Shown here: piece after piece, positions 1 through 64,000 of the stretch
Layout: the number at the start of each line of letters is the position of its first letter
Position numbering within the stretch: position 1 is the stretch's first letter
Source: Janthinobacterium agaricidamnosum NBRC 102515 = DSM 9628
GTDB taxonomy: Bacteria > Pseudomonadota > Gammaproteobacteria > Burkholderiales > Burkholderiaceae_D
Assembly: GCF_000723165.1 (NCBI RefSeq)
Contig: NZ_HG322949.1
Span: 2,690,884 to 2,754,883 of the forward strand
DNA: 64,000 bases
Direction: 5' to 3'
Made by a program: the position numbers and the translations under genes
The notes under the pieces: model-generated
What the model saw: the letters and a program-made list of their open reading frames with translations, nothing else
Told to the model about the DNA's origin: nothing
Database searches by the model: none

Positions 1-1
1 T

Positions 2-27
2 TATGCCGTAGCGCCGCTTCCGGCATA
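2..27. terminator. possible hairpin at window edge
   Basis: TATGCCG and CGGCATA form a perfect 7-bp stem around a 12-nt loop, followed by TTTATA. It could end transcription of a gene lying left of the window. The T run is weak and the neighbouring gene is not visible. Confidence 0.25.
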
Positions 28-92
28 TTTATAGGCGAATATGTCATGTGTCAGGTATATTCCGTCTTTTCTCTTTTTACAGACAATTTGAT

Positions 93-341
93 ATGGAACA
101 GATCGATCAGCGTTATCTCGTGCAACAAAACAAAATCAGCGATGCGGAAACCAAGCCGCCGGTGTTTGCCAAGGTAATGCGCAGCAAGGAAGGCGTGTTT
201 GAAGGCGTGTCCTTCATCAAGTCCAAGGAAAAAGCGACCGTGATGACGATCGCCGAAGCCAACCAGGCCATCAAATGGGCCGCGATGAAAAAGCCCAACG
301 CCCACGAATACATCACCAAGATTATTTGCGTCGGCCAATAA
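93..341 (+). CDS. small conserved-looking hypothetical protein (82 aa)
   Basis: The protein starts MEQIDQRYL and ends IICVGQ. I chose the ATG at 93 because the 15 codons upstream (from 48) are AT-rich and not protein-like. It has no membrane segment or signal peptide, is rich in Lys and Glu in the middle, and is probably a small cytoplasmic protein. I do not recognise a family. Codon use matches the chromosomal genes that follow, so it is probably real. A separate small membrane-protein gene follows about 190 bp downstream on the same strand. Confidence 0.6.
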   Translation: MEQIDQRYLVQQNKISDAETKPPVFAKVMRSKEGVFEGVSFIKSKEKATVMTIAEANQAIKWAAMKKPNAHEYITKIICVGQ

Positions 342-527
342 TCCCTGCCCGATAGCCGCTTCTTTATTGAAGCACCTGCTGTCCATTCCCGTTTTTCCGC
401 CGTTTATCCGCTGAATCCGCAGTTTGTCGCATCGCCGTTGCCGAAGCAATACCGTGTTTTATATAGTGTCGTCACAGTAGCGGAGCAAGCACAGCTTGTT
501 CCGCACATTTATTTGAAAGGCGACGCG

Positions 528-728
528 ATGCTCGGATTTTTGCTGTGGCTGTTACTGCTGATGGCGTGCTGGCCGCTGGCCTTGCTGGCGCTGATCCTGT
601 ATCCGCTGGTCTGGCTGCTGCTGTTGCCATTGCGCCTGATCGGCATCGGCGTCGACGCGGTGTTCGACTTGCTGCGCGCGATAGTGATGTTGCCGGCCCG
701 CGTACTGGGCGGCAGCCCGCGGCGCTGA
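528..728 (+). CDS. small hydrophobic membrane protein (66 aa)
   Basis: The ATG at 528 follows a GAAAGG ribosome-binding site. Residues 1-45 are almost entirely Leu, Ala, Val, Trp and Ile, giving one or two membrane-spanning helices. The tail is positively charged and ends GGSPRR. It is likely an inner-membrane miniprotein; the function is unknown. A strong hairpin terminator begins 18 bp after the stop codon, which supports an expressed gene ending here. Confidence 0.65.
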   Translation: MLGFLLWLLLLMACWPLALLALILYPLVWLLLLPLRLIGIGVDAVFDLLRAIVMLPARVLGGSPRR

Positions 729-745
729 CCGTACCCTATCGTTTC

Positions 746-785
746 AAAAAAGCCAGGCTCCTTGAAGGAGCCTGGCTTTTTGTTT
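746..785. terminator. bidirectional rho-independent terminator
   Basis: AGCCAGGCTCCTT and AAGGAGCCTGGCT form a 13-bp perfect stem. It is flanked by an A run on the left and a T run on the right, so it can work on both strands. It lies between the plus-strand small membrane protein and the 3' end of minus-strand pldA, whose stop codon is at 802. Confidence 0.9.
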
Positions 786-801
786 TGGCATGACGTTGCG
801 C

Positions 802-1896
802 TTAAAAGTCGATCAAGAAACCCGCGCCCAGCGATTTTTGCGAATAGTTGTAATCGATCAGGCTTTGGCCATATCCCGAAAATAATTGCAGATAGCCTTT
901 CAGGTTGGACACCACCGGGAATGCCCAGCCAGCCTGGATCGAACCGTGGCGGGTGCTGAAATTGCGCCGCGCGGTCATCGAAAACTCGTGGCCGTTATGG
1001 CGGTACGCCAGGCGCAGGTCGCCATGGCCCAGGTAGTCGGTGATATCGATGTTGTCGTTGTCCGACTTGTCATTGTCGAGCCGGCGCCACAGCCGCAGCG
1101 CGCCGCTGACATCGCCCCGGTCCACGCCCAGTTCGCCATAGATCCGGTTCCAGCTGCGCGACAGCGTCGAGGTTTGGCCGTTCGACTGGTGCACCAGCCC
1201 GAAATTGAGATAACGGAAATCCAGGCCGGCAAAATTCTTGTTGATCGGAAGCACCGCCATCAGCTCGGGCTGGTAATTGGTTTCGCGGAACGGGCTGGAC
1301 GCGGCGCGGTTATACGCCTGCCAATAACTTTGCTGGGTGTAGCCGAACCACAGGTCGACCGGCGAGCCGGCAATTTCTTCCAGCATCTTCATCTTGAAGC
1401 TGAGCTGGTAAGTCAATTCCACGTGCTTGCTCTCGATGCCGGCCGGCGTGAAATCCTTGAACGGTTCATCGTTCGACGAGGTGCTGTAATTGGCCAGCAA
1501 CAGATAATTGTCGCGGTGCGGGCGGAAGGCGAACACGCCGCGCTTCGATGGCTGGTCCAATTCCCATAATTGGGTGGTGCGCGAAATCGGCGATTCCGGC
1601 GGTGCGCTATTTTGCGAGGCGATCGCCGGGATATGGCCGGGATCGGCTTGCGCGGCCGCCGCACCGACTGCCGCGGCCGGCGCTGCGCCTGGCGCCACGG
1701 CGCCGGTCGCGGCGCTGGTCCCGCCACTGGCGATGGTGGCAACTTCCGCCGCTTTTGATAATGCGTCGAAGCATCCGAGCCGCGCGCTGGGGTCGCCGAC
1801 CACTGCGCACTGCTGCAGTTGCCGCTCCAGTTCGCCGGCCTGGACCAGCATCGGGGAGAGCAGCAGCGAGGTAATGATGACTGCGTTCTTTTTCAT
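802..1896 (-). CDS. pldA: outer-membrane phospholipase A (phospholipase A1)
   Basis: This is an OMPLA-family enzyme that hydrolyses acyl chains of phospholipids in the outer membrane. The start at 1896 gives a clean signal peptide (Lys-Lys, a hydrophobic stretch, then an LVQA cleavage site); an ATG 14 codons upstream would bury it. The mature N-terminus has a short Cys-containing segment and an Ala/Pro-rich linker. The beta-barrel follows from about residue 125. The family catalytic motif is clear: HQSNG, with the His and Ser of the catalytic pair, then SRSWNR and GELG. The protein ends IDF, with the C-terminal aromatic residue typical of outer-membrane barrels. The length of 364 aa fits the family. 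It is convergent with the gene ending at 728. Confidence 0.93.
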   Translation of the reverse strand: MKKNAVIITSLLLSPMLVQAGELERQLQQCAVVGDPSARLGCFDALSKAAEVATIASGGTSAATGAVAPGAAPAAAVGAAAAQADPGHIPAIASQNSAPPESPISRTTQLWELDQPSKRGVFAFRPHRDNYLLLANYSTSSNDEPFKDFTPAGIESKHVELTYQLSFKMKMLEEIAGSPVDLWFGYTQQSYWQAYNRAASSPFRETNYQPELMAVLPINKNFAGLDFRYLNFGLVHQSNGQTSTLSRSWNRIYGELGVDRGDVSGALRLWRRLDNDKSDNDNIDITDYLGHGDLRLAYRHNGHEFSMTARRNFSTRHGSIQAGWAFPVVSNLKGYLQLFSGYGQSLIDYNYSQKSLGAGFLIDF

Positions 1897-2131
1897 CACG
1901 CCTAACACGGAATTCTGGTCCGGAATTTGATTACGCATAATGTTCTAAGAAATATAAGTCTTGAAAGTATATAGCATTACCTCATTTATCCTTTGCAATA
2001 AACAGCAACCGTGTGCACCCTGATTCCTCGGTATTCGACCGGGTTTGCGTGTGCCGGTCACCTGCTAAATCTTTGTCTGATACACTGAAATACCACTCCA
2101 CAATTGAGTGCCGTGGCTTAAGGAGATTGTG

Positions 2132-4243
<2,112 letters not shown>

Positions 4244-4480
4244 CTAAGTTGAGTGGCAGGAAATTGACAGGATGTGCATCAAGAGGAGGGCACATGGATA
4301 TTGCTATATTTGAAGGAATATAGCGAGTCTGTCAAGGCCGTGTGGAAAAGGGCTATCGTGGCGGGGAGATAACGATTAAATCAGCGGAAAGGAGCGGACG
4401 GGAATACGAAAGCTCAGCGAGAGACGGAACCAAACAGGCGACTTGGTAACTTAGTAATACACAAAACTCGAGGCCACCTC

Positions 4481-5833
4481 ATGTATTCAATCCGTAATAC
4501 CGCAAACCCGTATATTCCGTCGCAACCGGAGCCCACCAGGCAAGACCCTGTCCATGCAGCCGTTGTCAGCGGCGATAGCCAGCGGGTGCTGCAACTGCGC
4601 GCCGCGGGCTGGCGCGCCAATGTGCTGGACGGTGCGCGTCGCTCGCCGGTGGACGTGCTCGACACCATGCGCGGTATCGACAATCGCAGCTATTCGGGCA
4701 TGCGCCAAGCCTTGCTGCAATCGCTGAACCCCACGGCGCCCAAGGGCTATACAAAGCCTGAAACGCTGCATGGATCGCCCTGGGGCCTGGAGATACTGGT
4801 GTCGGGGGCACTCAAGGGCGGGGTCAACGATGAGAAGGGCGGCGCCCAGTCACTGAATGGCAAAGTATTCTTTTCCGACCGCACGCCGCAGGCAGATACC
4901 GATACGACAACCCGGCAAAATTTGCGTACCAAGGCCCGTACCTATGCCCAGGGTCATGTGAGCGTGAGCGCTTCCGCGTCATCCCGTGCCCAGCAGCACC
5001 GCTTAACGCAAATCATCGGACAGACGCTCGATAAAGGCATGCCGTTGTCGCTCTCCGAGCGGGGCGGAGTTTTACGCGTAAGCGACCCGGGAAATATCCA
5101 GCAGGAGGCGGCCGCCTGGATGGAGAGTTTTCTTCATGATAAATACATCTATGGCAAAAGCGCGTTGCCGCTGCTTGCCGCGCCGCTGGAGCAAAGCGCC
5201 AAGGCGCTCAAGCTACCCGGAAAATTAACCCTGAAGTCCGAGCATGGCCCCGATCAGGTTTTGGAGGGCGCGCAGCTGCAGAGCTTTTACAAGATGGCGG
5301 CCGGCGGCTTGCGCAAGTCGTTGGAAGGCGGCAAGGCACCTTACTTGAGCATGCTTAACCAGGGTACCGTGGTGCCGGTCGTGTTCGGCTTTGACAAAGT
5401 CAGAAACCTCGGTTCCCACGGCATTCAAAGCATGATTACTAAATCCTACAGTTATTATTCCTACCAGAATCATGATCACCCGCTGTCCGGCAGCGCCAAT
5501 GGCGGCAGGCTCAAGGAAGTGGAAGTGCGCAGCCTGGCGGATCTGGCGACGCTGTACCTGGGGTGCGAGGTCAAAGGCGCGCGGTTGCCGGATGACGTGC
5601 TGGTACGGATCAAAGGTGCGAAAAGGGACAAGGCCGAATACCTGGCGCCAGGGCAGTTAAAGCAATTCCGGGCCAATGTGCTGGCCCAGGCTGCTGCCCA
5701 TAGTCCGGACAGGGGCGCCCGGCCTCTTCGGAAGCAAGCCTTGAGAGACTTGCAACAGATCAATACGACACTGCGCAGCCACGATCTCAGGGCTTACTTG
5801 AGGAGTCCCGAAGCCCATGTGCGGAAAGCATAA
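4481..5833 (+). CDS. effector-like protein with an ankyrin-like N-terminus, function unknown
   Basis: This 450-aa protein has no signal peptide or membrane segment. Residues about 20-60 (DPVHAAVVSGDSQRVLQL, then SPVDVLD) look like a degenerate ankyrin repeat. Residues about 95-135 contain LHGSPWGLEILVSGAL followed by GG and VFFSD. That spacing recalls the start of ADP-ribosyltransferase folds (His, then a Gly-rich loop), but I cannot find the later catalytic Glu with confidence. A second half with KSYSYYSYQNHDHP is unlike anything I recognise. The gene stands alone, about 240 bp after fusA. A secreted or injected effector is possible; that is inference only. Confidence 0.7.
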   Translation: MYSIRNTANPYIPSQPEPTRQDPVHAAVVSGDSQRVLQLRAAGWRANVLDGARRSPVDVLDTMRGIDNRSYSGMRQALLQSLNPTAPKGYTKPETLHGSPWGLEILVSGALKGGVNDEKGGAQSLNGKVFFSDRTPQADTDTTTRQNLRTKARTYAQGHVSVSASASSRAQQHRLTQIIGQTLDKGMPLSLSERGGVLRVSDPGNIQQEAAAWMESFLHDKYIYGKSALPLLAAPLEQSAKALKLPGKLTLKSEHGPDQVLEGAQLQSFYKMAAGGLRKSLEGGKAPYLSMLNQGTVVPVVFGFDKVRNLGSHGIQSMITKSYSYYSYQNHDHPLSGSANGGRLKEVEVRSLADLATLYLGCEVKGARLPDDVLVRIKGAKRDKAEYLAPGQLKQFRANVLAQAAAHSPDRGARPLRKQALRDLQQINTTLRSHDLRAYLRSPEAHVRKA

Positions 5834-5919
5834 TGGATCGGGCCTTGGCTGGTATAGAATCGGGCTGGCAGGAAGCGCCATGCGCACTGGACAAACTCAT
5901 GTATCAGGAGACTATATAG

Positions 5920-6432
5920 ATGAGCACGACAACAGAAAGCAGTGAAGAATTTGTCGTTACCCGCATCCTGGATGCGCCGCGCGAACTGGTGTTCAAGGCG
6001 TGGACCGAACCGGAGCGCCTGGAGCGCTGGTGGGGGCCGGCCGGTTTTGTCTTGAGCGTGCTGACGCTGGAACTGGAAGCGGGCGGCGTGTTCCATTACG
6101 GCATGCGTTCGGCCGACGGCCATGAAATGTGGGGCAAATTCACTTACCGCGACATCGCGCCGCCGGAGCGCATCGTGTCGGTGCTGTCATTCGCCGACCG
6201 GGAAGGCCATCCTGTCCGTCATCCGATGAGCCCGACCTGGCCGCTATTTACCTTGAACAAGCTGACCCTGGTCGAGGAAGATGGCAAGACCGTCATGACG
6301 CTGCGCTCGGTACCGCTGGAGGCCAGCGAGCTGGAGCGTGAAACGTTCAAGCAGGGCCATGCCTCGATGGCAATCGGGTTTGGCGCCACCTTCGGCCAGC
6401 TGGAAGCGTACCTGGATACCATCAGGCCCTGA
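5920..6432 (+). CDS. SRPBCC (AHSA1-type) domain protein
   Basis: This 170-aa protein of the START-like SRPBCC fold has the AHSA1 signature near its N-terminus: VTRILDAPRELVFKAWTEPE followed by RWWGP. These proteins bind hydrophobic ligands in a deep cavity or act as polyketide cyclase-like or stress-related proteins; the ligand cannot be told from sequence. AGGAG lies nine bases before the ATG. It converges on the esterase gene, with only 9 bp between the two stop codons. Confidence 0.85.
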   Translation: MSTTTESSEEFVVTRILDAPRELVFKAWTEPERLERWWGPAGFVLSVLTLELEAGGVFHYGMRSADGHEMWGKFTYRDIAPPERIVSVLSFADREGHPVRHPMSPTWPLFTLNKLTLVEEDGKTVMTLRSVPLEASELERETFKQGHASMAIGFGATFGQLEAYLDTIRP

Positions 6433-6441
6433 TGGACACGC

Positions 6442-7344
6442 TTATATGCCGAGCGCCTTGCGGATCTCGGCCAGTATCAGCGGCCACGACGGTGAATGGA
6501 CCGCCACTTCATCGTAATGGCTGGCGCCCGGCAAGATCAGCACCTGCGCCTGATCGCCGGCCTTGATCGCGCGCGCCGCGTAATCGTGGGCCGCGCGCGG
6601 CGGCGACACATCGTCCAATTCACCGGTGATCAAGACCGTCTTGCTACCGTTCGGCATCAGCTCGGCCGCGTTGGTATCGGCAAACACGTCCGGCCGCTGC
6701 GGACTTGGCACGCCGGTCAGTTGCGTCAGTTCACACTGGCAACTCGATTGGATCAAGCCCGCTTCATTGCGCAAGTCGGCCAGGCCGCCCAGGCTGATGA
6801 TATTGCTTACCGGCAAGAACGCAGCCTGATACAGCGGACTGCTGTGCGGCAAACGGGGGCGTCCAGCCAGCCATTGCACCAGCTGCCCGCCGGCCGAATG
6901 GCCGACCGCGACCACGCGGCGGGTATCGAGCCGATACGTGGCCGCCTGTTTTTCCAGCGTATCGATGGCGGCGTTGATGTCCAGGTAAGTGCCGGGATAA
7001 CCGCCGCCTTGCTCATCGGCCCGGCGGTACTCGACATTGAGCACGGCGATGCCTTGCCCGGCCAGCGCGCCAGCCATATTGCGCATCTGGCGGATGCCGG
7101 CGTATTCCACGGTCCAGCAGCCGCCGTGTACCAGCAGCACCACCGGGAACGGGCCATTTCCTTGCGGCTGGAACACTTCGACGAATTGCGACGGCGCCTT
7201 GCCGTAGGCGATGTGCGCGGTCGGCTCCGGCCCGCTCAATGCCAGGTAATCCTGCACCGTCATTGGCGCGGCGGTGGCTGTACCCAGCGCCAGCCTGGAC
7301 AGCAAGGTGGCGGCGATGGCCGGGAGGCGCGTGTGCTGGGACAT
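6442..7344 (-). CDS. exported alpha/beta hydrolase (esterase)
   Basis: This 300-aa serine hydrolase is of the hormone-sensitive-lipase/BD-FAE type. It has HGGCW (oxyanion loop), GHSAGG with the nucleophile Ser near residue 150, and a late GELDDVSPP Asp and GASHYDEV His completing the triad. I chose the start at 7344 because GGAAA precedes it; the ATG four codons upstream has no ribosome-binding site. The N-terminus looks like a Sec signal peptide ending ATAAP, so it probably acts in the periplasm or outside the cell. It is divergent from the hybrid histidine kinase at 7520. Substrate unknown. Confidence 0.85.
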   Translation of the reverse strand: MSQHTRLPAIAATLLSRLALGTATAAPMTVQDYLALSGPEPTAHIAYGKAPSQFVEVFQPQGNGPFPVVLLVHGGCWTVEYAGIRQMRNMAGALAGQGIAVLNVEYRRADEQGGGYPGTYLDINAAIDTLEKQAATYRLDTRRVVAVGHSAGGQLVQWLAGRPRLPHSSPLYQAAFLPVSNIISLGGLADLRNEAGLIQSSCQCELTQLTGVPSPQRPDVFADTNAAELMPNGSKTVLITGELDDVSPPRAAHDYAARAIKAGDQAQVLILPGASHYDEVAVHSPSWPLILAEIRKALGI

Positions 7345-7519
7345 GTCTGTTTCCATGGAAAGAATGGCGGGATGTATTTCTTATTTTCATATTGTAACGG
7401 CCCGGCTTGCCACGGGCCAGTCCATGGCAAGCGGCTGTGTGAATACCGTTGCTTTCGTATCATGGGAAACCGCTTGCACATGGTATATTCCTGCATCCCT
7501 CACATGGCATAACGATATC

Positions 7520-10500
7520 GTGCACGCAAATAAAATCATCGCGCTCCTCGACGCCGAGCACGCCGCCATCGCCGGCATCGCTTCCGGCGCGACGCTGGCC
7601 ACCGGGCTGGAACGGCTGGCGGCCGCGATCGAAGCGCAAGCCGACGATGCCATGCAAGCGTGTTTTTTGCTGCTCGATGAAGCCGACCGGTTTACCGAAT
7701 TGATCGGCTGCGGCTTGCCGGCTGCGTTCAGCGCGCTGTTGCCGGGCAGTGAAGCGGGGCCGCGCACCCATCCTTTCGGCGCCGCCGCGTTTTCCGGCGC
7801 GCCGGTATTTTGCAGCGATATCGGACAAGACCTGAGCTGGACCGTGGGCCGCAAGGATGCCCTGGTGCATGGCTTGCGGGCTTGCTGGGCGGCGCCGGTG
7901 TTCAGCGCCAGAGGCCGTATCCTCGGCGTGCTGGGCATGCTGTTCCATGCGGCCAGGCATCCGACCCAGCCGGAAACCGAATTGATGCATGTAGCGGCGC
8001 GCGCCGGCGCCCATGTGATCGAACGGTATCTGTCGGAAAAGAGCCTGGGCGACAGCGAAGACCATTTCCGCCACGCGTTCGAGCTTAACGCGCAAGTCTT
8101 GTGGACGGCGGATATCGACGGCCAGCTCGACTATGTGGCGCGGCGCTGGCGCGAATGGACCGGTAATTCCGGTCTCGGCGGCAGCTGGAGCGAGGCAATC
8201 CATCCGGCCGACCTGGTCCGCACGCAGCAGGCCTGGCGCCATGCAGTCGCCAGCGGCGACCCATGCGATGTCGAACACCGGGTGCGCATGCAGGATGGCC
8301 GCTATCGCTGGGTGCGCTCGCGCGCCATGTGCCGCCGCAATGAACGGGGCCACATTGTCAAATGGTATGGCTCGACCGAAGACATCAACGAATATTGGGT
8401 GGCGCGTGCCAACTTGCTGAAAAGCGAGGATGAATTCCGTTCGCTGGCGGAGGCGATGCCGAACCAGGCCTGGCTGGCGCGCAAGGATGGCTTGATCTAT
8501 TGGTTCAACGAACGGGTCCATGAATACAGCGGCACCGTGGCCGGGGTCGCGCAAGAGGGCGACTGGAACCGCATCATGCATCCGGACGATTTCCCGGGCG
8601 CGCTGGCGGCGTGGCGCCAGGCGGTAGCCAGCGGCCAGGGTTATGAAATCGAATTCCGGCTGCGGCGCGCGTCCGACCATAGCTACCGCTGGTTTTTGGC
8701 GCGGGCGGTGCCGGTGTACGATGAAAGCGGCGCCGTGGTGCGCTGGGTCGGCACCAATACCGACGTGCAGGAACAAAAGAATGTATTTGAAAAGCTGGCT
8801 TACCTGAATTCCTCGCTGGAAATCGAGATGGCCAACCGTACCGCCGACCGCGACCGCATGTGGCGCTTGTCGACCGATATCATGCTGGTTGCCGATTTCA
8901 GCGGCAGCATCATGGCCGTCAACCCGGCCTGGTCGGCGCTGCTCGGGCGCGCCGAGGGCGAATCGCTGGGCATGGACTTTGTGCGCCTGGTGCATCCGGA
9001 AGACCGGGCCAGTACCTGGTCTGAAATTTCCAAGCTGGAACGCGGCGCGGCCAAGCTGCGCTTTGAAAACCGCTACCTGCACAGCGCGGGATCTTACCGC
9101 TGGATATCGTGGACCGCCGTCGCCGCGCAAGAATTGATCCACGCCATCGGCCGTGACGTCACCGATGAAAAGGAAGCGCGGCTGGCGCTGCTGCGCAGCG
9201 AACAGGCGCTGTTGCAGGCGCAAAAGCTGGAATCGATCGGCAAGCTGACCGGCGGCGTGGCGCACGATTTTAATAATGTGCTGCAAATTATTTCCGGCAA
9301 TTTGCAATTGCTGGAACTGGCGGTGCAAGACAACCCGCTGGCATTAAAACGGATGGAATCGTCGGCCGCGGCGGTCGAGCGCGGCGCCAAGCTGTCGTCG
9401 CAATTGCTGGCGTTCGCCCGCCGCCAGCCGCTGAAGCCGCTGGTGACCAACCTCGGCTTCTTGCTACGCAGCATGGAAGAACTGGTGCGGCGCGCCATCG
9501 GCGACGGTATCGAGGCTGAAATCATGGTCAGCGACGACTTGTGGCATACGCTGGTCGACCCGAGCCAGATGGAAAACGTGCTGCTGAATATGGCGCTGAA
9601 CGCGCGCGATGCGATGAATGGCAGCGGCAAGCTCAGTTTTGCGCTGAGTAATGTGGTGCTCGACGACGTCTATGCGGCTAATCATGCCGATGCGCAAGCC
9701 GGTCAATACGTGTTGCTGTCCATTAGCGACACCGGCCATGGCATCGAGCGCGACATCATCGACCAGATTTTCGAGCCTTTCTTCAGCACCAAGAAAGAAG
9801 GCGAGGGCACCGGCCTGGGCCTCAGCATGGCCTACGGCTTCATCCACCAGAGCGGCGGCCATATCAAGGTGTACAGCACTGCGGGGCAAGGTTCGACCTT
9901 CAAGGTTTACCTGCCGCGCTCGCTGGAAGCATTGTCGGTATTACCGGCCAGCCTGAGTGGCCCGCTGCAGGGCGGTACGGAAACCATTTTAGTGGTGGAA
10001 GATGATGCGCAAGTGCAAAGCACCGTGGTCGACATGCTGCGCGGCCTCGGTTACCGGGTGTTGAAAGCCTACGACGGCCTCAGCGCGCTGACGATCTTGC
10101 AGAGCGGCGTGCCGGTCGACTTGCTGTTTACCGACGTGGTGATGCCCGGCGAACTGCGCAGCCCGGAGCTGGCGCGCCAGGCCAAGGCCTTGCTGCCGCG
10201 GCTGGAAGTATTGTTTACGTCCGGTTATACGCATAACGCCATCATGCATGACGGCCGCCTCGACCCGGGGGTGGAATTGCTCAGCAAGCCCTATCTGCGC
10301 GAAGACCTGGCGCGCAAGGTGCATCATCTGCTCTCCAGCCGCCAGCCGGCCGGTGTGCGGGTGGAGGTGGCGGCCGACGCGCCATCGTTGCATGGACGCC
10401 GGATCTTGCTGGTCGAAGACAATCCCGACGCGCGTGAATTGACCACCGAATTGCTGCAATTGCTGGGCCACACCGTGCATGGCGTGTGCAGCGCCGAAGA

Positions 10501-10732
10501 AGCGCTCGGCATGCTCGATATCGCCGGCCTCGACGTATTGATCACCGACATCAGCCTGCCGCACATGTCGGGCATCGAACTGGCCAGGCAGGTACGACTA
10601 TCGCGGCCCCAGCTCGATATCGTATTTTCCACCGGCTACGACCGGCGCAACATCCTCGTAAAAGACGAGGCCGCCCGTTTCTTGCCGAAGCCGTTCAGCC
10701 TGGAAGAACTGGAAGCGGTATTGAGGGTCTAG
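7520..10732 (+). CDS. hybrid sensor histidine kinase (GAF-PAS-PAS-PAS-HisKA-HATPase-REC-REC)
   Basis: This 1070-aa soluble kinase starts at a GTG ([15 protein letters not shown]). The frame is open upstream to 7274, but that part overlaps the esterase promoter region and does not look like protein. Order of domains: GAF about 5-170, three PAS domains about 185-570 (the first two with PAC motifs of the GxYRWV type), phospho-acceptor His in GGVAHDFNN near residue 581, HATPase with DTGHGIE and GTGLGLS about 690-805, then two receiver domains. Their phospho-Asp residues are near 870 (FTDVVMP) and 1009 (ITDISLP). It has no membrane segment. Its stop codon overlaps that of the convergent REC-histidine kinase in a shared CTAG. 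Confidence 0.9.
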
Positions 10733-11928
10733 GAATCCACCGCACCCGACAGCGGCAAGGTCACGCAAAACAGCGCGCCCTTGCCAGCCTGGCTTTGCAG
10801 CGTGATCGCGCCGCCGTGGGCGCTGACCAGTTGCCGGGTAATGAATAATCCCAGCCCCAGTCCGCCGGTACCGTCTTGCTGCGCGATGCGCTCGAACGCG
10901 TCGAAGATGCGTTCCTGGTCGGCGGCGCTGATGCCGATGCCATGGTCGCGCACTTCGATGACGGCGCTGTTGCGGGTCGCGCTGACGCTGATGTGCACGC
11001 TTTTGCCATCGCCGTAGCGCAACGCATTGGTCAGCAGGTTGACGACGATCTGTTCGACCCGGAATGCATCCCAGCAGCCTTCGACCGCTACCGGCGCGCG
11101 CACTTCCAGCGTACTGCCGAACGAGGCGCCGTACGGCGCCAGGTCTTCCGCGACCCGCGTCACCAGCGCCGCCAGCTCGACCGGCTGACGCCGGATCGAC
11201 AGCTTGCCGCTGTTGATGCGCGACACGTTGAGCATGTCGTCGATCAGCCGCACCATGCTGCGGATCTGGCGGCCGTCGCGCGCCACCATTTTTTGCAATT
11301 GCTCCAGCCCGAACGCGTCGTGATTGCCGCGCTCCAGGTTCAGGGTGCGCATCTGGGTTTCCAGGAACAGCGTATTGAGCGGGGTGCGCAATTCATGCGC
11401 CACCATCGACATGAATTCGTCGCGCATCTTGAGCGAGCGCTGCAATTCGGCCTGGGTGACGCGTAACTCCTGCAATAACGCCTCTTGTTGCAGCCTGCTT
11501 TGTTCCAGCGCCAATACCTGACGCCGGGTTTCATTACGCTGCTGGTACAGCGCGACAAACACATTGACCTTGCTTTGCACCGCGTTGATGTCGAGCGGCT
11601 TGTACAGGAAGTCGACGGCGCCGCTTTCATAACTCTGGAAGGCGTAATTCATTTCCTTGCCGGCCGCAGTGACGAAGACAATCGGAATATGGCGGGTTTT
11701 ATCGGTGCCGCGCATCAAGTGGGCCAGTTCAAAACCGTCCATGCCCGGCATTTGCACATCCAGGATGGCCAGCGCAAAATCGTGTTCCAGCAGCAGGGCC
11801 AGCGCTTCTTCGCCGGACGATGCCTGGTAGACGCTGCGGTCGTCGGCGCGTATCAGCGCATTCAGCGCACGCAGGTTTTCCGGCAAGTCATCGACGATCA
11901 GCAATTTGGTGCTGGTTTTACTCTTCAT
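10729..11928 (-). CDS. response-regulator/histidine-kinase fusion (REC-HisKA-HATPase)
   Basis: This 399-aa protein has an N-terminal receiver domain (LLIVDD, phospho-Asp57 in AILDVQMPGMDG, Lys110 in LYKP). A coiled-coil linker follows, then HisKA with His178 in [11 protein letters not shown] and an HATPase with DHGIGIS and GLGLGLF. It is the last gene of a tight operon: CheR ends 8 bp upstream, and the large CHASE3 hybrid kinase comes before that. A receiver in front of a kinase is typical of proteins that relay a signal from another kinase. The likely source is the neighbouring hybrid kinase, by inference from the operon. Confidence 0.92.
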   Translation of the reverse strand: MKSKTSTKLLIVDDLPENLRALNALIRADDRSVYQASSGEEALALLLEHDFALAILDVQMPGMDGFELAHLMRGTDKTRHIPIVFVTAAGKEMNYAFQSYESGAVDFLYKPLDINAVQSKVNVFVALYQQRNETRRQVLALEQSRLQQEALLQELRVTQAELQRSLKMRDEFMSMVAHELRTPLNTLFLETQMRTLNLERGNHDAFGLEQLQKMVARDGRQIRSMVRLIDDMLNVSRINSGKLSIRRQPVELAALVTRVAEDLAPYGASFGSTLEVRAPVAVEGCWDAFRVEQIVVNLLTNALRYGDGKSVHISVSATRNSAVIEVRDHGIGISAADQERIFDAFERIAQQDGTGGLGLGLFITRQLVSAHGGAITLQSQAGKGALFCVTLPLSGAVDS

Positions 11929-11936
11929 AAGCTCTT

Positions 11937-12785
11937 TCAGACGCTACGTTTACGGTATAGTTTTTGATGCAACTTGTCATTACCCAACGCTTCGAAGCTG
12001 GCCGCATGGGCCGAAAAATTGGCGCTCTCTTTACTGCCCAGACCGAGGAAGCCGCGATGGCACAGCGATTCCCGGAACAAGCCCAGCGCCCGGTCTTGCA
12101 AGCTGCGCTTAAAATAAATCAACACGTTGCGGCAGCACACCAGCTGGGTTTCGGCAAATACGCTGTCGGTCGCCAGGCTGTGGTCGGCGAAAATGATGTT
12201 GCTCGATAGCGTGGGATCAAATTGCACGGTTTCATGCACCACCCGGTAATAATCGGACAAGGCTGACAAGCCGCCCGCTTGCTGGTAGTTACTGGAGTAC
12301 AGGGCCATTTTTTCCAGTGCAAACACGCCCTTGCGCGCCTTGTCCAGTATCTGCGGATTGATGTCGGTGGCGTAGATGGTGCTGCGCTCCAGCAAACCTT
12401 CTTCCTTCAATAAAATCGCCAGCGACAATGCTTCTTCGCCGCTGCTGCAGCCGGCCACCCAGATTTTCGGTGACGGATAGGTTTTCAGCACCGGCACCAC
12501 CTGTTCGCGCAGCGCGGCGAAAAACTCCGGGTCGCGGAACATTTGCGTCACCGGTATGGTCAGCATTTGCAGCAATTGCATGAAGGCGGCGCTGTCGCGC
12601 ACGACCAGCTTTTGCAGGGCGGGAATGCCATCCACATGCAAACCCTCGACCGCGCGCTTGACGCGGCGCCATAAGGACGCCACCGAATAGTCGCGGAAAT
12701 CGTAGCTGTATTGCTCGTAAATCGCGTCCATCAACTGGCGCATCTGCTCCAGTTCCGGCCCATGCTCGTGCTGGCGGTGCGACAT
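11937..12785 (-). CDS. cheR: CheR-type protein-glutamate methyltransferase
   Basis: This 282-aa SAM-dependent methyltransferase has the small N-terminal helical domain (ELEQMRQLMDAIYEQY, then RRVKRAVE). The Rossmann domain follows: VAGCSSGEEALSLAI (SAM loop) and ATDINPQILDKARKG. NVLIYF near the end is a CheR hallmark. It lies between a CHASE3 hybrid kinase (13 bp upstream) and a REC-histidine kinase (8 bp downstream). No CheB esterase, chemoreceptor or CheA is nearby. It may therefore modify a non-flagellar signalling protein rather than serve flagellar chemotaxis. Confidence 0.93.
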   Translation of the reverse strand: MSHRQHEHGPELEQMRQLMDAIYEQYSYDFRDYSVASLWRRVKRAVEGLHVDGIPALQKLVVRDSAAFMQLLQMLTIPVTQMFRDPEFFAALREQVVPVLKTYPSPKIWVAGCSSGEEALSLAILLKEEGLLERSTIYATDINPQILDKARKGVFALEKMALYSSNYQQAGGLSALSDYYRVVHETVQFDPTLSSNIIFADHSLATDSVFAETQLVCCRNVLIYFKRSLQDRALGLFRESLCHRGFLGLGSKESANFSAHAASFEALGNDKLHQKLYRKRSV

Positions 12786-12798
12786 ACCAGGTGCCCCC

Positions 12799-15700
12799 TT
12801 AAATCCGTTCCATCTTCGGCATCCACACGCGCAGCAGGGAATACAGGCGGTCCAGCTCGATCGGCTTGGCCAGGTAATCGGACGCGCCGGCCTGCAGGCA
12901 TTCTTCCTGGTCGTTTTTCATTGCCTTGGCGGTGATCGCGATAATCGGCAGCTTGGCAAAGCGCGGGTCGAGCCGGATCTGGCGCGTCGCTTCCAGGCCA
13001 TCCATGCCCGGCATCATCACATCCATCAGCACCAGGTCGATATCGCTGACGCTGGCCAGCTTGCTGATCGCTTCAAACCCGTTGCGGCCGATTTCGACCA
13101 CCACGCCTTTTTGCTCCAGCGCATTGGTCAGCGCAAAGATATTGCGCACGTCATCGTCGACCAGCAAGATCTTGCGGCCTTCGAATACCCGTTCGCGGCT
13201 GCGCACCTGTTGCAGCATGCCTTGCCGTTCGCTCGACAGTTCCGACTCGACCTTGTGCAGGAACAGCGTCACTTCATCGAGCAGGCGTTCCGGCGAACGG
13301 GCGCCCTTGATGATGATGGAGCGCGAATATTTCATCAAATCCGCTTCTTCTTCGCGGCTCAGGTTGCGTCCGGTGTACACGATGACGGGCGGAAAGGAAC
13401 ACAGTTCTTCATGTTCCATGCGTTCCAGCAACTCGTTGCCTTGAATATCCGGCAACTTCAAGTCGATGATCATGCAATCGTAGATATTCTTGCGCAGCAA
13501 CTCCAGCGCTTCCTCGCCTAGTGCCACGGCGGTGATTTCGATATCGTCGTCGCTGATCAGATGCATCACGCTTTCGCGCTGGCGTTCGTCGTCCTCGACC
13601 AGCAAGATACGCTTCATCTTTTGGGTGAACTTCGATTCCAGCTTCAGGAACACGTCTTTGAGTTGCTCGCGGCTGCGCGGCTTGGTCGCATAACCGATCG
13701 CGCCCAGTTGCATGGCCGCTTGCACATGGTCGTTGCCGGATACGATATGCACCGGAATATGGCGCGTGGCCGGATCTTCCTTTAACTTTTGCAGAACCAG
13801 CAAACCGGGACTGTCCGGCAAGCCCATGTCGAGCAAGATGGCATCCGGCAAGTATTGCGCCGCCAGCTTCAAGCCTTCGTCGGCGCCGTGCGCGACCAGG
13901 CAGCGGTATTGCATTTCATGGGCCAGGTCGAACAAAATGCCGGCGAACGACGGTTCATCCTCGATCACCAGCACCGAGCGCTGGCCGGGGCGGCCGTTGT
14001 TGCGGTCATCGTTGAATGAGGGGACCGCGGCCGGCTGCGGTTTGGCTTCGGCCGTTTCCGGCGCCGCCGGCGCAGCGGCAGTGGCGGGCGGCTGCAAGGT
14101 GGCCGGGACGATCGCTTGCGGCGCGCGCCATTCCAGCGGCAGCGTCAAGGTAAACGTGCTGCCCTGGCCCGGCGTGCTGCTCAGGCTGATGGCGCCGCCC
14201 AGCAAGGCCGCCAGGTCGCGTGAAATCGACAGGCCCAGGCCGGTGCCGCCATAACGCCGGCTGCTGGTGCCGTCGGCCTGGTGAAAGGCGTCGAATATTT
14301 TTTCCTGCTGGTCCAGGGCGATGCCGATGCCGGAATCCTCGATGACAAAGGCAGCGCAAGCGTCGCCGTCCAGCCTGACGCTGATGCCGACCTTGCCGTG
14401 GTCGGTGAACTTGATCGCGTTCGACAACAGGTTCTTGAGGATTTGTTCCAGGCGCTGGGTATCGGTGACCAGCGACGGCGGCAATTGCGGCGCCAGCTGG
14501 ACGCTGAATTCCAGGCCTTTTTGCTCGGCCGACGGCCCGAACAGCATCTTCATGCTGGTCGTCAAGGCGGCGAATTCGACCGCTTCCGGCCGCAATTCCA
14601 GCTTGCCGGCCTCGACCTTGGAAATATCCAGGATATCGTTGATCAGGTTCAATAAATCATTGCCGGCCGAATAAATGGTTTGCGCAAACGTCACTTGTTC
14701 CGGCGTCAAATTGCCGCCGTTATTATCGGCCAGCAGTTTCGACAGGATCAGCGAGCTATTCAGCGGCGTGCGCAATTCATGCGACATATTGGCCAGGAAT
14801 TCCGACTTGTAGCGGCTGGCGCGCTGCAATTCGCCGGCGCGCGCTTCCAGTTGTCCATGGGCTTCGACGATCGCCATATTCTTTTGATCGAGCGCCAGCG
14901 CTTGCACCGCCAGTTGCTGGTTCGATTGTTCCAGCGCCGCTTTTTGATTCTCCAGGTGGGCTTGCGATTGTTCCAGCACGCGCGATTGTTCGCCCAGTTC
15001 TTCATTGGCGGTCCGTAATTCCTCTTGCTGGACCTCCAATTCCTCATTCAATTGCTGGGTTTCTTCCAACACATCCTGCAAACGCTGGCGGTATAGCGCC
15101 GCTTCCAGCGACATGCCGACATTGCTGCCGATCAGGTGCAGGAAGTCCAGTTCACGGGCGGTCGCCGGACGCGTAAAACCCAGTTCGATGACGCCATTGA
15201 CCTTGCCTTCATTGACCACCGGCACCAGCACCAGGTCGAGCGGGGCGCCGTTGCCGAGGCCGGATGAAATGGTCAGGTAATCGCGCGGCATCTGGCGCAC
15301 GTGCATCAAGCGGTGTTCGCGCGCCGCTTCGCCGACCAGGCCTTCGCCGCGCTTGAATACCTGTTTCTGCTGGCCGCCTTCGCTGCTGAAACCGTACACG
15401 GCGGTGCGCCGCAAGCTGCCGTCGTCGTCGCTGACATACATGGCCGCCACGCCCAGGTCCAGGTAACGGGCCAGGAAATCGAGGATCTGGCGCCCCAGTT
15501 GCGGCAAGGCCAGTTGCCCGCTGGTAAATGCCGCCAATTCACTCTGGCCAGTGCGCAGCCACGCTTGCTGCTGCAATACTTCATTATTGGCCGCTTGCTG
15601 GTCCAGCGCGGCATTGTAGATTCCCGACAGGCGCAGCAATTCGCGGCGCCCGAAAAACGCCAGCAAACCACTGAACGACAGGCTCAGCACCACGAAAACA

Positions 15701-16269
15701 CCCACCGCGATCGCGCTGCCTTGTTCGGCGGCATCGCTGTTTTCTTGCCGCATACGCTGTTCCATCGCCAGGAAGGACTGCACTTCGCGCCGGATTTCAT
15801 CGAACTCCAGCTTGCCTTCGCCTTGCCGCACGCGGGCCAGGTATTCCTGGTTGTGCTTGCGCTGTTCGATGATGCTTTCGGCATAGATATTCCATTGCTT
15901 TTGCAGCGCGCGGACGCGTTTTAAACGGTCCACTTGCAGCGGGTTGTCGCTGACCAGGTCCAATAACGTGTCCATTTCGACGCTGATCTTGGCCTTGCCG
16001 GCCTTGTACGGCGCGAGGAAAGTTTCATCGCCGGTCAGCAAGAAGCCGCGCATGCCGGTTTCCAGGTCGACCGACAGTTTCATCACTTCATTGGCGTTGC
16101 CGATCACCCGTTCCGAATGCTCGACCGAGCGCAGCGCCGACAGCAAATACAGGATCAGGCCGACAAACACGGCGGCGGTGACCACCCCGACCAATAGCGG
16201 CAGGGTGACGTTGCGGGCCAAAATACGGCGGAAGCTGAAGGGATCGATCGCGGCTTTGGAGTTCATCAT
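12799..16269 (-). CDS. membrane hybrid histidine kinase (CHASE3-GAF-HisKA-HATPase-REC-REC-REC)
   Basis: This protein has about 1156 aa. The start is uncertain: tandem ATGs sit at 16269 and 16266, and a GTG at 16299 is in frame. Membrane helix 1 is about residues 20-45 and helix 2 about 185-210. They enclose a CHASE3 sensor domain with the typical [13 protein letters not shown] motif. A GAF domain (about 240-390) and a long Gln/Glu-rich coiled coil follow. HisKA has its His in [12 protein letters not shown] near residue 497. The HATPase domain is next ([15 protein letters not shown]), then three receiver domains; the last has [12 protein letters not shown]. It is the first gene of the operon with cheR and the REC-kinase. 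Confidence 0.92.
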
Positions 16270-16390
16270 TGAGCATGACTGCAACAAATAAAGGTGCACG
16301 ATTTTAACGTATCTATAAAAATTGCAAGTATTGCAAACGTGCGTGCGCTGCCTTGCGCTGCCTGTGCACGGCAGCCAAAAATGAGGGTGT

Positions 16391-16420
16391 TTGACAGGAA
16401 TTTCGGCATTTTGTTATGAT
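16391..16420 (+). promoter_or_regulatory. sigma70-type promoter of the metal-efflux operon
   Basis: TTGACA at 16391-16396 and TATGAT at 16415-16420 are separated by 18 bp. Transcription would start near 16427, ahead of the small Cys/His protein at 16446 and the cusCBA genes. This placement rules out the ATG at 16416 as a start codon. I did not identify a metal-regulator operator. Confidence 0.7.
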
Positions 16421-16445
16421 GCGCAAGTCTATAACCGCTACGCCG

Positions 16446-16853
16446 ATGAAAACATCCCGCCCATTCCGCTTTGTGACTGTGCTGATTGCACTGTTCAGCA
16501 TGCTGTTCATGCAGCTTGCGGTGGCGGCGTACGCCTGTCCGAATACCGGCATCGCACCCGATAGCGAGGCGGTGCTGAAGGCGTCTGTCGCTGGCATGCA
16601 AAACATGCCAGGGTGTACCGGCATGGACGTTGAACATCCGAGTTTGTGCCACGCCCATACGCATGGCGAAAAGCAATCGCTGGATAAACCCGATTTTCCG
16701 CAAGTCCCGCCATTCATGGCAGTCGGCCTGACGCTGACCCTCAGTTATATCGAAGCGGCCGATATTGCGCTGCCGGCCCAATCGCCGCCGTTGTTATTGC
16801 TGCGCAGTACCGCGCCGCCGCTTGCCATCCGCCACTGCTGTTTCCGAATTTAA
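16446..16853 (+). CDS. small exported Cys/His-rich protein ahead of cusCBA
   Basis: This 135-aa protein has a signal peptide or N-terminal membrane helix (FRFVTVLIALFSMLFMQLAVAAYA). The body has spaced Cys, His and Met residues (NMPGCTGMD, LCHAHTHGE) that could bind copper or silver. Its pattern recalls the small DUF2946-type proteins found next to copper efflux genes; this is recognition by pattern, not by search. I took the start at 16446 because the upstream ATG lies inside the -10 box. It is followed after 77 bp by the TolC-family gene and probably shares its transcript. Confidence 0.7.
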   Translation: MKTSRPFRFVTVLIALFSMLFMQLAVAAYACPNTGIAPDSEAVLKASVAGMQNMPGCTGMDVEHPSLCHAHTHGEKQSLDKPDFPQVPPFMAVGLTLTLSYIEAADIALPAQSPPLLLLRSTAPPLAIRHCCFRI

Positions 16854-16930
16854 TCTTCCAGACCGCTTAGTCCGCCGTCGCCATGCGCTGTGCATGGCCG
16901 ATGCTGTTCCATGTCGTCTGGAGATTTATC

Positions 16931-18289
16931 ATGTCTTACCTGATAGGCGCGCCGAAAGCGGCGCGCACCTTGTCCTTGTTTGCCGGCCCGGCTTTTGCCG
17001 CGCTGCTGGCTTTTTCCATCCATAACCATGCGCATGCGGGCGAAATCAGCGGCATTCCGCTGACGCTGGCCCGCGCCCAACAATTGGCCATCGAACGCAG
17101 CCGGCAACTGGCCGGCCAGGACGAGGCGGCCGCCGCATCGCGCGACATGGCGGTCGCGGCAGGCCGCTTGCCGGACCCGGTCTTGAAGTTCGGCATCGAT
17201 AACTTGCCGGTCAGCGGCGCCGACCGCCTCAGCGTGAATAGCGATTTCATGACCATGCGCCGGGTCGGCCTGTCGCAGGAATTGACCGGCGCCGACAAGC
17301 GGCGCTTGCGCAGCGGCCGGCTGGAACGCGAAGCCGAAAAATCGCTGGCTGAAAAAGAAGTATCCAGCGCCGCCATCGAACGCGATACCGCGTTCGCGTG
17401 GCTGGACCGGTTTTATGCCGAAGCAATGTTGACGCTGATACGCGAGCAGGGCACGGCGGCGCAGCTGGAAGTGCAGGCCGCCGACGCCGCGTATCGGGGC
17501 GGACGCGGCAGCCAGGCCGATTGGCTGGCGACGCGCGCTGCGCTGGTCGCGCTGGACGACCGGGCCAGCGAGTACAAATTGCGTGTCCGCAACGCCAATA
17601 CCATGCTGCTGCGCTGGGCCGGTCCCGCCGCGGATACGTCACTGGCCAGTGCGCCCGATATGAGCGCGATCCCGCTCGACCATCCGCGGCTGGATGCGCA
17701 ATTGAAGCATCACCCCGAACTGGCGCTGCTGGCCAGGCAGCAGGAAATCGCGCGCACCGATGTGGCATTGGCCAAGGCCGAGCGCAAACCGGATTGGAGC
17801 GTCGAGTTTGCCTATCAACAGCGCGGTTCGGCATATTCGAACATGGTCTCGGTCGGCTTGTCGGTGCCGTTGCAGTGGGACCGCAAGAATCGCCAGGACC
17901 GTGAATTGTCGGCCAGGCTGGCCATCGAGCGTCAGGCCGGCGACGCGCTGGAAGAAGCGCAGCGCATGCACCTGGCCGATATACAGGGCTGGATAGCCGA
18001 GTGGAACAACAAGCGCGAACGGAGCCAGCGTTATCAGGATGAATTGTTGCCGCTGGCCAAGGAACGCACGGCGGCGCTGCTGGCCGCCTATCGTGGCGGC
18101 AAGTCCGGCCTGGCCGATGTGCTGGCCGCGCGGCGCGCTGAAATCGAGCTGCGTTTGCAGGCGCTGCAACTGGCGGCGGACACTGCCCGGCTGTGGGCGC
18201 AACTGACTTTTATCTTTCCGGACGGCGATAAATCAACTGCTCCGGCCCCTATGCCCATGTCGCTGTCGCTGAAAGGAAATACACCATGA
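16931..18289 (+). CDS. cusC: outer-membrane channel of Cu/Ag efflux (TolC family)
   Basis: This 452-aa TolC/CzcC-type outer-membrane factor has the repeated helical pattern with LTLARAQQLAIERSRQLAGQ near the N-terminus and AAYRGGKSGLADVLAARRAEIELRLQ near the C-terminus. I chose the start at 16931, after GGAG, because it gives a plausible exported N-terminus ending near HAHAGE. Its stop codon overlaps the start of the adaptor gene (ATGA, 18286-18289), so the two are translationally coupled. It should dock with the CusBA pump to form a channel across the periplasm and outer membrane. Confidence 0.88.
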   Translation: MSYLIGAPKAARTLSLFAGPAFAALLAFSIHNHAHAGEISGIPLTLARAQQLAIERSRQLAGQDEAAAASRDMAVAAGRLPDPVLKFGIDNLPVSGADRLSVNSDFMTMRRVGLSQELTGADKRRLRSGRLEREAEKSLAEKEVSSAAIERDTAFAWLDRFYAEAMLTLIREQGTAAQLEVQAADAAYRGGRGSQADWLATRAALVALDDRASEYKLRVRNANTMLLRWAGPAADTSLASAPDMSAIPLDHPRLDAQLKHHPELALLARQQEIARTDVALAKAERKPDWSVEFAYQQRGSAYSNMVSVGLSVPLQWDRKNRQDRELSARLAIERQAGDALEEAQRMHLADIQGWIAEWNNKRERSQRYQDELLPLAKERTAALLAAYRGGKSGLADVLAARRAEIELRLQALQLAADTARLWAQLTFIFPDGDKSTAPAPMPMSLSLKGNTP

Positions 18290-19620
18290 AACCACGCATG
18301 ATCATCATCGCCTTGCTGGCGGCAGGTGTACTGGCCGCCGCCGGCGCCGGCTTGTACCGCCTCGGCGCCAGCCACGCCATGCAGGCGGGACCGGCCATCG
18401 ACGCCATCCAAGCAGAACCGGCAGCAGGCGCGGGCGACAAGAAAGTACTGTATTGGCACGACCCGATGGTGCCGGCCCAGAAATTCGACAAACCCGGCAA
18501 ATCGCCATTCATGGACATGCAACTGGTGCCGGTGTATGCCGATGGCGCCGATAGTGGCGCTCATGAAGGCGGCGTCAGCATCAACCCGCAAGTGCAGCAA
18601 AACCTCGGCATCCGCACCGCGCCAGTGACGAAAGGACATCTGACGGCGCCGTTCGACGTGGCCGGCAATATCGCCTATAACGAGCGCGACGTGGCGCAGC
18701 TACAAGCGCGCAGCAATGGTTTTGTCGAAAAACTGTATGTGCGGGCGCCGCTCGATGCGGTGCGCCAGGGCCAGCCACTGCTGGACCTGTATGTACCGGA
18801 ATGGGTCGCCGCGCAAGAGGAATACCTGTCGGTACGGCATATGGCGGGACCGGGCAGCGAGGGCTTGCTGGACGGCGCGCGCCAGCGCATGCGCCTGGTG
18901 GGCATGACGGAACAGCAGATCGGCCAGGTCGAGCACAGCGGCAAGACCCAGCCGCGGCTGACCATCACCGCGCCGCTGGGCGGCGTGGTCACCGAACTGG
19001 GCGCGCGCATCGGCATGACGGTGGCGCCGGGGATGTCGCTGTTCCGCATCAATGGCCTGGGCACGGTGTGGGTCAATGCGGAAGTGCCGGAAAGCATGGC
19101 TGGACAAGTACGTCCCGGCAATACGGTCGAGGCGCGCCTGCCTGCCTTGCCGGATACTGTATTCAAGGGCACGGTCGGTGCGATCTTGCCTGGTGTGAAC
19201 ACGACCACCCGCACCTTGATCGCCCGCATCGAACTGCTCAATCCCGGTGCGAAATTGACGCCCGGTATGTTTGCCACCATCAAGCTGAACCCCTCCGCAC
19301 GTGGCGCTCAGGGTGAGGTGTTGCTGGTGCCGAGCGAGGCCGTAATCCAGACCGGCACCCGCAGCGTGGTGATGCTGGCTGTGGGCGGCGGCAAGTTTGC
19401 GCCGGCCGAGGTGGTGGTCGGCCAGGAAGCCGGCGGCCAGAGTGAAATCCGCAAGGGATTGCAGGAAGGCCAGCAAGTGGTGGTGTCCGGCCAATTCCTG
19501 ATCGATTCGGAAGCCAGCCTGAAAGGCACGCTGACGCGCATCGGCGATCCGGCGGCTGCCGCTAGCGGCGCCGGCGCGATGAATATGCCGATGAGCATGC
19601 CTGAAAAGGAGGCGCCATGA
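18286..19620 (+). CDS. cusB: periplasmic adaptor of Cu/Ag RND efflux pump
   Basis: This 444-aa membrane-fusion protein has an N-terminal anchor helix ([19 protein letters not shown]). A short heavy-metal-binding domain follows, with the YWHDPM ... [13 protein letters not shown] pattern. Then come the lipoyl/barrel-sandwich and beta-barrel domains ([28 protein letters not shown]). AAGGAAA precedes the ATG. Its stop overlaps the next start (ATGA, 19617-19620). The C-terminal tail is rich in Met (MNMPMSMP), which suits copper or silver handling. It lies between cusC and cusA in a coupled operon. Confidence 0.9.
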
Positions 19621-22600
19621 TCGCCAAACTCATCCGCTGGTCCATCGTCAACCGCTTCCTGGTCTTGCTGGCCACCGTCATGTTGAGCGCATGGGGCATC
19701 TGGTCGCTGGCCCATACGCCGCTCGATGCGCTTCCCGATTTGTCGGACGTGCAAGTCATCGTGCGCACCTCGTATCCGGGGCAGGCGCCGCAAATCGTCG
19801 AAAACCAGGTCACGTATCCGTTGACCACCACCATGCTGTCGGTGCCGGGCGCCAAGACGGTGCGCGGTTATTCCTTCTTCGGCGATTCCTTCGTGTATAT
19901 CTTGTTCGAGGATGGCACCGATCCGTACTGGGCCAGGTCGCGGGTGCTGGAATACCTGAACCAGGTGCAGGCGCGGCTGCCGCCGCAAGCGAAGACCGCG
20001 CTGGGGCCGGACGCCACCGGCGTCGGCTGGATTTATGAATACGCGCTGGTCGATCGCAGCGGCAAGATGGATTTGTCGCAACTGCGCGCCTTGCAAGACT
20101 GGTTCTTGAAGTATGAATTAAAGGCGTTGCCGAACGTGGCCGAGGTGGCCAGCGTCGGCGGCGCCGTGCGTCAATACCAGATCGTGCTGGATCCGGCCAA
20201 ATTGGTGGCCTACAACATTCCACACGCGATGGTGATCGATGCGGTGCGCCGCGCCAACCAGGAAACCGGCGGTTCGCTGCTGGAACTGGGCGAAGCCGAA
20301 TACATGGTGCGTTCGTCCGGCTACCTGACGTCGCTGGACGATTTCCGCAAGATACCGTTGAGCACCAGCACCGGCGGCATCACGGTACGGCTGGGCGACG
20401 TGGCGCGGGTCCAGGTCGGGCCGGAAATCCGCCGCGGCATCGCCGACCTGAATGGCGAAGGAGAAGTGGCGGGCGGCGTTATCATCATGCGCTCGGGCAA
20501 AAACGCGCTGGACACCATCGCCGCCGTCACGGCCAGGCTGGAACAATTAAAACCCGGCTTGCCGGCCGGCGTGGAGATCGTGCCGGTGTACGACCGTTCC
20601 CACCTGATCAGGCGCGCGGTCGATAACTTGCAGCACAAATTGATCGAGGAATTCATCGTCGTCGGCATCGTCTGCGCGCTCTTTTTATTCCACGCGCGTT
20701 CGGCGCTGGTGGCGATCGTCACTTTGCCGGTCGGTATCTTGATTGCCTTCATCGTCATGCATTATCAGGGTGTCAACGCCAACATCCTGTCGCTGGGCGG
20801 CATTGCGATCGCGGTCGGGGCGATGGTCGACGCGGCGGTGGTGATGATAGAAAACGCCCATAAACATATCGAAGCGTGGAACCATGCGCATCCGGGCCAG
20901 AAACTGCAGGGCGAGCAACATTGGCGGGTGATCGGCGATGCGGCGGCCGAAGTCGGCCCGGCGCTGTTTTTCTCGCTGCTGATCATCGTGCTGTCATTTA
21001 TTCCGGTATTTACGCTGGAAGCGCAGGAAGGGAAGCTGTTCGCGCCGCTGGCTTTCACCAAGACGTATGCGATGGCGGCCGCGGCCGGGCTGGCGGTCAG
21101 CCTGATTCCGGTGCTGATGGGATATTTGATACGCGGAAAGATTCCCGATGAAAGCAGCAATCCGCTGAACCGTGTCCTGATCAGGCTGTACCGGCCGCTG
21201 CTGGAACGCGTGCTGCGCTTCCCGAAAACCACCGTGCTGGCGGCGGCGCTGCTGGCCCTGGTCACGTTATGGCCGCTGGCCCGGCTGGGCGGCGAATTCC
21301 TGCCGCCGATCGACGAGGGCGACTTGCTGTATATGCCCTCGGCCTTGCCTGGCATTTCGGCCGGCAAGGTGGCGCAACTGTTGCAGCAAACCGACCGCCT
21401 GATCAAGACCGTGCCGGAAGTGCAAAGCGTGTTCGGCAAGGCGGGCCGCGCCGAAAGCGCGACCGATCCGGCGCCGCTGGAAATGTTCGAGACCACGATC
21501 CAGTTCAAGCCGCGCGATCAATGGCGAAAGGGCATGACGCCGGATAAGCTGGTCGATGAGCTGGACCGCATCGTCAAGGTGCCGGGACTGTCGAATATCT
21601 GGGTGCCGCCGATCCGCAACCGGATCGACATGCTGGCCACCGGCGTCAAGAGTCCGGTCGGCATCAAGGTGTCGGGCGCCAATTTGCAGCAGATCGACCG
21701 CGTCACCGCCGCCATCGAAGCTGCCGTCAAGCATGTGCCGGGCGTGTCGTCGGCGCTGGCCGAGCGTCTCAATGGCGGGCGCTACATCGATATCGACGTC
21801 AACCGCGACGCGGCGGCCCGTTACGGCATGAATATCGCCGACGTGCACAGCATCGTCGCGTCAGCCATCGGCGGCGACAATATCGGCGAGACAGTAGAGG
21901 GCTTGCAACGTTTCCCGATCAACTTGCGCTATCCGCGCGAAGTGCGCGATTCGGTCGAAAAACTGCGCCAGTTGCCGGTACTGACCGAGCGCGGCGCGCA
22001 AATCCACCTCGGCGACGTGGCCAGCATCCGCATCAACGACGGGCCGCCGATGCTGAAAAGCGAAAATGCACGCTTGTCCGGCTGGGTGTATGTCGATATC
22101 CGCGAGCGTGCGCTGAGCGATGCGGTGCATGATATGCAGCAAGCCGTGACTAGCCAGGTCAAGTTGCCGCCGGGTTATTCGATCGCCTGGTCGGGCCAGT
22201 TCGAATACCTGGAACGGGCCACCGCGCGCCTGAAAATCGTCGTGCCGGCCACCTTGTTGATTATTTTCGTGCTGCTGTACCTGACCTTCCAGCGCATCGA
22301 TGAAGCGGCGCTGATCATGGCAACATTACCGTTCGCGCTGGCCGGCGGCATCTGGCTGCTGTGGCTGCTGGGCCACCATCTGTCGGTAGCCAGCGGGGTC
22401 GGCTTTATTGCGCTGGCGGGGGTGTCGGCCGAATTCGGCGTGATCATGCTGCTGTACCTGAAACAGGCGTGGCAGGCGCAACTGGATCAGGGCCGCGATG
22501 GCGAAAGCGGCTTGCTCGATGCGATACGGGAAGGCGCGGTGCTGCGCGTGCGGCCCAAGGCGATGACGGTGGCGGTCATCATCGCCGGCCTGGTGCCGAT

Positions 22601-22766
22601 CATGCTGGGTAGCGGCACCGGTTCCGAAGTGATGCAGCGCATCGCCGCACCGATGGTCGGCGGCATGATTACCGCGCCGCTGCTGTCGATGTTCGTGGTG
22701 CCGGCCGTGTATTTGCTGCTGCGCCGGCGGCAACTGCGGCGCAAGGAGCAACAGTCCGGCGTCTGA
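19617..22766 (+). CDS. cusA: heavy-metal RND efflux pump, Cu(I)/Ag(I) type
   Basis: This 1049-aa inner-membrane proton antiporter exports metal ions. The membrane motif [16 protein letters not shown] is the heavy-metal RND signature. All three methionines that bind copper in E. coli CusA have counterparts here: LLYMPS, KGMTPDK and RIDMLATG. That favours Cu/Ag over the Co/Zn/Cd pumps. The length is normal and the start follows AAAAGGAGGCGCC. No CusS/CusR or CueR regulator gene is next to the operon. The next gene, hsp20, has its own promoter. Confidence 0.93.
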
Positions 22767-22776
22767 CGCAGCTCAT

Positions 22777-22817
22777 TTGATTTATATCAAATGCTCGTCA
22801 TGCTGTAATCCTAGGAT
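22777..22817 (+). promoter_or_regulatory. FNR/Anr-type box plus -10 element upstream of hsp20
   Basis: TTGATTTATATCAA at 22777-22790 is a perfect match to the FNR/Anr consensus TTGAT-N4-ATCAA. Its centre (22783.5) lies 31 bp from the centre of TAGGAT at 22812-22817. That is the geometry of a class II site centred at -41.5, with transcription starting near 22825. This suggests that low oxygen switches on the small heat-shock gene at 22898. Confidence 0.75.
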
Positions 22818-22897
22818 GGAAAGACGTCGCCGCGCCCCAGGCCAGCAGCAAGCTGGCCAGCGGGCCCGGTGCCCTTCTATGCGTAAAGGAGCACACC

Positions 22898-23350
22898 ATG
22901 ACTAACAATCTGACATCCCGCGATCCTTTTGGCGGCTTGGCCCGCTTCGACCCGTTTACCGATATTGACGATATCGTGCGCGATTTCTTTTCGCCCCTGT
23001 CGCTGCGCCACCGCGACGTCGCAGCACGCATGCGGGTCGACATTTCTGAAACCGAGCAATCGTACCAAGTCAATGCCGAAATTCCCGGCGTCAGCAAAGA
23101 AGACATCAAGGTATCGATCGACGGCCACCGCGTCTCGATCAGCGCCGAAGTCAAGGAAGAGCGGCGCAGCGACGATGGCGCCGGCAAGAGCGTGCGTAGC
23201 GAGCGCATCTATGGCCAGCAATACCGCAATTTCACTTTGCCCCAGGAAGTGGACGATGGGGCCGCGCAAGCCCGCTACCAGGACGGCATCCTGGAATTGA
23301 CGCTGCCCAAGAAGGCCGGCAGCGGCGGCAAGCAATTGACGATTCAATAA
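22898..23350 (+). CDS. Hsp20-family small heat-shock protein
   Basis: This 150-aa alpha-crystallin-domain chaperone has MRVDISETEQSYQVNAEIPG at the start of the domain, VSISAEVKEE in the middle and the GILELTLPKK motif at the end. Such proteins hold unfolding proteins in solution until ATP-dependent chaperones take over. AAAGGAG lies before the ATG. An FNR/Anr box and -10 element sit about 70-120 bp upstream, so it may be induced by low oxygen rather than only by heat. The penicillin-acylase gene follows by 52 bp and may be read through from this promoter. Confidence 0.93.
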   Translation: MTNNLTSRDPFGGLARFDPFTDIDDIVRDFFSPLSLRHRDVAARMRVDISETEQSYQVNAEIPGVSKEDIKVSIDGHRVSISAEVKEERRSDDGAGKSVRSERIYGQQYRNFTLPQEVDDGAAQARYQDGILELTLPKKAGSGGKQLTIQ

Positions 23351-23402
23351 TGCCGCCTGCCGATGCCGGGCTGGCGCCTGGCAGCCACGGGGAGGGCGCT
23401 TG

Positions 23403-25799
23403 ATGGCTACGCGGCAGCTGCGTTTCCGGCTGGCGCTGATCCTTGGCTTGGCGCTTTCCTTGTTTTTGCTGCTGCTGTTGGCCGCCTATGGCGCGTTGCG
23501 CGCCAGCTTGCCGGCGCTCGGCGGCGATGTCACGCTGCCCGGCTTGAGCGCGCCGGTCAGCATCCAGCGCGACGCCGGCGGCGTGCCGATGATCGCCGTA
23601 GCGGATCGTAACGACGGCGCTTATGCGCTGGGATTCCTGCACGCGCAAGAGCGGTTTTTCCAGATGGACTTGCTGCGCCGTTCGTCGTCCGGCGAACTGG
23701 CGGCCTTGTTGGGGCCGGCCGCGCTGGAACAGGATAAAAACCATCGGCGCTTCCGTTTCCGGAGCCGGGCCGTCGCGGCGCTGGCCCAGCTGGACCCGGC
23801 CAGCCGGACGCACCTGCAACACTATACGGCCGGCATCAACCAGGGTTTGCAGCAACTGACGCTGCGGCCGTTCGAATACCTGGCGCTCGGTGCGGCGCCG
23901 CAGGCATGGCGCGCCGAGGACAGCTTGCTGGTGGTGTGGAGCATGTACCAGCTGTTGCAAGGCAATCTGGAACCGCGCGAATTCGCCCGCGGCTGGATCA
24001 GGGAGCACAGCAGGCCGGAACAATTGGCGCTGCTGTTGCCGGAAAGCAGCCGTTTCGATACGCCGCTCGACATGGATGGCATCGCCAGTCCGACTCCGCC
24101 ATTGCCGGCCATCGGTCCCGGCTGGATCGGCCATGCATCCGGCGTGGCGATGCGGACGCCGCAGTTGGCGGTCGGCAGCAATGCCTGGGCCTGGTCCGGT
24201 CCGGCCAGCGGACACGGCGGCGCGATGCTGGCCAACGATATGCACCTGGGCTTGCGCTTGCCCAATACCTGGTACCGCGCGGCGATGCGTTATCCGGCCG
24301 ATGGCGGACAACGGCGCGTGGTCGGCCTGACCTTGCCCGGCACGCCGCTGTTCGTGGTCGGCAGCAATGGCAAGCTGGCCTGGGGCATGACCAACAGCTA
24401 TGGCGATTACCTCGACCTGATCGAAGTGCGGCGCGATCCGGGCCACCCCGGCCAGGTCGATCGCGGCGCCGGATGGCAGCCGGTCAGCGACTATCGCGAA
24501 ACCATCGTCGTCAAGGGCGGCGCTCCGTTCATATTGATGGTGCAGGAAAGCGCCGGCGGCCTGTTGCGCCAGGTCGCCGGCCGCGAATACGCGGTGCACT
24601 GGATCGCCCAGGATAATAACGCCGTCAACCTGCAATTGTTCGGCATGGAGTCGGCCGCCAGCGTCGCCGAAGGCGCGACCGTGGCGGCGCGCGCCGGCAT
24701 TCCGGCACAAAACATCACGCTGGCCGATGCGGCCGGACACATAGGCTGGAGCATTGCCGGTCCGCTGCCGCGCCGGCTGGCGACCTTCGGCGCCACGTTT
24801 CCGTATGCGGCGGGTGGCGGCCCGGACTGGCACGCCATGCTGGACGGCGCGGACTATCCGCGCGTATTCGATCCCGCCAATGGGATCTTGTGGAGTGCCA
24901 ACAACCGTCAATTGGGCGGCGCCGATTACGCGCGGCTCGGCGACGGCGGCGCCGATCTTGGCGCGCGGGCGCGCCAAATCCGCGACCGGCTGCTGGTGCT
25001 GCGGGAATGGCGACAAGACCAGCAGCCGGAAGCGGCATTGATGGCGATCGCGCTCGACACCAGCCCGAGCTACATGGCCGAATGGCGCGCGCTGGCGCTG
25101 GCCGCGTTGACGCCGGCGGCAGTTGCCGGCCATCCGGCGCGCGCCGAATTGCGCCGCTTGCTGGAATCGGCCTGGGATGAGCCGGCCGGCGTGCGCAGCG
25201 TCGCCTACCGGCTGGCGCGTGGCTACTCGCGCGCCATTTACGATGCATTGTTTGCCGATGCCGATGCGCGCATGGCCGCCGCCGGGCTGGCACAAGCGAG
25301 CGTCGAGATCGCCAATCCGCGCTGGAGCGAACTGGCGATGCGGCTGCTCGGCGAGCGCCCGCCAGGCTGGCTGCCTGCGGGAACCAGCTGGCAGCAGCTT
25401 GAACTAAGCGCGATCGACAGCGTCATCGGCACCTTGACCGCGCATGGCCAGCGGCTGGCCGACGCCAGCTGGGGCCAGCGCAACCGGGCCGACATCCGCC
25501 ATCCGCTGGCCACGGTATTGCCGTTCGGCGACTACTGGCTGGCCGCGCCGCGCGATCCCTTGCCGGGCGACGACGACATGCCGCGCGTCAGCGCCCCGCA
25601 GTTTGGCCAGTCGGAACGGCTGGTGGTGGCGCCAGGCAGGGAAGAGCAGGGCTTGTTCAATATGCCGGGCGGACAGAGCGGCCATCCGCTGAGCCCATTT
25701 TTCCTGGCCGGCCATGCCGACTGGGTCCATGGCAAGGCGCAGCCTTTGCTGCCGGGTGCGGTTCGATATACGCTGACGCTGCGGCCGCGCCGACGCTGA
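23403..25799 (+). CDS. penicillin-acylase family Ntn hydrolase
   Basis: This 798-aa protein of the penicillin/acyl-homoserine-lactone acylase family is normally cut into alpha and beta chains. A hydrophobic N-terminal segment (LALILGLALSLFLLLLLAAY) exports or anchors it. The alpha part has the family segment GFLHAQERFFQMDLLRR. The nucleophile is expected at the Ser of VGSNAW near residue 259, after which NDMHLGLRLPNTWY is typical. GGAGGGCGCT precedes the ATG at 23403. The natural substrate cannot be read from sequence; acyl-homoserine lactones, beta-lactams or other amides are all possible. Confidence 0.9.
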   Translation: MATRQLRFRLALILGLALSLFLLLLLAAYGALRASLPALGGDVTLPGLSAPVSIQRDAGGVPMIAVADRNDGAYALGFLHAQERFFQMDLLRRSSSGELAALLGPAALEQDKNHRRFRFRSRAVAALAQLDPASRTHLQHYTAGINQGLQQLTLRPFEYLALGAAPQAWRAEDSLLVVWSMYQLLQGNLEPREFARGWIREHSRPEQLALLLPESSRFDTPLDMDGIASPTPPLPAIGPGWIGHASGVAMRTPQLAVGSNAWAWSGPASGHGGAMLANDMHLGLRLPNTWYRAAMRYPADGGQRRVVGLTLPGTPLFVVGSNGKLAWGMTNSYGDYLDLIEVRRDPGHPGQVDRGAGWQPVSDYRETIVVKGGAPFILMVQESAGGLLRQVAGREYAVHWIAQDNNAVNLQLFGMESAASVAEGATVAARAGIPAQNITLADAAGHIGWSIAGPLPRRLATFGATFPYAAGGGPDWHAMLDGADYPRVFDPANGILWSANNRQLGGADYARLGDGGADLGARARQIRDRLLVLREWRQDQQPEAALMAIALDTSPSYMAEWRALALAALTPAAVAGHPARAELRRLLESAWDEPAGVRSVAYRLARGYSRAIYDALFADADARMAAAGLAQASVEIANPRWSELAMRLLGERPPGWLPAGTSWQQLELSAIDSVIGTLTAHGQRLADASWGQRNRADIRHPLATVLPFGDYWLAAPRDPLPGDDDMPRVSAPQFGQSERLVVAPGREEQGLFNMPGGQSGHPLSPFFLAGHADWVHGKAQPLLPGAVRYTLTLRPRRR

Positions 25800-25841
25800 A
25801 TAAACGATGCTGTTAGATTGGATGCCGATTATCAGTGCCGA

Positions 25842-26216
25842 TTATTCGGTGCCGATATTGGTAAACGTCTTGTTGACGATGCTCCATTTGCCCTCCAGCC
25901 GGCGCAGCGTCAGGTACAGCTGGTAATTAAAACCCAGCATCGGCGAATGCAGCGTGGCGGTGGCGATGCTGCCGAGCTGGTCGACGGCCAGCAAACGCAT
26001 GCGGTAAGGCTCGCCCAGCGCCTGCGGACTCTGGCGCGACGCGACGCCGTTGAGGTAGGCGGCGATCGGCTTGTGGTAAGCGTTGCCGTCAATTTCGCCG
26101 AAAACCTGGGCGTTGACATTGAATAACTGGGCCAGCGTGGTTGTGTCGCCGCTGTAGACGCTGCTTAAATAAGCGTCGACGATGGCCTCGATACTGGCGT
26201 GGTGGTCGCTCTGCAT
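25842..26216 (-). CDS. NTF2-like (lumazine-binding/SnoaL fold) protein
   Basis: This 124-aa cone-shaped NTF2-like protein has EAIVDAYLSSVYSGDTTTLA at the N-terminus and EGKWSIVNKTFT at the C-terminus, as in the Lumazine_bd_2 and SnoaL groups. AGAGGA precedes the ATG. These proteins are small enzymes or ligand binders, and no catalytic residues can be assigned here. It is the last gene of a minus-strand cluster, but a strong hairpin separates it from the crotonase-fold gene upstream, so it may have its own promoter. Confidence 0.8.
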   Translation of the reverse strand: MQSDHHASIEAIVDAYLSSVYSGDTTTLAQLFNVNAQVFGEIDGNAYHKPIAAYLNGVASRQSPQALGEPYRMRLLAVDQLGSIATATLHSPMLGFNYQLYLTLRRLEGKWSIVNKTFTNIGTE

Positions 26217-26251
26217 GGCATGGTTCCTCTGATGACACTATGGAAATAGGA

Positions 26252-26280
26252 ACGGGAAGGGCCGGGCGGCGCCTTCCCGT
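26252..26280 (-). terminator. hairpin terminator after the crotonase-fold gene
   Basis: ACGGGAAGG and CCTTCCCGT form a 9-bp perfect stem around an 11-nt GC-rich loop, about 30 bp past the stop codon at 26310 on the minus strand. On that strand it is followed by TTCCTATTTCC, a moderate T run. Confidence 0.65.
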
Positions 26281-26309
26281 GACTGGCCTTTCGGCAAGAT
26301 GGCTGAAAC

Positions 26310-27278
26310 TTATTTGCTCTCGCTGAAGGTCGCTTGTCCCAGGTTCTTTTCAATTTCCCCTGGCTGTTGCAAGCCCTTGTCGATCAGCGCCTTCAAACGT
26401 TGCCGGGCGGCGGGACGGTGCACCGAAGCGATGAAGGCGTCCCATCCCGGCTGCATCTCGGCGTCCGGCGGCAGGCTGGCGCGGTTCACCAGTTTCTTGG
26501 TGTCGATGATCGCCGCGCGGTCGAACGAGGCGATGCGCCTGGCCATGGTATCGACAAAACCGTCCAGTTCGGCGTCTGGCAGTGCGCGGTTCACATAACC
26601 GTAGCGCTCGGCGACGTCAGCGTTGATGTCATCCGACGCGATCAGGATTTCCAGCGCGCGGCCACGGCCGACCAGGCGCGGCAAGCGGGCCATCGGGCCG
26701 CCGCCGGCAACCAGGCCGGCGCCGACTTCCCACTGCGACAAGACGGCTTTTTCGCGGCTGGCGAAACGCATGTCGGTGGCCAGCACCAGTTCGCTGCCGA
26801 TGCCGGTGGCACGGCCACGAATCGACGAGATCGTGACGATCGGCAGGCGGGCGATGCGCACCATCATGTCCGGCACCGGATGCATGCCGGTCGGTCCCGG
26901 TTTCATGCCGGTCGATTCCTGCAACGGCGTCAGCAAGTCGTAGTGGGCGATGAAATAGTCAGGCAGGGCGCTGTCGAACACCACCACCTTGACTTGCTTG
27001 TCGGCCTCGATCGCTTCGACGATCTTGACCAGTTCGCGTACTTCGGCCGGGCCGACGATGTTCAGCGGCGGGCTGGCGAAGGTGACTTTCCAATAGGCCG
27101 GGCTGACGCGGGTCAGGCGGATCTTGGCATCCGGCGCTTCGGCGGCGATCGGCGCGGTGCTTTGCACGACGGCTTCATGCGCCGCGGATGCCGGCGCGGC
27201 GGAAGCCCCGGCGGCGTACAGTGCCACGGCGGCGGCGATCGCGCCGGCCGCGCTTTTAACCAGGGTAAGCTGTCTCAT
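26310..27278 (-). CDS. exported enoyl-CoA hydratase/isomerase (crotonase) family protein
   Basis: This 322-aa protein has a crotonase fold (about residues 55-250) with an RGRATGIGSELVLATDMRFAS segment, and weak matches elsewhere. Unusually, residues 1-34 form a clear Sec signal peptide (SAAGAIAAAVALYAAGASAAPASA), so the protein is predicted to be exported, where acyl-CoA is not expected. Either the substrate is not a CoA ester or the fold has a different role. GAGAGAGACC precedes the ATG. It sits in a minus-strand cluster with a flavodoxin-like protein and a tautomerase, downstream of a GlxA-type regulator. Confidence 0.85.
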   Translation of the reverse strand: MRQLTLVKSAAGAIAAAVALYAAGASAAPASAAHEAVVQSTAPIAAEAPDAKIRLTRVSPAYWKVTFASPPLNIVGPAEVRELVKIVEAIEADKQVKVVVFDSALPDYFIAHYDLLTPLQESTGMKPGPTGMHPVPDMMVRIARLPIVTISSIRGRATGIGSELVLATDMRFASREKAVLSQWEVGAGLVAGGGPMARLPRLVGRGRALEILIASDDINADVAERYGYVNRALPDAELDGFVDTMARRIASFDRAAIIDTKKLVNRASLPPDAEMQPGWDAFIASVHRPAARQRLKALIDKGLQQPGEIEKNLGQATFSESK

Positions 27279-27330
27279 GGTCTCTCTCTATCTTGATGGA
27301 ATCAGGTTCAATGGAATCCGGTTGCAGGGA

Positions 27331-27885
27331 TCAGGCCAGGCGCGCCGTGACGTCGCGCAGGCGTTCGCCGAACAGGCGCGCGGTGGCCAGGTCGCCGGCC
27401 GGGATTTCGTCGGGCGACGCATCCGACGGCGAGGCGGTGGCCAGGCCGGCGAACGAGGACAGGTAATTGATGTCGTGGCGGGTGGCGCTCTTGGCGTTAC
27501 TTGGCATCATGCCGGTGCCGGCCCACAACATGCCGTGCTGCTGCGCCAGCGTGAACAGGGTGTACAGCGTGGTTTGCTTGTCGCCGGCGACCGACGCCGA
27601 ATTGCTGAAGGCGGCGCCCAGCTTGTCCTTCCAGCCCTGGCGCGCCCACACCGCCGACGACGCGTCGGCGAAACGCTTGAATTGCCAGCTGACGTTGCCC
27701 ATATAAGTCGGGCTGCCGAAAACGATGGTGCGCGCCTTGTCCAGCACATCCCAGCCGTCGTCCGGCAAATTGCCTTCGGCGTCGATGGCGAGCAATTTGG
27801 CGCCGCTGCCCGCGGCGACGGCTTCGGCAATCCTGGCGGTATGGCCGTAACCACTGTGATATACGATGACGATATTCGAACTCAT
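27331..27885 (-). CDS. flavodoxin-like NAD(P)H-dependent oxidoreductase
   Basis: This 184-aa flavodoxin-fold protein has IVIVYHSGYGHTARIAEAVA (FMN phosphate loop) at residues 4-24 and GSPTYMGNVSWQFKRFAD (second FMN loop). Size and motifs place it near WrbA and NADPH-dependent FMN reductases, which transfer electrons to quinones or other acceptors. AAGGAAA lies seven bases before the ATG. It is 63 bp downstream of the tautomerase gene and 52 bp upstream of the exported crotonase-like gene; the three probably form one operon. Confidence 0.88.
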   Translation of the reverse strand: MSSNIVIVYHSGYGHTARIAEAVAAGSGAKLLAIDAEGNLPDDGWDVLDKARTIVFGSPTYMGNVSWQFKRFADASSAVWARQGWKDKLGAAFSNSASVAGDKQTTLYTLFTLAQQHGMLWAGTGMMPSNAKSATRHDINYLSSFAGLATASPSDASPDEIPAGDLATARLFGERLRDVTARLA

Positions 27886-27948
27886 GAATTTTCCTTTGAG
27901 ATAGTTAAAAAACTGTTCATGTCGGGCACGCGCAAGTGTCGGTAAAGA

Positions 27949-28182
27949 TCAGTCTTGCGGCTTGTCGCCGGCCTTGGCGCGGGCTTCACGGGCGCGCAGC
28001 GTGGTGATGTTTTCGCGGTTCAAGCCCCAGCTGTCGGTTTCGACTTCATCGATGATGACGAAGGTGGTCGCAGGATTCTTGTTCAGCACGCGGGTCAGCA
28101 AGTCGGTGGCGCCTTCGATCAGTGCCAGTTTTTGCTCGGGAGTGACGCCTTCTTTGGTGATCCGAATATTTACGTATGGCAT
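27949..28182 (-). CDS. 4-oxalocrotonate tautomerase-family protein
   Basis: This 77-aa tautomerase has Pro as the second residue (MPYVNIRI), which becomes the N-terminal catalytic base once Met is removed. The rest fits the family: an EQKLALIEGATDLL helix and TFVIIDEVETDSWGLN. AGGAG precedes the ATG. It is the first gene of the probable operon with the flavodoxin-like and crotonase-like genes. Which keto-enol substrate it uses cannot be told. Confidence 0.9.
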   Translation of the reverse strand: MPYVNIRITKEGVTPEQKLALIEGATDLLTRVLNKNPATTFVIIDEVETDSWGLNRENITTLRAREARAKAGDKPQD

Positions 28183-28319
28183 GGTAAGACTCCTGTTTTG
28201 TTGTTTGAGGAGTTCACTATACTTATGCCGTTTGAGTAGATAAATGCCGTTTTCTGAAAATTACTTGATACCCTGTGTAATATATTGAGGCGAAATCAAC
28301 GTTCTATATTCCATGCAGA

Positions 28320-29273
28320 TCAGGAGGCGGGGGAGGGGACGCCATGCTGTCCCTTGCGCTTGAAGTGCTGGGGTGGCTGGTCGAAGATGCGGCGGAATGC
28401 CCTTCTCATGCGCTCGGGGTCGCCAAAGCCGGTCGAATCGGCGACCCGTTCAATCGAATGGCCGCCCGATTCCAGCAGCATGCGGGCGCTTTCGACACGG
28501 ATACGCTCGACGGCCTGCGCCGGCGGTTGGCCAATTTCCATCTGGAATTGCCGAGTGAATTGCCGCTTGCTCAAGTTGGCGATCCCGGCCAGGCGCTCGA
28601 CGCTCAGCTCATTGCGCAGATTATCCTTGATGAAGATCAGTGTTTTGTGGATGCGGTCGGACTGCGGCTCCAGTTCCAGCAGCGCCGAAAACTGGGCTTG
28701 TCCACCCGGGCGCTGGTGATACACCACCATTTGGCGGGCAATAAAACGCGACGCGGCCAGCCCCAGGTCGTCGCCGACCATCGCCAGCACCATATCGATG
28801 CAGGCGGTCATGCCGGCCGACGTCCATATCCGCCCTTCGGCGGTGAAAATGCGGTCTTCGGTGACATGAATTTTCGGGAAGCGCTGCTGCAGCTGGCGCG
28901 CCAGCGCCCAATGCGTGGTTGCATGGCGGCCGTCCAGCAAACCGGCTTCGGCAAAGATAAACGCCCCGGTACACACACTGCCGAGCCGCCGGGCATGCGG
29001 TGCGGCGCTGCGCAGCTTGTTCAGCAGGCCGGGCGGCGCCGTCAGCACCTGGGTACTGCCGGCCATTAATAAAGTGTCGAATTCCTGGTCGGCCAGCGCG
29101 ACCGTGCGGATCTCGACCCCCATCGAACTTTTCACCAGGCCGCCATCGACGGACAACACTTCCAGCGTGTAGTGCGGCTTGGGCGATGCCGCATTGGCCA
29201 TCTCGAATGGCGTCAACGCGGCAAGTTCAAGAAGTTGAAATTCGGGAAATACGATCAAACCGATGCGTTTCAT
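28320..29273 (-). CDS. GlxA-type transcriptional regulator (DJ-1/PfpI plus AraC HTH)
   Basis: This 317-aa regulator has an N-terminal DJ-1/PfpI-like sensor domain (residues about 3-165: IGLIVFPEFQLLELAAL, GSVCTGAFIFAEAGLLDGRHATTHW). A C-terminal AraC-type double helix-turn-helix follows (about 215-310: LAGIANLSKRQFTRQF, ERVADSTGFGDPERMRRAFRR). It lies directly upstream, on the same strand, of the tautomerase/flavodoxin/crotonase cluster, 137 bp away, so it is the obvious candidate to control it. It is divergent from the gene at 29407. Confidence 0.9.
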   Translation of the reverse strand: MKRIGLIVFPEFQLLELAALTPFEMANAASPKPHYTLEVLSVDGGLVKSSMGVEIRTVALADQEFDTLLMAGSTQVLTAPPGLLNKLRSAAPHARRLGSVCTGAFIFAEAGLLDGRHATTHWALARQLQQRFPKIHVTEDRIFTAEGRIWTSAGMTACIDMVLAMVGDDLGLAASRFIARQMVVYHQRPGGQAQFSALLELEPQSDRIHKTLIFIKDNLRNELSVERLAGIANLSKRQFTRQFQMEIGQPPAQAVERIRVESARMLLESGGHSIERVADSTGFGDPERMRRAFRRIFDQPPQHFKRKGQHGVPSPAS

Positions 29274-29406
29274 GGTGACTCAAAAGGAGGGCTAAATGGC
29301 AATTGGGGCGTTGTTGCCGCTACTACACTTGTTAGTGTCAATGTCGACGCGGCAGCGGCCAGGTCCGCTGTCTCTTTTCCAGCTATTTCTAAAGGAGTAT
29401 AAATTA

Positions 29407-30138
29407 ATGAGCACCCAACTTCCGCCACTGTTACTCGAAGCGATCGCCGCCCATGGCGGCCTGGCACAATGGAACAAGTTCAGCCAGGTCTCGGCATCGG
29501 TCGTGGTCGGCGGCTTCCTGTGGAGCATGAAGGGCATCGACATGGATGACAAGCCGCGTACCGCCACCGCCGACCTGCAAAAACAATGGCTGCGGGTGGA
29601 TGGCTTTGGCGATCCGAACTGGCAAATGACTTTCACTCCAGAAAAAGTATTGATTGAAACCAAGGCCGGCGAAGAAATCGCCAGCCAACCCGATCCGCGC
29701 GCCACCTTTGCCGGCCACACTTGGGAGAGCCCGTGGACGCCAACCCAGCTGGCTTATTTCAACGGCTACGCCACCTGGCTGTATTTCGTGACGCCGTTCT
29801 TGCTGGCACGGCCGGGTTTCACTTTCAGCGACGTGCCGCCGATCAGCCATAACGGTGAAACCTTGCGCGGCCTGAAAGTGCGCTTTCCCGCACACATACA
29901 CACGCATAGCCAGGAACAGGTCTTGTACTTTGGCGACGATGGTTTGCTGCGCCGGCATGACTATAAGGTCGACGTGGCCGGCGCATCGCCGGGCGCCCAC
30001 TTCCTGTCGGAGTACCAGGAATTCCAGGGCATCCGCTTCCCGACCAAACGCCGCGTGTTCGTGCGCAATCCGGACGGCAGCCCGCAATGGGACAAGAACA
30101 CGGTCACCGCCGACTTTTCCAACTATCAACTGAGTTAA
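29407..30138 (+). CDS. hypothetical protein (243 aa), divergent from the GlxA-type regulator
   Basis: The protein starts MSTQLPPLLLEAIAAHGG and has no signal peptide. It is rich in aromatic residues and beta-strand-like segments (QWLRVDGFGDPNWQMTF, HDYKVDVAG). I do not recognise the family. The ATG at 29407 follows AAAGGAG. A second in-frame ATG at 29296 also has a strong AAGGAGG site and would add 37 residues that do not look like a folded extension, so the start remains open. It may belong to the neighbouring regulator's target set. Confidence 0.75.
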   Translation: MSTQLPPLLLEAIAAHGGLAQWNKFSQVSASVVVGGFLWSMKGIDMDDKPRTATADLQKQWLRVDGFGDPNWQMTFTPEKVLIETKAGEEIASQPDPRATFAGHTWESPWTPTQLAYFNGYATWLYFVTPFLLARPGFTFSDVPPISHNGETLRGLKVRFPAHIHTHSQEQVLYFGDDGLLRRHDYKVDVAGASPGAHFLSEYQEFQGIRFPTKRRVFVRNPDGSPQWDKNTVTADFSNYQLS

Positions 30139-30204
30139 GCCAGGGAGGCGGGCGCTGCTCATCATGGGCCTCCGCCTTTTCCCTGATGCGCAACGGCAGG
30201 GCGC

Positions 30205-30819
30205 TCAGCTCCGGTAGCCGGGCTGCACCGAATCAATCTCGGCGCTGAAAGCCGGCAAGTCCTTCAGGCCGTTCGGATTGAGCGCGCGCGCAATCGACAG
30301 CACATCCAGGAATTCGCGCAGATGGGTGATCCGGCCACCCTCGACCACCATCCTGGCCGCGAAAAGATAGCGGACTTTCCGCTGTGTGCCGCGGGTCGTC
30401 ACGCGTGTGACATATTCGGCGTAGAGCTGTCCCGGCGTGTCGATCAGCACCCTGGTCTGTGCGCGCGAAAAACCGAAATCCACATACAGGTCTTTCAGCG
30501 AATCGTAGAATGCGGCGATCGCGGCCCGCCCGACATAGCGCGGTTCCAGGCCCAGCGAGTACAGATAGGGCAGTTCAAGAATACCGTCCGGCGCGAACAG
30601 TCCGGCGGCCTTGGCGCCGTCCGGAATCGCGTCGATCAGCCGGTACAGCAGGTCGCTGGCCCCGGGCGTGGTTTGCGCCGCGGCAGCGCAAGGGCTGAAG
30701 CCCAATTGGGCGCTTGCGATCAGTCCGCCTATCGCGGCGCTTCCGCCCAAGAAATGGCGGCGCCCCAATCCGCAGCCGGCGTCGTCTTGCGGTCCGATAA
30801 GTTGTTCTTGTTGAGACAT
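30205..30819 (-). CDS. exported NTF2-like protein with Tat-type signal
   Basis: This 204-aa protein has an N-terminus with GRRHFLGGSAAIGGLIASAQLG, a twin-arginine export signal. The mature part is NTF2/SnoaL-like (LLYRLIDAIPDGAKAAGLFA, then RAAIAAFYDSL and VEGGRITHLREFLDV). The start at 30819 is set by AAAGGAG nine bases upstream; an ATG ten codons earlier has no such site. Tat export suggests it folds, or binds a cofactor, in the cytoplasm. The gene stands alone and the substrate is unknown. Confidence 0.8.
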   Translation of the reverse strand: MSQQEQLIGPQDDAGCGLGRRHFLGGSAAIGGLIASAQLGFSPCAAAAQTTPGASDLLYRLIDAIPDGAKAAGLFAPDGILELPYLYSLGLEPRYVGRAAIAAFYDSLKDLYVDFGFSRAQTRVLIDTPGQLYAEYVTRVTTRGTQRKVRYLFAARMVVEGGRITHLREFLDVLSIARALNPNGLKDLPAFSAEIDSVQPGYRS

Positions 30820-30937
30820 GTGATGGCTCCTTTCTTGACGTGTTTGCATGATGCGAGTGAGCTTAACGCGGCAGGAAATGCGCTGAATGCCATCTGTCCC
30901 TCGTTTTACGCCAAAGGCATCGCCGCAAGGCTGCCAA

Positions 30938-30975
30938 TAAAAAAGGCCGCCGGGCAGGTATCTGCGCGGCGGCCT
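30938..30975 (-). terminator. terminator after the di-haem lipoprotein gene
   Basis: AGGCCGCC (30944-30951) and GGCGGCCT (30968-30975) form a stem that on the minus strand is followed by a TTTTTTATT run. It lies about 40 bp past the stop codon at 31014. Confidence 0.75.
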
Positions 30976-31013
30976 CCGGTTTTGTAAAAACTTACAAAAC
31001 GTTGTTTACATCA

Positions 31014-34000
31014 TTACAGCGACTTCATGAACGTCAGCAGCGCATCGCGATCCGCTTTCGACAGCTTCTCGAAACGTTGACGCGATGCCTCCGCTTCACC
31101 ACCGTGCCACATGATGGCTTCGGTCACGTTACGCGCACGGCCGTCATGCAGAAGACCTGCTTTACCGGTACCGCCGGCGACTTTATCGGCGTAACCGATG
31201 CCCATCAATGGGGCGGTACGCCAGTAACTGCCCTTGGCCTGGCCTTCGATAAACTTGTCGGCCAGCTTAGGACCCATATCGTGCAGCAACAAGTCAGTGT
31301 ACGGACGGAAGGTCTGATTGCGCAGTTCCGCCAGCAGGTGGCCAGAACCCGTCTTCATTTCGACCGTATGGCAAGCCGCGCAGTTCATGCTCTTGAACAC
31401 CTGGGCGCCCAGGTTGACTTGCGCCGGATTGACATCCAGATCTGGAAGCGGAGCAACGCCTTTCGGGAAACCGCTGGCTACACTGCGTTGTGCCGGTACG
31501 GCGAGCAGCTCGAGGTAGTGAGTGATCGATTGCAGATCAGCCTCGCTGATACCTTTCTGCGTGCCACCGGCCGCGCAACTGACAGGACCGTTGGCGCAAG
31601 CGCGGTTAGGATAGATAGGCGAGGTCACCGACATATCCAGCAGCAACGCTTCGGCGCTTTGCTGACGCAAGCTCGCTTTGGCTGCTTTCCAGCCGAAGCG
31701 GCCCAGGCGCACTGCACCGGTTTCCGGATCGTAGGCGAAGTTAGCCACACCCTTGACGCCATCGGCATCAGGAGTGGTGCGGACGCGGGCAAGAATGTCC
31801 GCTTCCGGCACGGCTTCCAGCAGACCCACGCCGACCATCCGCTGGGCGGAGCGCAGCGAGAAGTTTTCCGGTACCGGACCATCGAAGGCCAGCGTCGGCT
31901 TGCGCAGCTCGACGGAGGTACCGTCGGCCAGTTTCACCGTGCTGGTTTCGAAGCCCGCTACACGCACACCAGTACCCCAGTCTTGCGGCGCGCCGTTGGC
32001 GGCGGCGCCGTTCATCTGGATCGCGGTGCCGTATTGCGGATGCGGCACTTGCTGGCCGTTGGCGTTGGTGACGGCAACCCGTACCGACATCTTGTCGAGG
32101 CGCTGGTTCACTGCTAACGGTGCCGGACTGGTGCCGTTGCCGTCATGGCAGGCGAAGCAGGAGGACTGATTGAAGCGTGGTCCTTGCAGGCCGGCCACTC
32201 GCGTGAAGCGGTCATTGCCTGGCTCGTTGTGTTCGCCGGTCGTCAGGTTGGTATGAATCAGGCGACGGCCTTCGACAAAGCGCTGCATGTTCTGCATGCC
32301 GATGTTGGTTGCAGGCTGCTGGAACATCCAGCTGCCGTTATCCGCGTAGTCATACGACACCGAACCCAGGCCACCGGTCAATGTTTCAGCCGGCAATGGC
32401 GCGGAGTTCAGGCGCGGGAAAACGCCGACCCATGGCCGCAGACCCTGGCCGACCACATACATCATCTCGGTCGAGTAGTAGCGGATGCCGCCGTTGTCGC
32501 CCTTGGCGGGCATCGCACCCGGTGCGGCGAACATCGACGGCGACATTTCGATCGCATCGCCGACTACCAGCGGACGCGCCGGTACGTTCTTGCCGTTCGG
32601 GTAACCTTCTGCATCCAGGTCGCCATGGCCCGGGTAGTCACGGATCAGCAGCGTACAGGAGCTGTTGATGCCGTTGGCACTGTACAGCCGGCCATTGGCC
32701 GGATAAGGCGTGGATTTGCAGACCTTGCCGTCGTTCACGGCCAGTTCGCCATTGTTCATCCAGCCGTAACCGGTTGCACCCGGCCGGTCGAACGCGCGGA
32801 AGAACGCGATGCCGCCAGCGAGGTTATCGGTTTGCATGTACTCGTTGACCTTCAGCATAGGCTTGGTTACACCGGGCACGCGGCTGTTATCGATCACCTC
32901 GATACCCCAGGTACGGTTCTGGAAGTAGTTCGGCACGAAGGTCAGGTAATTGCCCGGGCCTTTGTCCACCGGCATGCCGGTGATTGGATCGATGGTCTGG
33001 TTGATGGCGCCTGGGAAACCGACTTCCCAATCCTCACCGCGCTCGCGGCCATGGCGGCCGACGCCGCGTACGCCGAAGCGTGTCACCAGCGTACCGTCCG
33101 CCAGCGTGAACTGCAACGTTTCCAGCGGCTCGTCGTAAGTCGGCAGCGGAGTCCAGCCATTGCCGCTGGCCGGGAATCTAAATGCCGACGTTTCAGCGGT
33201 CGGCACCGTGTTGTCGCTGCCTGGCGATTTGAACTCGACCTCGAACAAGGAATAGCCATACTGCGTGGCGCGCTGTACGCCTTGCAATTGGATATAACGG
33301 GAATTGACGCCGAGGTTAAAGAATTCCTCGGTACCGCCCTTGCCATTGGTGATGTAACGCAGTTGCGACCAATTGACGCCGTCATCCGACACGCGCAGCT
33401 TGTATTGCTTGCCGTAAGAGTTTTCCCACAGCAGCTTCATGTAGCCGACTTGCGTCTTGACGCCGAAGTCGAACTGGATCCACGCGTCGTCTTCGGACTT
33501 GCTGGCCCAGCGGGTATTGGCTTTGCCGTCGATCGCCAGTGCCGCCGACAGACCGCCGTTTTCCGGGGTCGACGAAGTTGCCGCCACCGGTTTGACGGGG
33601 ACACCCGGCTTGGTGGTGTCGATCGGACCAGGATCCGGCAACGGAACAGGATCCGGATCCGGTTCCGGAGTCGGATCAGGCGCTACCACCGGCGTGCCGG
33701 AGAATGCCTGGATCTCGAAGATCGAATAACCGTATTGCGACGAACGCGCGACACCCTGCATGCGCAGATAGCGTCCCTGGCCGTTGACCAGCACGTCTTC
33801 GGTGCCGCCCTGGCTGTTGTCCACGGTCTTGATGGTGGTCCAGTTCTGGTTATCGTCGGACACTTGCAACAGGTACTTGGTCGCGTGGGCGTTTTCCCAG
33901 TCGATGCGTACCCGGCTGATCTGTTCGGATTTACCGAAATCGAGCGTCAGATACTCGGTGTCGGAAAATCCGCTGCCCCAGCGGGTATTCATATTGCGGT

Positions 34001-34247
34001 CGATGGCCGCCGCGCCATTCAGGTCGCCACGCTCGGACGAACTGCCCGTCGCGCTCACCGGGGTGAGCGCGACTTCCGCCGCGGCATTTGCCGAAACCTG
34101 GGACTTGAGCGAGGTGTTACCGCTGGACGATGAATCGCCGCCGCCGCAAGCTGCCAGCAACAACGTCAGCGCCAGTGGCAAGCCGTGTGTTGAAAGATGC
34201 CGTAACCGCCCAGAGTTCAGACCGCTACGAAGTGGTGTTTTTTTCAT
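31014..34247 (-). CDS. lipoprotein with two F5/8 type C domains and a di-haem oxidoreductase domain
   Basis: This 1077-aa protein has a lipobox LLLAAC with the lipid-modified Cys at 34, followed by a Gly/Ser-rich spacer. Two discoidin-like carbohydrate-binding domains lie at about 60-185 and 215-340 (each with AxDxNxxTRWxS and YGYSxFEIxx), joined by a Pro/Asp linker. The rest matches the DHOR thiol-oxidoreductase-type di-haem family, with haem motifs CFACH near 698 and CAACH near 956. It probably sits at the cell surface, binds a polysaccharide and moves electrons. The next gene on this strand is over 2 kb away. Substrate unknown. Confidence 0.88.
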   Translation of the reverse strand: MKKTPLRSGLNSGRLRHLSTHGLPLALTLLLAACGGGDSSSSGNTSLKSQVSANAAAEVALTPVSATGSSSERGDLNGAAAIDRNMNTRWGSGFSDTEYLTLDFGKSEQISRVRIDWENAHATKYLLQVSDDNQNWTTIKTVDNSQGGTEDVLVNGQGRYLRMQGVARSSQYGYSIFEIQAFSGTPVVAPDPTPEPDPDPVPLPDPGPIDTTKPGVPVKPVAATSSTPENGGLSAALAIDGKANTRWASKSEDDAWIQFDFGVKTQVGYMKLLWENSYGKQYKLRVSDDGVNWSQLRYITNGKGGTEEFFNLGVNSRYIQLQGVQRATQYGYSLFEVEFKSPGSDNTVPTAETSAFRFPASGNGWTPLPTYDEPLETLQFTLADGTLVTRFGVRGVGRHGRERGEDWEVGFPGAINQTIDPITGMPVDKGPGNYLTFVPNYFQNRTWGIEVIDNSRVPGVTKPMLKVNEYMQTDNLAGGIAFFRAFDRPGATGYGWMNNGELAVNDGKVCKSTPYPANGRLYSANGINSSCTLLIRDYPGHGDLDAEGYPNGKNVPARPLVVGDAIEMSPSMFAAPGAMPAKGDNGGIRYYSTEMMYVVGQGLRPWVGVFPRLNSAPLPAETLTGGLGSVSYDYADNGSWMFQQPATNIGMQNMQRFVEGRRLIHTNLTTGEHNEPGNDRFTRVAGLQGPRFNQSSCFACHDGNGTSPAPLAVNQRLDKMSVRVAVTNANGQQVPHPQYGTAIQMNGAAANGAPQDWGTGVRVAGFETSTVKLADGTSVELRKPTLAFDGPVPENFSLRSAQRMVGVGLLEAVPEADILARVRTTPDADGVKGVANFAYDPETGAVRLGRFGWKAAKASLRQQSAEALLLDMSVTSPIYPNRACANGPVSCAAGGTQKGISEADLQSITHYLELLAVPAQRSVASGFPKGVAPLPDLDVNPAQVNLGAQVFKSMNCAACHTVEMKTGSGHLLAELRNQTFRPYTDLLLHDMGPKLADKFIEGQAKGSYWRTAPLMGIGYADKVAGGTGKAGLLHDGRARNVTEAIMWHGGEAEASRQRFEKLSKADRDALLTFMKSL

Positions 34248-34754
34248 GATTCTCCTTTTTTGGTTTATTACTGTTACTGCTGATACATCTGCTACTGGTA
34301 CATCTGCGTCGAAAAATCGACCGCATCGCGAGCGGTCAAAATCATCCCTTGGTTACTTGCCAATAAAACATTTTCCATTGCAAGTATGACACTCGTCATG
34401 TTTGTTTCTTAAATAAAAGCCACTGGAATGCGGCTGTACTTAAATTCTATGAGCAATGAAAACATTGCCACATGGAAATATTTTTGGGTAAGATATCGTG
34501 AGTCTTTCGACATGTCAAGCTTTCAATTCTCCAGTGCGCAGGCTGATTTAATGGCCATGTTGGCAAAAGATGGCGGTTTCAGTCTTAAAGCTTTGGAAAC
34601 GGTTCCATAGAAGGTTGCAAAATAACAACTCACGTTACAACTTTTGCGTTGCCCAGTATTGATCGGTGTAAGATCTCGGCTTGATAAAAAAGAATCTTTC
34701 GGGTATCGCGTGTGAATTTGCAGCCTGACGCATAGCGTAAAAGGAGCGCTGAAG

Positions 34755-35078
34755 ATGCGAGCTTCTCATGTTTCATCCACCACGGAATCCAGGCACCCGG
34801 GGAGCTTCATCGGCCAGCGGCCACAGCTGGTGGCGCAAGGCAAGCTTGTCGGCCTGATCTTTCAAAGTGCCCGGATGGCCACGCAGGCATGAACAATTCC
34901 GGGGGAAAACACTGATGAGAACTTCAAGTCAGACATGCTGGAGGACAGCGACAAGAGCCGTGCACAGCTGCAAGACTACGGCACAGCGCTGCAGGCCGAT
35001 ACCCCGGTATCCCTGGGGAATACCATTGACCAGACTCAGCTCCGGTCATTAATGAAGGCCATGAGGAGCATGGGTTAA
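34755..35078 (+). pseudogene. possible small gene with an in-frame TGA
   Basis: The ATG at 34755 follows AAAAGGAG with good spacing. The frame reads 45 codons (MRASHVSSTTESRHPG onward) to a TGA at 34890-34892. It then stays open for 61 more codons that look protein-like (NFKSDMLEDSDKSRAQLQD, ending MKAMRSMG) to a TAA at 35078. A nonsense mutation in a 107-codon gene is the simplest reading. I do not recognise the product. Confidence 0.3.
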
Positions 35079-35726
35079 GTACTGGGTGGCAAGAAGAGAT
35101 GATCCCGACTGGAAATCGTGTTTGCGATTGGGATACATGCTGAGGCGACTGGCCGTGTGTGGAAGGTTTGTCCATGGGGACATGGGCCGTAACGGTATTT
35201 TATAATTTCGCATAATTTATATTATGTTAAATTGTCTACAGGAAACACTGCGATTTTCATCGTCCTGATATTAGTACGAACGCTCTGATGTAAAGGTATC
35301 GGGTTGATTGATCTAATCGTACCGGGTATGGCCGAAACCGCATTTTCTGGACTTACCCGGTATGTATAGATCAAAGTACGCCAACATGAGTCTGGGTGTT
35401 TTGCGACATCATCATGGGGTGTTTGCGAAATCGTCGAAAAGGTACCACTAGATGTCGCGCGGCTTCTCCGCTTTGTCGCCAAGATACGAAAGTCACTAAA
35501 TTTGTTCTTTCCACCATGTCTTGACAACCGCAGAGATGGCGGTGATCGCTGCGAGGTAAAAAGCATCTACTTGCGCTCGAGCTTCTGCCCGCCATACTAG
35601 GTGACAGCCGGTAGTCGCTGATGGCCCCTCATATTTTGTGTACCTGTCCATGCTGCTGTATCGCCGCTAAAAAGACACTAGAATTGTTCTCAATTTATGT
35701 GAAAGTCCATGGCTTGGTCGGATATG

Positions 35727-35756
35727 CCCCATATTAGCTGTACAGCTAATATGGGG
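35727..35756. repeat. perfect 30-bp palindrome
   Basis: CCCCATATTAGCTG, a central TA and CAGCTAATATGGGG make a perfect inverted repeat with 14-bp arms. It lies in a gene-poor stretch with no T run after it, so it is not a typical terminator. It may be a protein-binding site or part of an IS end. Confidence 0.8.
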
Positions 35757-36191
35757 TAAGTCCCTAATTTAGGTGTAATCCTGAGTCTAGCGGCGCCTCG
35801 AAGGAAAAATGAGATACATGCAGCTGGCCGATGCTAAATCAACGCGTTGCCGCTGTCTAGCATGCTTCTCCCGACTTCGACGACTCGACGTCTTCTCTTG
35901 CAGCACGTCCGTATGCTCGAAGTTGGATTTCGGGCTGGAAAGTTACGCTGCGAAAAAGCATTATAGATTTATCCCCCTATCAAGAGCAAAGAGCAAGCTC
36001 CATTTCCAACGGCCTCCCTGGAATGATTCATTCCACATTGCGACGTACTTCCCACACATCTTTCCGGCAGCGTCTCAGGCAAGAAAGTCACTAAAATTGT
36101 TGGCCTCTTTAAAGGCCAGAGAAAGCCGGGCTATACAGGATCATAAGACCGCGTGGCAGGATTTTCTGGTGACAGAAAATCTCACCATTGT

Positions 36192-36345
36192 TGTCGACGA
36201 ATAATAAAGTCTGACACAACGGTCCATTAAAAATCAATGACTTATCCCTTTAGCTTCGTACCGACGAGCGAAATAAAGTTTGACACAAAGGACGACTTTC
36301 ACGCTGGTGCCTAGATTCTTGCAATAATAAAGTTTGACACAAATG
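36192..36345 (+). repeat. left-end repeats of the 7.1-kb transposon (three dispersed sites)
   Basis: Copies of the motif AATAAAGTYTGACACAA lie at 36203-36219, 36272-36288 and 36326-36342, all in direct orientation. The first is joined to the terminal TGTCGACGA. They are likely transposase-binding sites, by analogy with the three dispersed TnsB sites of the Tn7 left end. Confidence 0.8.
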
Positions 36346-36460
36346 CGTCGAAGCTTGGTCGGCCATGGCTCCCTCTCGGCGCACCTCATAACTGCAACGC
36401 CAGCACGTTAAAGGTCTGTGCCGCAATGGGCCGGCCAACTGGCGCGCCTTCCGGAAGTCC

Positions 36461-37891
36461 TTATCTGCCGCAGGGTAATGGTGGGCGCCGAGTGCTCGTC
36501 CAGCATAATGTCTCAAACAGGCAAGCCTTACAGCAGACACGTTCATCAATTAGAGGGATTTGACAACGCGCTTCTCTGCGATCTTGGATCCCCTGATGCG
36601 CGCAGTGGTGTGGTTGTTCGTCAATGAAGAACGACCTGGGCTTGCCAGTGCGCGGCATGGAAATGGCTCCAGTTTCTCCCCCCTCTCCGTCTGCATGACA
36701 TTCCCTCCAACGATGGTAACGGCAAGCGACTTCGGGTGCCAGCTTTAGAAAGTGCGTTGCTGTCCCCGTGATTAACAACCAGTGGTCTAATGCTGTTGGA
36801 TGTCGCCGCACTAATAATTTTCTTCTGACGCCAACTTCGCCTGAGTTACTCGGATAGCCAGGGAACTCATCCAGGCTCGAGGTCGGTACGTCACGTCCGA
36901 GATACTCGTTGACTCGCCTGAGTAGAGCCTCGGCTGCATTTGCCACCTGGGTCAAGTGAGGCTCTAGCGCAAGGTTCATATCATCAACCGCTCGGTTGTA
37001 GGACAACTCCAGCGGTTCGGCGCCTTCGATAACAGTCAATAGCGCGCCGTCATTGCTCCGAAGCACAAGCGCCGGGTAAACCAGAATGCGCGGGCGAGGG
37101 GAAAACAGCTGCGATCCGCTAGCTTCATAGCTGAGATGAAGCGCATGGAAGCAATCGACGACGGCCTCGGGAGCGACGTAGTTGAGCACCTGCGCCGCGC
37201 GAATGCGAAACGGAAGTTCAACTCGAAGTGTTGCCGCGGAGAGTAGGCCATACAGCTCGCTTGCCCTCCTGACGAAGTCCACCTTGCGAAACACTTCGAT
37301 GTCGGTTGCGCTTGGCACCTCGCGACAAAACGTCGCGATGGGGCGCTTAAAAACGACTAACCACTGTCCACTTGTTAAGACCGCCCGCGGAAGCTCGTGT
37401 TCGTACCGGTCAAGAAGTCCACACACGTAGCCGCCGACCTGCTCAACATAGTCATGCCATTCCGCTGTCGCTGGCGACGTGGCCCGATCCCCCTCATTTC
37501 GCCAATGATTGATCGCTTGAGCAATGAGGGACGAGAATTCGTAATTGGTATTCGTTCCACGAGGCGTAATAAATGGCTTATCCCAGGCCTTTGCTTCAAT
37601 AAGAAGGACAGGCGTGTTCGTCTCGGACGCGACGCCTAAGTAGTCCATGCGCGTCACAGTGCCATTTCTCAGCCGGGCCTCTTCAGCCATATCACCGCCA
37701 AGCCCAAGCTTCCAGCCAAGCAGCTCCACAAACTCGTCGAGCAGATGTACGCGCGTCACATGCTCATTGGGGGCGCCAGCGGCCTCCCCAATGTAGGGCC
37801 CGGGCGCGTCGCTCTCGAGTGAGCGATCGAATCTCGTGAGCAACTCGGTGAGATCACGCTCGAAAGTTACTTCGTCGGTCTCGCGCGTCAC
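36461..37891 (-). CDS. PD-(D/E)xK nuclease-like protein with Cys/His-rich tail, partner of the NTPase
   Basis: This 476-aa protein starts at a GTG at 37891 that overlaps the upstream stop (GTGA), with GGAG eight bases before it, so translation is coupled to the NTPase. Residues about 45-105 resemble type I restriction HsdR N-termini: EHVTRVHLLDEFVELLGWKLG, then RMDYLGV (Asp) and LLIEAKAWDKP (Glu-x-Lys), the PD-(D/E)xK active-site pattern. The last 85 residues hold about nine Cys and several His (CRYH, HHCAHQ, RVCCKAC, LCW), which suggests a zinc-binding tail. It probably cuts or binds nucleic acid under control of the NTPase; defence is inferred. Confidence 0.8.
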   Translation of the reverse strand: MTRETDEVTFERDLTELLTRFDRSLESDAPGPYIGEAAGAPNEHVTRVHLLDEFVELLGWKLGLGGDMAEEARLRNGTVTRMDYLGVASETNTPVLLIEAKAWDKPFITPRGTNTNYEFSSLIAQAINHWRNEGDRATSPATAEWHDYVEQVGGYVCGLLDRYEHELPRAVLTSGQWLVVFKRPIATFCREVPSATDIEVFRKVDFVRRASELYGLLSAATLRVELPFRIRAAQVLNYVAPEAVVDCFHALHLSYEASGSQLFSPRPRILVYPALVLRSNDGALLTVIEGAEPLELSYNRAVDDMNLALEPHLTQVANAAEALLRRVNEYLGRDVPTSSLDEFPGYPSNSGEVGVRRKLLVRRHPTALDHWLLITGTATHFLKLAPEVACRYHRWRECHADGEGGETGAISMPRTGKPRSFFIDEQPHHCAHQGIQDRREARCQIPLIDERVCCKACLFETLCWTSTRRPPLPCGR

Positions 37892-40800
37892 TGGATGAGC
37901 TCCGGCAAGCGGTACAGCAGGCGCCGCGCCGCAGTCCATCCCGCGTCCATAAAGATCTCAAGACAATCAACTAGTGCCTTACGGCGTGTTTCGTTCTCGA
38001 AAATCTCCTTGTTATCCGCTAGGAAGGTACCTACCATTCGAACCATCAAATCGGCGCCAAGTGACTCGAAATGGTAGCCCCCTTCGACGCCACCAGAACG
38101 GATTGCGTGAACGGTGAGATCGAAGGCCTTCGCCGCGTCATAAGGGGCAAGAATTTCGATCAACTGCATAAGATAATAGATCGTGTGTGGTGACGCACGA
38201 TCACCGATGCGTTCAATTGTTTCCGCCGTCTCAGCGAGGAAGGCTGTGCAGGCAGCGTTGCTCAGCCCCGCAATTTCTCCCCCTGCTCTCCCAGTTGCGA
38301 AATACAGTTCCGAGCCTGCGGAATCCAAAAGATCCATACACGCGCGAAACGCGTCCACCTGTTCCGTTGGCACCTCGACCCGAGGGTCGTAATTGATAAG
38401 CACACCGTTCGCGGACAGTACGATTTGGTGCAACACTGCCTGCGCGCGGTGACGGACGCTGCTGTCGTCCGGTTCGCCGGGCCGAAGCCCAAGTGCGATG
38501 GCTCCTCTAAGCGTCGCGATGATCTTACGCAGCGGCTTGACATACGAAACAGGGTCTCCGATCCACCGAGACTGTAAAGCCACTGCAGCTTCACTCGAAT
38601 ACGTTATTGCCAAAATAGCGACAATGTCGGCCGTCAGCTCAACAATCCTGGCGTGGTTTACTGTACCGTCGAAGCGCTGCAGAGCAACAAGAAGTTGAGA
38701 CTCCGTTCGATCATGGTCGGCATGAAGTACTCTTCGCAAGAGATCGGCGAGATGGCTTAGTACGCCGAAGTTGGTCTCATTTCTGAACCGCGCATCTAGA
38801 CGCGTCCAAAACGACTCGCGGTCGATGTCCCAGATACGTATTAGGTGAGTCGCCGCTTGCAGGCGCGTCGCGGGGTGCTGATCACCGAGTAAGCGATCGA
38901 TATCGTCGCCCAGACGAGCGTATAGTTCCGGGCGCGATAAACATACGTCGAGTGCTGCCACTGCAGCCTCAACGCGCGGGGCAGGCGAGCCCCATGCTTG
39001 AGATTTCTCGAATTGAGCTTCGGTTTCATCGTCCACCGTCGGGTTTTCCGACTCAACGGCTATCCGCAGAAAGCTCAGGAAGCGGTCAGCGGGATCGCTC
39101 TCCTCATCATTGCAAACAAGTCGCTCACCCTCAGCGAGCAAGGCGCAGGCCTGACCTATGATGCCTTCGCCCATTCGCCGGAGGTCAATATTAAGTTCCT
39201 TTGGTAAGAGGCATTGCGCGACCGGCTCCAACACATCGAACACCCTTGATGTTTCTACCTCGTGTTTTGTCGGCTGCCCTGATTCGCCCAGGTAATCTCT
39301 CGCCGCTTCAATTGCCGTTATCATGGAAGCGTTGCACGGCAACGACCGGTCAAGATTCCGAATCCAGTCAAATGCGCCGCTCACAATTGAGCGAACATCG
39401 ACGCGGAAGATACGCTCATTATTTTGATGAGTTTCCTCGAGCCCGGAAGTGACATGCATTCGAGCCTCATTAGTAACGAGCTGATCAGCGCCTACCGCGT
39501 TGAAGAGCCGCCCTAGGAAGGCTTCTTTTGCCGCTACTGGGTCCATATAACCACTCGTGTCAAATGTAAGTGCCATCTGTTCGAGAGCTTGCTTTTCGAC
39601 AGGCGTGCGCTTCGAATATCCGGCGGCCACCACGTCGATCGCGTCTTTACGTGTGTCTGAGAGTGTCAGCCAAGATCCGCTTGCAGCGATAGGCCACAGC
39701 AGATCGACGAGACTGTCCTGTCGGCGCACGGCAGCAAGAAAGAGCCTTGCCCAAAAGATCGCCGACTCAATTCTTGAGAGCATATAATTCGCCACCGAGA
39801 CTGCAGCCGTCTCAGGCAGGGCTATGAGCGCTTTGGTGAACTTCGCAATTAGAGCTTCGCCGTCTTGACCATATTGGCTGTCGGGGTCGTGAGCCCAAAT
39901 ATGGCTTCCATCTGATTTGAGGCGCAATATTCTCCCGTCAATGCTTACTGGCACGACTTCGCCTTCGGCGCCTACGAGATTTGCATGCTCCCTAGAGATA
40001 TATGCATCGACCGCGCCGACCAGCGCATCGACTGCTTCCGCTGGATGACCAGATAGAAAGTCTGGGAAGTACTCCGACAGCGAGTACAGCGCCATGCTGT
40101 AGTCTTGCCCCGCGTTTGAAGTAAGGGAAAGGATTTTGCTCTCTCCCAGGCGAGTCACTACGTCGGAGTTGACGCTGCCAGCATAGGTATTGGAATAAAC
40201 CTGAGCTACAAACCCGGGTGCTACCTGCGCAAGCTTTTTGATCTCCCTGCATAACGCAGGTACGTCTTCCCACCGGTGAGTTGCAGCGCGCGTTGGATCG
40301 AAGACTTTGTCGAGTAGCGTAGTTGACTCGGTTGGGTCGGTCGAAAATGTGGCGACGACTAGTGGAATGAGAGATGCAGCACGCCCCCCGACCACTTCGC
40401 GCGTAATGGAGTCACGAAGCAAGGCACGCGCGGCCTTGCCAACCTCCACCGTTAGCTGCGGCGGTTTGGCGGCATTTACGAGCAAGTGAGTTAGGAATCG
40501 TAGAATGTGAGACACCCGCTCTACGTTATCCGCAATCGCCCCGGCCAAAGTGACCCAAGGGTTGAAGAAGACGTCTGAATCGTCCTCCAGTCGAACTGCC
40601 AGGGCTGCGACAACGTGACCGAGTGCTGTCAGAGCGCGCACATCTCCTGTCATCACGTGCTGGGCTAGAGACCTGGAATCCTCTGAAACCTCGGGGAGTT
40701 CCGCACTTAGTCGACCAGCCGCACTTCGCAGTACAGGATCCCCTTCCTTATCGCCGATGATTTGCTCGACAGCTGTCCAATAGCGACTGCGGTCTGTCTC

Positions 40801-42744
40801 GCTCGCCCACAACTCTTGCAGCAGGAATCCAAGTGCTGGAGCTAGCATTAACCCTTTCGCCTCGGCCTTCGGAAACCTCATTCGTCCAGAGGTAATGGCA
40901 TCTGGGTCTAGTAGCAGGCGAGAGGCAACGTAATCGAACAGTAGGTGGTGCCGAAATTGCACATAACGATCATTTTCGACTCGGATCAGCACGCCGCGGT
41001 GGCAAAGCTCGTCAAACGCATGCGAGTTCGTAGCACTTGCAGCCTGTGCTGTAGAACGGAGCATTCGGGCATCGAGCATAGTTTGTACGACTTGGCGCAG
41101 ACATGCTTCCGCTCCTACCCCAAGGGAAAGGACTCTGTAGTCCCAAAATAGGTGCAAGAGGTGTGCCTGACTGCCTAAACTCCGCAAGGTTTCCGCGACA
41201 ACTCCATTCTGAAGCAGCTCGTAGATGAGCCGCGTGTTGAAGGGAACCTCCGCTAGATGTTGCAGTTTCGTGGGTGCACCAGCCAGTGCGGTGGCCAGTT
41301 CCGGCGCCTGAACCAGTACTTGCTTGAATTCGTGCTCCGACCATGCAGGGACGAGCACGTGCCGCACGTTAGGAAAGGTCGGGTCACGGTATCCGGCATC
41401 GGGAGCCTGTCCGGGAAAAAGTTCACGAAACCTGATTCCCATTCGTAAATCGAAAGTTCTAATAGATGCGACTACCTTCCAACGCCCTTTAAGCGCTAAA
41501 ACGCGTTCAATCAGCGAGCGGAAGGCCCCTTCGCCCCGTCCTCCCCGAGTTGCATCAAGGGCATCGATGATCAGCCATCCGTCGGTCGGTCCATCCCAAG
41601 CTTCGATTACGTTGACAAGGCTGTTTTGGAGTCCAAGTTCAACACGCAGATCATCTAGGCTCTCGACGTTGTAGCGATCCACAGCGAGCTCAATCACATC
41701 ACCCTTTTGGCGAAGCTCTCTCGCTAGCGCATTGATAACCGCGCTCTTGCCAGCCCCAGGCTCGCCAATAAGCAATACCGACTGCTGCTCTGCCGCCAAT
41801 AGAACCGCGCCTTGGCACTCACGTGCAACTTTAATATTTCCTGCTGCCCAGTCGATAGACTCGTATCGTTCCAATTCTTGAGCGATCTCGCGAGAATGCT
41901 TTTGAAGAACGCCAATATCTTCGGTGAAGAGCGGCGGCGCAGCTAGTGACACATGCTCTTGCATCAACGCGAGTCGTAGCCGCCCCGAATCGGCACCACC
42001 TCGTTCAGCCATCCAACGACTACAAAGGTTGAGCAAAGCAGCTAAAAGCGCACGTGACTGACCGGGTGCTGCGACCATCTCCGCGATGGTTACCATTACC
42101 CTCGAGTCTGCACCATCGGGATCAAACGTCCAAACGACGACAAGGCGAGCAAGTTCGTTAACGTATTCTGGGTTCCAAGGCTCGGAAGTCGTTCCAGTCC
42201 ACGCCAGCTCGGCGCACTTTTCAAATACCCGAAATGCATGCTCTTGGTCTCGGGTCAAGGCAGCAGATCCAGGTTGAAGCCGTAACCGAAGGGCTGCTGG
42301 CAAATCGCTACGAACAGATGCCGGGGTGCCTGGGCCTACCGCGAGAACGAGCCGATCTCGGTCTGGGGCCAGCGGGCGGTTCCACGCTTGCGAGCCATCT
42401 CCGTCTCGGCATACGAGCCAATGTCGCACAAATTGTTGCACTGTCTTTGCTAACCCGCCATTTGGCGCGGCCGAAAGGTTGACAGAGGTCTTGGCCTGAA
42501 CGGCAACGAAACCGCCTACAGACGTTGCGACCAGAATATCGTCTACAGGCGCTTCGGACTCGAATCGCATCCAGAGCGGAGCAGTATTCCCTAGTCCCAG
42601 TACGGGGTCGATCGCGCGCGGGTTAATGATACCAAGGGCAAAATAGGCGCCGAGCTGCGCCTGAAAGCGCAGCCCGCCAGCGGCCGCTGCACCGCCGCTG
42701 GAAACGGTTGTTTCAGGATTGGGTGGGAATGATGAATTTACCAT
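37888..42744 (-). CDS. giant STAND-like NTPase with N-terminal nuclease-like domain (Avs-like)
   Basis: This 1618-aa protein starts at the ATG at 42744 or a GTG at 42759; neither has a clear ribosome-binding site. Residues about 15-110 carry GGLRFQAQLGAYFALG, PVDDI and VAVQAKTS, which fits a PD-(D/E)xK-type fold with a QxK variant. Residues about 325-460 hold an NTPase: Walker A GEPGAGKS, Walker B GWLIIDALDAT and a following VVASIRTFDLR. The remaining 1100 residues are helical and repeat-like, as in STAND sensors. The plan (effector, NTPase, long sensor) is that of Avs/STAND anti-phage proteins. It is the first gene of the transposon's cargo operon. Confidence 0.82.
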   Translation of the reverse strand: MVNSSFPPNPETTVSSGGAAAAGGLRFQAQLGAYFALGIINPRAIDPVLGLGNTAPLWMRFESEAPVDDILVATSVGGFVAVQAKTSVNLSAAPNGGLAKTVQQFVRHWLVCRDGDGSQAWNRPLAPDRDRLVLAVGPGTPASVRSDLPAALRLRLQPGSAALTRDQEHAFRVFEKCAELAWTGTTSEPWNPEYVNELARLVVVWTFDPDGADSRVMVTIAEMVAAPGQSRALLAALLNLCSRWMAERGGADSGRLRLALMQEHVSLAAPPLFTEDIGVLQKHSREIAQELERYESIDWAAGNIKVARECQGAVLLAAEQQSVLLIGEPGAGKSAVINALARELRQKGDVIELAVDRYNVESLDDLRVELGLQNSLVNVIEAWDGPTDGWLIIDALDATRGGRGEGAFRSLIERVLALKGRWKVVASIRTFDLRMGIRFRELFPGQAPDAGYRDPTFPNVRHVLVPAWSEHEFKQVLVQAPELATALAGAPTKLQHLAEVPFNTRLIYELLQNGVVAETLRSLGSQAHLLHLFWDYRVLSLGVGAEACLRQVVQTMLDARMLRSTAQAASATNSHAFDELCHRGVLIRVENDRYVQFRHHLLFDYVASRLLLDPDAITSGRMRFPKAEAKGLMLAPALGFLLQELWASETDRSRYWTAVEQIIGDKEGDPVLRSAAGRLSAELPEVSEDSRSLAQHVMTGDVRALTALGHVVAALAVRLEDDSDVFFNPWVTLAGAIADNVERVSHILRFLTHLLVNAAKPPQLTVEVGKAARALLRDSITREVVGGRAASLIPLVVATFSTDPTESTTLLDKVFDPTRAATHRWEDVPALCREIKKLAQVAPGFVAQVYSNTYAGSVNSDVVTRLGESKILSLTSNAGQDYSMALYSLSEYFPDFLSGHPAEAVDALVGAVDAYISREHANLVGAEGEVVPVSIDGRILRLKSDGSHIWAHDPDSQYGQDGEALIAKFTKALIALPETAAVSVANYMLSRIESAIFWARLFLAAVRRQDSLVDLLWPIAASGSWLTLSDTRKDAIDVVAAGYSKRTPVEKQALEQMALTFDTSGYMDPVAAKEAFLGRLFNAVGADQLVTNEARMHVTSGLEETHQNNERIFRVDVRSIVSGAFDWIRNLDRSLPCNASMITAIEAARDYLGESGQPTKHEVETSRVFDVLEPVAQCLLPKELNIDLRRMGEGIIGQACALLAEGERLVCNDEESDPADRFLSFLRIAVESENPTVDDETEAQFEKSQAWGSPAPRVEAAVAALDVCLSRPELYARLGDDIDRLLGDQHPATRLQAATHLIRIWDIDRESFWTRLDARFRNETNFGVLSHLADLLRRVLHADHDRTESQLLVALQRFDGTVNHARIVELTADIVAILAITYSSEAAVALQSRWIGDPVSYVKPLRKIIATLRGAIALGLRPGEPDDSSVRHRAQAVLHQIVLSANGVLINYDPRVEVPTEQVDAFRACMDLLDSAGSELYFATGRAGGEIAGLSNAACTAFLAETAETIERIGDRASPHTIYYLMQLIEILAPYDAAKAFDLTVHAIRSGGVEGGYHFESLGADLMVRMVGTFLADNKEIFENETRRKALVDCLEIFMDAGWTAARRLLYRLPELIQ

Positions 42745-42855
42745 GTTAGATTTTAGCACTTGCGTTAAATGCAGCCCGGTGCAGCTGATGTATCATGCTC
42801 TAATGCCATCAATAGCTTCCACTGTCAATCGTTCGCCCCGGGCTGTTTTCTCTCC

Positions 42856-43105
42856 TGCTATGACCGCATAAAGCGACGCACCAACGTCATCGGTATCTTC
42901 CCCAATGACCAGGCCATTATCCGACTCGTCGGCGCCATGATGCTCGAACAAAACGACGAGTGGTCGCTGCAGTCGCGATACATGCAGCTTAAAGGATTGC
43001 AATCCATGAGCGGAAATCAGTCTGCACGGCTCTCTGCCGTGATCAACTGACCAGGGACCCAGCCCCTTGAGAATCACATCTCATACACCACGTCTAGGGA
43101 CACCA
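42856..43105 (+). pseudogene. remnant of IS256-family transposase and IS end
   Basis: The reading frame CYDRIKRRTNVIGIFPND, then IIRLVGAMMLEQNDEW and QSRYMQLKG, is the C-terminal end of an IS256-type transposase, finishing at 43050. About 25 bp later, CATCTCATACACCACGTC and a following TAGGGACACC look like the terminal repeat of such an IS. The N-terminal three quarters are gone. It lies inside the 7.1-kb transposon, between the NTPase start and the right end. Confidence 0.75.
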
Positions 43106-43264
43106 TTACACAAATCGGAAATTATGCCCTGATGGGTCTAGGGCACTGGCAGGCCCAGAAGTACGCCTGCTGTGCCTGGGCAGACCTTATTCTTTGATTG
43201 ACATGAGGAAGGAAACACACCGCTTGAAAGCCGCTGCCAGGGCCAAAAGCCACGCCAGGCGGCC

Positions 43265-43311
43265 TTTGTCAGACTTTATTATTTATTGTCAGACTTTATT
43301 GTTTGTCCACA
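43265..43311 (-). repeat. right-end repeats of the 7.1-kb transposon (two packed sites)
   Basis: Read on the minus strand from the tip: TGTGGACAA, then ACAATAAAGTCTGACA and ATAATAAAGTCTGACA starting 20 bp apart. They are in inverse orientation to the left-end repeats. The tip is followed by the target duplication ATTGT at 43312-43316. Confidence 0.82.
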
Positions 43312-43373
43312 ATTGTTACTCATTTTTCATCAAAAAAACAAGTCTTAAATCCAGAATTCCTTTGTAATTTTAA

Positions 43374-43399
43374 CTTACCTTAATGCGTGCTAAGGTAAG
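43374..43399. other. loxP-like candidate recombination site
   Basis: CTTACCTTA and TAAGGTAAG are perfect 9-bp inverted arms separated by the 8-bp spacer ATGCGTGC. This is the geometry of tyrosine-recombinase core sites. It lies 66 bp ahead of the TnpT-like/tyrosine-recombinase gene pair. It could also be an operator for the DNA-binding protein. Confidence 0.5.
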
Positions 43400-43464
43400 C
43401 AGTGATATTTGACAGTTATATTTATGACTGTTATCGTACTCGTAGATTATCTTGAAATGCCACC

Positions 43465-44264
43465 ATGTCTAGGCCTGCCTTCTCCCTTACAGACGCGCAA
43501 GCCCGTGCGCTTTCCTTGCGAACGGCCGAGCTTCAGGCGCTCTTTCCACTTGACCCGCGCAATCACCGCTCTTTTGTGCGTGCCTTTCTGCGCGCCGTGC
43601 AGGAAATTACGGGCAATTTTTATATAGCCCTGCCATTTACCATCGCCTACTGAGCGCCTACGCGCAGGATCGGCGCCCTTCAACCAGTACGCTCGCTGCA
43701 GAGAAGCAGGCGCTGGCCAATGAAGTCGCTTCGATGCCCACCACCGTGGCTACTCTTGACGAGCGAGACGCGCCGCGGCCGCTCGACGATTCCGGATCCC
43801 TGCGAGCAGTGGTCGCAGAGGTGATCGAATCGACATTGTTGAGGGTTACTCGCGGTACCGGCCAGGCAGACCTGGCGCAGGTCAATTTCTACGCATCGAG
43901 ATTACGGGAAGCTGAGGTACAGGTTCGTGATCTGCGCGTCAGCTGCGCGCGGCTGACAGCTGAACTGAAAGTCGCGCACCAAGCTATACAGGCGCAAACG
44001 CAGGAAGCTGAAGGCTCCGCTCGAGTATTGAGTCAGCATCTGGTGACCGTGGTGAAACTGACCGGTGAAGTGTCCGACATACGTACCTTCGCATTGCAAT
44101 CGATCGATGAAGCACGAAGCGAAGCTCGGGCATGGAAGGAGCGCTACGCTGCGATCGAGGCGCAGCGCCAAAAGGATTTGTTGCTTCTGGAAACGTTTCG
44201 ACAGCAAGCATATCGTCATGGCGCATCTATTCCATCTTCTCTCTCCAAGGACACATTACCGTGA
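43465..44264 (+). pseudogene. KfrA/TnpT-like coiled-coil DNA-binding protein, frameshifted
   Basis: Two frames join into one protein: SRPAFSLTDAQARALSLRT through LRAVQEITGNFY in the first, then IYHRLLSAYAQDRRPSTSTL in the second, continuing through a long coiled coil to LSKDTLP. The break is at TTTTTATATAGCC near 43616-43628. Removing one TA restores a single frame (NFYSPAIYHRLL). The protein has an N-terminal helix-turn-helix-like region and a coiled coil, as in plasmid KfrA and the TnpT cointegrate-resolution proteins of Tn4651-like elements. An ATG at 43734 could still give a 176-aa coiled-coil product. Its stop overlaps the recombinase start (GTGA). Confidence 0.65.
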
Positions 44265-45517
44265 ACGAAATTCGTGTCTTGGATTCGGCCACATTATCAA
44301 CCGCCCTGCCCGTTTCTCATGGACTGGGACCAGTGGAAGACGACTGGGAAGCAGCCCAGGTATGGCTTCGCGCCATTGCCAGCCGCGGCCGGCGAAATTC
44401 CCCGGAGACTGTGGCGACCTACGGCTATCATCTGGCAAAACTGCGCTGGTTCTGTGAAAACGTGCACTTGGTACCACCCTCTCGCTGGGCTGCCCAGGAC
44501 GTCGAGACATTTTTCGCATTCCTCAACGATTTGCCTGAAAGCGCCTTGTGCGCGCAGGATGCTGAAACTTTGCGATACGCACGGTCTGACGAAGACGGGC
44601 ATACGCCCTTCCGCACGCGACCGTCTAAGAGTAGCCGTTCTGACATCCAGCGATGTATCCATGCGATGTTTCGGGCCTGGCGAGAGATGGGCTACATTCA
44701 AATCAATCCAATGGGATTGCATGGTGCTGGCTCGGTCAGAAAAGTGAATACCAATCGTGCTGTAGCTCCCGACCTGTATGACATCGTGCTCGAAGCAATG
44801 GATGCCGAGGAAAAGCCCACCTTTAGCCGGCGCCAGGCGTATGCCCGCGACCGATTCATCTTTATTGCACTGAGGGAGTTGGGTCTTCGCACGAGCGAGC
44901 TGGTTAAGGCCACGATGTCTGCCTTTTATCGTCTATCCGATCCGCAGGATGGAAAAACCTATTGGGTCATGGTGGTTCGTGAAGAAACTGCAAAGGGCCA
45001 AAAAGAACGAAAGATACCAGTGCCCCGCTCGGTGCTTGAGGCACTCGAAATCTATCGCGAAGCCTTTGGGATGGCGGCACACCCTGATACAGCCGAGAAC
45101 AGCGCATTATTACTGTCAACGCGAACGAATAGGACCGCTGTGCTATCAGGCGGTAGCGCAATCAAAGACGTGCAGTCACGGCGCTATTTTCAGGCTTGGC
45201 TACCTGTAACAACGCGACATGGCCTATACCACATTGTGAAGAAACGCCTTGGTGAGGCCGCAGCTTTTCTGGAATCTGTTGGCGACATTGAACGGTCAAT
45301 TCTATTACGTCAAGTATCTCCACATTGGCTGAGACATACCTTTGCGAAGGCAGCGTTACTGACTGGCCAAGACATTCGACATGTAGCCTCCTTGCTAGGA
45401 CATAGTGACTTGACTACCACGATGGTATATACAGAACAAGATGCCTTGGATTTGATACGGTCAACTAACCGAATAGTGCCCGGCTTACTGGCAACCGATA
45501 TGTCCTCCGTCGTTTAG
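44261..45517 (+). CDS. tyrosine recombinase (TnpS/phage-integrase type)
   Basis: This 418-aa site-specific recombinase starts at a GTG at 44261 that overlaps the previous stop codon by four bases, with AAGGA upstream. The N-terminal core-binding (SAM-like) domain is about 20-130 (WLRAIASRGRRNSPETVATYGYHL). In the catalytic domain, Arg lies in LRELGLRTSELV near 210, His-x-x-Arg in SPHWLRHTF near 355, and the second His and nucleophile Tyr in LLGHSDLTTTMVYTE near 390. All key residues are present, so it should be active. Pairing with a KfrA/TnpT-like gene suggests a resolution module of a Tn4651-like transposon or plasmid; no transposase is nearby. Confidence 0.88.
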   Translation: MNEIRVLDSATLSTALPVSHGLGPVEDDWEAAQVWLRAIASRGRRNSPETVATYGYHLAKLRWFCENVHLVPPSRWAAQDVETFFAFLNDLPESALCAQDAETLRYARSDEDGHTPFRTRPSKSSRSDIQRCIHAMFRAWREMGYIQINPMGLHGAGSVRKVNTNRAVAPDLYDIVLEAMDAEEKPTFSRRQAYARDRFIFIALRELGLRTSELVKATMSAFYRLSDPQDGKTYWVMVVREETAKGQKERKIPVPRSVLEALEIYREAFGMAAHPDTAENSALLLSTRTNRTAVLSGGSAIKDVQSRRYFQAWLPVTTRHGLYHIVKKRLGEAAAFLESVGDIERSILLRQVSPHWLRHTFAKAALLTGQDIRHVASLLGHSDLTTTMVYTEQDALDLIRSTNRIVPGLLATDMSSVV

Positions 45518-45808
45518 CTATCTTGCTTAGCCTGAGCATTTTTACTTAGTCAAGGTCTGCTCGCTAGTGTTGCCGTCCGCCAGATGCCGCTCCCATGGTT
45601 ATTTGGAATGTAATCGCCAGGTGTGTTTTATAGTTGGTAGCCGTGCATTCATATCAGGGCTATAATTCTAGCTGGTTACCGTCACCTGCCGCACGCGCCT
45701 GAGAGGGTACGACAAAGACGGGGTATACCCAGAATCCTTCCATATCGTGGTTTTTAACTATGGGCGGCCCGCAAAGCGTGCACCGGAAACACCGCCCGTG
45801 GAGAAACC

Positions 45809-47293
45809 ATGAATACTCAACAGCTCAAGCAGTTGGCGGTGCGCCTGCGCGCCCTTTTAGAGGACGCCGCCGTCGAGATCGGACACGGCCAGGCACTGGA
45901 CCTCAGCGCTTCGCTCGTCGGACTGCGAAATTGGCCTGAAGTCCAGGCATTCCCCCAGCGCGTTCAAGCACAAGAACTTGACCTTTCAGCTACAGCTCGC
46001 CTGGCCTATCGGCTTGCTAATAAATACAATCACGAAGCCAGTTCTACTGAACTACTGCAGTTGCTACTTCCACCTGCTGACCTGAGAAATGCCTCGACAC
46101 CCTATATCTGGCCAGCAGGCCCTGAAGCCGGGGTATATATCACAACGACGCAGACGGCAATCGATGCGTTGGTGGAGCGGTACCAGGAGGCGACGGACGG
46201 CGCTGTGTTCTATGCCGAACGCGCCGGCATGGAACATGACGCCGCCATTAACCTCGGTGACGACGGACTCTGGTCGGGTGGACTGGAACGAGTCCCTAGC
46301 GGTACATTGGTCGTGCTTGGGCCGATCGAACTCGATCAGCAGTCGTGGCGCGAAGCGAGTGACCGGGTCGAGATGGCCTGCATTCGGGCCGAGAGTTCCG
46401 GTCATCGGGTAGCGATCCTGTTCGACACGCTGTTGCCTGCAATGGTAGGCGCCGACGCAACCGTAATGTTGCTTAACAAGGGGGACGACGACCTTCACGA
46501 AAATTTGGTCGGCACTGTAGGAGACGACGGCAATCTTCAGCCTGGCCTCGTTCGCCAGTACAGCCAACCGATCAAGGGGGCTACAGTGACAGATACGAGC
46601 GCCCTTCCAAAGCCGGTGGCAGACCAGCTAAAGGCAGTGTTTACGAAGAAAAATCGAGGCATCATTGCGCTGGGATCTATAGAGGACGTCGAGAATCATG
46701 GTACCAAAATTGGTGAGGCTGTCCTTGCCTTGACGGAGCATCTGGGCTTGGCAGCGCGCATTTTGCCGCGACACCGCAGCACGATGAGCAAGTTCGATCA
46801 AGTACCGGCGGCCGTAAGTCAGCTACCTTTTCTTGCATCGATCGAAAGTGCATATGCTCAAGGATACAGGCGGTTCTTGATCGATCCACGCTATACCAAA
46901 CCCGAGGTGCTGGCCCGGTTTGTCGACGATTCCTTGTTCATCGCCTGTACCTACGCAGCAACCGTCGAAGAACTCGCCATGTGCACTGTGGCAGCAAATG
47001 GCCGCAGCCCATCACTGTTACCCTGGCTGCTCGCTGCTGTTGTGGTTGCGCCCATGCAGACTTCAGAGGGGACGGAAATTTTGACGGACGTTTATATCGG
47101 TGTCGAAGACGTTCACATCGACAATGCCGGCCACGTTTTTGACTTCGTGGCTAGACACCGAACGATACGAATTGAAGATCAGTTCAAGGCGTTGGTCGAC
47201 AGTGGTGAAATTGATATCGCCGTCGCAAGCGATGCCGGGATTGGACAGCGAACGATAAAGCGTCTCGCACGGCTTTTCGACGCGGAGAGGTAG
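45809..47293 (+). CDS. glyoxalase-related plasmid/island protein of unknown function (494 aa)
   Basis: The N-terminal 50 residues (LKQLAVRLRALLEDAAVEIGHGQALDL, then LVGLRNWPEVQAFP) are a segment common in plasmid and island proteins annotated as glyoxalase superfamily. The rest is not glyoxalase-like. It has alternating beta-alpha stretches (RGIIALGSIEDVENHGTKIGEAVLALTEH, FLASIESAYAQGYRRFLID, LLPWLLAAVVVAPMQ) that recall a secretion-type or PilT-type ATPase that has lost its P-loop. GGAGAAACC precedes the ATG. It has lower GC than the chromosome on the left, and a hairpin follows the stop. Function unknown. Confidence 0.75.
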   Translation: MNTQQLKQLAVRLRALLEDAAVEIGHGQALDLSASLVGLRNWPEVQAFPQRVQAQELDLSATARLAYRLANKYNHEASSTELLQLLLPPADLRNASTPYIWPAGPEAGVYITTTQTAIDALVERYQEATDGAVFYAERAGMEHDAAINLGDDGLWSGGLERVPSGTLVVLGPIELDQQSWREASDRVEMACIRAESSGHRVAILFDTLLPAMVGADATVMLLNKGDDDLHENLVGTVGDDGNLQPGLVRQYSQPIKGATVTDTSALPKPVADQLKAVFTKKNRGIIALGSIEDVENHGTKIGEAVLALTEHLGLAARILPRHRSTMSKFDQVPAAVSQLPFLASIESAYAQGYRRFLIDPRYTKPEVLARFVDDSLFIACTYAATVEELAMCTVAANGRSPSLLPWLLAAVVVAPMQTSEGTEILTDVYIGVEDVHIDNAGHVFDFVARHRTIRIEDQFKALVDSGEIDIAVASDAGIGQRTIKRLARLFDAER

Positions 47294-47301
47294 CGCAAGG
47301 C

Positions 47302-47330
47302 GAAAGGGGAGCTTTTCCCCTTTCTTCCTT
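47302..47330 (+). terminator. hairpin terminator after the glyoxalase-related gene
   Basis: GAAAGGGGA and TCCCCTTTC pair in a 9-bp stem beginning 9 bp past the stop codon, followed by TTCCTTCC. The T run is imperfect. Confidence 0.55.
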
Positions 47331-48001
47331 CCAGGACCTTTGGGGTTAGCGTATCTCCTGTATTGTCTGCACTCCCTTATCAATTTCAGTCATGACATCA
47401 TTGCAATGTGGGAAGATTTAGGTGCTCATTCAAAAAATCGATTAGTGTCCGGGGCAATCTTGGCATACGCTGTCGAGAAAGATATACAGCAAACATGCCT
47501 AAATTTTCCGTCTAGGCTTCGGAAAACAATTTTTATAAAAAGCAGGAAGATTTGAGCACCGACTAGGCTATTGGCTACCAAACTGCGAATCGAACGCTGA
47601 TTCTCTCGGCCTTGCGGTGCGCCCATTTGGGTAGGAAACCAACGTTGCATGTCAGCCACTATGGACATGGCGCATCGCGGCAAACTATTCGCTCGTGTAC
47701 GGGAGACCTGTCACACGGACGAGTGCGGCATTTCGGTCGAGGCTAACGACAGCGCGAATTGTTTTTGCTTGAAAATTTCCGTCAGCAAGGGTATCGCAAT
47801 GGTGCTGCCATCCCTGCTCCCCTGGCAAAAGATCATTCGGAATGAGTGAATTGATATCTGTTCAAAATTAGCCAGAGGCAGTTTCCTTACCTGTGTGTCA
47901 TGGATTTTTTATGTATCATTTTGATAATGTTGAGTATCAATAAGCTCCAACGCTTCTTTGACATTTGAGGCGACTTTCACGCCGATCCCACGAAATCCCG
48001 T

Positions 48002-48190
48002 GTTCATGAACACATGACGTCCGCTACGGGCGCAATGGAGCTCGCATTGCTCACCTGCGGCATCGGTCCTGGCGACGAAGTCATTACATCGACGCAAAGC
48101 TTCTTTCCGACGATGAACATGATCGTCAAGGTGGGGACGCGTCCGGTCTTCGTCGATTGCGATCTGGTCACGCGCGATCAGGTCAGGCTA
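48002..48190 (+). pseudogene. fragment of a DegT/DnrJ/EryC1/StrS aminotransferase
   Basis: The frame HMTSATGAMELALLTCGIGP followed by GDEVITSTQSFFPTMNMI and PVFVDCD is the N-terminal part of a PLP-dependent sugar aminotransferase of the kind used in lipopolysaccharide sugar synthesis. Before and after it the similarity stops, and the lysine-binding C-terminal half is absent. It is a relic of a surface-sugar gene at an island junction. Confidence 0.65.
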
Positions 48191-48318
48191 AAATTTCCAA
48201 ACAACAAAATGGATTGTAAGATATGCCATAATTCGAGGGTCGGCCGGGATTACGGTTTTTTTCGCAGAAAGATACTTAACTAATTGATTTATTTGGAGAA
48301 TTCCACTTTGTAGTTCAT

Positions 48319-48494
48319 CGGCGCCACTCCTAGCCTCGGCCGAGATGGGCGCTGCAAAGGACGAAGCTCAGAAAGCTCGCGCGATGGCCGCCAAGGCACG
48401 CGAGGCTGAGGCCGAATGGAATGGTAATGTCGAGGAGCTGCGCGCCCAATTGGTTGTACACGCCGCAACTGAGGGGGGCGGGTCAAAAGTCTAG
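48319..48494 (+). pseudogene. coiled-coil C-terminal fragment
   Basis: The frame MGAAKDEAQKARAMAAKARE, then EAEWNGNVEELRAQL, ending at TAG 48492-48494, is Ala/Glu/Lys-rich and alpha-helical, like the tail of a KfrA-type protein. No start codon context is seen, so it is probably a remnant. Confidence 0.3.
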
Positions 48495-48597
48495 GGCACC
48501 GGAGCGCCGAACTCAGCTAGTGGGCCGAGAACGATCTGAGACTGGACGATGCTGGCAATGGTGAACGATCAACGGGCGGCGTTAACGGCATGGGTCG

Positions 48598-50391
48598 TCA
48601 ATTAACAGCCTTAATCCAGTCAAAGCACTTTTTGAATTCAGGCATTTTCAAGTCTAACTCAGCTGCGTCCAACTCGCGTAATTCCGCTTCCTGAGCAATT
48701 ATCGCGTCCTCCCCTTTCTGATCATACCGGGTTACCTGCTCAATGCAGCCGTTTGGCCACATCCAAATTCCCAACGTCTTCAGTTCATCATGAACACTCG
48801 TTGCGATGCCCTTACCGACGTCATCTTGTGCCCACAGCGCCCATGTGTCTGCTGCTTGCCAGTTTGATTTTTTATCTTTTGCTGGCAGTCCATTATCGCC
48901 CAAATGGAACTTGTGAACTTCCTGCATTCGTTTCAATGCATCCTTCGTGTTTTGCACATCTGCGCGATCCTTTGGCAACAGCGAGGCATTGCCTTTACGA
49001 GCATCAACAAAGGCAAAATCCAAGTCAACAATGGCACATGCCTTGATTCCCATCGCGGCTAAAACTGGCATCGCTTTGGGAATATCCGAGCAAGCCCCCA
49101 TTGAGACAAATGTGATTTGATGCAGTTCAGGAGCCACGCCAAATAGTCGTTCATAGGCAAGCGGCAGTAGACGCCGATCAGTTTTACCTTCGCATAAAAC
49201 TACTCGTTCGGAAAAATATATTTCAGCTACATTGCCAAGCTCAAAGAGTGTTCTTGACTGAGACTCAGCATCATCTAACGCTGATTGCACTGCAGCCCGG
49301 AGTGGAATGCGAGCCGTTGTCCCTTGATCTTTCGTCTTGCCAACAATTACGGTGTCTGATGCGTTTTCTCTGCTTAGCATCAACGGTGAATGTGTGGAAA
49401 AGACAACTTGAAAACCTGCCTTCGACAGCTCAAAAAGCGCTTGCCGTAACCTGCGGACCCCTTGCGGATGCAAGTACAGTTCGGGTTCGTCAATTAAAAG
49501 TACGCGGCGGGCTGATGTAGCGGGATCCGCCGTTTTAACCCTTGCCAAGTAGCGAATCAATGCCATTTGAATGGCCCTTTGCGCCCCCGTCCCGATTTGA
49601 TCGAATTTACGGCGGTCCCCAGTGATTTTATCTGTCACATGAAGGTCTCCAGCCTTAAAGAACTCTTTGATATCAACAATTTGGAGATCTAAATCGAGAG
49701 CTAAACCAGGAAAAAATGGCTCCAGAGCAGTAGTAACGCCGGTGTCGAAATCCTTCAGATGCTCTGATCTGTTGGCCCCCTTTGCAGTGAGAATTCCTCT
49801 CACGGTTGTCATAGCTTCGTTCAACGCAACATGAGTCTTGAGAATCGGGGCCATGATCTCATCAAGTAATGCCTTAATTGTCGTGCCAGCCTTTGCCTTA
49901 CCTAAATCCTCTCCAATGTCATCCATCGCTTCAATATGCAGTGGCTCTGGAAGCAATGCCGACACCGCTTGAGGCAAGCCAGTAGGATAGTCTCGCCAAT
50001 TCACAGGCACGCCAGTGCCTGTGTAACTGTCGAAGTCATAAACCTCAGCTTTCCACGCCTTAGCGCCCGTGCCTGTGGCACTTGCCCGAATCCAAAGGCG
50101 GCCGCCATTACAGTACGGTGATATGGCTGTCCGGTGCTTCTGTTCGGGTAAAAGGTCGATAATTGCCTGGCTAATTCCATCAATCCGAGCACACACTTCT
50201 ACAGGCTGACTCGCATCCAAGAAATCGGTTTCAGCTAGCGCTCCTGGCTTCAACACCCACTTTATCGCATCTAGTATGCTTGACTTGCCAGTGTTGTTTT
50301 GGCCTACCAAGGGCGTAAATCCTTCAAGTGGCAGCTCTACTTCCTTGCAAGCGCGGTAGTTTTTAATTCGTATGTAGCTCAGGGAATGCAT
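48598..50391 (-). CDS. OLD-family ATP-dependent nuclease (AAA ATPase plus TOPRIM)
   Basis: This 597-aa protein has an SMC/RecF-like ATPase with Walker A GQNNTGKSS near residues 30-38, Walker B VLLIDEPELYLHP, and STHSPLML. A TOPRIM nuclease domain follows, with VLCEGKTDRRLL near 397 and IVDLDFAF (DxD) near 457. I chose the start at 50391 (MHSLSYIRIKNYRAC) because AAGGAAT precedes it and it is the standard N-terminus. OLD nucleases work in anti-phage defence. No UvrD-like GajB gene is next to it, so it is not a complete Gabija system. It follows the HEPN gene by about 110 bp on the same strand. Confidence 0.88.
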   Translation of the reverse strand: MHSLSYIRIKNYRACKEVELPLEGFTPLVGQNNTGKSSILDAIKWVLKPGALAETDFLDASQPVEVCARIDGISQAIIDLLPEQKHRTAISPYCNGGRLWIRASATGTGAKAWKAEVYDFDSYTGTGVPVNWRDYPTGLPQAVSALLPEPLHIEAMDDIGEDLGKAKAGTTIKALLDEIMAPILKTHVALNEAMTTVRGILTAKGANRSEHLKDFDTGVTTALEPFFPGLALDLDLQIVDIKEFFKAGDLHVTDKITGDRRKFDQIGTGAQRAIQMALIRYLARVKTADPATSARRVLLIDEPELYLHPQGVRRLRQALFELSKAGFQVVFSTHSPLMLSRENASDTVIVGKTKDQGTTARIPLRAAVQSALDDAESQSRTLFELGNVAEIYFSERVVLCEGKTDRRLLPLAYERLFGVAPELHQITFVSMGACSDIPKAMPVLAAMGIKACAIVDLDFAFVDARKGNASLLPKDRADVQNTKDALKRMQEVHKFHLGDNGLPAKDKKSNWQAADTWALWAQDDVGKGIATSVHDELKTLGIWMWPNGCIEQVTRYDQKGEDAIIAQEAELRELDAAELDLKMPEFKKCFDWIKAVN

Positions 50392-50498
50392 GTTATTCCT
50401 TATCGTGAAAGATACTTGCATTATTGACAATTTGCTGCCGAACATAATAACTGACAATAATCACAAAGCACAACAAAAAGCTACAGACAGACAAAGAA

Positions 50499-51335
50499 TT
50501 AGATTTTCGCGTCCGCGAAAATCATGGTAGCGCTTGCGCCCGGCAGCTTCTCCACCGCGAACACGCCCAAGGCATGCAATACCTTGCCGATCAGCGCGAC
50601 GCACTCGGAAATGAATTCGTCTGTCATGTAGCATACCCAGGGTTTGGAATCGCTCGTCGCCCACGCGAACCAGTGATCTGGCCATTTATCGTTGACGATG
50701 AGCGCGCGGAACTTTTCCCGTTCATCCATTGGCCATTCGAATCCAAGGTGGAACATCTTGTTGCGGTACGCGAACACCGCGCCCAGCGTTTTTCGAAGGT
50801 CGGACGGCAGAAATTCCTCCAGTCCGGTCGCGTTGGACAGCTGCATGATGCCTTCGATCAGATTTCCCCTCCTTTCCCCATTTTTCCAAATAAATCGGCA
50901 GTCCCAGCAGACCTCCGGATCCGCCTTCCATCTCGGATGCTCGGGCAGCAGATCGGTCGAATCGCCGAAGTGGGTCCGGGCGGATTGGAACGCCTGGTAG
51001 AAAACCGATTCGATGAACGGTGCCAGCATTCCGATTGCGGCCATGCTGTGCGCCGCGTCCGCATACACCGACGTGTTCAGGAGGTCGACCCGCTCGTCGT
51101 TCGCTTGGTGGCTTCGCATGCCGCTCAGGCGCGGCAGTTCACGCTCGATCTCCAGGATCCTTTCGCTGCTGCGCCGTTCGTTCTGCCTGTGCTGTTCCAG
51201 CAGGGAGCCGATGGCTTGAAGCTGCGACTCGTAGTCGACGGCCGGAAGCAGGATGCACGCGAAGTCACGGGGCGCCATGCTGAAGGATTCCTGGGAGCTG
51301 GTTATATCAGAAGGCTGCCCTTCGATGTTTTTCAT
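50499..51335 (-). CDS. HEPN-like RNase candidate, partner of the CHAT protease
   Basis: This 278-aa protein is unknown as a whole. Residues 189-197 read AYRNKMFHL, matching the HEPN RNase motif R-x4-H (Arg191, His196) in a helical region, as in many toxin and abortive-infection proteins. A coiled-coil segment (about 40-70) and CWDCRFIWKNGE precede it. Its ATG overlaps the stop of the CHAT gene (ATGA, 51332-51335), with AAGGTGG as ribosome-binding site, so the two are made together. A role as an RNA-cutting effector released or activated by the protease is inferred. Confidence 0.72.
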   Translation of the reverse strand: MKNIEGQPSDITSSQESFSMAPRDFACILLPAVDYESQLQAIGSLLEQHRQNERRSSERILEIERELPRLSGMRSHQANDERVDLLNTSVYADAAHSMAAIGMLAPFIESVFYQAFQSARTHFGDSTDLLPEHPRWKADPEVCWDCRFIWKNGERRGNLIEGIMQLSNATGLEEFLPSDLRKTLGAVFAYRNKMFHLGFEWPMDEREKFRALIVNDKWPDHWFAWATSDSKPWVCYMTDEFISECVALIGKVLHALGVFAVEKLPGASATMIFADAKI

Positions 51336-51919
51336 AGATCCACCTTCCTGAATCCAGAGCTAGCGCTTGCCGACTTTGTAAAGTAGCGCATATGGACGCC
51401 GAAGATGTCCTTGAGGCGCGATACGGTCTCCTGTATTGGCTGGCCTTTCATCGCGCTCGCCTCGTCGCGGAGCATGAGGTGGTAGAAGGCCAACCAGAAA
51501 ATCGTGGCCCGGTCGAAGTCGATCTTCCTGTACGGGCCGACCACGGAAAGGCATCCGGTTTCCGAGAACAGAGACGCTGCGCACTCGGCATTGGTGACGG
51601 AGCAAGACGAAAAGAAGACCCTACGGCCCTTCAGTGCCGGCGCGAGGATCTCGCCCAATTCGTCGAACGATAAATTGTCCAGCGTAAGGGCTATGCCATG
51701 CCGGTTGCCGTGGCACGATATGTGCAAATATCGGAACCTGCTTTTCTCAAAGAGGGCGACGGCCTTTTCGAGTTCTCTGCGCGTGCGTAGGTACATGTAC
51801 TCGGGCTCGGAGCCGCTGAGCCGGAGCATTCGGGAAAGGATGCCACCTTCGAAGCGGTCCTCCTTCTCGTCGGAGAACCCGAGGGACTCGATAATGAAGA
51901 CGCGCGGTAGGGTTGCCAT
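51332..51919 (-). CDS. small CHAT/caspase-like protease
   Basis: This 195-aa protein shows a caspase-type His-Cys pair in the right order and context: YLHISCHG with His70, and VFFSSCS with Cys106, each after a hydrophobic beta strand, as in CHAT and other clan CD proteases. It has only the protease fold, with no TPR or sensor domain. Its stop overlaps the start of the HEPN gene. A small gene of unknown function begins 320 bp upstream on the same strand. CHAT proteases serve in bacterial defence systems such as Craspase, and this short two-gene form is not one I recognise. Confidence 0.75.
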   Translation of the reverse strand: MATLPRVFIIESLGFSDEKEDRFEGGILSRMLRLSGSEPEYMYLRTRRELEKAVALFEKSRFRYLHISCHGNRHGIALTLDNLSFDELGEILAPALKGRRVFFSSCSVTNAECAASLFSETGCLSVVGPYRKIDFDRATIFWLAFYHLMLRDEASAMKGQPIQETVSRLKDIFGVHMRYFTKSASASSGFRKVDL

Positions 51920-51957
51920 GTGATCGTATCCGGAATTGGCGCAGTGCAGGCGCCGGG

Positions 51958-52238
51958 TTATGCTGCCTCGGACGTCACGAAGACGGCCAGGTCCTGTTCG
52001 GAAATCGGCGGCACGGCCGCCCCACGGACTCCGCCTTGCCGTAACTTACGGCGAGCTGCTTGCATCGTTCGTAGATCGTGGCGTCGTGGTAGTCGGACCG
52101 CATTTTGGCGACATGGCTTTCGAGCGCCCGCCACCAGTAGCGGACCGGAACCGAAAAGCTGTTTTCGATAAGGCCGTCGTCCAGCCATTTTCTTTGGTGG
52201 AGATTGGAAACGGTTTCAAGCACGTCCAAAAGCGGCAC
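51958..52238 (-). CDS. small hypothetical protein, possibly frameshifted near its end
   Basis: A GTG at 52238 follows AAGGAGG closely. The frame reads PLLDVLETVSNLHQRKW, then VRYWWRALESHVAKMRSD through KQLAVSYGKAESVG, and stops at 51975 after a run of Arg and Pro. If one G were added to the GGGG run near 52020, it would instead continue AAVPPISEQDLAVFVTSEAA to a stop at 51958. That ending looks more natural. It lies just upstream of the CHAT gene and may be part of the same operon. Family not recognised. Confidence 0.5.
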
Positions 52239-52669
52239 AAAAACCTCCTTGAGGGACGGGCCAGAATGGTTAAGTCCAATTGCCAGTCAGAGATAATTGG
52301 TCGAGGGATGCTCGCCGCAGCTTGCCGCTTGAACTCTGGGTTTGAAGCGGCGCCATGGGCTCAGGGGGCTTGCGATACCAACGCGTAGTGATTTCAATTA
52401 GATCACGGTACATCGGCTCTTTCAGGAAATACTGCACCATATACTGCGACAACGCTTGATTTGCCAAGAAGTGGCAGTCTCCTTTTCTCTGTAAGTTGTA
52501 ATGATGATCTGCGAGGGTCGACTTCGGACGTTGCAGCATCCAACGTGGAACGTCTTTCCTATACCCCCTCGCGCGCATGGCATCGCCATACAGTGGTGCC
52601 ATGAAATCATGGGGTACCCTGACTTTTTCGGACACTCTGGTTTGGTAAACTTCACCAACTGGAGAACAT

Positions 52670-52981
52670 ATGACACGCTCAAAAACCTACACACCGGAGC
52701 TTCGGGAAGAAGCGGTAAAACTGGTCCTGACACAAGGCCTGACGCTGGAAGACGCCGCGTTGCGCCTGACCATTCCAAAGGGCACGCTGGCCAACTGGGT
52801 GAGTGCGGCAAAGCGCGGTACGTCGCCTAAAGTGGCTCCTGGCAGCCGCTCCGTGCCTGAGCTGGAAGCCGAGGTAAGCAAGCTGCGCAAAGAGCTCGCC
52901 GAGGCACGCATGGAGCGCGATATCGTAAAAAAAGCGGCAGCGTACTTTGCGCGGGAGTCGCTGCCAGGTACGCGGTCATGA
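52670..52981 (+). CDS. IS3 transposase OrfA
   Basis: This 103-aa helix-turn-helix protein (TRSKTYTPELREEAVKLVL) ends in a leucine-zipper-like helix (VPELEAEVSKLRKELAEARM). A run of seven A followed by G at 52927-52934 is the usual place for the -1 frameshift that makes the OrfAB transposase. Its stop overlaps the ATG of orfB (52978-52981). GGAG precedes the start. Confidence 0.92.
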   Translation: MTRSKTYTPELREEAVKLVLTQGLTLEDAALRLTIPKGTLANWVSAAKRGTSPKVAPGSRSVPELEAEVSKLRKELAEARMERDIVKKAAAYFARESLPGTRS

Positions 52982-53553
52982 AGACCTTGCGACTCGAATT
53001 TCCCGTCACCGTCATGTGCCGCGTCTTTAGCGTCTCGCGCAGCGGTTTCTACGCTTGGGCGAACGGCAAACCGTCGCAGCGGGCGCAGGACGACGCGCGC
53101 CTGAAGGTCGCCATCGAGGCCGTGCACGCGCAGAGCCGGCAGACCTACGGCCCGTTGCGCATGCAGCCGGAACTGACGGCGCAGGGCTTTCCGGCCGGCC
53201 GTGATCGTATCGTCCGTCTGCGTCGCGAGCTCGCCTTACGCTGCAAGCAAAAGCGCAAGTTCAAGGCCACTACGAACTCGAACCATGACTTGCCGGTGGC
53301 CGACAACCTGCTCAATCAGACCTTTGCACCAACCCGGCCGAACGAAGCCTGGGTGACCGACATCACCTATGTAGCCACCGGCGAGGGCTGGCTTTACCTG
53401 GCCGGCATCAAGGACGTGTTCACCTGCGAGCTGGTGGGCTATGCGATGGACGAGCGCATGACGCAAACGCTGACGGCAACGGCCCTGTGGAAGGCTGTGC
53501 GCAACAAACGTCCTGCGCCGGGCCTGATTCACCACTCCGACCGCGGCAGTCAG

Positions 53554-55004
53554 GGCGGATTCAACCGGTCGTCGCAACACTACATTGTAGAACAGATTTT
53601 AGGTGCTCGTTCAGTGCTTCGGCCGGTGTCTTCCAGCCAAGCGTTTTCCGTGGCCTGGAATTGAGCGCGTTGGCAACGGCCTGCAGCTCTCGTGAGCTCC
53701 AACGAGACAGATCTGTCCCCTTTGGAAAGTACTGCCGTAGGAGGCCGTTCGTATTTTCGTTCGTGCCGCGCTGCCATGGACTGTGTGGGTCGGCAAAGAA
53801 CACCTGCACCCCGGACTCGATCGTGAAGCGGGCGTGATCGGATAGTTCCTTACCACGATCCCAAGTCAATGACTGCCACAACTGGGCAGGCAATTTAGTC
53901 ACCGTTTTCTTGAGCGCGTTGGTCATCGTAATAGCTCCATAGCCAGCCAGCGCGGGGCCATTCTTTGTTCTGGGAATCACCCCGTAGCCTTCCTCACGAG
54001 GTAGGTGAACAAGCATAGTGAATCGGCTTGACCGCTCAACCAGCGTCCCAATCGCGGACCTGTTCAGTCCGATGATCAGGTCCCCCTCCCAATGGCCCGG
54101 GACAGCACGATCTTGCGCTTCTGCAGGCCGGTTAGAGATCATCACATCCTCGTTGACGTGTGCCCATGCCTTCGCTTGCGCCCTTGCCCTGGGCACGCGC
54201 AACGCCCGTCCGCTACGCAGACAGCTAACCAGTTCACGCTTGAGAGCCCCTCGTCCCTGAATGTAGAGTGCTTGATAAATGGCTTCGTGAGAAATGCGCA
54301 TAGATTCGTCATATGGGAAGTCGGTCTGCAGTCGGTTCGAAATTTGTTCGGGTGACCAAGCATTGACCCATTTGCGGTCACCGCGATGCGGCTTGTTTCT
54401 TCCTATGAACGGTGCTTGCACCGGTCCAGAAACGTGACGGCCCCTAGCGTCGCGAACCATGCCCTCCAACCTATCTTGCACGTACTGGCGCAACCGTGGA
54501 TTAGTCGCGAGTTTGGATGGCTTGGGTCTTTTAGCAACCAGCTCCGCTTTCCACTGCGCAACCGAAGCGCGATACTCAAGTCGGCCGCCACGAGTTGCAG
54601 CGTTACGTGTTAGTTCTCGCGAAACCGTTGATGGGTTGCGTCCAATACGGCGCGCAATCTCTCGTATCCCGACACCTTGGCACGAAAGCAGTCCAATTTC
54701 CTCTCGCTCCGCGAACGACAAATACCGCCCGGATATCGGGCTTAACATGGAAAGTGGCATGCCGCCATTATGACGGAACCAGCGAGTCCCCACTGCCTGC
54801 GACACGTCCACTGCCTCTGCAGCCTTCTCAGTTGTAATGCCTGTTGCAATTTGCTTCCAGAATTGCCGCTCAGTTTCCCGTCGATGCGAAGGTGCACCTG
54901 GCGAACGCATCGCTCCTCGCCCCGTCAACTTATACATCCACCCCGCTGGTCGTCCCATAAACACCTCCTCGAATAAGGTGTTGCGACGACCGGTTGAATC
55001 CGCC
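53554..55004. mobile_element. IS30-family insertion sequence inside IS3
   Basis: This 1451-bp element has perfect inverted ends GGCGGATTCAACCGGTCG (the match runs 27 bp). The 3-bp direct repeat CAG flanks it at 53551-53553 and 55005-55007. It carries one transposase gene on the minus strand. It must have arrived after the IS3 copy it interrupts. Confidence 0.93.
53561..54958 (-). CDS. IS30-family transposase
   Basis: This 465-aa DDE transposase starts at 54958 after GAGGAGG (the GTG two codons upstream overlaps that site). It has an N-terminal HTH region (LSFAEREEIGLLSCQGVGIREIARRIGRNPSTVSREL) and an rve/DDE domain with GHWEGDLIIG, TWDRGKEL and the downstream NENTNGLLRQYFPKGTD, all standard for IS30. 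The gene appears intact and its last codons run into the terminal inverted repeat. It is the only complete transposase in this nested cluster besides IS66. Confidence 0.95.
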   Translation of the reverse strand: MGRPAGWMYKLTGRGAMRSPGAPSHRRETERQFWKQIATGITTEKAAEAVDVSQAVGTRWFRHNGGMPLSMLSPISGRYLSFAEREEIGLLSCQGVGIREIARRIGRNPSTVSRELTRNAATRGGRLEYRASVAQWKAELVAKRPKPSKLATNPRLRQYVQDRLEGMVRDARGRHVSGPVQAPFIGRNKPHRGDRKWVNAWSPEQISNRLQTDFPYDESMRISHEAIYQALYIQGRGALKRELVSCLRSGRALRVPRARAQAKAWAHVNEDVMISNRPAEAQDRAVPGHWEGDLIIGLNRSAIGTLVERSSRFTMLVHLPREEGYGVIPRTKNGPALAGYGAITMTNALKKTVTKLPAQLWQSLTWDRGKELSDHARFTIESGVQVFFADPHSPWQRGTNENTNGLLRQYFPKGTDLSRWSSRELQAVANALNSRPRKTLGWKTPAEALNEHLKSVLQCSVATTG

Positions 55005-55867
55005 CAGTACTGCGCTCATGACTATCAAAAACTGGTGAAGCAGTTCGGCATGCAGCCGTCCATGTCGCGCCGGGGAAACTGCTATGACAACGCGCCCATG
55101 GAGAGCTTCTGGGGTAGCCTGAAAAACGAGCTGGTGCACCATCAACGTTACGCCACCCGGGCCGATGCGAAAGCTGCAATACAGGAATACATCGAAAGCT
55201 TTTACAACCGCCAGCGGCGCCACTCGCGCCTCGGCAATGTTCCGCCCGCGTTGTTCGCTGAAAAATTCAGCAAACAGCCACGGGCGGCTTGAAACAAGAG
55301 TGTCCGCTATTGACAGTACACCTCATCAATCACGTACTCTCCAGCATCGACCCACGCATGATAGTGGTCTGGGTCGCTACCTACGTCATCACCGTCCAGC
55401 TTCCCAAAACTGAGAACATCCCGTGACACATCGTCGAGGAGGAGAAATGCAGCGCCGAACATTGGTCTGGCGGCGATCTGATAGTGCGTAAATAAAATGG
55501 TCGCACCCATCAAGGCAAAAAACTGGCAGGCATGAGCAGTAGCGGCGTCCTCGCTGTCGAGGACGGTTTTGATGGATTGGGTGATGCGTTGGTAGTCTGC
55601 TATTGGGAGCATGGGGGTGTACTTATCTCTTATGCTTGAAATAGGATTTTTTGCACTCGGCACGCGAAAAGCATACTTAGTCACCAACTCTAGACGCCGC
55701 TGAGCCGGCGGCCATTTTGTCGAGGTAGGTTCGCAATTGCTCGCCAATTTGCTCTTGTACCTGTAATTTCGCGTTGGCTTGAGCGTAAGCGTAAAGCCAG
55801 CGCCGTCTTGAACCCGGCAATGAATGAGAAGATGATGGCATCGCACCGCTGGGAAGCGGCGTGTTGT

Positions 55868-57412
55868 TTAAGCCGAAGGGAGCTGTGCGGCGCAGTTCCA
55901 GGGCAGGAAGTCGTCGACCCGGTTGACCGGATGATCGGCGATGTGGGCCAGCACATGGCGCAGCCAGGCCTCGGGGTCAACACCGTTGAGTTTGGCCGTG
56001 CCGATCAGCGAGTAGATGGCGGCGGCACGCTCGCCACCGCTGTCGGCACCGGCAAACAGGTAGTTGCGCCGGCCGATGGCAACACCACGCAGCGCCCGTT
56101 CAGCGGCCGAGTTGTCGATCTCGATGATGCCGTTGTCGCAGTAGCGCAGCAGCGCCGGCCACAGATTGAGCGCGTACTGGATCGCGGCCGCTGTGTCCGA
56201 CTTGCGCGACAGCTTTTCAAGCGTGGCGCGTAGCCAGTTGCCGAAGTCGTCGAGCAATGGTCGTGATCGTTGCTCGCGCACCTGCTGTCGTTCATGCGGC
56301 GGTCTGCCGCGTATCTCGGCCTCGATCACATACAGCTCGGCGATCCGGTGCAGGGCCTCGGTCGTGATGGCCGATGGCCTGGCTGCATGCAGATCGTGGA
56401 ACTTGCGGCGCGCATGTGCCCAGCACGCCGCTTCCTGGATGGTGCCATCGATATAGAGTGCATTGAAACCGGCATACGCATCGGCCTGCAGCACGCCCTT
56501 GAAGGTGGCCAAGTGAGTTTGCGGGTGGATGCCTTTGCGGCCCGGCGTGTAGGCGAACCAGACGGCCGCCGGCGTGGTGTCGCCGGCGGCGCTGTCATCG
56601 CGCACGTAGGTCCATAGCCGTGCCGTCCTGGTCTTGCCGTTGCCCGGCTCCAGCATCGGGATCGGGGTGTCGTCGGCGTGCAGCTTGGCGCCAGCGAGCA
56701 CATGGCGCCGGATCGCGTCGACCAGCGGGCGCAACAAGGCGCTGGCGGCACCCACCCAGTTCGCCAGCAGCGCTCGCTCCAGTTCAACGCCTTCGCGGGC
56801 ATAGATCACCGACTGCCGGTACAGCGGCAGATGGTCGGCAAACTTGGCCACCAGCACATGTGCCAGCAAGCCCGGCCCGGCGATGCCGCGTGCAATCGGT
56901 CGGCTTGGCGCGGGCGCCTGCACAATGGTGTCGCAGCACTTGCAGGCCAGTTTCGGACGCACATGACGGATCACGCGGAAGCTGCCTGGTATCCACTCCA
57001 GTTGCTCGGCGACGTCCTCACCCAAGGGACGCAAGCTACCGCTACAGGCGGGGCAAGCTTCGCCTGGCGGCGGGTACATTTTCTCGTCTCGCGGCAAGTG
57101 TTCTGGCAAGGGACGGCGCACCGATTGCTTGCGCGGCGCCTGGTCGGCCGCTGGCATCTCGCGCGCCGCTTCGCCCTCGTCAGCCTGCAGGTCTTCCAGC
57201 TGCAATTCCAGTTGCTCGATCTGGTGGTCGAGCTTCTCCGACTTGCGGCCGAACTGCATGCGCCGCAGTTTGGCGATCTGCAGCTTGAGATGCTCGATCT
57301 CGACATCGCGCGTGTTGAGCTGCTCAGTCAAGCCGGCGACGACCTGCTGCTGCGCGAGCAGCAGTGCTTTCAAGGCATCGATATCGTTGGGCAGGTCGGC
57401 GAGGTTGAGCAT
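55868..57412 (-). CDS. tnpC: IS66 transposase TnpC
   Basis: This 514-aa protein has an N-terminal leucine-zipper helix ([19 protein letters not shown]), an IS66 zinc-finger segment with CPAC ... CKCC, and a DDE domain with [20 protein letters not shown] and [20 protein letters not shown] short IS66 C-terminal domain follows. It is the full length for the family. It is transcribed after tnpA and tnpB. Confidence 0.95.
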
Positions 57413-57441
57413 GGACCGAGTTTACGCGAGGGCGCCGACGT

Positions 57442-57789
57442 TTACAAGGCCGATGATGGTTGCCAGGTACGCTCTGGCCGCCGCCAGTCGATGCCTTCGA
57501 GCAGCATCGACAGCTGTGCCTGCGATAGCAATACCGTGCCGCTGGTCGCCTGCGGCCAGACGAAGCGGCCGCGTTCAAGCCGCTTGGCCAGCAAACACAG
57601 CCCATCACCACTCCACCACAGCACTTTGATCATGTCGCCACGCCGCCCACGGAACACGAACACGTGACCGCTGAACGGGTCTTCGTCCAGGGCCGTTTGC
57701 ACCCTGGCCGCCAGGCCGTTGAAACCAGAGCGCATGTCGGTCACACCGGCTGCGATCCAGATGCGTGTGCCCGCCGGCAAGCCAATCAC
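57442..57789 (-). CDS. tnpB: IS66 accessory protein TnpB
   Basis: This 115-aa IS66 Orf2 protein has IWIAAGVTDMRSGFNGLAA, VFVFRGRRGDMIKVLWW and GLCLLAKRLERGRF, all typical. Its start overlaps the stop of tnpA (ATGA, 57786-57789). It is needed with TnpA and TnpC for transposition of IS66 elements. Confidence 0.95.
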   Translation of the reverse strand: MIGLPAGTRIWIAAGVTDMRSGFNGLAARVQTALDEDPFSGHVFVFRGRRGDMIKVLWWSGDGLCLLAKRLERGRFVWPQATSGTVLLSQAQLSMLLEGIDWRRPERTWQPSSAL

Positions 57790-58163
57790 GGCCGCAGGCT
57801 TTGCAAGACGAGCTGGAGCAGCGCGGCGTCGATGCCGGCATGCAGACGCACGATGGCATCGCCAAGGATGATCTCGATCATGCTGCTTGGCTCAACCGTG
57901 TGCGGTGATGGTGACCGTGTCGTGGCAGGCTGAATATGCACCGGCAGCAGCGCAGGTGCGACCGGCTCAAACAAACCGGCACGCAACTCGCGGCGCCACT
58001 TGAACAGCATATTGGCGTTGATGCCGTTCTGCTGCGCCAGCTTCGACACCGAAATACCAGGTGTGCAAGCCTCGATGGCGAGACGCCGTTTGAAGTCAGC
58101 CGGATAGTTGGGGTGCCCTTTGCGGTTGCCTGCCGTTTTATCTGTATCCAAAGTGATTCCCAT
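57786..58163 (-). CDS. tnpA: IS66 accessory protein TnpA
   Basis: This 125-aa IS66 Orf1 protein has a transposase-8-like HTH (YPADFKRRLAIEACTPGISVSKLAQQNGINANMLFKWRREL). An ATG just upstream at 58166 is equally possible as start. It is the first gene of the IS66 operon, about 70 bp from the right end. Confidence 0.93.
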   Translation of the reverse strand: MGITLDTDKTAGNRKGHPNYPADFKRRLAIEACTPGISVSKLAQQNGINANMLFKWRRELRAGLFEPVAPALLPVHIQPATTRSPSPHTVEPSSMIEIILGDAIVRLHAGIDAALLQLVLQSLRP

Positions 58164-58504
58164 CAAAAAAGTGACGGAAACTACTTTGGGGTATGTGGAC
58201 TTTTAAAGATAGACGGCGGTGGGAAGACGCTTACGCTTGAGCGAGCAAAAGCTCAAGTTCACGAACCTGTTCCTTCACCGGCGCCATCTGGTCGTTCGCC
58301 TCTCTCAACTGCCCGGCGAGCACTTCCACTTCGGCAATTTTACTGGCAAGTTGCCGCTCTGTGTCGGAAGCGTTTACCTGCAGCGATTGCAGCATGTCGA
58401 TTTTCTGCTCCAGCTTGCGATTTTGCGTGATTTGCTCGTACAGGCCCTGTTTTGTATGGGACAGTTCCGCCACGCGAGTGAACATGGCCGGGTTCCCAGC
58501 CACG

Positions 58505-58645
58505 TGTGGACAAACAATAAAGTTTGACAGAAGCACTCCTGTGAGGAGATCAATTACAACACGCTCCGTATGCAAATAAAGTTCGACACAAACGCCAGCT
58601 GAAGCACCTGCAACCCTCGATTGCAACAATAAAGTTTGACACAAC
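58505..58645 (+). repeat. left-end repeats of the PIN mini-transposon (three dispersed sites)
   Basis: Copies of ACAATAAAGTTTGACACAA (some with changes) lie at 58513-58529, 58573-58590 and 58625-58643, in direct orientation and about 52-61 bp apart. The first is joined to the tip TGTGGACAA. Confidence 0.82.
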
Positions 58646-58674
58646 CTACGGTTTTCGCTGGACCTACGCAACTT

Positions 58675-59841
58675 CTATCTGCAATCGTCGTCATAATTGT
58701 CGGGATTATTCATCCAGTCAGGTTCAATATCGTTGAAGTACATGCCCTGTGTTACGGGCAGCAATTCGACACTATCTAGTGTCAACCCATCTGCATCGAT
58801 CTGAACCGTCACTAGCGCCTCAAATCTAATATCAACGTCTTCATGGATCGTGGTGCTGCCCATAGCAACATAGTCGCGATCAATGCTGTCAAATTTTTCG
58901 AAGCTAAAGTGTGCGTCAATTTGCAAGAAAGCGGTTCCGCTAACTTTAATCACTGCCTGCCCGTCGTCATGGGATATCGTATCTAGCGTGGCGCCGGTTG
59001 CATCGGGAATGTCGAGGCTGATATCGTCAACTGTTAGCTCAACGCCATCCTCTTCCACTGAGAACTGGGAATTGGCTTCGATACGAAATTCAAACTTGTC
59101 TACCTGATCTCGGATAGCTTCGAGTACGGCTACATGAAGCTGGATAGCGTCTCCGGTCACAAACAGTGTAGCCAGGCGTACTGCAGGCTCACGGGCCACT
59201 CCCAACCCTTGAACGGTCGAGAGCGCATCGGCGAGATCGTCGATAACAACGAGACGCTTTGATTGCGCACCGTATCGATGCCAATCTTTGTCATGCGCGA
59301 CAACCAGAATTTGCGTGTTGCGGTCCTCCGCCCAGCCTTCGAGGGTCGCCAGCGCTACTGCATCCGGGAATTCTTGTTTCTTCTCGCCGGTTTCTGCGAA
59401 CGGTGGCTCACCTGCCTCGTATCGCCGCATAATCTCACCTATGGAAGCAAATTCGTCCTCGTGAAGAATCTCCGCGCCTACACGCTGCGCCCAGTCGTCA
59501 AAGCGCTTGCGGGCCCGCGTATCATCATCGGACACTGCGAGATTGATTAGCTCGGTCAATGCTTCCTGATGCTTCGAACTCAACGCTCGATGCTTGGCGG
59601 TATGGGCCAGCGCAATGCGCAAAGACTTTGTTGCGTCCGTTGCATTTTTTGCGAGATGCCGTTTCACCTCGTTAGCCACGGTGTTCGTTACGACAAGTTC
59701 AAAATCGCTTTCACGAAATTGCTCCAGCTGTGCCAGCAGCCCGCTTTCCAGCGCGAGGCTGTTACGTTCGAAGATGGATGTATCGATTGTCAACGCGGTG
59801 ATCTCACCGGCGAGGATCTGATTATTGATTTTCTCGTCCAT
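58675..59841 (-). CDS. PIN-domain protein (DUF4935-like)
   Basis: This 388-aa protein has a PIN nuclease fold in residues about 10-200: ALTIDTSIFE (first Asp), TNTVANEVKRHL, FPDAVALATLEGWAED (acidic centre), then ILVVAHDKDWHRYG (last acidic residue). This layout fits the DUF4935 type. The C-terminal half is acidic and strand-rich, and not recognised. I took the start at 59841; in-frame ATGs at 59910 and a further upstream codon would run into the transposon end repeats. As sole cargo of a mobile element it is likely a defence or toxin RNase with no visible antitoxin. Confidence 0.78.
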   Translation of the reverse strand: MDEKINNQILAGEITALTIDTSIFERNSLALESGLLAQLEQFRESDFELVVTNTVANEVKRHLAKNATDATKSLRIALAHTAKHRALSSKHQEALTELINLAVSDDDTRARKRFDDWAQRVGAEILHEDEFASIGEIMRRYEAGEPPFAETGEKKQEFPDAVALATLEGWAEDRNTQILVVAHDKDWHRYGAQSKRLVVIDDLADALSTVQGLGVAREPAVRLATLFVTGDAIQLHVAVLEAIRDQVDKFEFRIEANSQFSVEEDGVELTVDDISLDIPDATGATLDTISHDDGQAVIKVSGTAFLQIDAHFSFEKFDSIDRDYVAMGSTTIHEDVDIRFEALVTVQIDADGLTLDSVELLPVTQGMYFNDIEPDWMNNPDNYDDDCR

Positions 59842-59925
59842 GAACGTTTGTGTATTTATCCTATCGTTTTTCGAGTACTTATGAATGGCAGTAGAAGTTC
59901 CTATGAGCATGTCCGTCCCAGGCTC

Positions 59926-59993
59926 TTGTGTCAAACATTATTGTTTTGTGTCAAACTTTATTGTTTTATGTTCAACTTTATTGTTCATCCACA
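59926..59993 (-). repeat. right-end repeats of the PIN mini-transposon (three packed sites)
   Basis: Read on the minus strand from the tip TGTGGATGA: ACAATAAAGTTGAACAT, ACAATAAAGTTTGACACAA and ACAATAATGTTTGACACAA, starting exactly 20 bp apart. They are in inverse orientation to the left repeats. Confidence 0.85.
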
Positions 59994-60056
59994 CCACGTA
60001 CTTGATGATCCAATTCTTTTGAGTAGCCACGGTATTTCCCCATGTATTGTGAACCG

Positions 60057-60413
60057 TCAGTTCGTCGTATTAATTGCAACCCATTTATGCCCCCATTCCT
60101 TCACAGTTTTTCGGGAGCGACTTTGAACTAATGGGAAGTAACGAATCTGGTACTTGCAACCATTGTGGCTAACGACGGACTTTGCGGCAGCATTTGGGTA
60201 TAATCCGTCAAGTTCATCATTAAGTTTTTCTTCCTCTGTCTTCTCAATTATTCCTGAGAGCTTGAGAAGCTCAGTAATTCGCCTAACCTTGGACCCCGCA
60301 TCCCGCCGTTGCGCCGCGTACTTGTTCGGATTGTTACTGCTGTCGTTTGCGAACGCATCGTTCCAGCGCTCAAGTTCATCTTTTGCTTTGGCAAGGTCAT
60401 CCAATGTGTACAT
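60057..60413 (-). CDS. hypothetical protein (118 aa) in the NYN operon
   Basis: The protein begins MYTLDDLAKAKDELERWND and has a helical first half (KYAAQRRDAGSKVRRITELL). A basic, strand-rich C-terminus follows (KYQIRYFPLVQSRSRKTVKEWGHKWVAIN). I chose the start at 60413, after AAGGAAACAAGGG; a GTG six codons upstream is within that purine-rich stretch. It lies 14 bp downstream of the transglutaminase-like gene and 26 bp upstream of the disrupted coiled-coil gene. Family not recognised. Confidence 0.7.
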   Translation of the reverse strand: MYTLDDLAKAKDELERWNDAFANDSSNNPNKYAAQRRDAGSKVRRITELLKLSGIIEKTEEEKLNDELDGLYPNAAAKSVVSHNGCKYQIRYFPLVQSRSRKTVKEWGHKWVAINTTN

Positions 60414-60427
60414 AGCCCTTGTTTCCT

Positions 60428-60814
60428 TCACGTGGTTCGGTCAGCAATCATCATAGCGCTAACGTTTTCGATAATGACTTTTGCAACCTTTGATTTGAGG
60501 TGGGATACTCCAATGTTGATACGGGCCAAATACGGAAAAGGCCGCCCCAATTCAGAGTATTGTTCAGCTGTAGGGTCAATGATTTCGCCAGCGGCATTCT
60601 CCAGCCAGTAGTGTTTTATTCCAAGTTCATCGACCGCCTTACGTACTTTGTATCCTTCAGCCTTCCCGCCCAGCAGGTTGTACATCGCAATGGTCGCATG
60701 GTGACAGTGGCCGCAATACTCACTATCTACTACCCCACGATATTCGACGGGAACGTATTCTGCTTTCAGCTGACTTCGAACCAGGTCGAAGACACGTTGT
60801 TCAGATGGATTCAT
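60428..60814 (-). CDS. transglutaminase/papain-like cysteine protein (inferred)
   Basis: This 128-aa protein has a Cys-His-Asp arrangement suggestive of a papain or transglutaminase-like fold: EYCGHCHHATIAMYNLLGG (Cys), LGIKHYWLENAAG (His) and EIIDPTAEQYSELGRPFPY (Asp). The residues and their spacing are what I see; the enzyme class is inference. It lies 6 bp after the NYN gene and 14 bp before the 118-aa gene, so the three form one operon. It could amidate, cross-link or cleave a protein partner. Confidence 0.65.
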   Translation of the reverse strand: MNPSEQRVFDLVRSQLKAEYVPVEYRGVVDSEYCGHCHHATIAMYNLLGGKAEGYKVRKAVDELGIKHYWLENAAGEIIDPTAEQYSELGRPFPYLARINIGVSHLKSKVAKVIIENVSAMMIADRTT

Positions 60815-60820
60815 GTTTTC

Positions 60821-61366
60821 CTATGGCCGGCTCATGAATTGGAGGAACGGATTTAGACTCGTGAATTTGCTGCAAGCAGCCTTCAGCTCGGGAGCTGCAT
60901 TATCCCAAAAAACCACGTGTACCACGTAGCCTTCCTGGACTAGATCTTCAACGACAGGACAGAAGTCTTTATCACCGGCGACAAGCGTAATCTCATCCAA
61001 ACCCTTGCGAATTTTTCCGGAGTAAGCATCCTTGGTAATCTGATGTGCGATTGCGACATCTACCTTTTTCTCTTTACCGGCGAAATTCTTATCAAAAGTT
61101 TTAACATCGAAACCTTTGCGACCAACCATAGTCCAGAATGTATCGCTCGGCGGTGGAGACCCCCATAGTTTAGCTCCGCCAATTTCAGCCTTGTCACCAC
61201 AAGCGAATTCGTGCAGATGCCCGTAGTCGAGGTTCCAGTCACGATCTACAACTTGGTTGTTCATCGCCTCCACGTAATTCTCAGCACCAGAGAGCTTCTT
61301 TGCTACAGCAGATGCACGGCAGCCTTCGGCATACACGTTGGAATTATCCACGTATGTGAAATTCAT
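60821..61366 (-). CDS. NYN-domain (PIN-like) nuclease protein
   Basis: This 181-aa NYN domain of the LabA/DUF88 kind has FTYVDNSNVY (first Asp and Asn), KKVDVAIAHQITKDAY (second acidic cluster) and ITLVAGDKDFCPVVEDLVQEG (third). These residues bind metal in RNases of this fold. It is the first gene of the minus-strand operon with the transglutaminase-like gene. NYN proteins process RNA or act in conflict systems; the target is unknown. Confidence 0.85.
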   Translation of the reverse strand: MNFTYVDNSNVYAEGCRASAVAKKLSGAENYVEAMNNQVVDRDWNLDYGHLHEFACGDKAEIGGAKLWGSPPPSDTFWTMVGRKGFDVKTFDKNFAGKEKKVDVAIAHQITKDAYSGKIRKGLDEITLVAGDKDFCPVVEDLVQEGYVVHVVFWDNAAPELKAACSKFTSLNPFLQFMSRP

Positions 61367-61542
61367 CTAAGTTCTTTCCAAAAAATCCGGCAACTGCCGG
61401 GTGCGTTGCGCCAGGTGGCACGTTTTCCTAGTTATACTTTAGTCGCCTGGCAAACCACTATTACAGTACCAGTAGTACTTTCGCGTGGTGCCTTCAATCG
61501 TAGATTGATAGGTGAAGGTCGCACGCTTACTTTGAAGTCTGG

Positions 61543-61743
61543 CTATTCCTTGAATTTCGCTATTCGATCATGAATCAGGTTGTTAACTTGATCGCCCGTC
61601 ACCCCAATTTGAACCATCCGTACTTGCTCTGCTCGCATCCGTCCGATTAATGCCTCACGTTTTGGATCGTGCAGGGTCATCCTACGAAGTTGGTTGTGCA
61701 ATTCAAAAAGGGGCCTTAAGCGTTTGTCGTGTAATACCATCAT
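61543..61743 (-). CDS. small hypothetical protein (66 aa)
   Basis: The protein begins MMVLHDKRLRPLFELHNQ and is basic and helical (REALIGRMRAEQVRMVQIG), ending IHDRIAKFKE. Upstream codons extend to a TTG at 61782, but the ATG pair at 61743 is more likely. The ribosome-binding site is weak. It lies upstream of the NYN gene on the same strand and just left of the IS5 copy. It may be a real small regulator or a shortened gene. Confidence 0.4.
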   Translation of the reverse strand: MMVLHDKRLRPLFELHNQLRRMTLHDPKREALIGRMRAEQVRMVQIGVTGDQVNNLIHDRIAKFKE

Positions 61744-61897
61744 CCCGAATTTTTTCCTAGCAAGCACTGACGAGAGATGCAATTGTGCATCTGGAATTGC
61801 ACAGGTATGTCCGGTTGCCAGCTTTACAAGCCCATCCCCTTACTTTATTTTCAATGGTTTTCCGTATTCGTCAGGTTGCTTCTATGTAGTGGTTTAA

Positions 61898-63147
61898 GGG
61901 CACCTCGAAAAACCTTGGCTGACATAGCAGCAGGTCGGTAGAATTCTGACATCGAACGAAGCCCAAGAGTTGCGTGATGATGAAGCCCCGAATCAGCCTG
62001 TTTGCCGAGCAAGAGCGCGAAGAGCGCCGGTCGAAGATCGGCGATCCTTTGGTCGGCTTGGCCGAGCATGTGGACTTCGAGGCGCTGGCAGCACGGATCG
62101 ATACAGCTGCACCGCGGCCATCACGCGCCAAAGGCGGCCGGCCGCCATATCCGACGATCTTGATGATCAAGATCCTAGTGCTGCAACAGCTCTACAATCT
62201 GGCTGATGATGCGCTGGAGTATCAGTTACTGGACCGCCGCAACTTCCTGCGCTTCCTCGATCTGACCGAGAGCAGCAGCATCCCAGACGCGAAGACGATC
62301 TGGCTGTTTCGTGACCGCCTTGCCTAGGCCGGCGTCGGTAATCAGGTATTTGAGCAAGTCCAGCAGCAACTGCTGTCGCAAGGTTATCTAGCGCGCTGCG
62401 GCCAGATCGTTGATGCCTCGCTGGTGCAGGAGCCGATTCAGCGCAACAAACGAGAAGAGGCCGATACCGTCAAGGCAGGAACGATGCCGCTGGAGTGGAA
62501 GGCACACAAGCGCGCCCAGAAGGACGTCGATGCGAAGTGGACGAAGAAGCACGGCAAGAGCCACTTCGGCTACAAGCTGCATGCCAGCGTGGACAAGCGT
62601 TGCAAGCTGATCCGAAAGATCGCCGTCACGCACGCTGCGGTAGCCGACACGAATGTCTTTGAAGAGCTGCTCGACCCAAGCAACACCAGCCGTGATGTGT
62701 ACGCTGACCGGGGTTATCCCAGCATCGGGCGTGAGGCCAGATTGAAACAGGCTGGTTGGCGCGTGCATATTCAGCGCCGGGGGCATGCCACGAAAGGCAT
62801 TTCAGAAACGCAGAAGCAGCGCAACCGCGCGATCGCCACGCCACGCGCCCGGGTTGAACACGTATTCGGGGCGCTGACCCAGATGGGCGGCAAGCTGGTG
62901 CGATGCCTGGGCATCGTGCGCGCCACATTTGCTTTGCAGCTGAAAGCAGCCAGTTACAACCTCAAGCGCCTCGTTTTCCTGAAAGAGCGCGGCCTGGCAC
63001 CGCTCTAAACCGCGAAGCTAGCGGCCTACGGCCGCCTTCTTGAATGTCCCTGCACTTTATTGTATTCAATGCTGCATCGGCGCCACGACAATCAGCAGCA
63101 TAGCGGTTGACGTGGCTGCGCGAAAAGCGAGTTATTCGAGGTGCCCC
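61898..63147. mobile_element. IS5-family insertion sequence (inactive copy)
   Basis: This 1250-bp element has ends GGGCACCTCGAA (left) and the inverse of GGGGCACCTCGAA (right). The direct repeat TAA flanks it (61895-61897 and 63148-63150). Its single transposase gene has an in-frame stop. On the right it abuts the tip of an IS3-family remnant. Confidence 0.88.
61977..63008 (+). pseudogene. IS5-family transposase with premature amber codon
   Basis: The frame starts MMKPRISLFAEQEREER, with the IS5 N-terminal domain (GGRPPYPTILMIKILVLQQLY), and breaks at TAG 62325-62327 after WLFRDRLA. The same frame continues at once with GAGVGNQVFEQVQQQLL and the DDE half (IVDASLVQEPIQ, DRGYPS, RVEHVFGAL), ending ERGLAPL. 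The usual residue after DRLA is Gln, so CAG to TAG is the likely change. The full protein would have 343 aa. Confidence 0.92.
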
Positions 63148-63150
63148 TAA

Positions 63151-63270
63151 TGTACCTGGACACCAATTTAGGCGAGAATGCTCGCCATGGAGAGGTGTTT
63201 GATGAGCAAGCAAAGACGTACATTTTCCCCTGAGTTCAAACAGCAGACGGCACGCCTGATGGCCTTTTAA
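63151..63270 (+). pseudogene. left end of an IS3-family element (orfA fragment)
   Basis: TGTACCTGGACACC at the tip is followed by an ATG at 63202 after GAGAGG and the start of an IS3-type OrfA (SKQRRTFSPEFKQQTARLMAF). The similarity stops there with TAA at 63270. The rest of the element is missing. Confidence 0.7.
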
Positions 63271-63272
63271 TC

Positions 63273-63899
63273 TCACCGAAGCTGCCTTGCTCGGACTGGA
63301 GCAAGCAAATGCAAATCATCGATCGTGGGGAACGCGGTTGCTCCTTCCCACCATAGTTGTTCATTCTCATCCTCCACAATTTCGCTCCACTGTATCAACG
63401 AGGCGCCCTCTGAGCTTTCAGCGTATTTTAATGAGCGCAGAGGCTTGTTTACCGAATTCAAGATTCGAAGGTACCAAGTGGCGTACATTGCTAGGAATGA
63501 GATGAACCACCCTATGCGAGGCGTCCTGTCTTGATGAAGCCCTAGGTCAATCGCGGGTTCGTCGCGGAGCGTCGTTAGATATGGTGTCCACGGGCCACCC
63601 GCCCAAGCTCGATCTTCAAGCTGTTGTCTCATGCATAGGAAAGCCAGCAACCGTGGCTTGAAATCCCTGATCTGATCACAATCGGAGATTAGAGCCGCAT
63701 TAAATTGCATTTCGCTCCACCCTTCCCGCTCGCAAATCCAGCGCTGTAGACGGCGTAGAACACACCGATATACAGCTGACGGTGTGCGTACCCGATCTTG
63801 CCAATCCCGCCTGTATTTTGGCCAAAGAACTCTAGGAATTACCTCCGTAGCAATGCGAATGCGCCAAGGTAAGATGGTGATGGATGTGACACTTGGCAT
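63273..63899 (-). CDS. hypothetical protein (208 aa)
   Basis: The protein starts near MPSVTSITILPWRIRIATEV and is rich in Arg and Trp (WPKYRRDWQDRVRT, CVLRRLQRWICEREGWSE). A hydrophobic helix (IGWFISFLAMYATWYL) lies in the second half. It ends LLAPVRARQLR next to an IS3 remnant, so the C-terminus may be altered. Family not recognised. The 100 bases right of it, to the window edge, show nothing I can support. Confidence 0.5.
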   Translation of the reverse strand: MPSVTSITILPWRIRIATEVIPRVLWPKYRRDWQDRVRTPSAVYRCVLRRLQRWICEREGWSEMQFNAALISDCDQIRDFKPRLLAFLCMRQQLEDRAWAGGPWTPYLTTLRDEPAIDLGLHQDRTPRIGWFISFLAMYATWYLRILNSVNKPLRSLKYAESSEGASLIQWSEIVEDENEQLWWEGATAFPTIDDLHLLAPVRARQLR

Positions 63900-64000
63900 A
63901 TCAAAGCAGTCAGGAGGTGGGATCTGCAGTAGCGTTAGGCCGCGATGTTCGTTTGCTGGCCGGATTGACCCTCTCAGTTTGACCCTCCCTCCAAGTCCTT

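Follow-up and report, generated by a model that had tools for sequence, protein, structure and literature searches.

How a transposon that encodes no transposase came to occupy its present site is the question raised by a 7120-bp element, here called E1, at positions 36192-43311 of the window, that is, of the whole stretch of 64,000 nucleotides of Janthinobacterium agaricidamnosum that was analysed. The preliminary description of this DNA had placed the element at these coordinates, with TGT...ACA tips, a match at 22 of the 25 positions of the 25-bp terminal repeats and a 5-bp duplication, ATTGT, and every one of these points was re-read as described; the left copy of ATTGT lies at 36187..36191 and the right copy at 43312..43316. 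It had also noted that tnsA, tnsB and tnsC are missing, and indeed no tns gene was found inside E1.

The left end (36192..36365, plus strand) consists of the 25-bp tip and three dispersed repeats that start at 36200, 36269 and 36323, with spacings of 69 and 54. The right end (42871..43311, plus strand) contains a repeat array at 43177..43304 on the minus strand, with copies at 43266 and 43286 that have the 20-bp period already recognised, to which we add a degenerate copy at 43177. Spaced repeats on the left and close-set repeats on the right make up the asymmetric plan of Tn7-type ends, where such repeats are predicted to bind the transposase. The 14-base core of the repeats, AATAAAGTYTGACA, was found 10 times in the window with at most one mismatch, compared with a mean of 0.03 over 30 first-order Markov windows, and the repeats are therefore above chance. 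Across the complete 5.95-Mb genome, the same core had 12 matches, 10 of them in two clusters, whereas the reversed-pattern control had one; the second cluster belongs to another element, E2. The earlier proposal that Tn7 ends have not only this plan but also a similar core was borne out when the ACAATAAAGTCT core was compared with a Tn7 end of NZ_CP093243.1: this end, beside tnsA on a Moellerella plasmid, begins TGTGGGCGGACAATAAAGTCTTAAACTG. A relic of an IS256-type transposase, common to E1 and the complete element of genome G016 described below, lies inside the right end at about 42868-43048. Left of E1, at 35727-35756 of the window, there is a perfect 30-bp palindrome with relatives in G014 and G034.

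E1 carries two genes on the minus strand that overlap by 52 bp and encode adjacent, full-length proteins, both matching PADLOC models of the candidate system PDC-M54 over nearly the whole length. PDC-M54B (36461..37939, 492 aa) matches at 2.1e-180, and PDC-M54A (37888..42759, 1623 aa) matches with E=0. The latter is a STAND/AAA-type NTPase with a Walker A motif at residue 332 and a weak match to Avs4 over the P-loop region (6e-6); comparison with solved structures gave three weak matches only. In M54B, D99 and E115-A-K117 are invariant across five homologues, in an order that we take to be the one expected of a PD-(D/E)XK nuclease, which suggests that M54B is such an enzyme. Fold prediction from five sequences reached a mean pLDDT of 52, and Foldseek returned no match at E<=0.001. 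In the NTPase-nuclease pair proposed previously, the nuclease label is thus drawn from the D...E-A-K motif of the five homologues and gained no support from the fold. As predicted from the sequences, the pair is a candidate anti-phage module in which M54A would act as an Avs-like STAND NTPase sensor and M54B as a nuclease effector against phage or other foreign DNA. A literature search for PDC-M54 together with PADLOC found no paper. M54B was found at eight loci in the genome_contigs collection, four of them 45-50% identical and located in named genomes; unlike E1, these four relatives have no end-repeat cluster nearby in the stretches fetched.

The second element, E2 (58505..59993, 1489 bp), is likewise transposase-less and is flanked by copies of CCACG at 58500..58504 and 59994..59998. 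Its left repeats start at 58513, 58572 and 58625, and its right repeats at 59926, 59946 and 59966. The cargo is a PIN_12 domain protein (2e-26) without a PADLOC match, which comprises 388 aa when read from an internal ATG (58675..59841, minus strand); the listed 419-aa open reading frame begins inside the right repeats. E1 and E2 are 15 kb apart in one genome and have ends of different subtypes; neither adjoins glmS, and the absence of tns genes from both means that neither is an autonomous Tn7-type transposon. The region around them also encodes a tyrosine recombinase (44132-45517 of the window), an OLD-family ATPase-TOPRIM protein (48598-50457; PADLOC Old, 2.1e-211) and, between E1 and E2, IS-type transposase reading frames of the rve/HTH types and IS66 (52978-57412). 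Elsewhere in the same genome, near 4,090,550 (G000:C1, about 4090526-4090613), there is a degenerate left end of the E2 type, with two repeats 54 bp apart and about 77% identity over 90 bp, which judging by these repeats is a probable remnant of a third element.

A complete relative of E1 was detected in G016, a genome of the same genus as that of the window. This element is 25,604 bp long, is flanked by the duplication GCAGA and encodes tnsABCD. Alignment with E1 shows 98.9% identity over 174 bp of the left end, where homology begins at the tip, and 97.5% over 434 bp of the right end, where the 47 bases nearest the tip agree without exception; the G016 right end has one repeat more than that of E1. 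Read from the right end, the proteins match Tn7 structures as TnsA (8.9e-26), TnsB (7.5e-81), TnsC (8.3e-69) and TnsD (3.8e-14); for TnsB, no Pfam family was hit at E<=0.001, and its name derives from the structure-entry match to Tn7 TnsB. A gene matching glucosamine-6-phosphate synthase, GlmS, has its stop codon 24 bp away from the right tip, and the cargo includes LmuA, LmuB and LmuC as called by PADLOC together with a type I restriction protein. Because the right segment, including the IS256-type relic, is common to both elements, the sequences suggest descent of E1 from a G016-like element; the relic in this segment is annotated as an IS256-family transposase in several plasmid records. 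Beside the G016 tnsD, and in divergent orientation to it, a second protein of the TniQ family is encoded (L029:9896-11008), and proteins of this type also occur in the complete elements of G025, G014 and Pseudomonas koreensis p2, where they are possibly extra target selectors. The expectation that a full element with the same ends would be present elsewhere in the genome of the window held for relatives, G016 among them, and failed for that genome itself.

The transposase complement of this genome bears on whether something other than a G016-type element could have moved E1 and E2. The TnsA profile PF08722 had no match there at E<=0.001, compared with matches in 10 of 24 end-bearing genomes, nine of them over the cut-off. 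A search for relatives of the G016 TnsB was likewise negative in this genome, whereas 18 of the 40 genus genomes have one (E<=0.001). The TnsE profile PF18623 matched none of the 24 genomes, its controls being equally silent. At the one Mu-transpos_C match of the genome (G000:C1, within 518000-537000), we detected a divergent tns-like operon on the minus strand (L034, reading frames at 5945-10697). A resident mover of this kind has in its favour the proteins encoded by the operon: one that is TnsA-like (E=0.0018 with PF08722, which falls short of the cut-off), a TnsB resembling that of Tn6677 (3.1e-43, against 9.7e-5 for Tn7 TnsB), a TniB-type ATPase and TniQ. However, its TnsB is only 24% identical to that of G016 over 232 aa, and the four ACACATAAGYTTGCAC-like repeats beside the operon (L034:4288-4424) differ from the E1 and E2 ends at 6 or more of 16 ungapped positions, whereas the G016 ends are nearly letter-identical to those of E1. 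Given the divergent TnsB and the poorly matching repeats, we consider this operon, as opposed to an element of the G016 type, a very unlikely source of the movement of E1 and E2.

Paired ends with 5-bp duplications, which the preliminary description had proposed to look for in related genomes, were found. A pattern of two right-end repeats is present in 9 of 40 genus genomes (two or fewer mismatches) and in 22 of 392 family genomes (at most one mismatch) belonging to 4 of 44 genera, the genome of the window being included in both counts; the reversed pattern had no match in either the 40 or the 392 genomes. Complete elements, with both ends, an exact duplication and tns genes, were identified not only in G016 but also in G056 (26,923 bp, GCTGC), G025 (18,392 bp, ATAGC) and, in another genus, G266 (32,797 bp, ACTGT). 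As TnsA-D of G266 and G016 share 95-98% identity, this Tn7-type family, judged by its proteins, moves between genera. The elements of G017 (2083 bp, TCTGG, with reading frames that by eye resemble an IS3-type transposase) and, at glmS, of G350 (8355 bp, GCATT) likewise have two ends and an exact duplication, but no tns genes were found inside them. Also at glmS, the G380 element (12.4 kb) carries IetA and IetS homologues, and its duplication fits only if the right tip is placed one base further out. G036 has an end-only remnant of 271 bp with no matching duplication.

The right ends were tabulated as 30 clusters with 20-bp spacing and a best repeat of at most one mismatch, in the stretches fetched before the later clusters, which are left out; three of the 30 are hand-chosen plasmid loci. 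In 15 of the 27 chromosomal right ends, the outermost repeat lies 38-51 bp from the end of the glmS match. The tnsABCD genes start within 10 kb inward in 3 of these 27, of which 4 had less than 10 kb of inward sequence, and in a fourth right end, nested in the G266 element, the same tns genes follow at 25-31 kb. TnsA only was found at the right ends of G023 and G104; that of G023 is a 98%-identical fragment, with TnsB, TnsC and TnsD absent from the stretch read. On one contig, G002:C23 (L200 and L026), two right ends of the same orientation are separated by about 17 kb, with glmS next to the first, possibly reflecting serial insertions at attTn7. Over about 140 bp, a left end observed at G027:C2:275784-275923 (L193) shows 90% identity to its E1 counterpart, and no right-type cluster follows in the next 19 kb. 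In the viral_contigs collection, the end pattern had no exact match, and comparison of the E1 right end with phages gave one partial match.

The family extends to plasmids. On a P. koreensis plasmid, ends of the same type adjoin tnsABCD together with a second TniQ-like gene. Two Stenotrophomonas rhizophila plasmid records, one of which carries no annotation, contain a 399-bp element that has both types of end and the duplication AATCA and in which no gene is annotated. A copy of this element, 99.5% identical over 393 bp and truncated by 10 bp at its right tip, was found between other flanks on a conjugative plasmid of P. aeruginosa. This small element belongs to a divergent branch of the E1-type end family, and its right tip equals the tip of a P. 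oryzihabitans plasmid element that encodes TnsA and a partial TnsB. The occurrence of gene-less copies at two sites implies that the transposase acted in trans or that recombination took place. A 76%-identical relative of the 399-bp element is present twice, with 595 bp between the copies, on a P. amygdali plasmid (L203, NZ_CP127046.1). The E1-type family thus spans genomes of the Burkholderiales type as well as plasmids of Pseudomonas and Stenotrophomonas.

A site in a related genome with a single ATTGT and no insertion, as the preliminary description anticipated for E1, was not found. The left flank of E1 gave partial matches only within the genus. In G020, both flanks are present with no 7-kb element, 1.1 kb of unrelated sequence lies between them, and the exact junction is unreadable. 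When the flanks of E2 are joined, a short GTG-start reading frame runs across one CCACG; we rejected this frame as proof of an empty site, since similarity to its homologues is confined to the part downstream of the join. The genus comparisons yielded neither an exact empty site for E1 or E2 nor, in the 40 genomes, a second copy of either.

In our view, E1 and E2 are likely to be naturally occurring, non-autonomous elements of the Tn7 type, mobilised by the transposase of complete relatives. The TnsA and TnsB proteins of such a relative, of the G016 type in the case of E1, would bind the repeats and excise the element, and TnsC would join them for insertion at the present site; the complete element would then have been lost from this lineage or would never have settled in it. 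Since neither E1 nor E2 is flanked by glmS, insertion presumably bypassed the TnsD/glmS route and may have been guided by the second TniQ-type selector of the complete relatives, or may have been an untargeted event. A published survey counts 1,048 loci with tandem tniQ/tnsD genes and reports TnsE from a limited set of groups (PMC10293859). The earlier claim of movement in trans is supported by the complete G016 element, with its near-identical ends and a different duplication (GCAGA vs ATTGT); for E1 itself such movement would follow from these ends, and recurrence at two sites was seen for the 399-bp relative only. Weighing against this account are the failure to find an exact empty site, or a second E1 or E2 in the 40 genus genomes, the truncated tip of the P. 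aeruginosa copy and the divergent branch to which the 399-bp element belongs, and the tns-like operon resident in the genome of the window.

The main rival to movement in trans is loss in place, whereby a complete Tn7-like element carrying PDC-M54 inserted itself at ATTGT, was never moved in trans and had its tnsABCD genes removed afterwards by an internal deletion. The duplication would be kept equally well under this scenario, right ends without inward tns genes are frequent, and decayed relatives are known, as in G023. However, a single genome harbours two compact elements devoid of tns genes whose ends are of different subtypes, gene-less 399-bp copies have evidently spread, and the tns-less element of G350 is at glmS whereas E1 and E2 are elsewhere; we accordingly regard loss in place as rather improbable. 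An origin outside the Tn7 type altogether has even less to commend it. Tn402-type elements have inverted ends of about 25 bp and 5-bp duplications, which would fit an assignment of E1 to the Tn402/Tn5053 group, but the E1 ends match those of tnsABCD elements with TnsA and TnsD; the excess of core matches over expectation and the silence of the reversed right-end controls similarly argue against a chance or regulatory repeat array. We give hardly any credence to either of these two readings.

The design of E1 and E2, with the ends kept and a transposase that would be supplied in trans, is common to Tn402-derived class 1 integrons without tni, MITEs and engineered mini-Tn7. Compared with E1, the integrons belong to another transposase family, MITEs have no cargo and mini-Tn7 is man-made. 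With Tn7 and the Tn7-like transposons (tnsABCD, attTn7), E1 shares the TGT...ACA tips, the 5-bp duplication, the asymmetric repeat arrays and the core; unlike these elements, which reside at glmS, E1 and E2 have no TnsA-D and are not beside this gene. Tn7-like elements bearing defence cargo are already known, and E1 resembles them in uniting a Tn7-type element with a defence candidate (PMC8649781). As described in the accessible part of that survey, its elements were collected by an HMM search for core Tn7 proteins, and E1 and E2, which encode none, would escape a search of this style. A literature search found no natural transposase-less, miniature or trans-mobilised Tn7-type element by title or the start of the abstract, most subscription papers being outside its scope. 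The accessible parts of PMC8649781, PMC10293859, PMC3401170, PMC10761935 and PMC7043111 treat non-autonomous transposons in general or as tools, rather than natural ones of the Tn7 type. What is new here is a natural non-autonomous passenger of the Tn7 family with one candidate defence module, and not defence cargo of Tn7-like elements as such.

More tentatively, the Tn7-type transposases of these Burkholderiales-type genomes and Pseudomonas and Stenotrophomonas plasmids might sustain a standing population of natural mini-Tn7 passengers that land at attTn7 and in mobile islands, with the complete transposons serving as helpers. The passengers could conceivably range in size from gene-less 0.4-kb copies to 1.5-12-kb cassettes with a single module (PDC-M54, the PIN gene or IetAS), and it is a speculative further step that landing in islands perhaps involves the second TniQ-type selector of the complete relatives. 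The end pattern offers a simple tool to search for such passengers, and E1 together with the G016 tnsABCD set provides a ready pair of substrate and transposase with which movement in trans could be tested. If this picture is correct, passengers of this kind would form a modular shuttle, carrying immune systems singly and invisible to transposase-first surveys: because Tn7-like cargo is catalogued from the core transposition genes, tns-less passengers inevitably escape such catalogues. Should they be common, then for some of the orphan-looking defence genes of genomic islands the mover would be defined, the boundaries would be exact and the source could be predicted.
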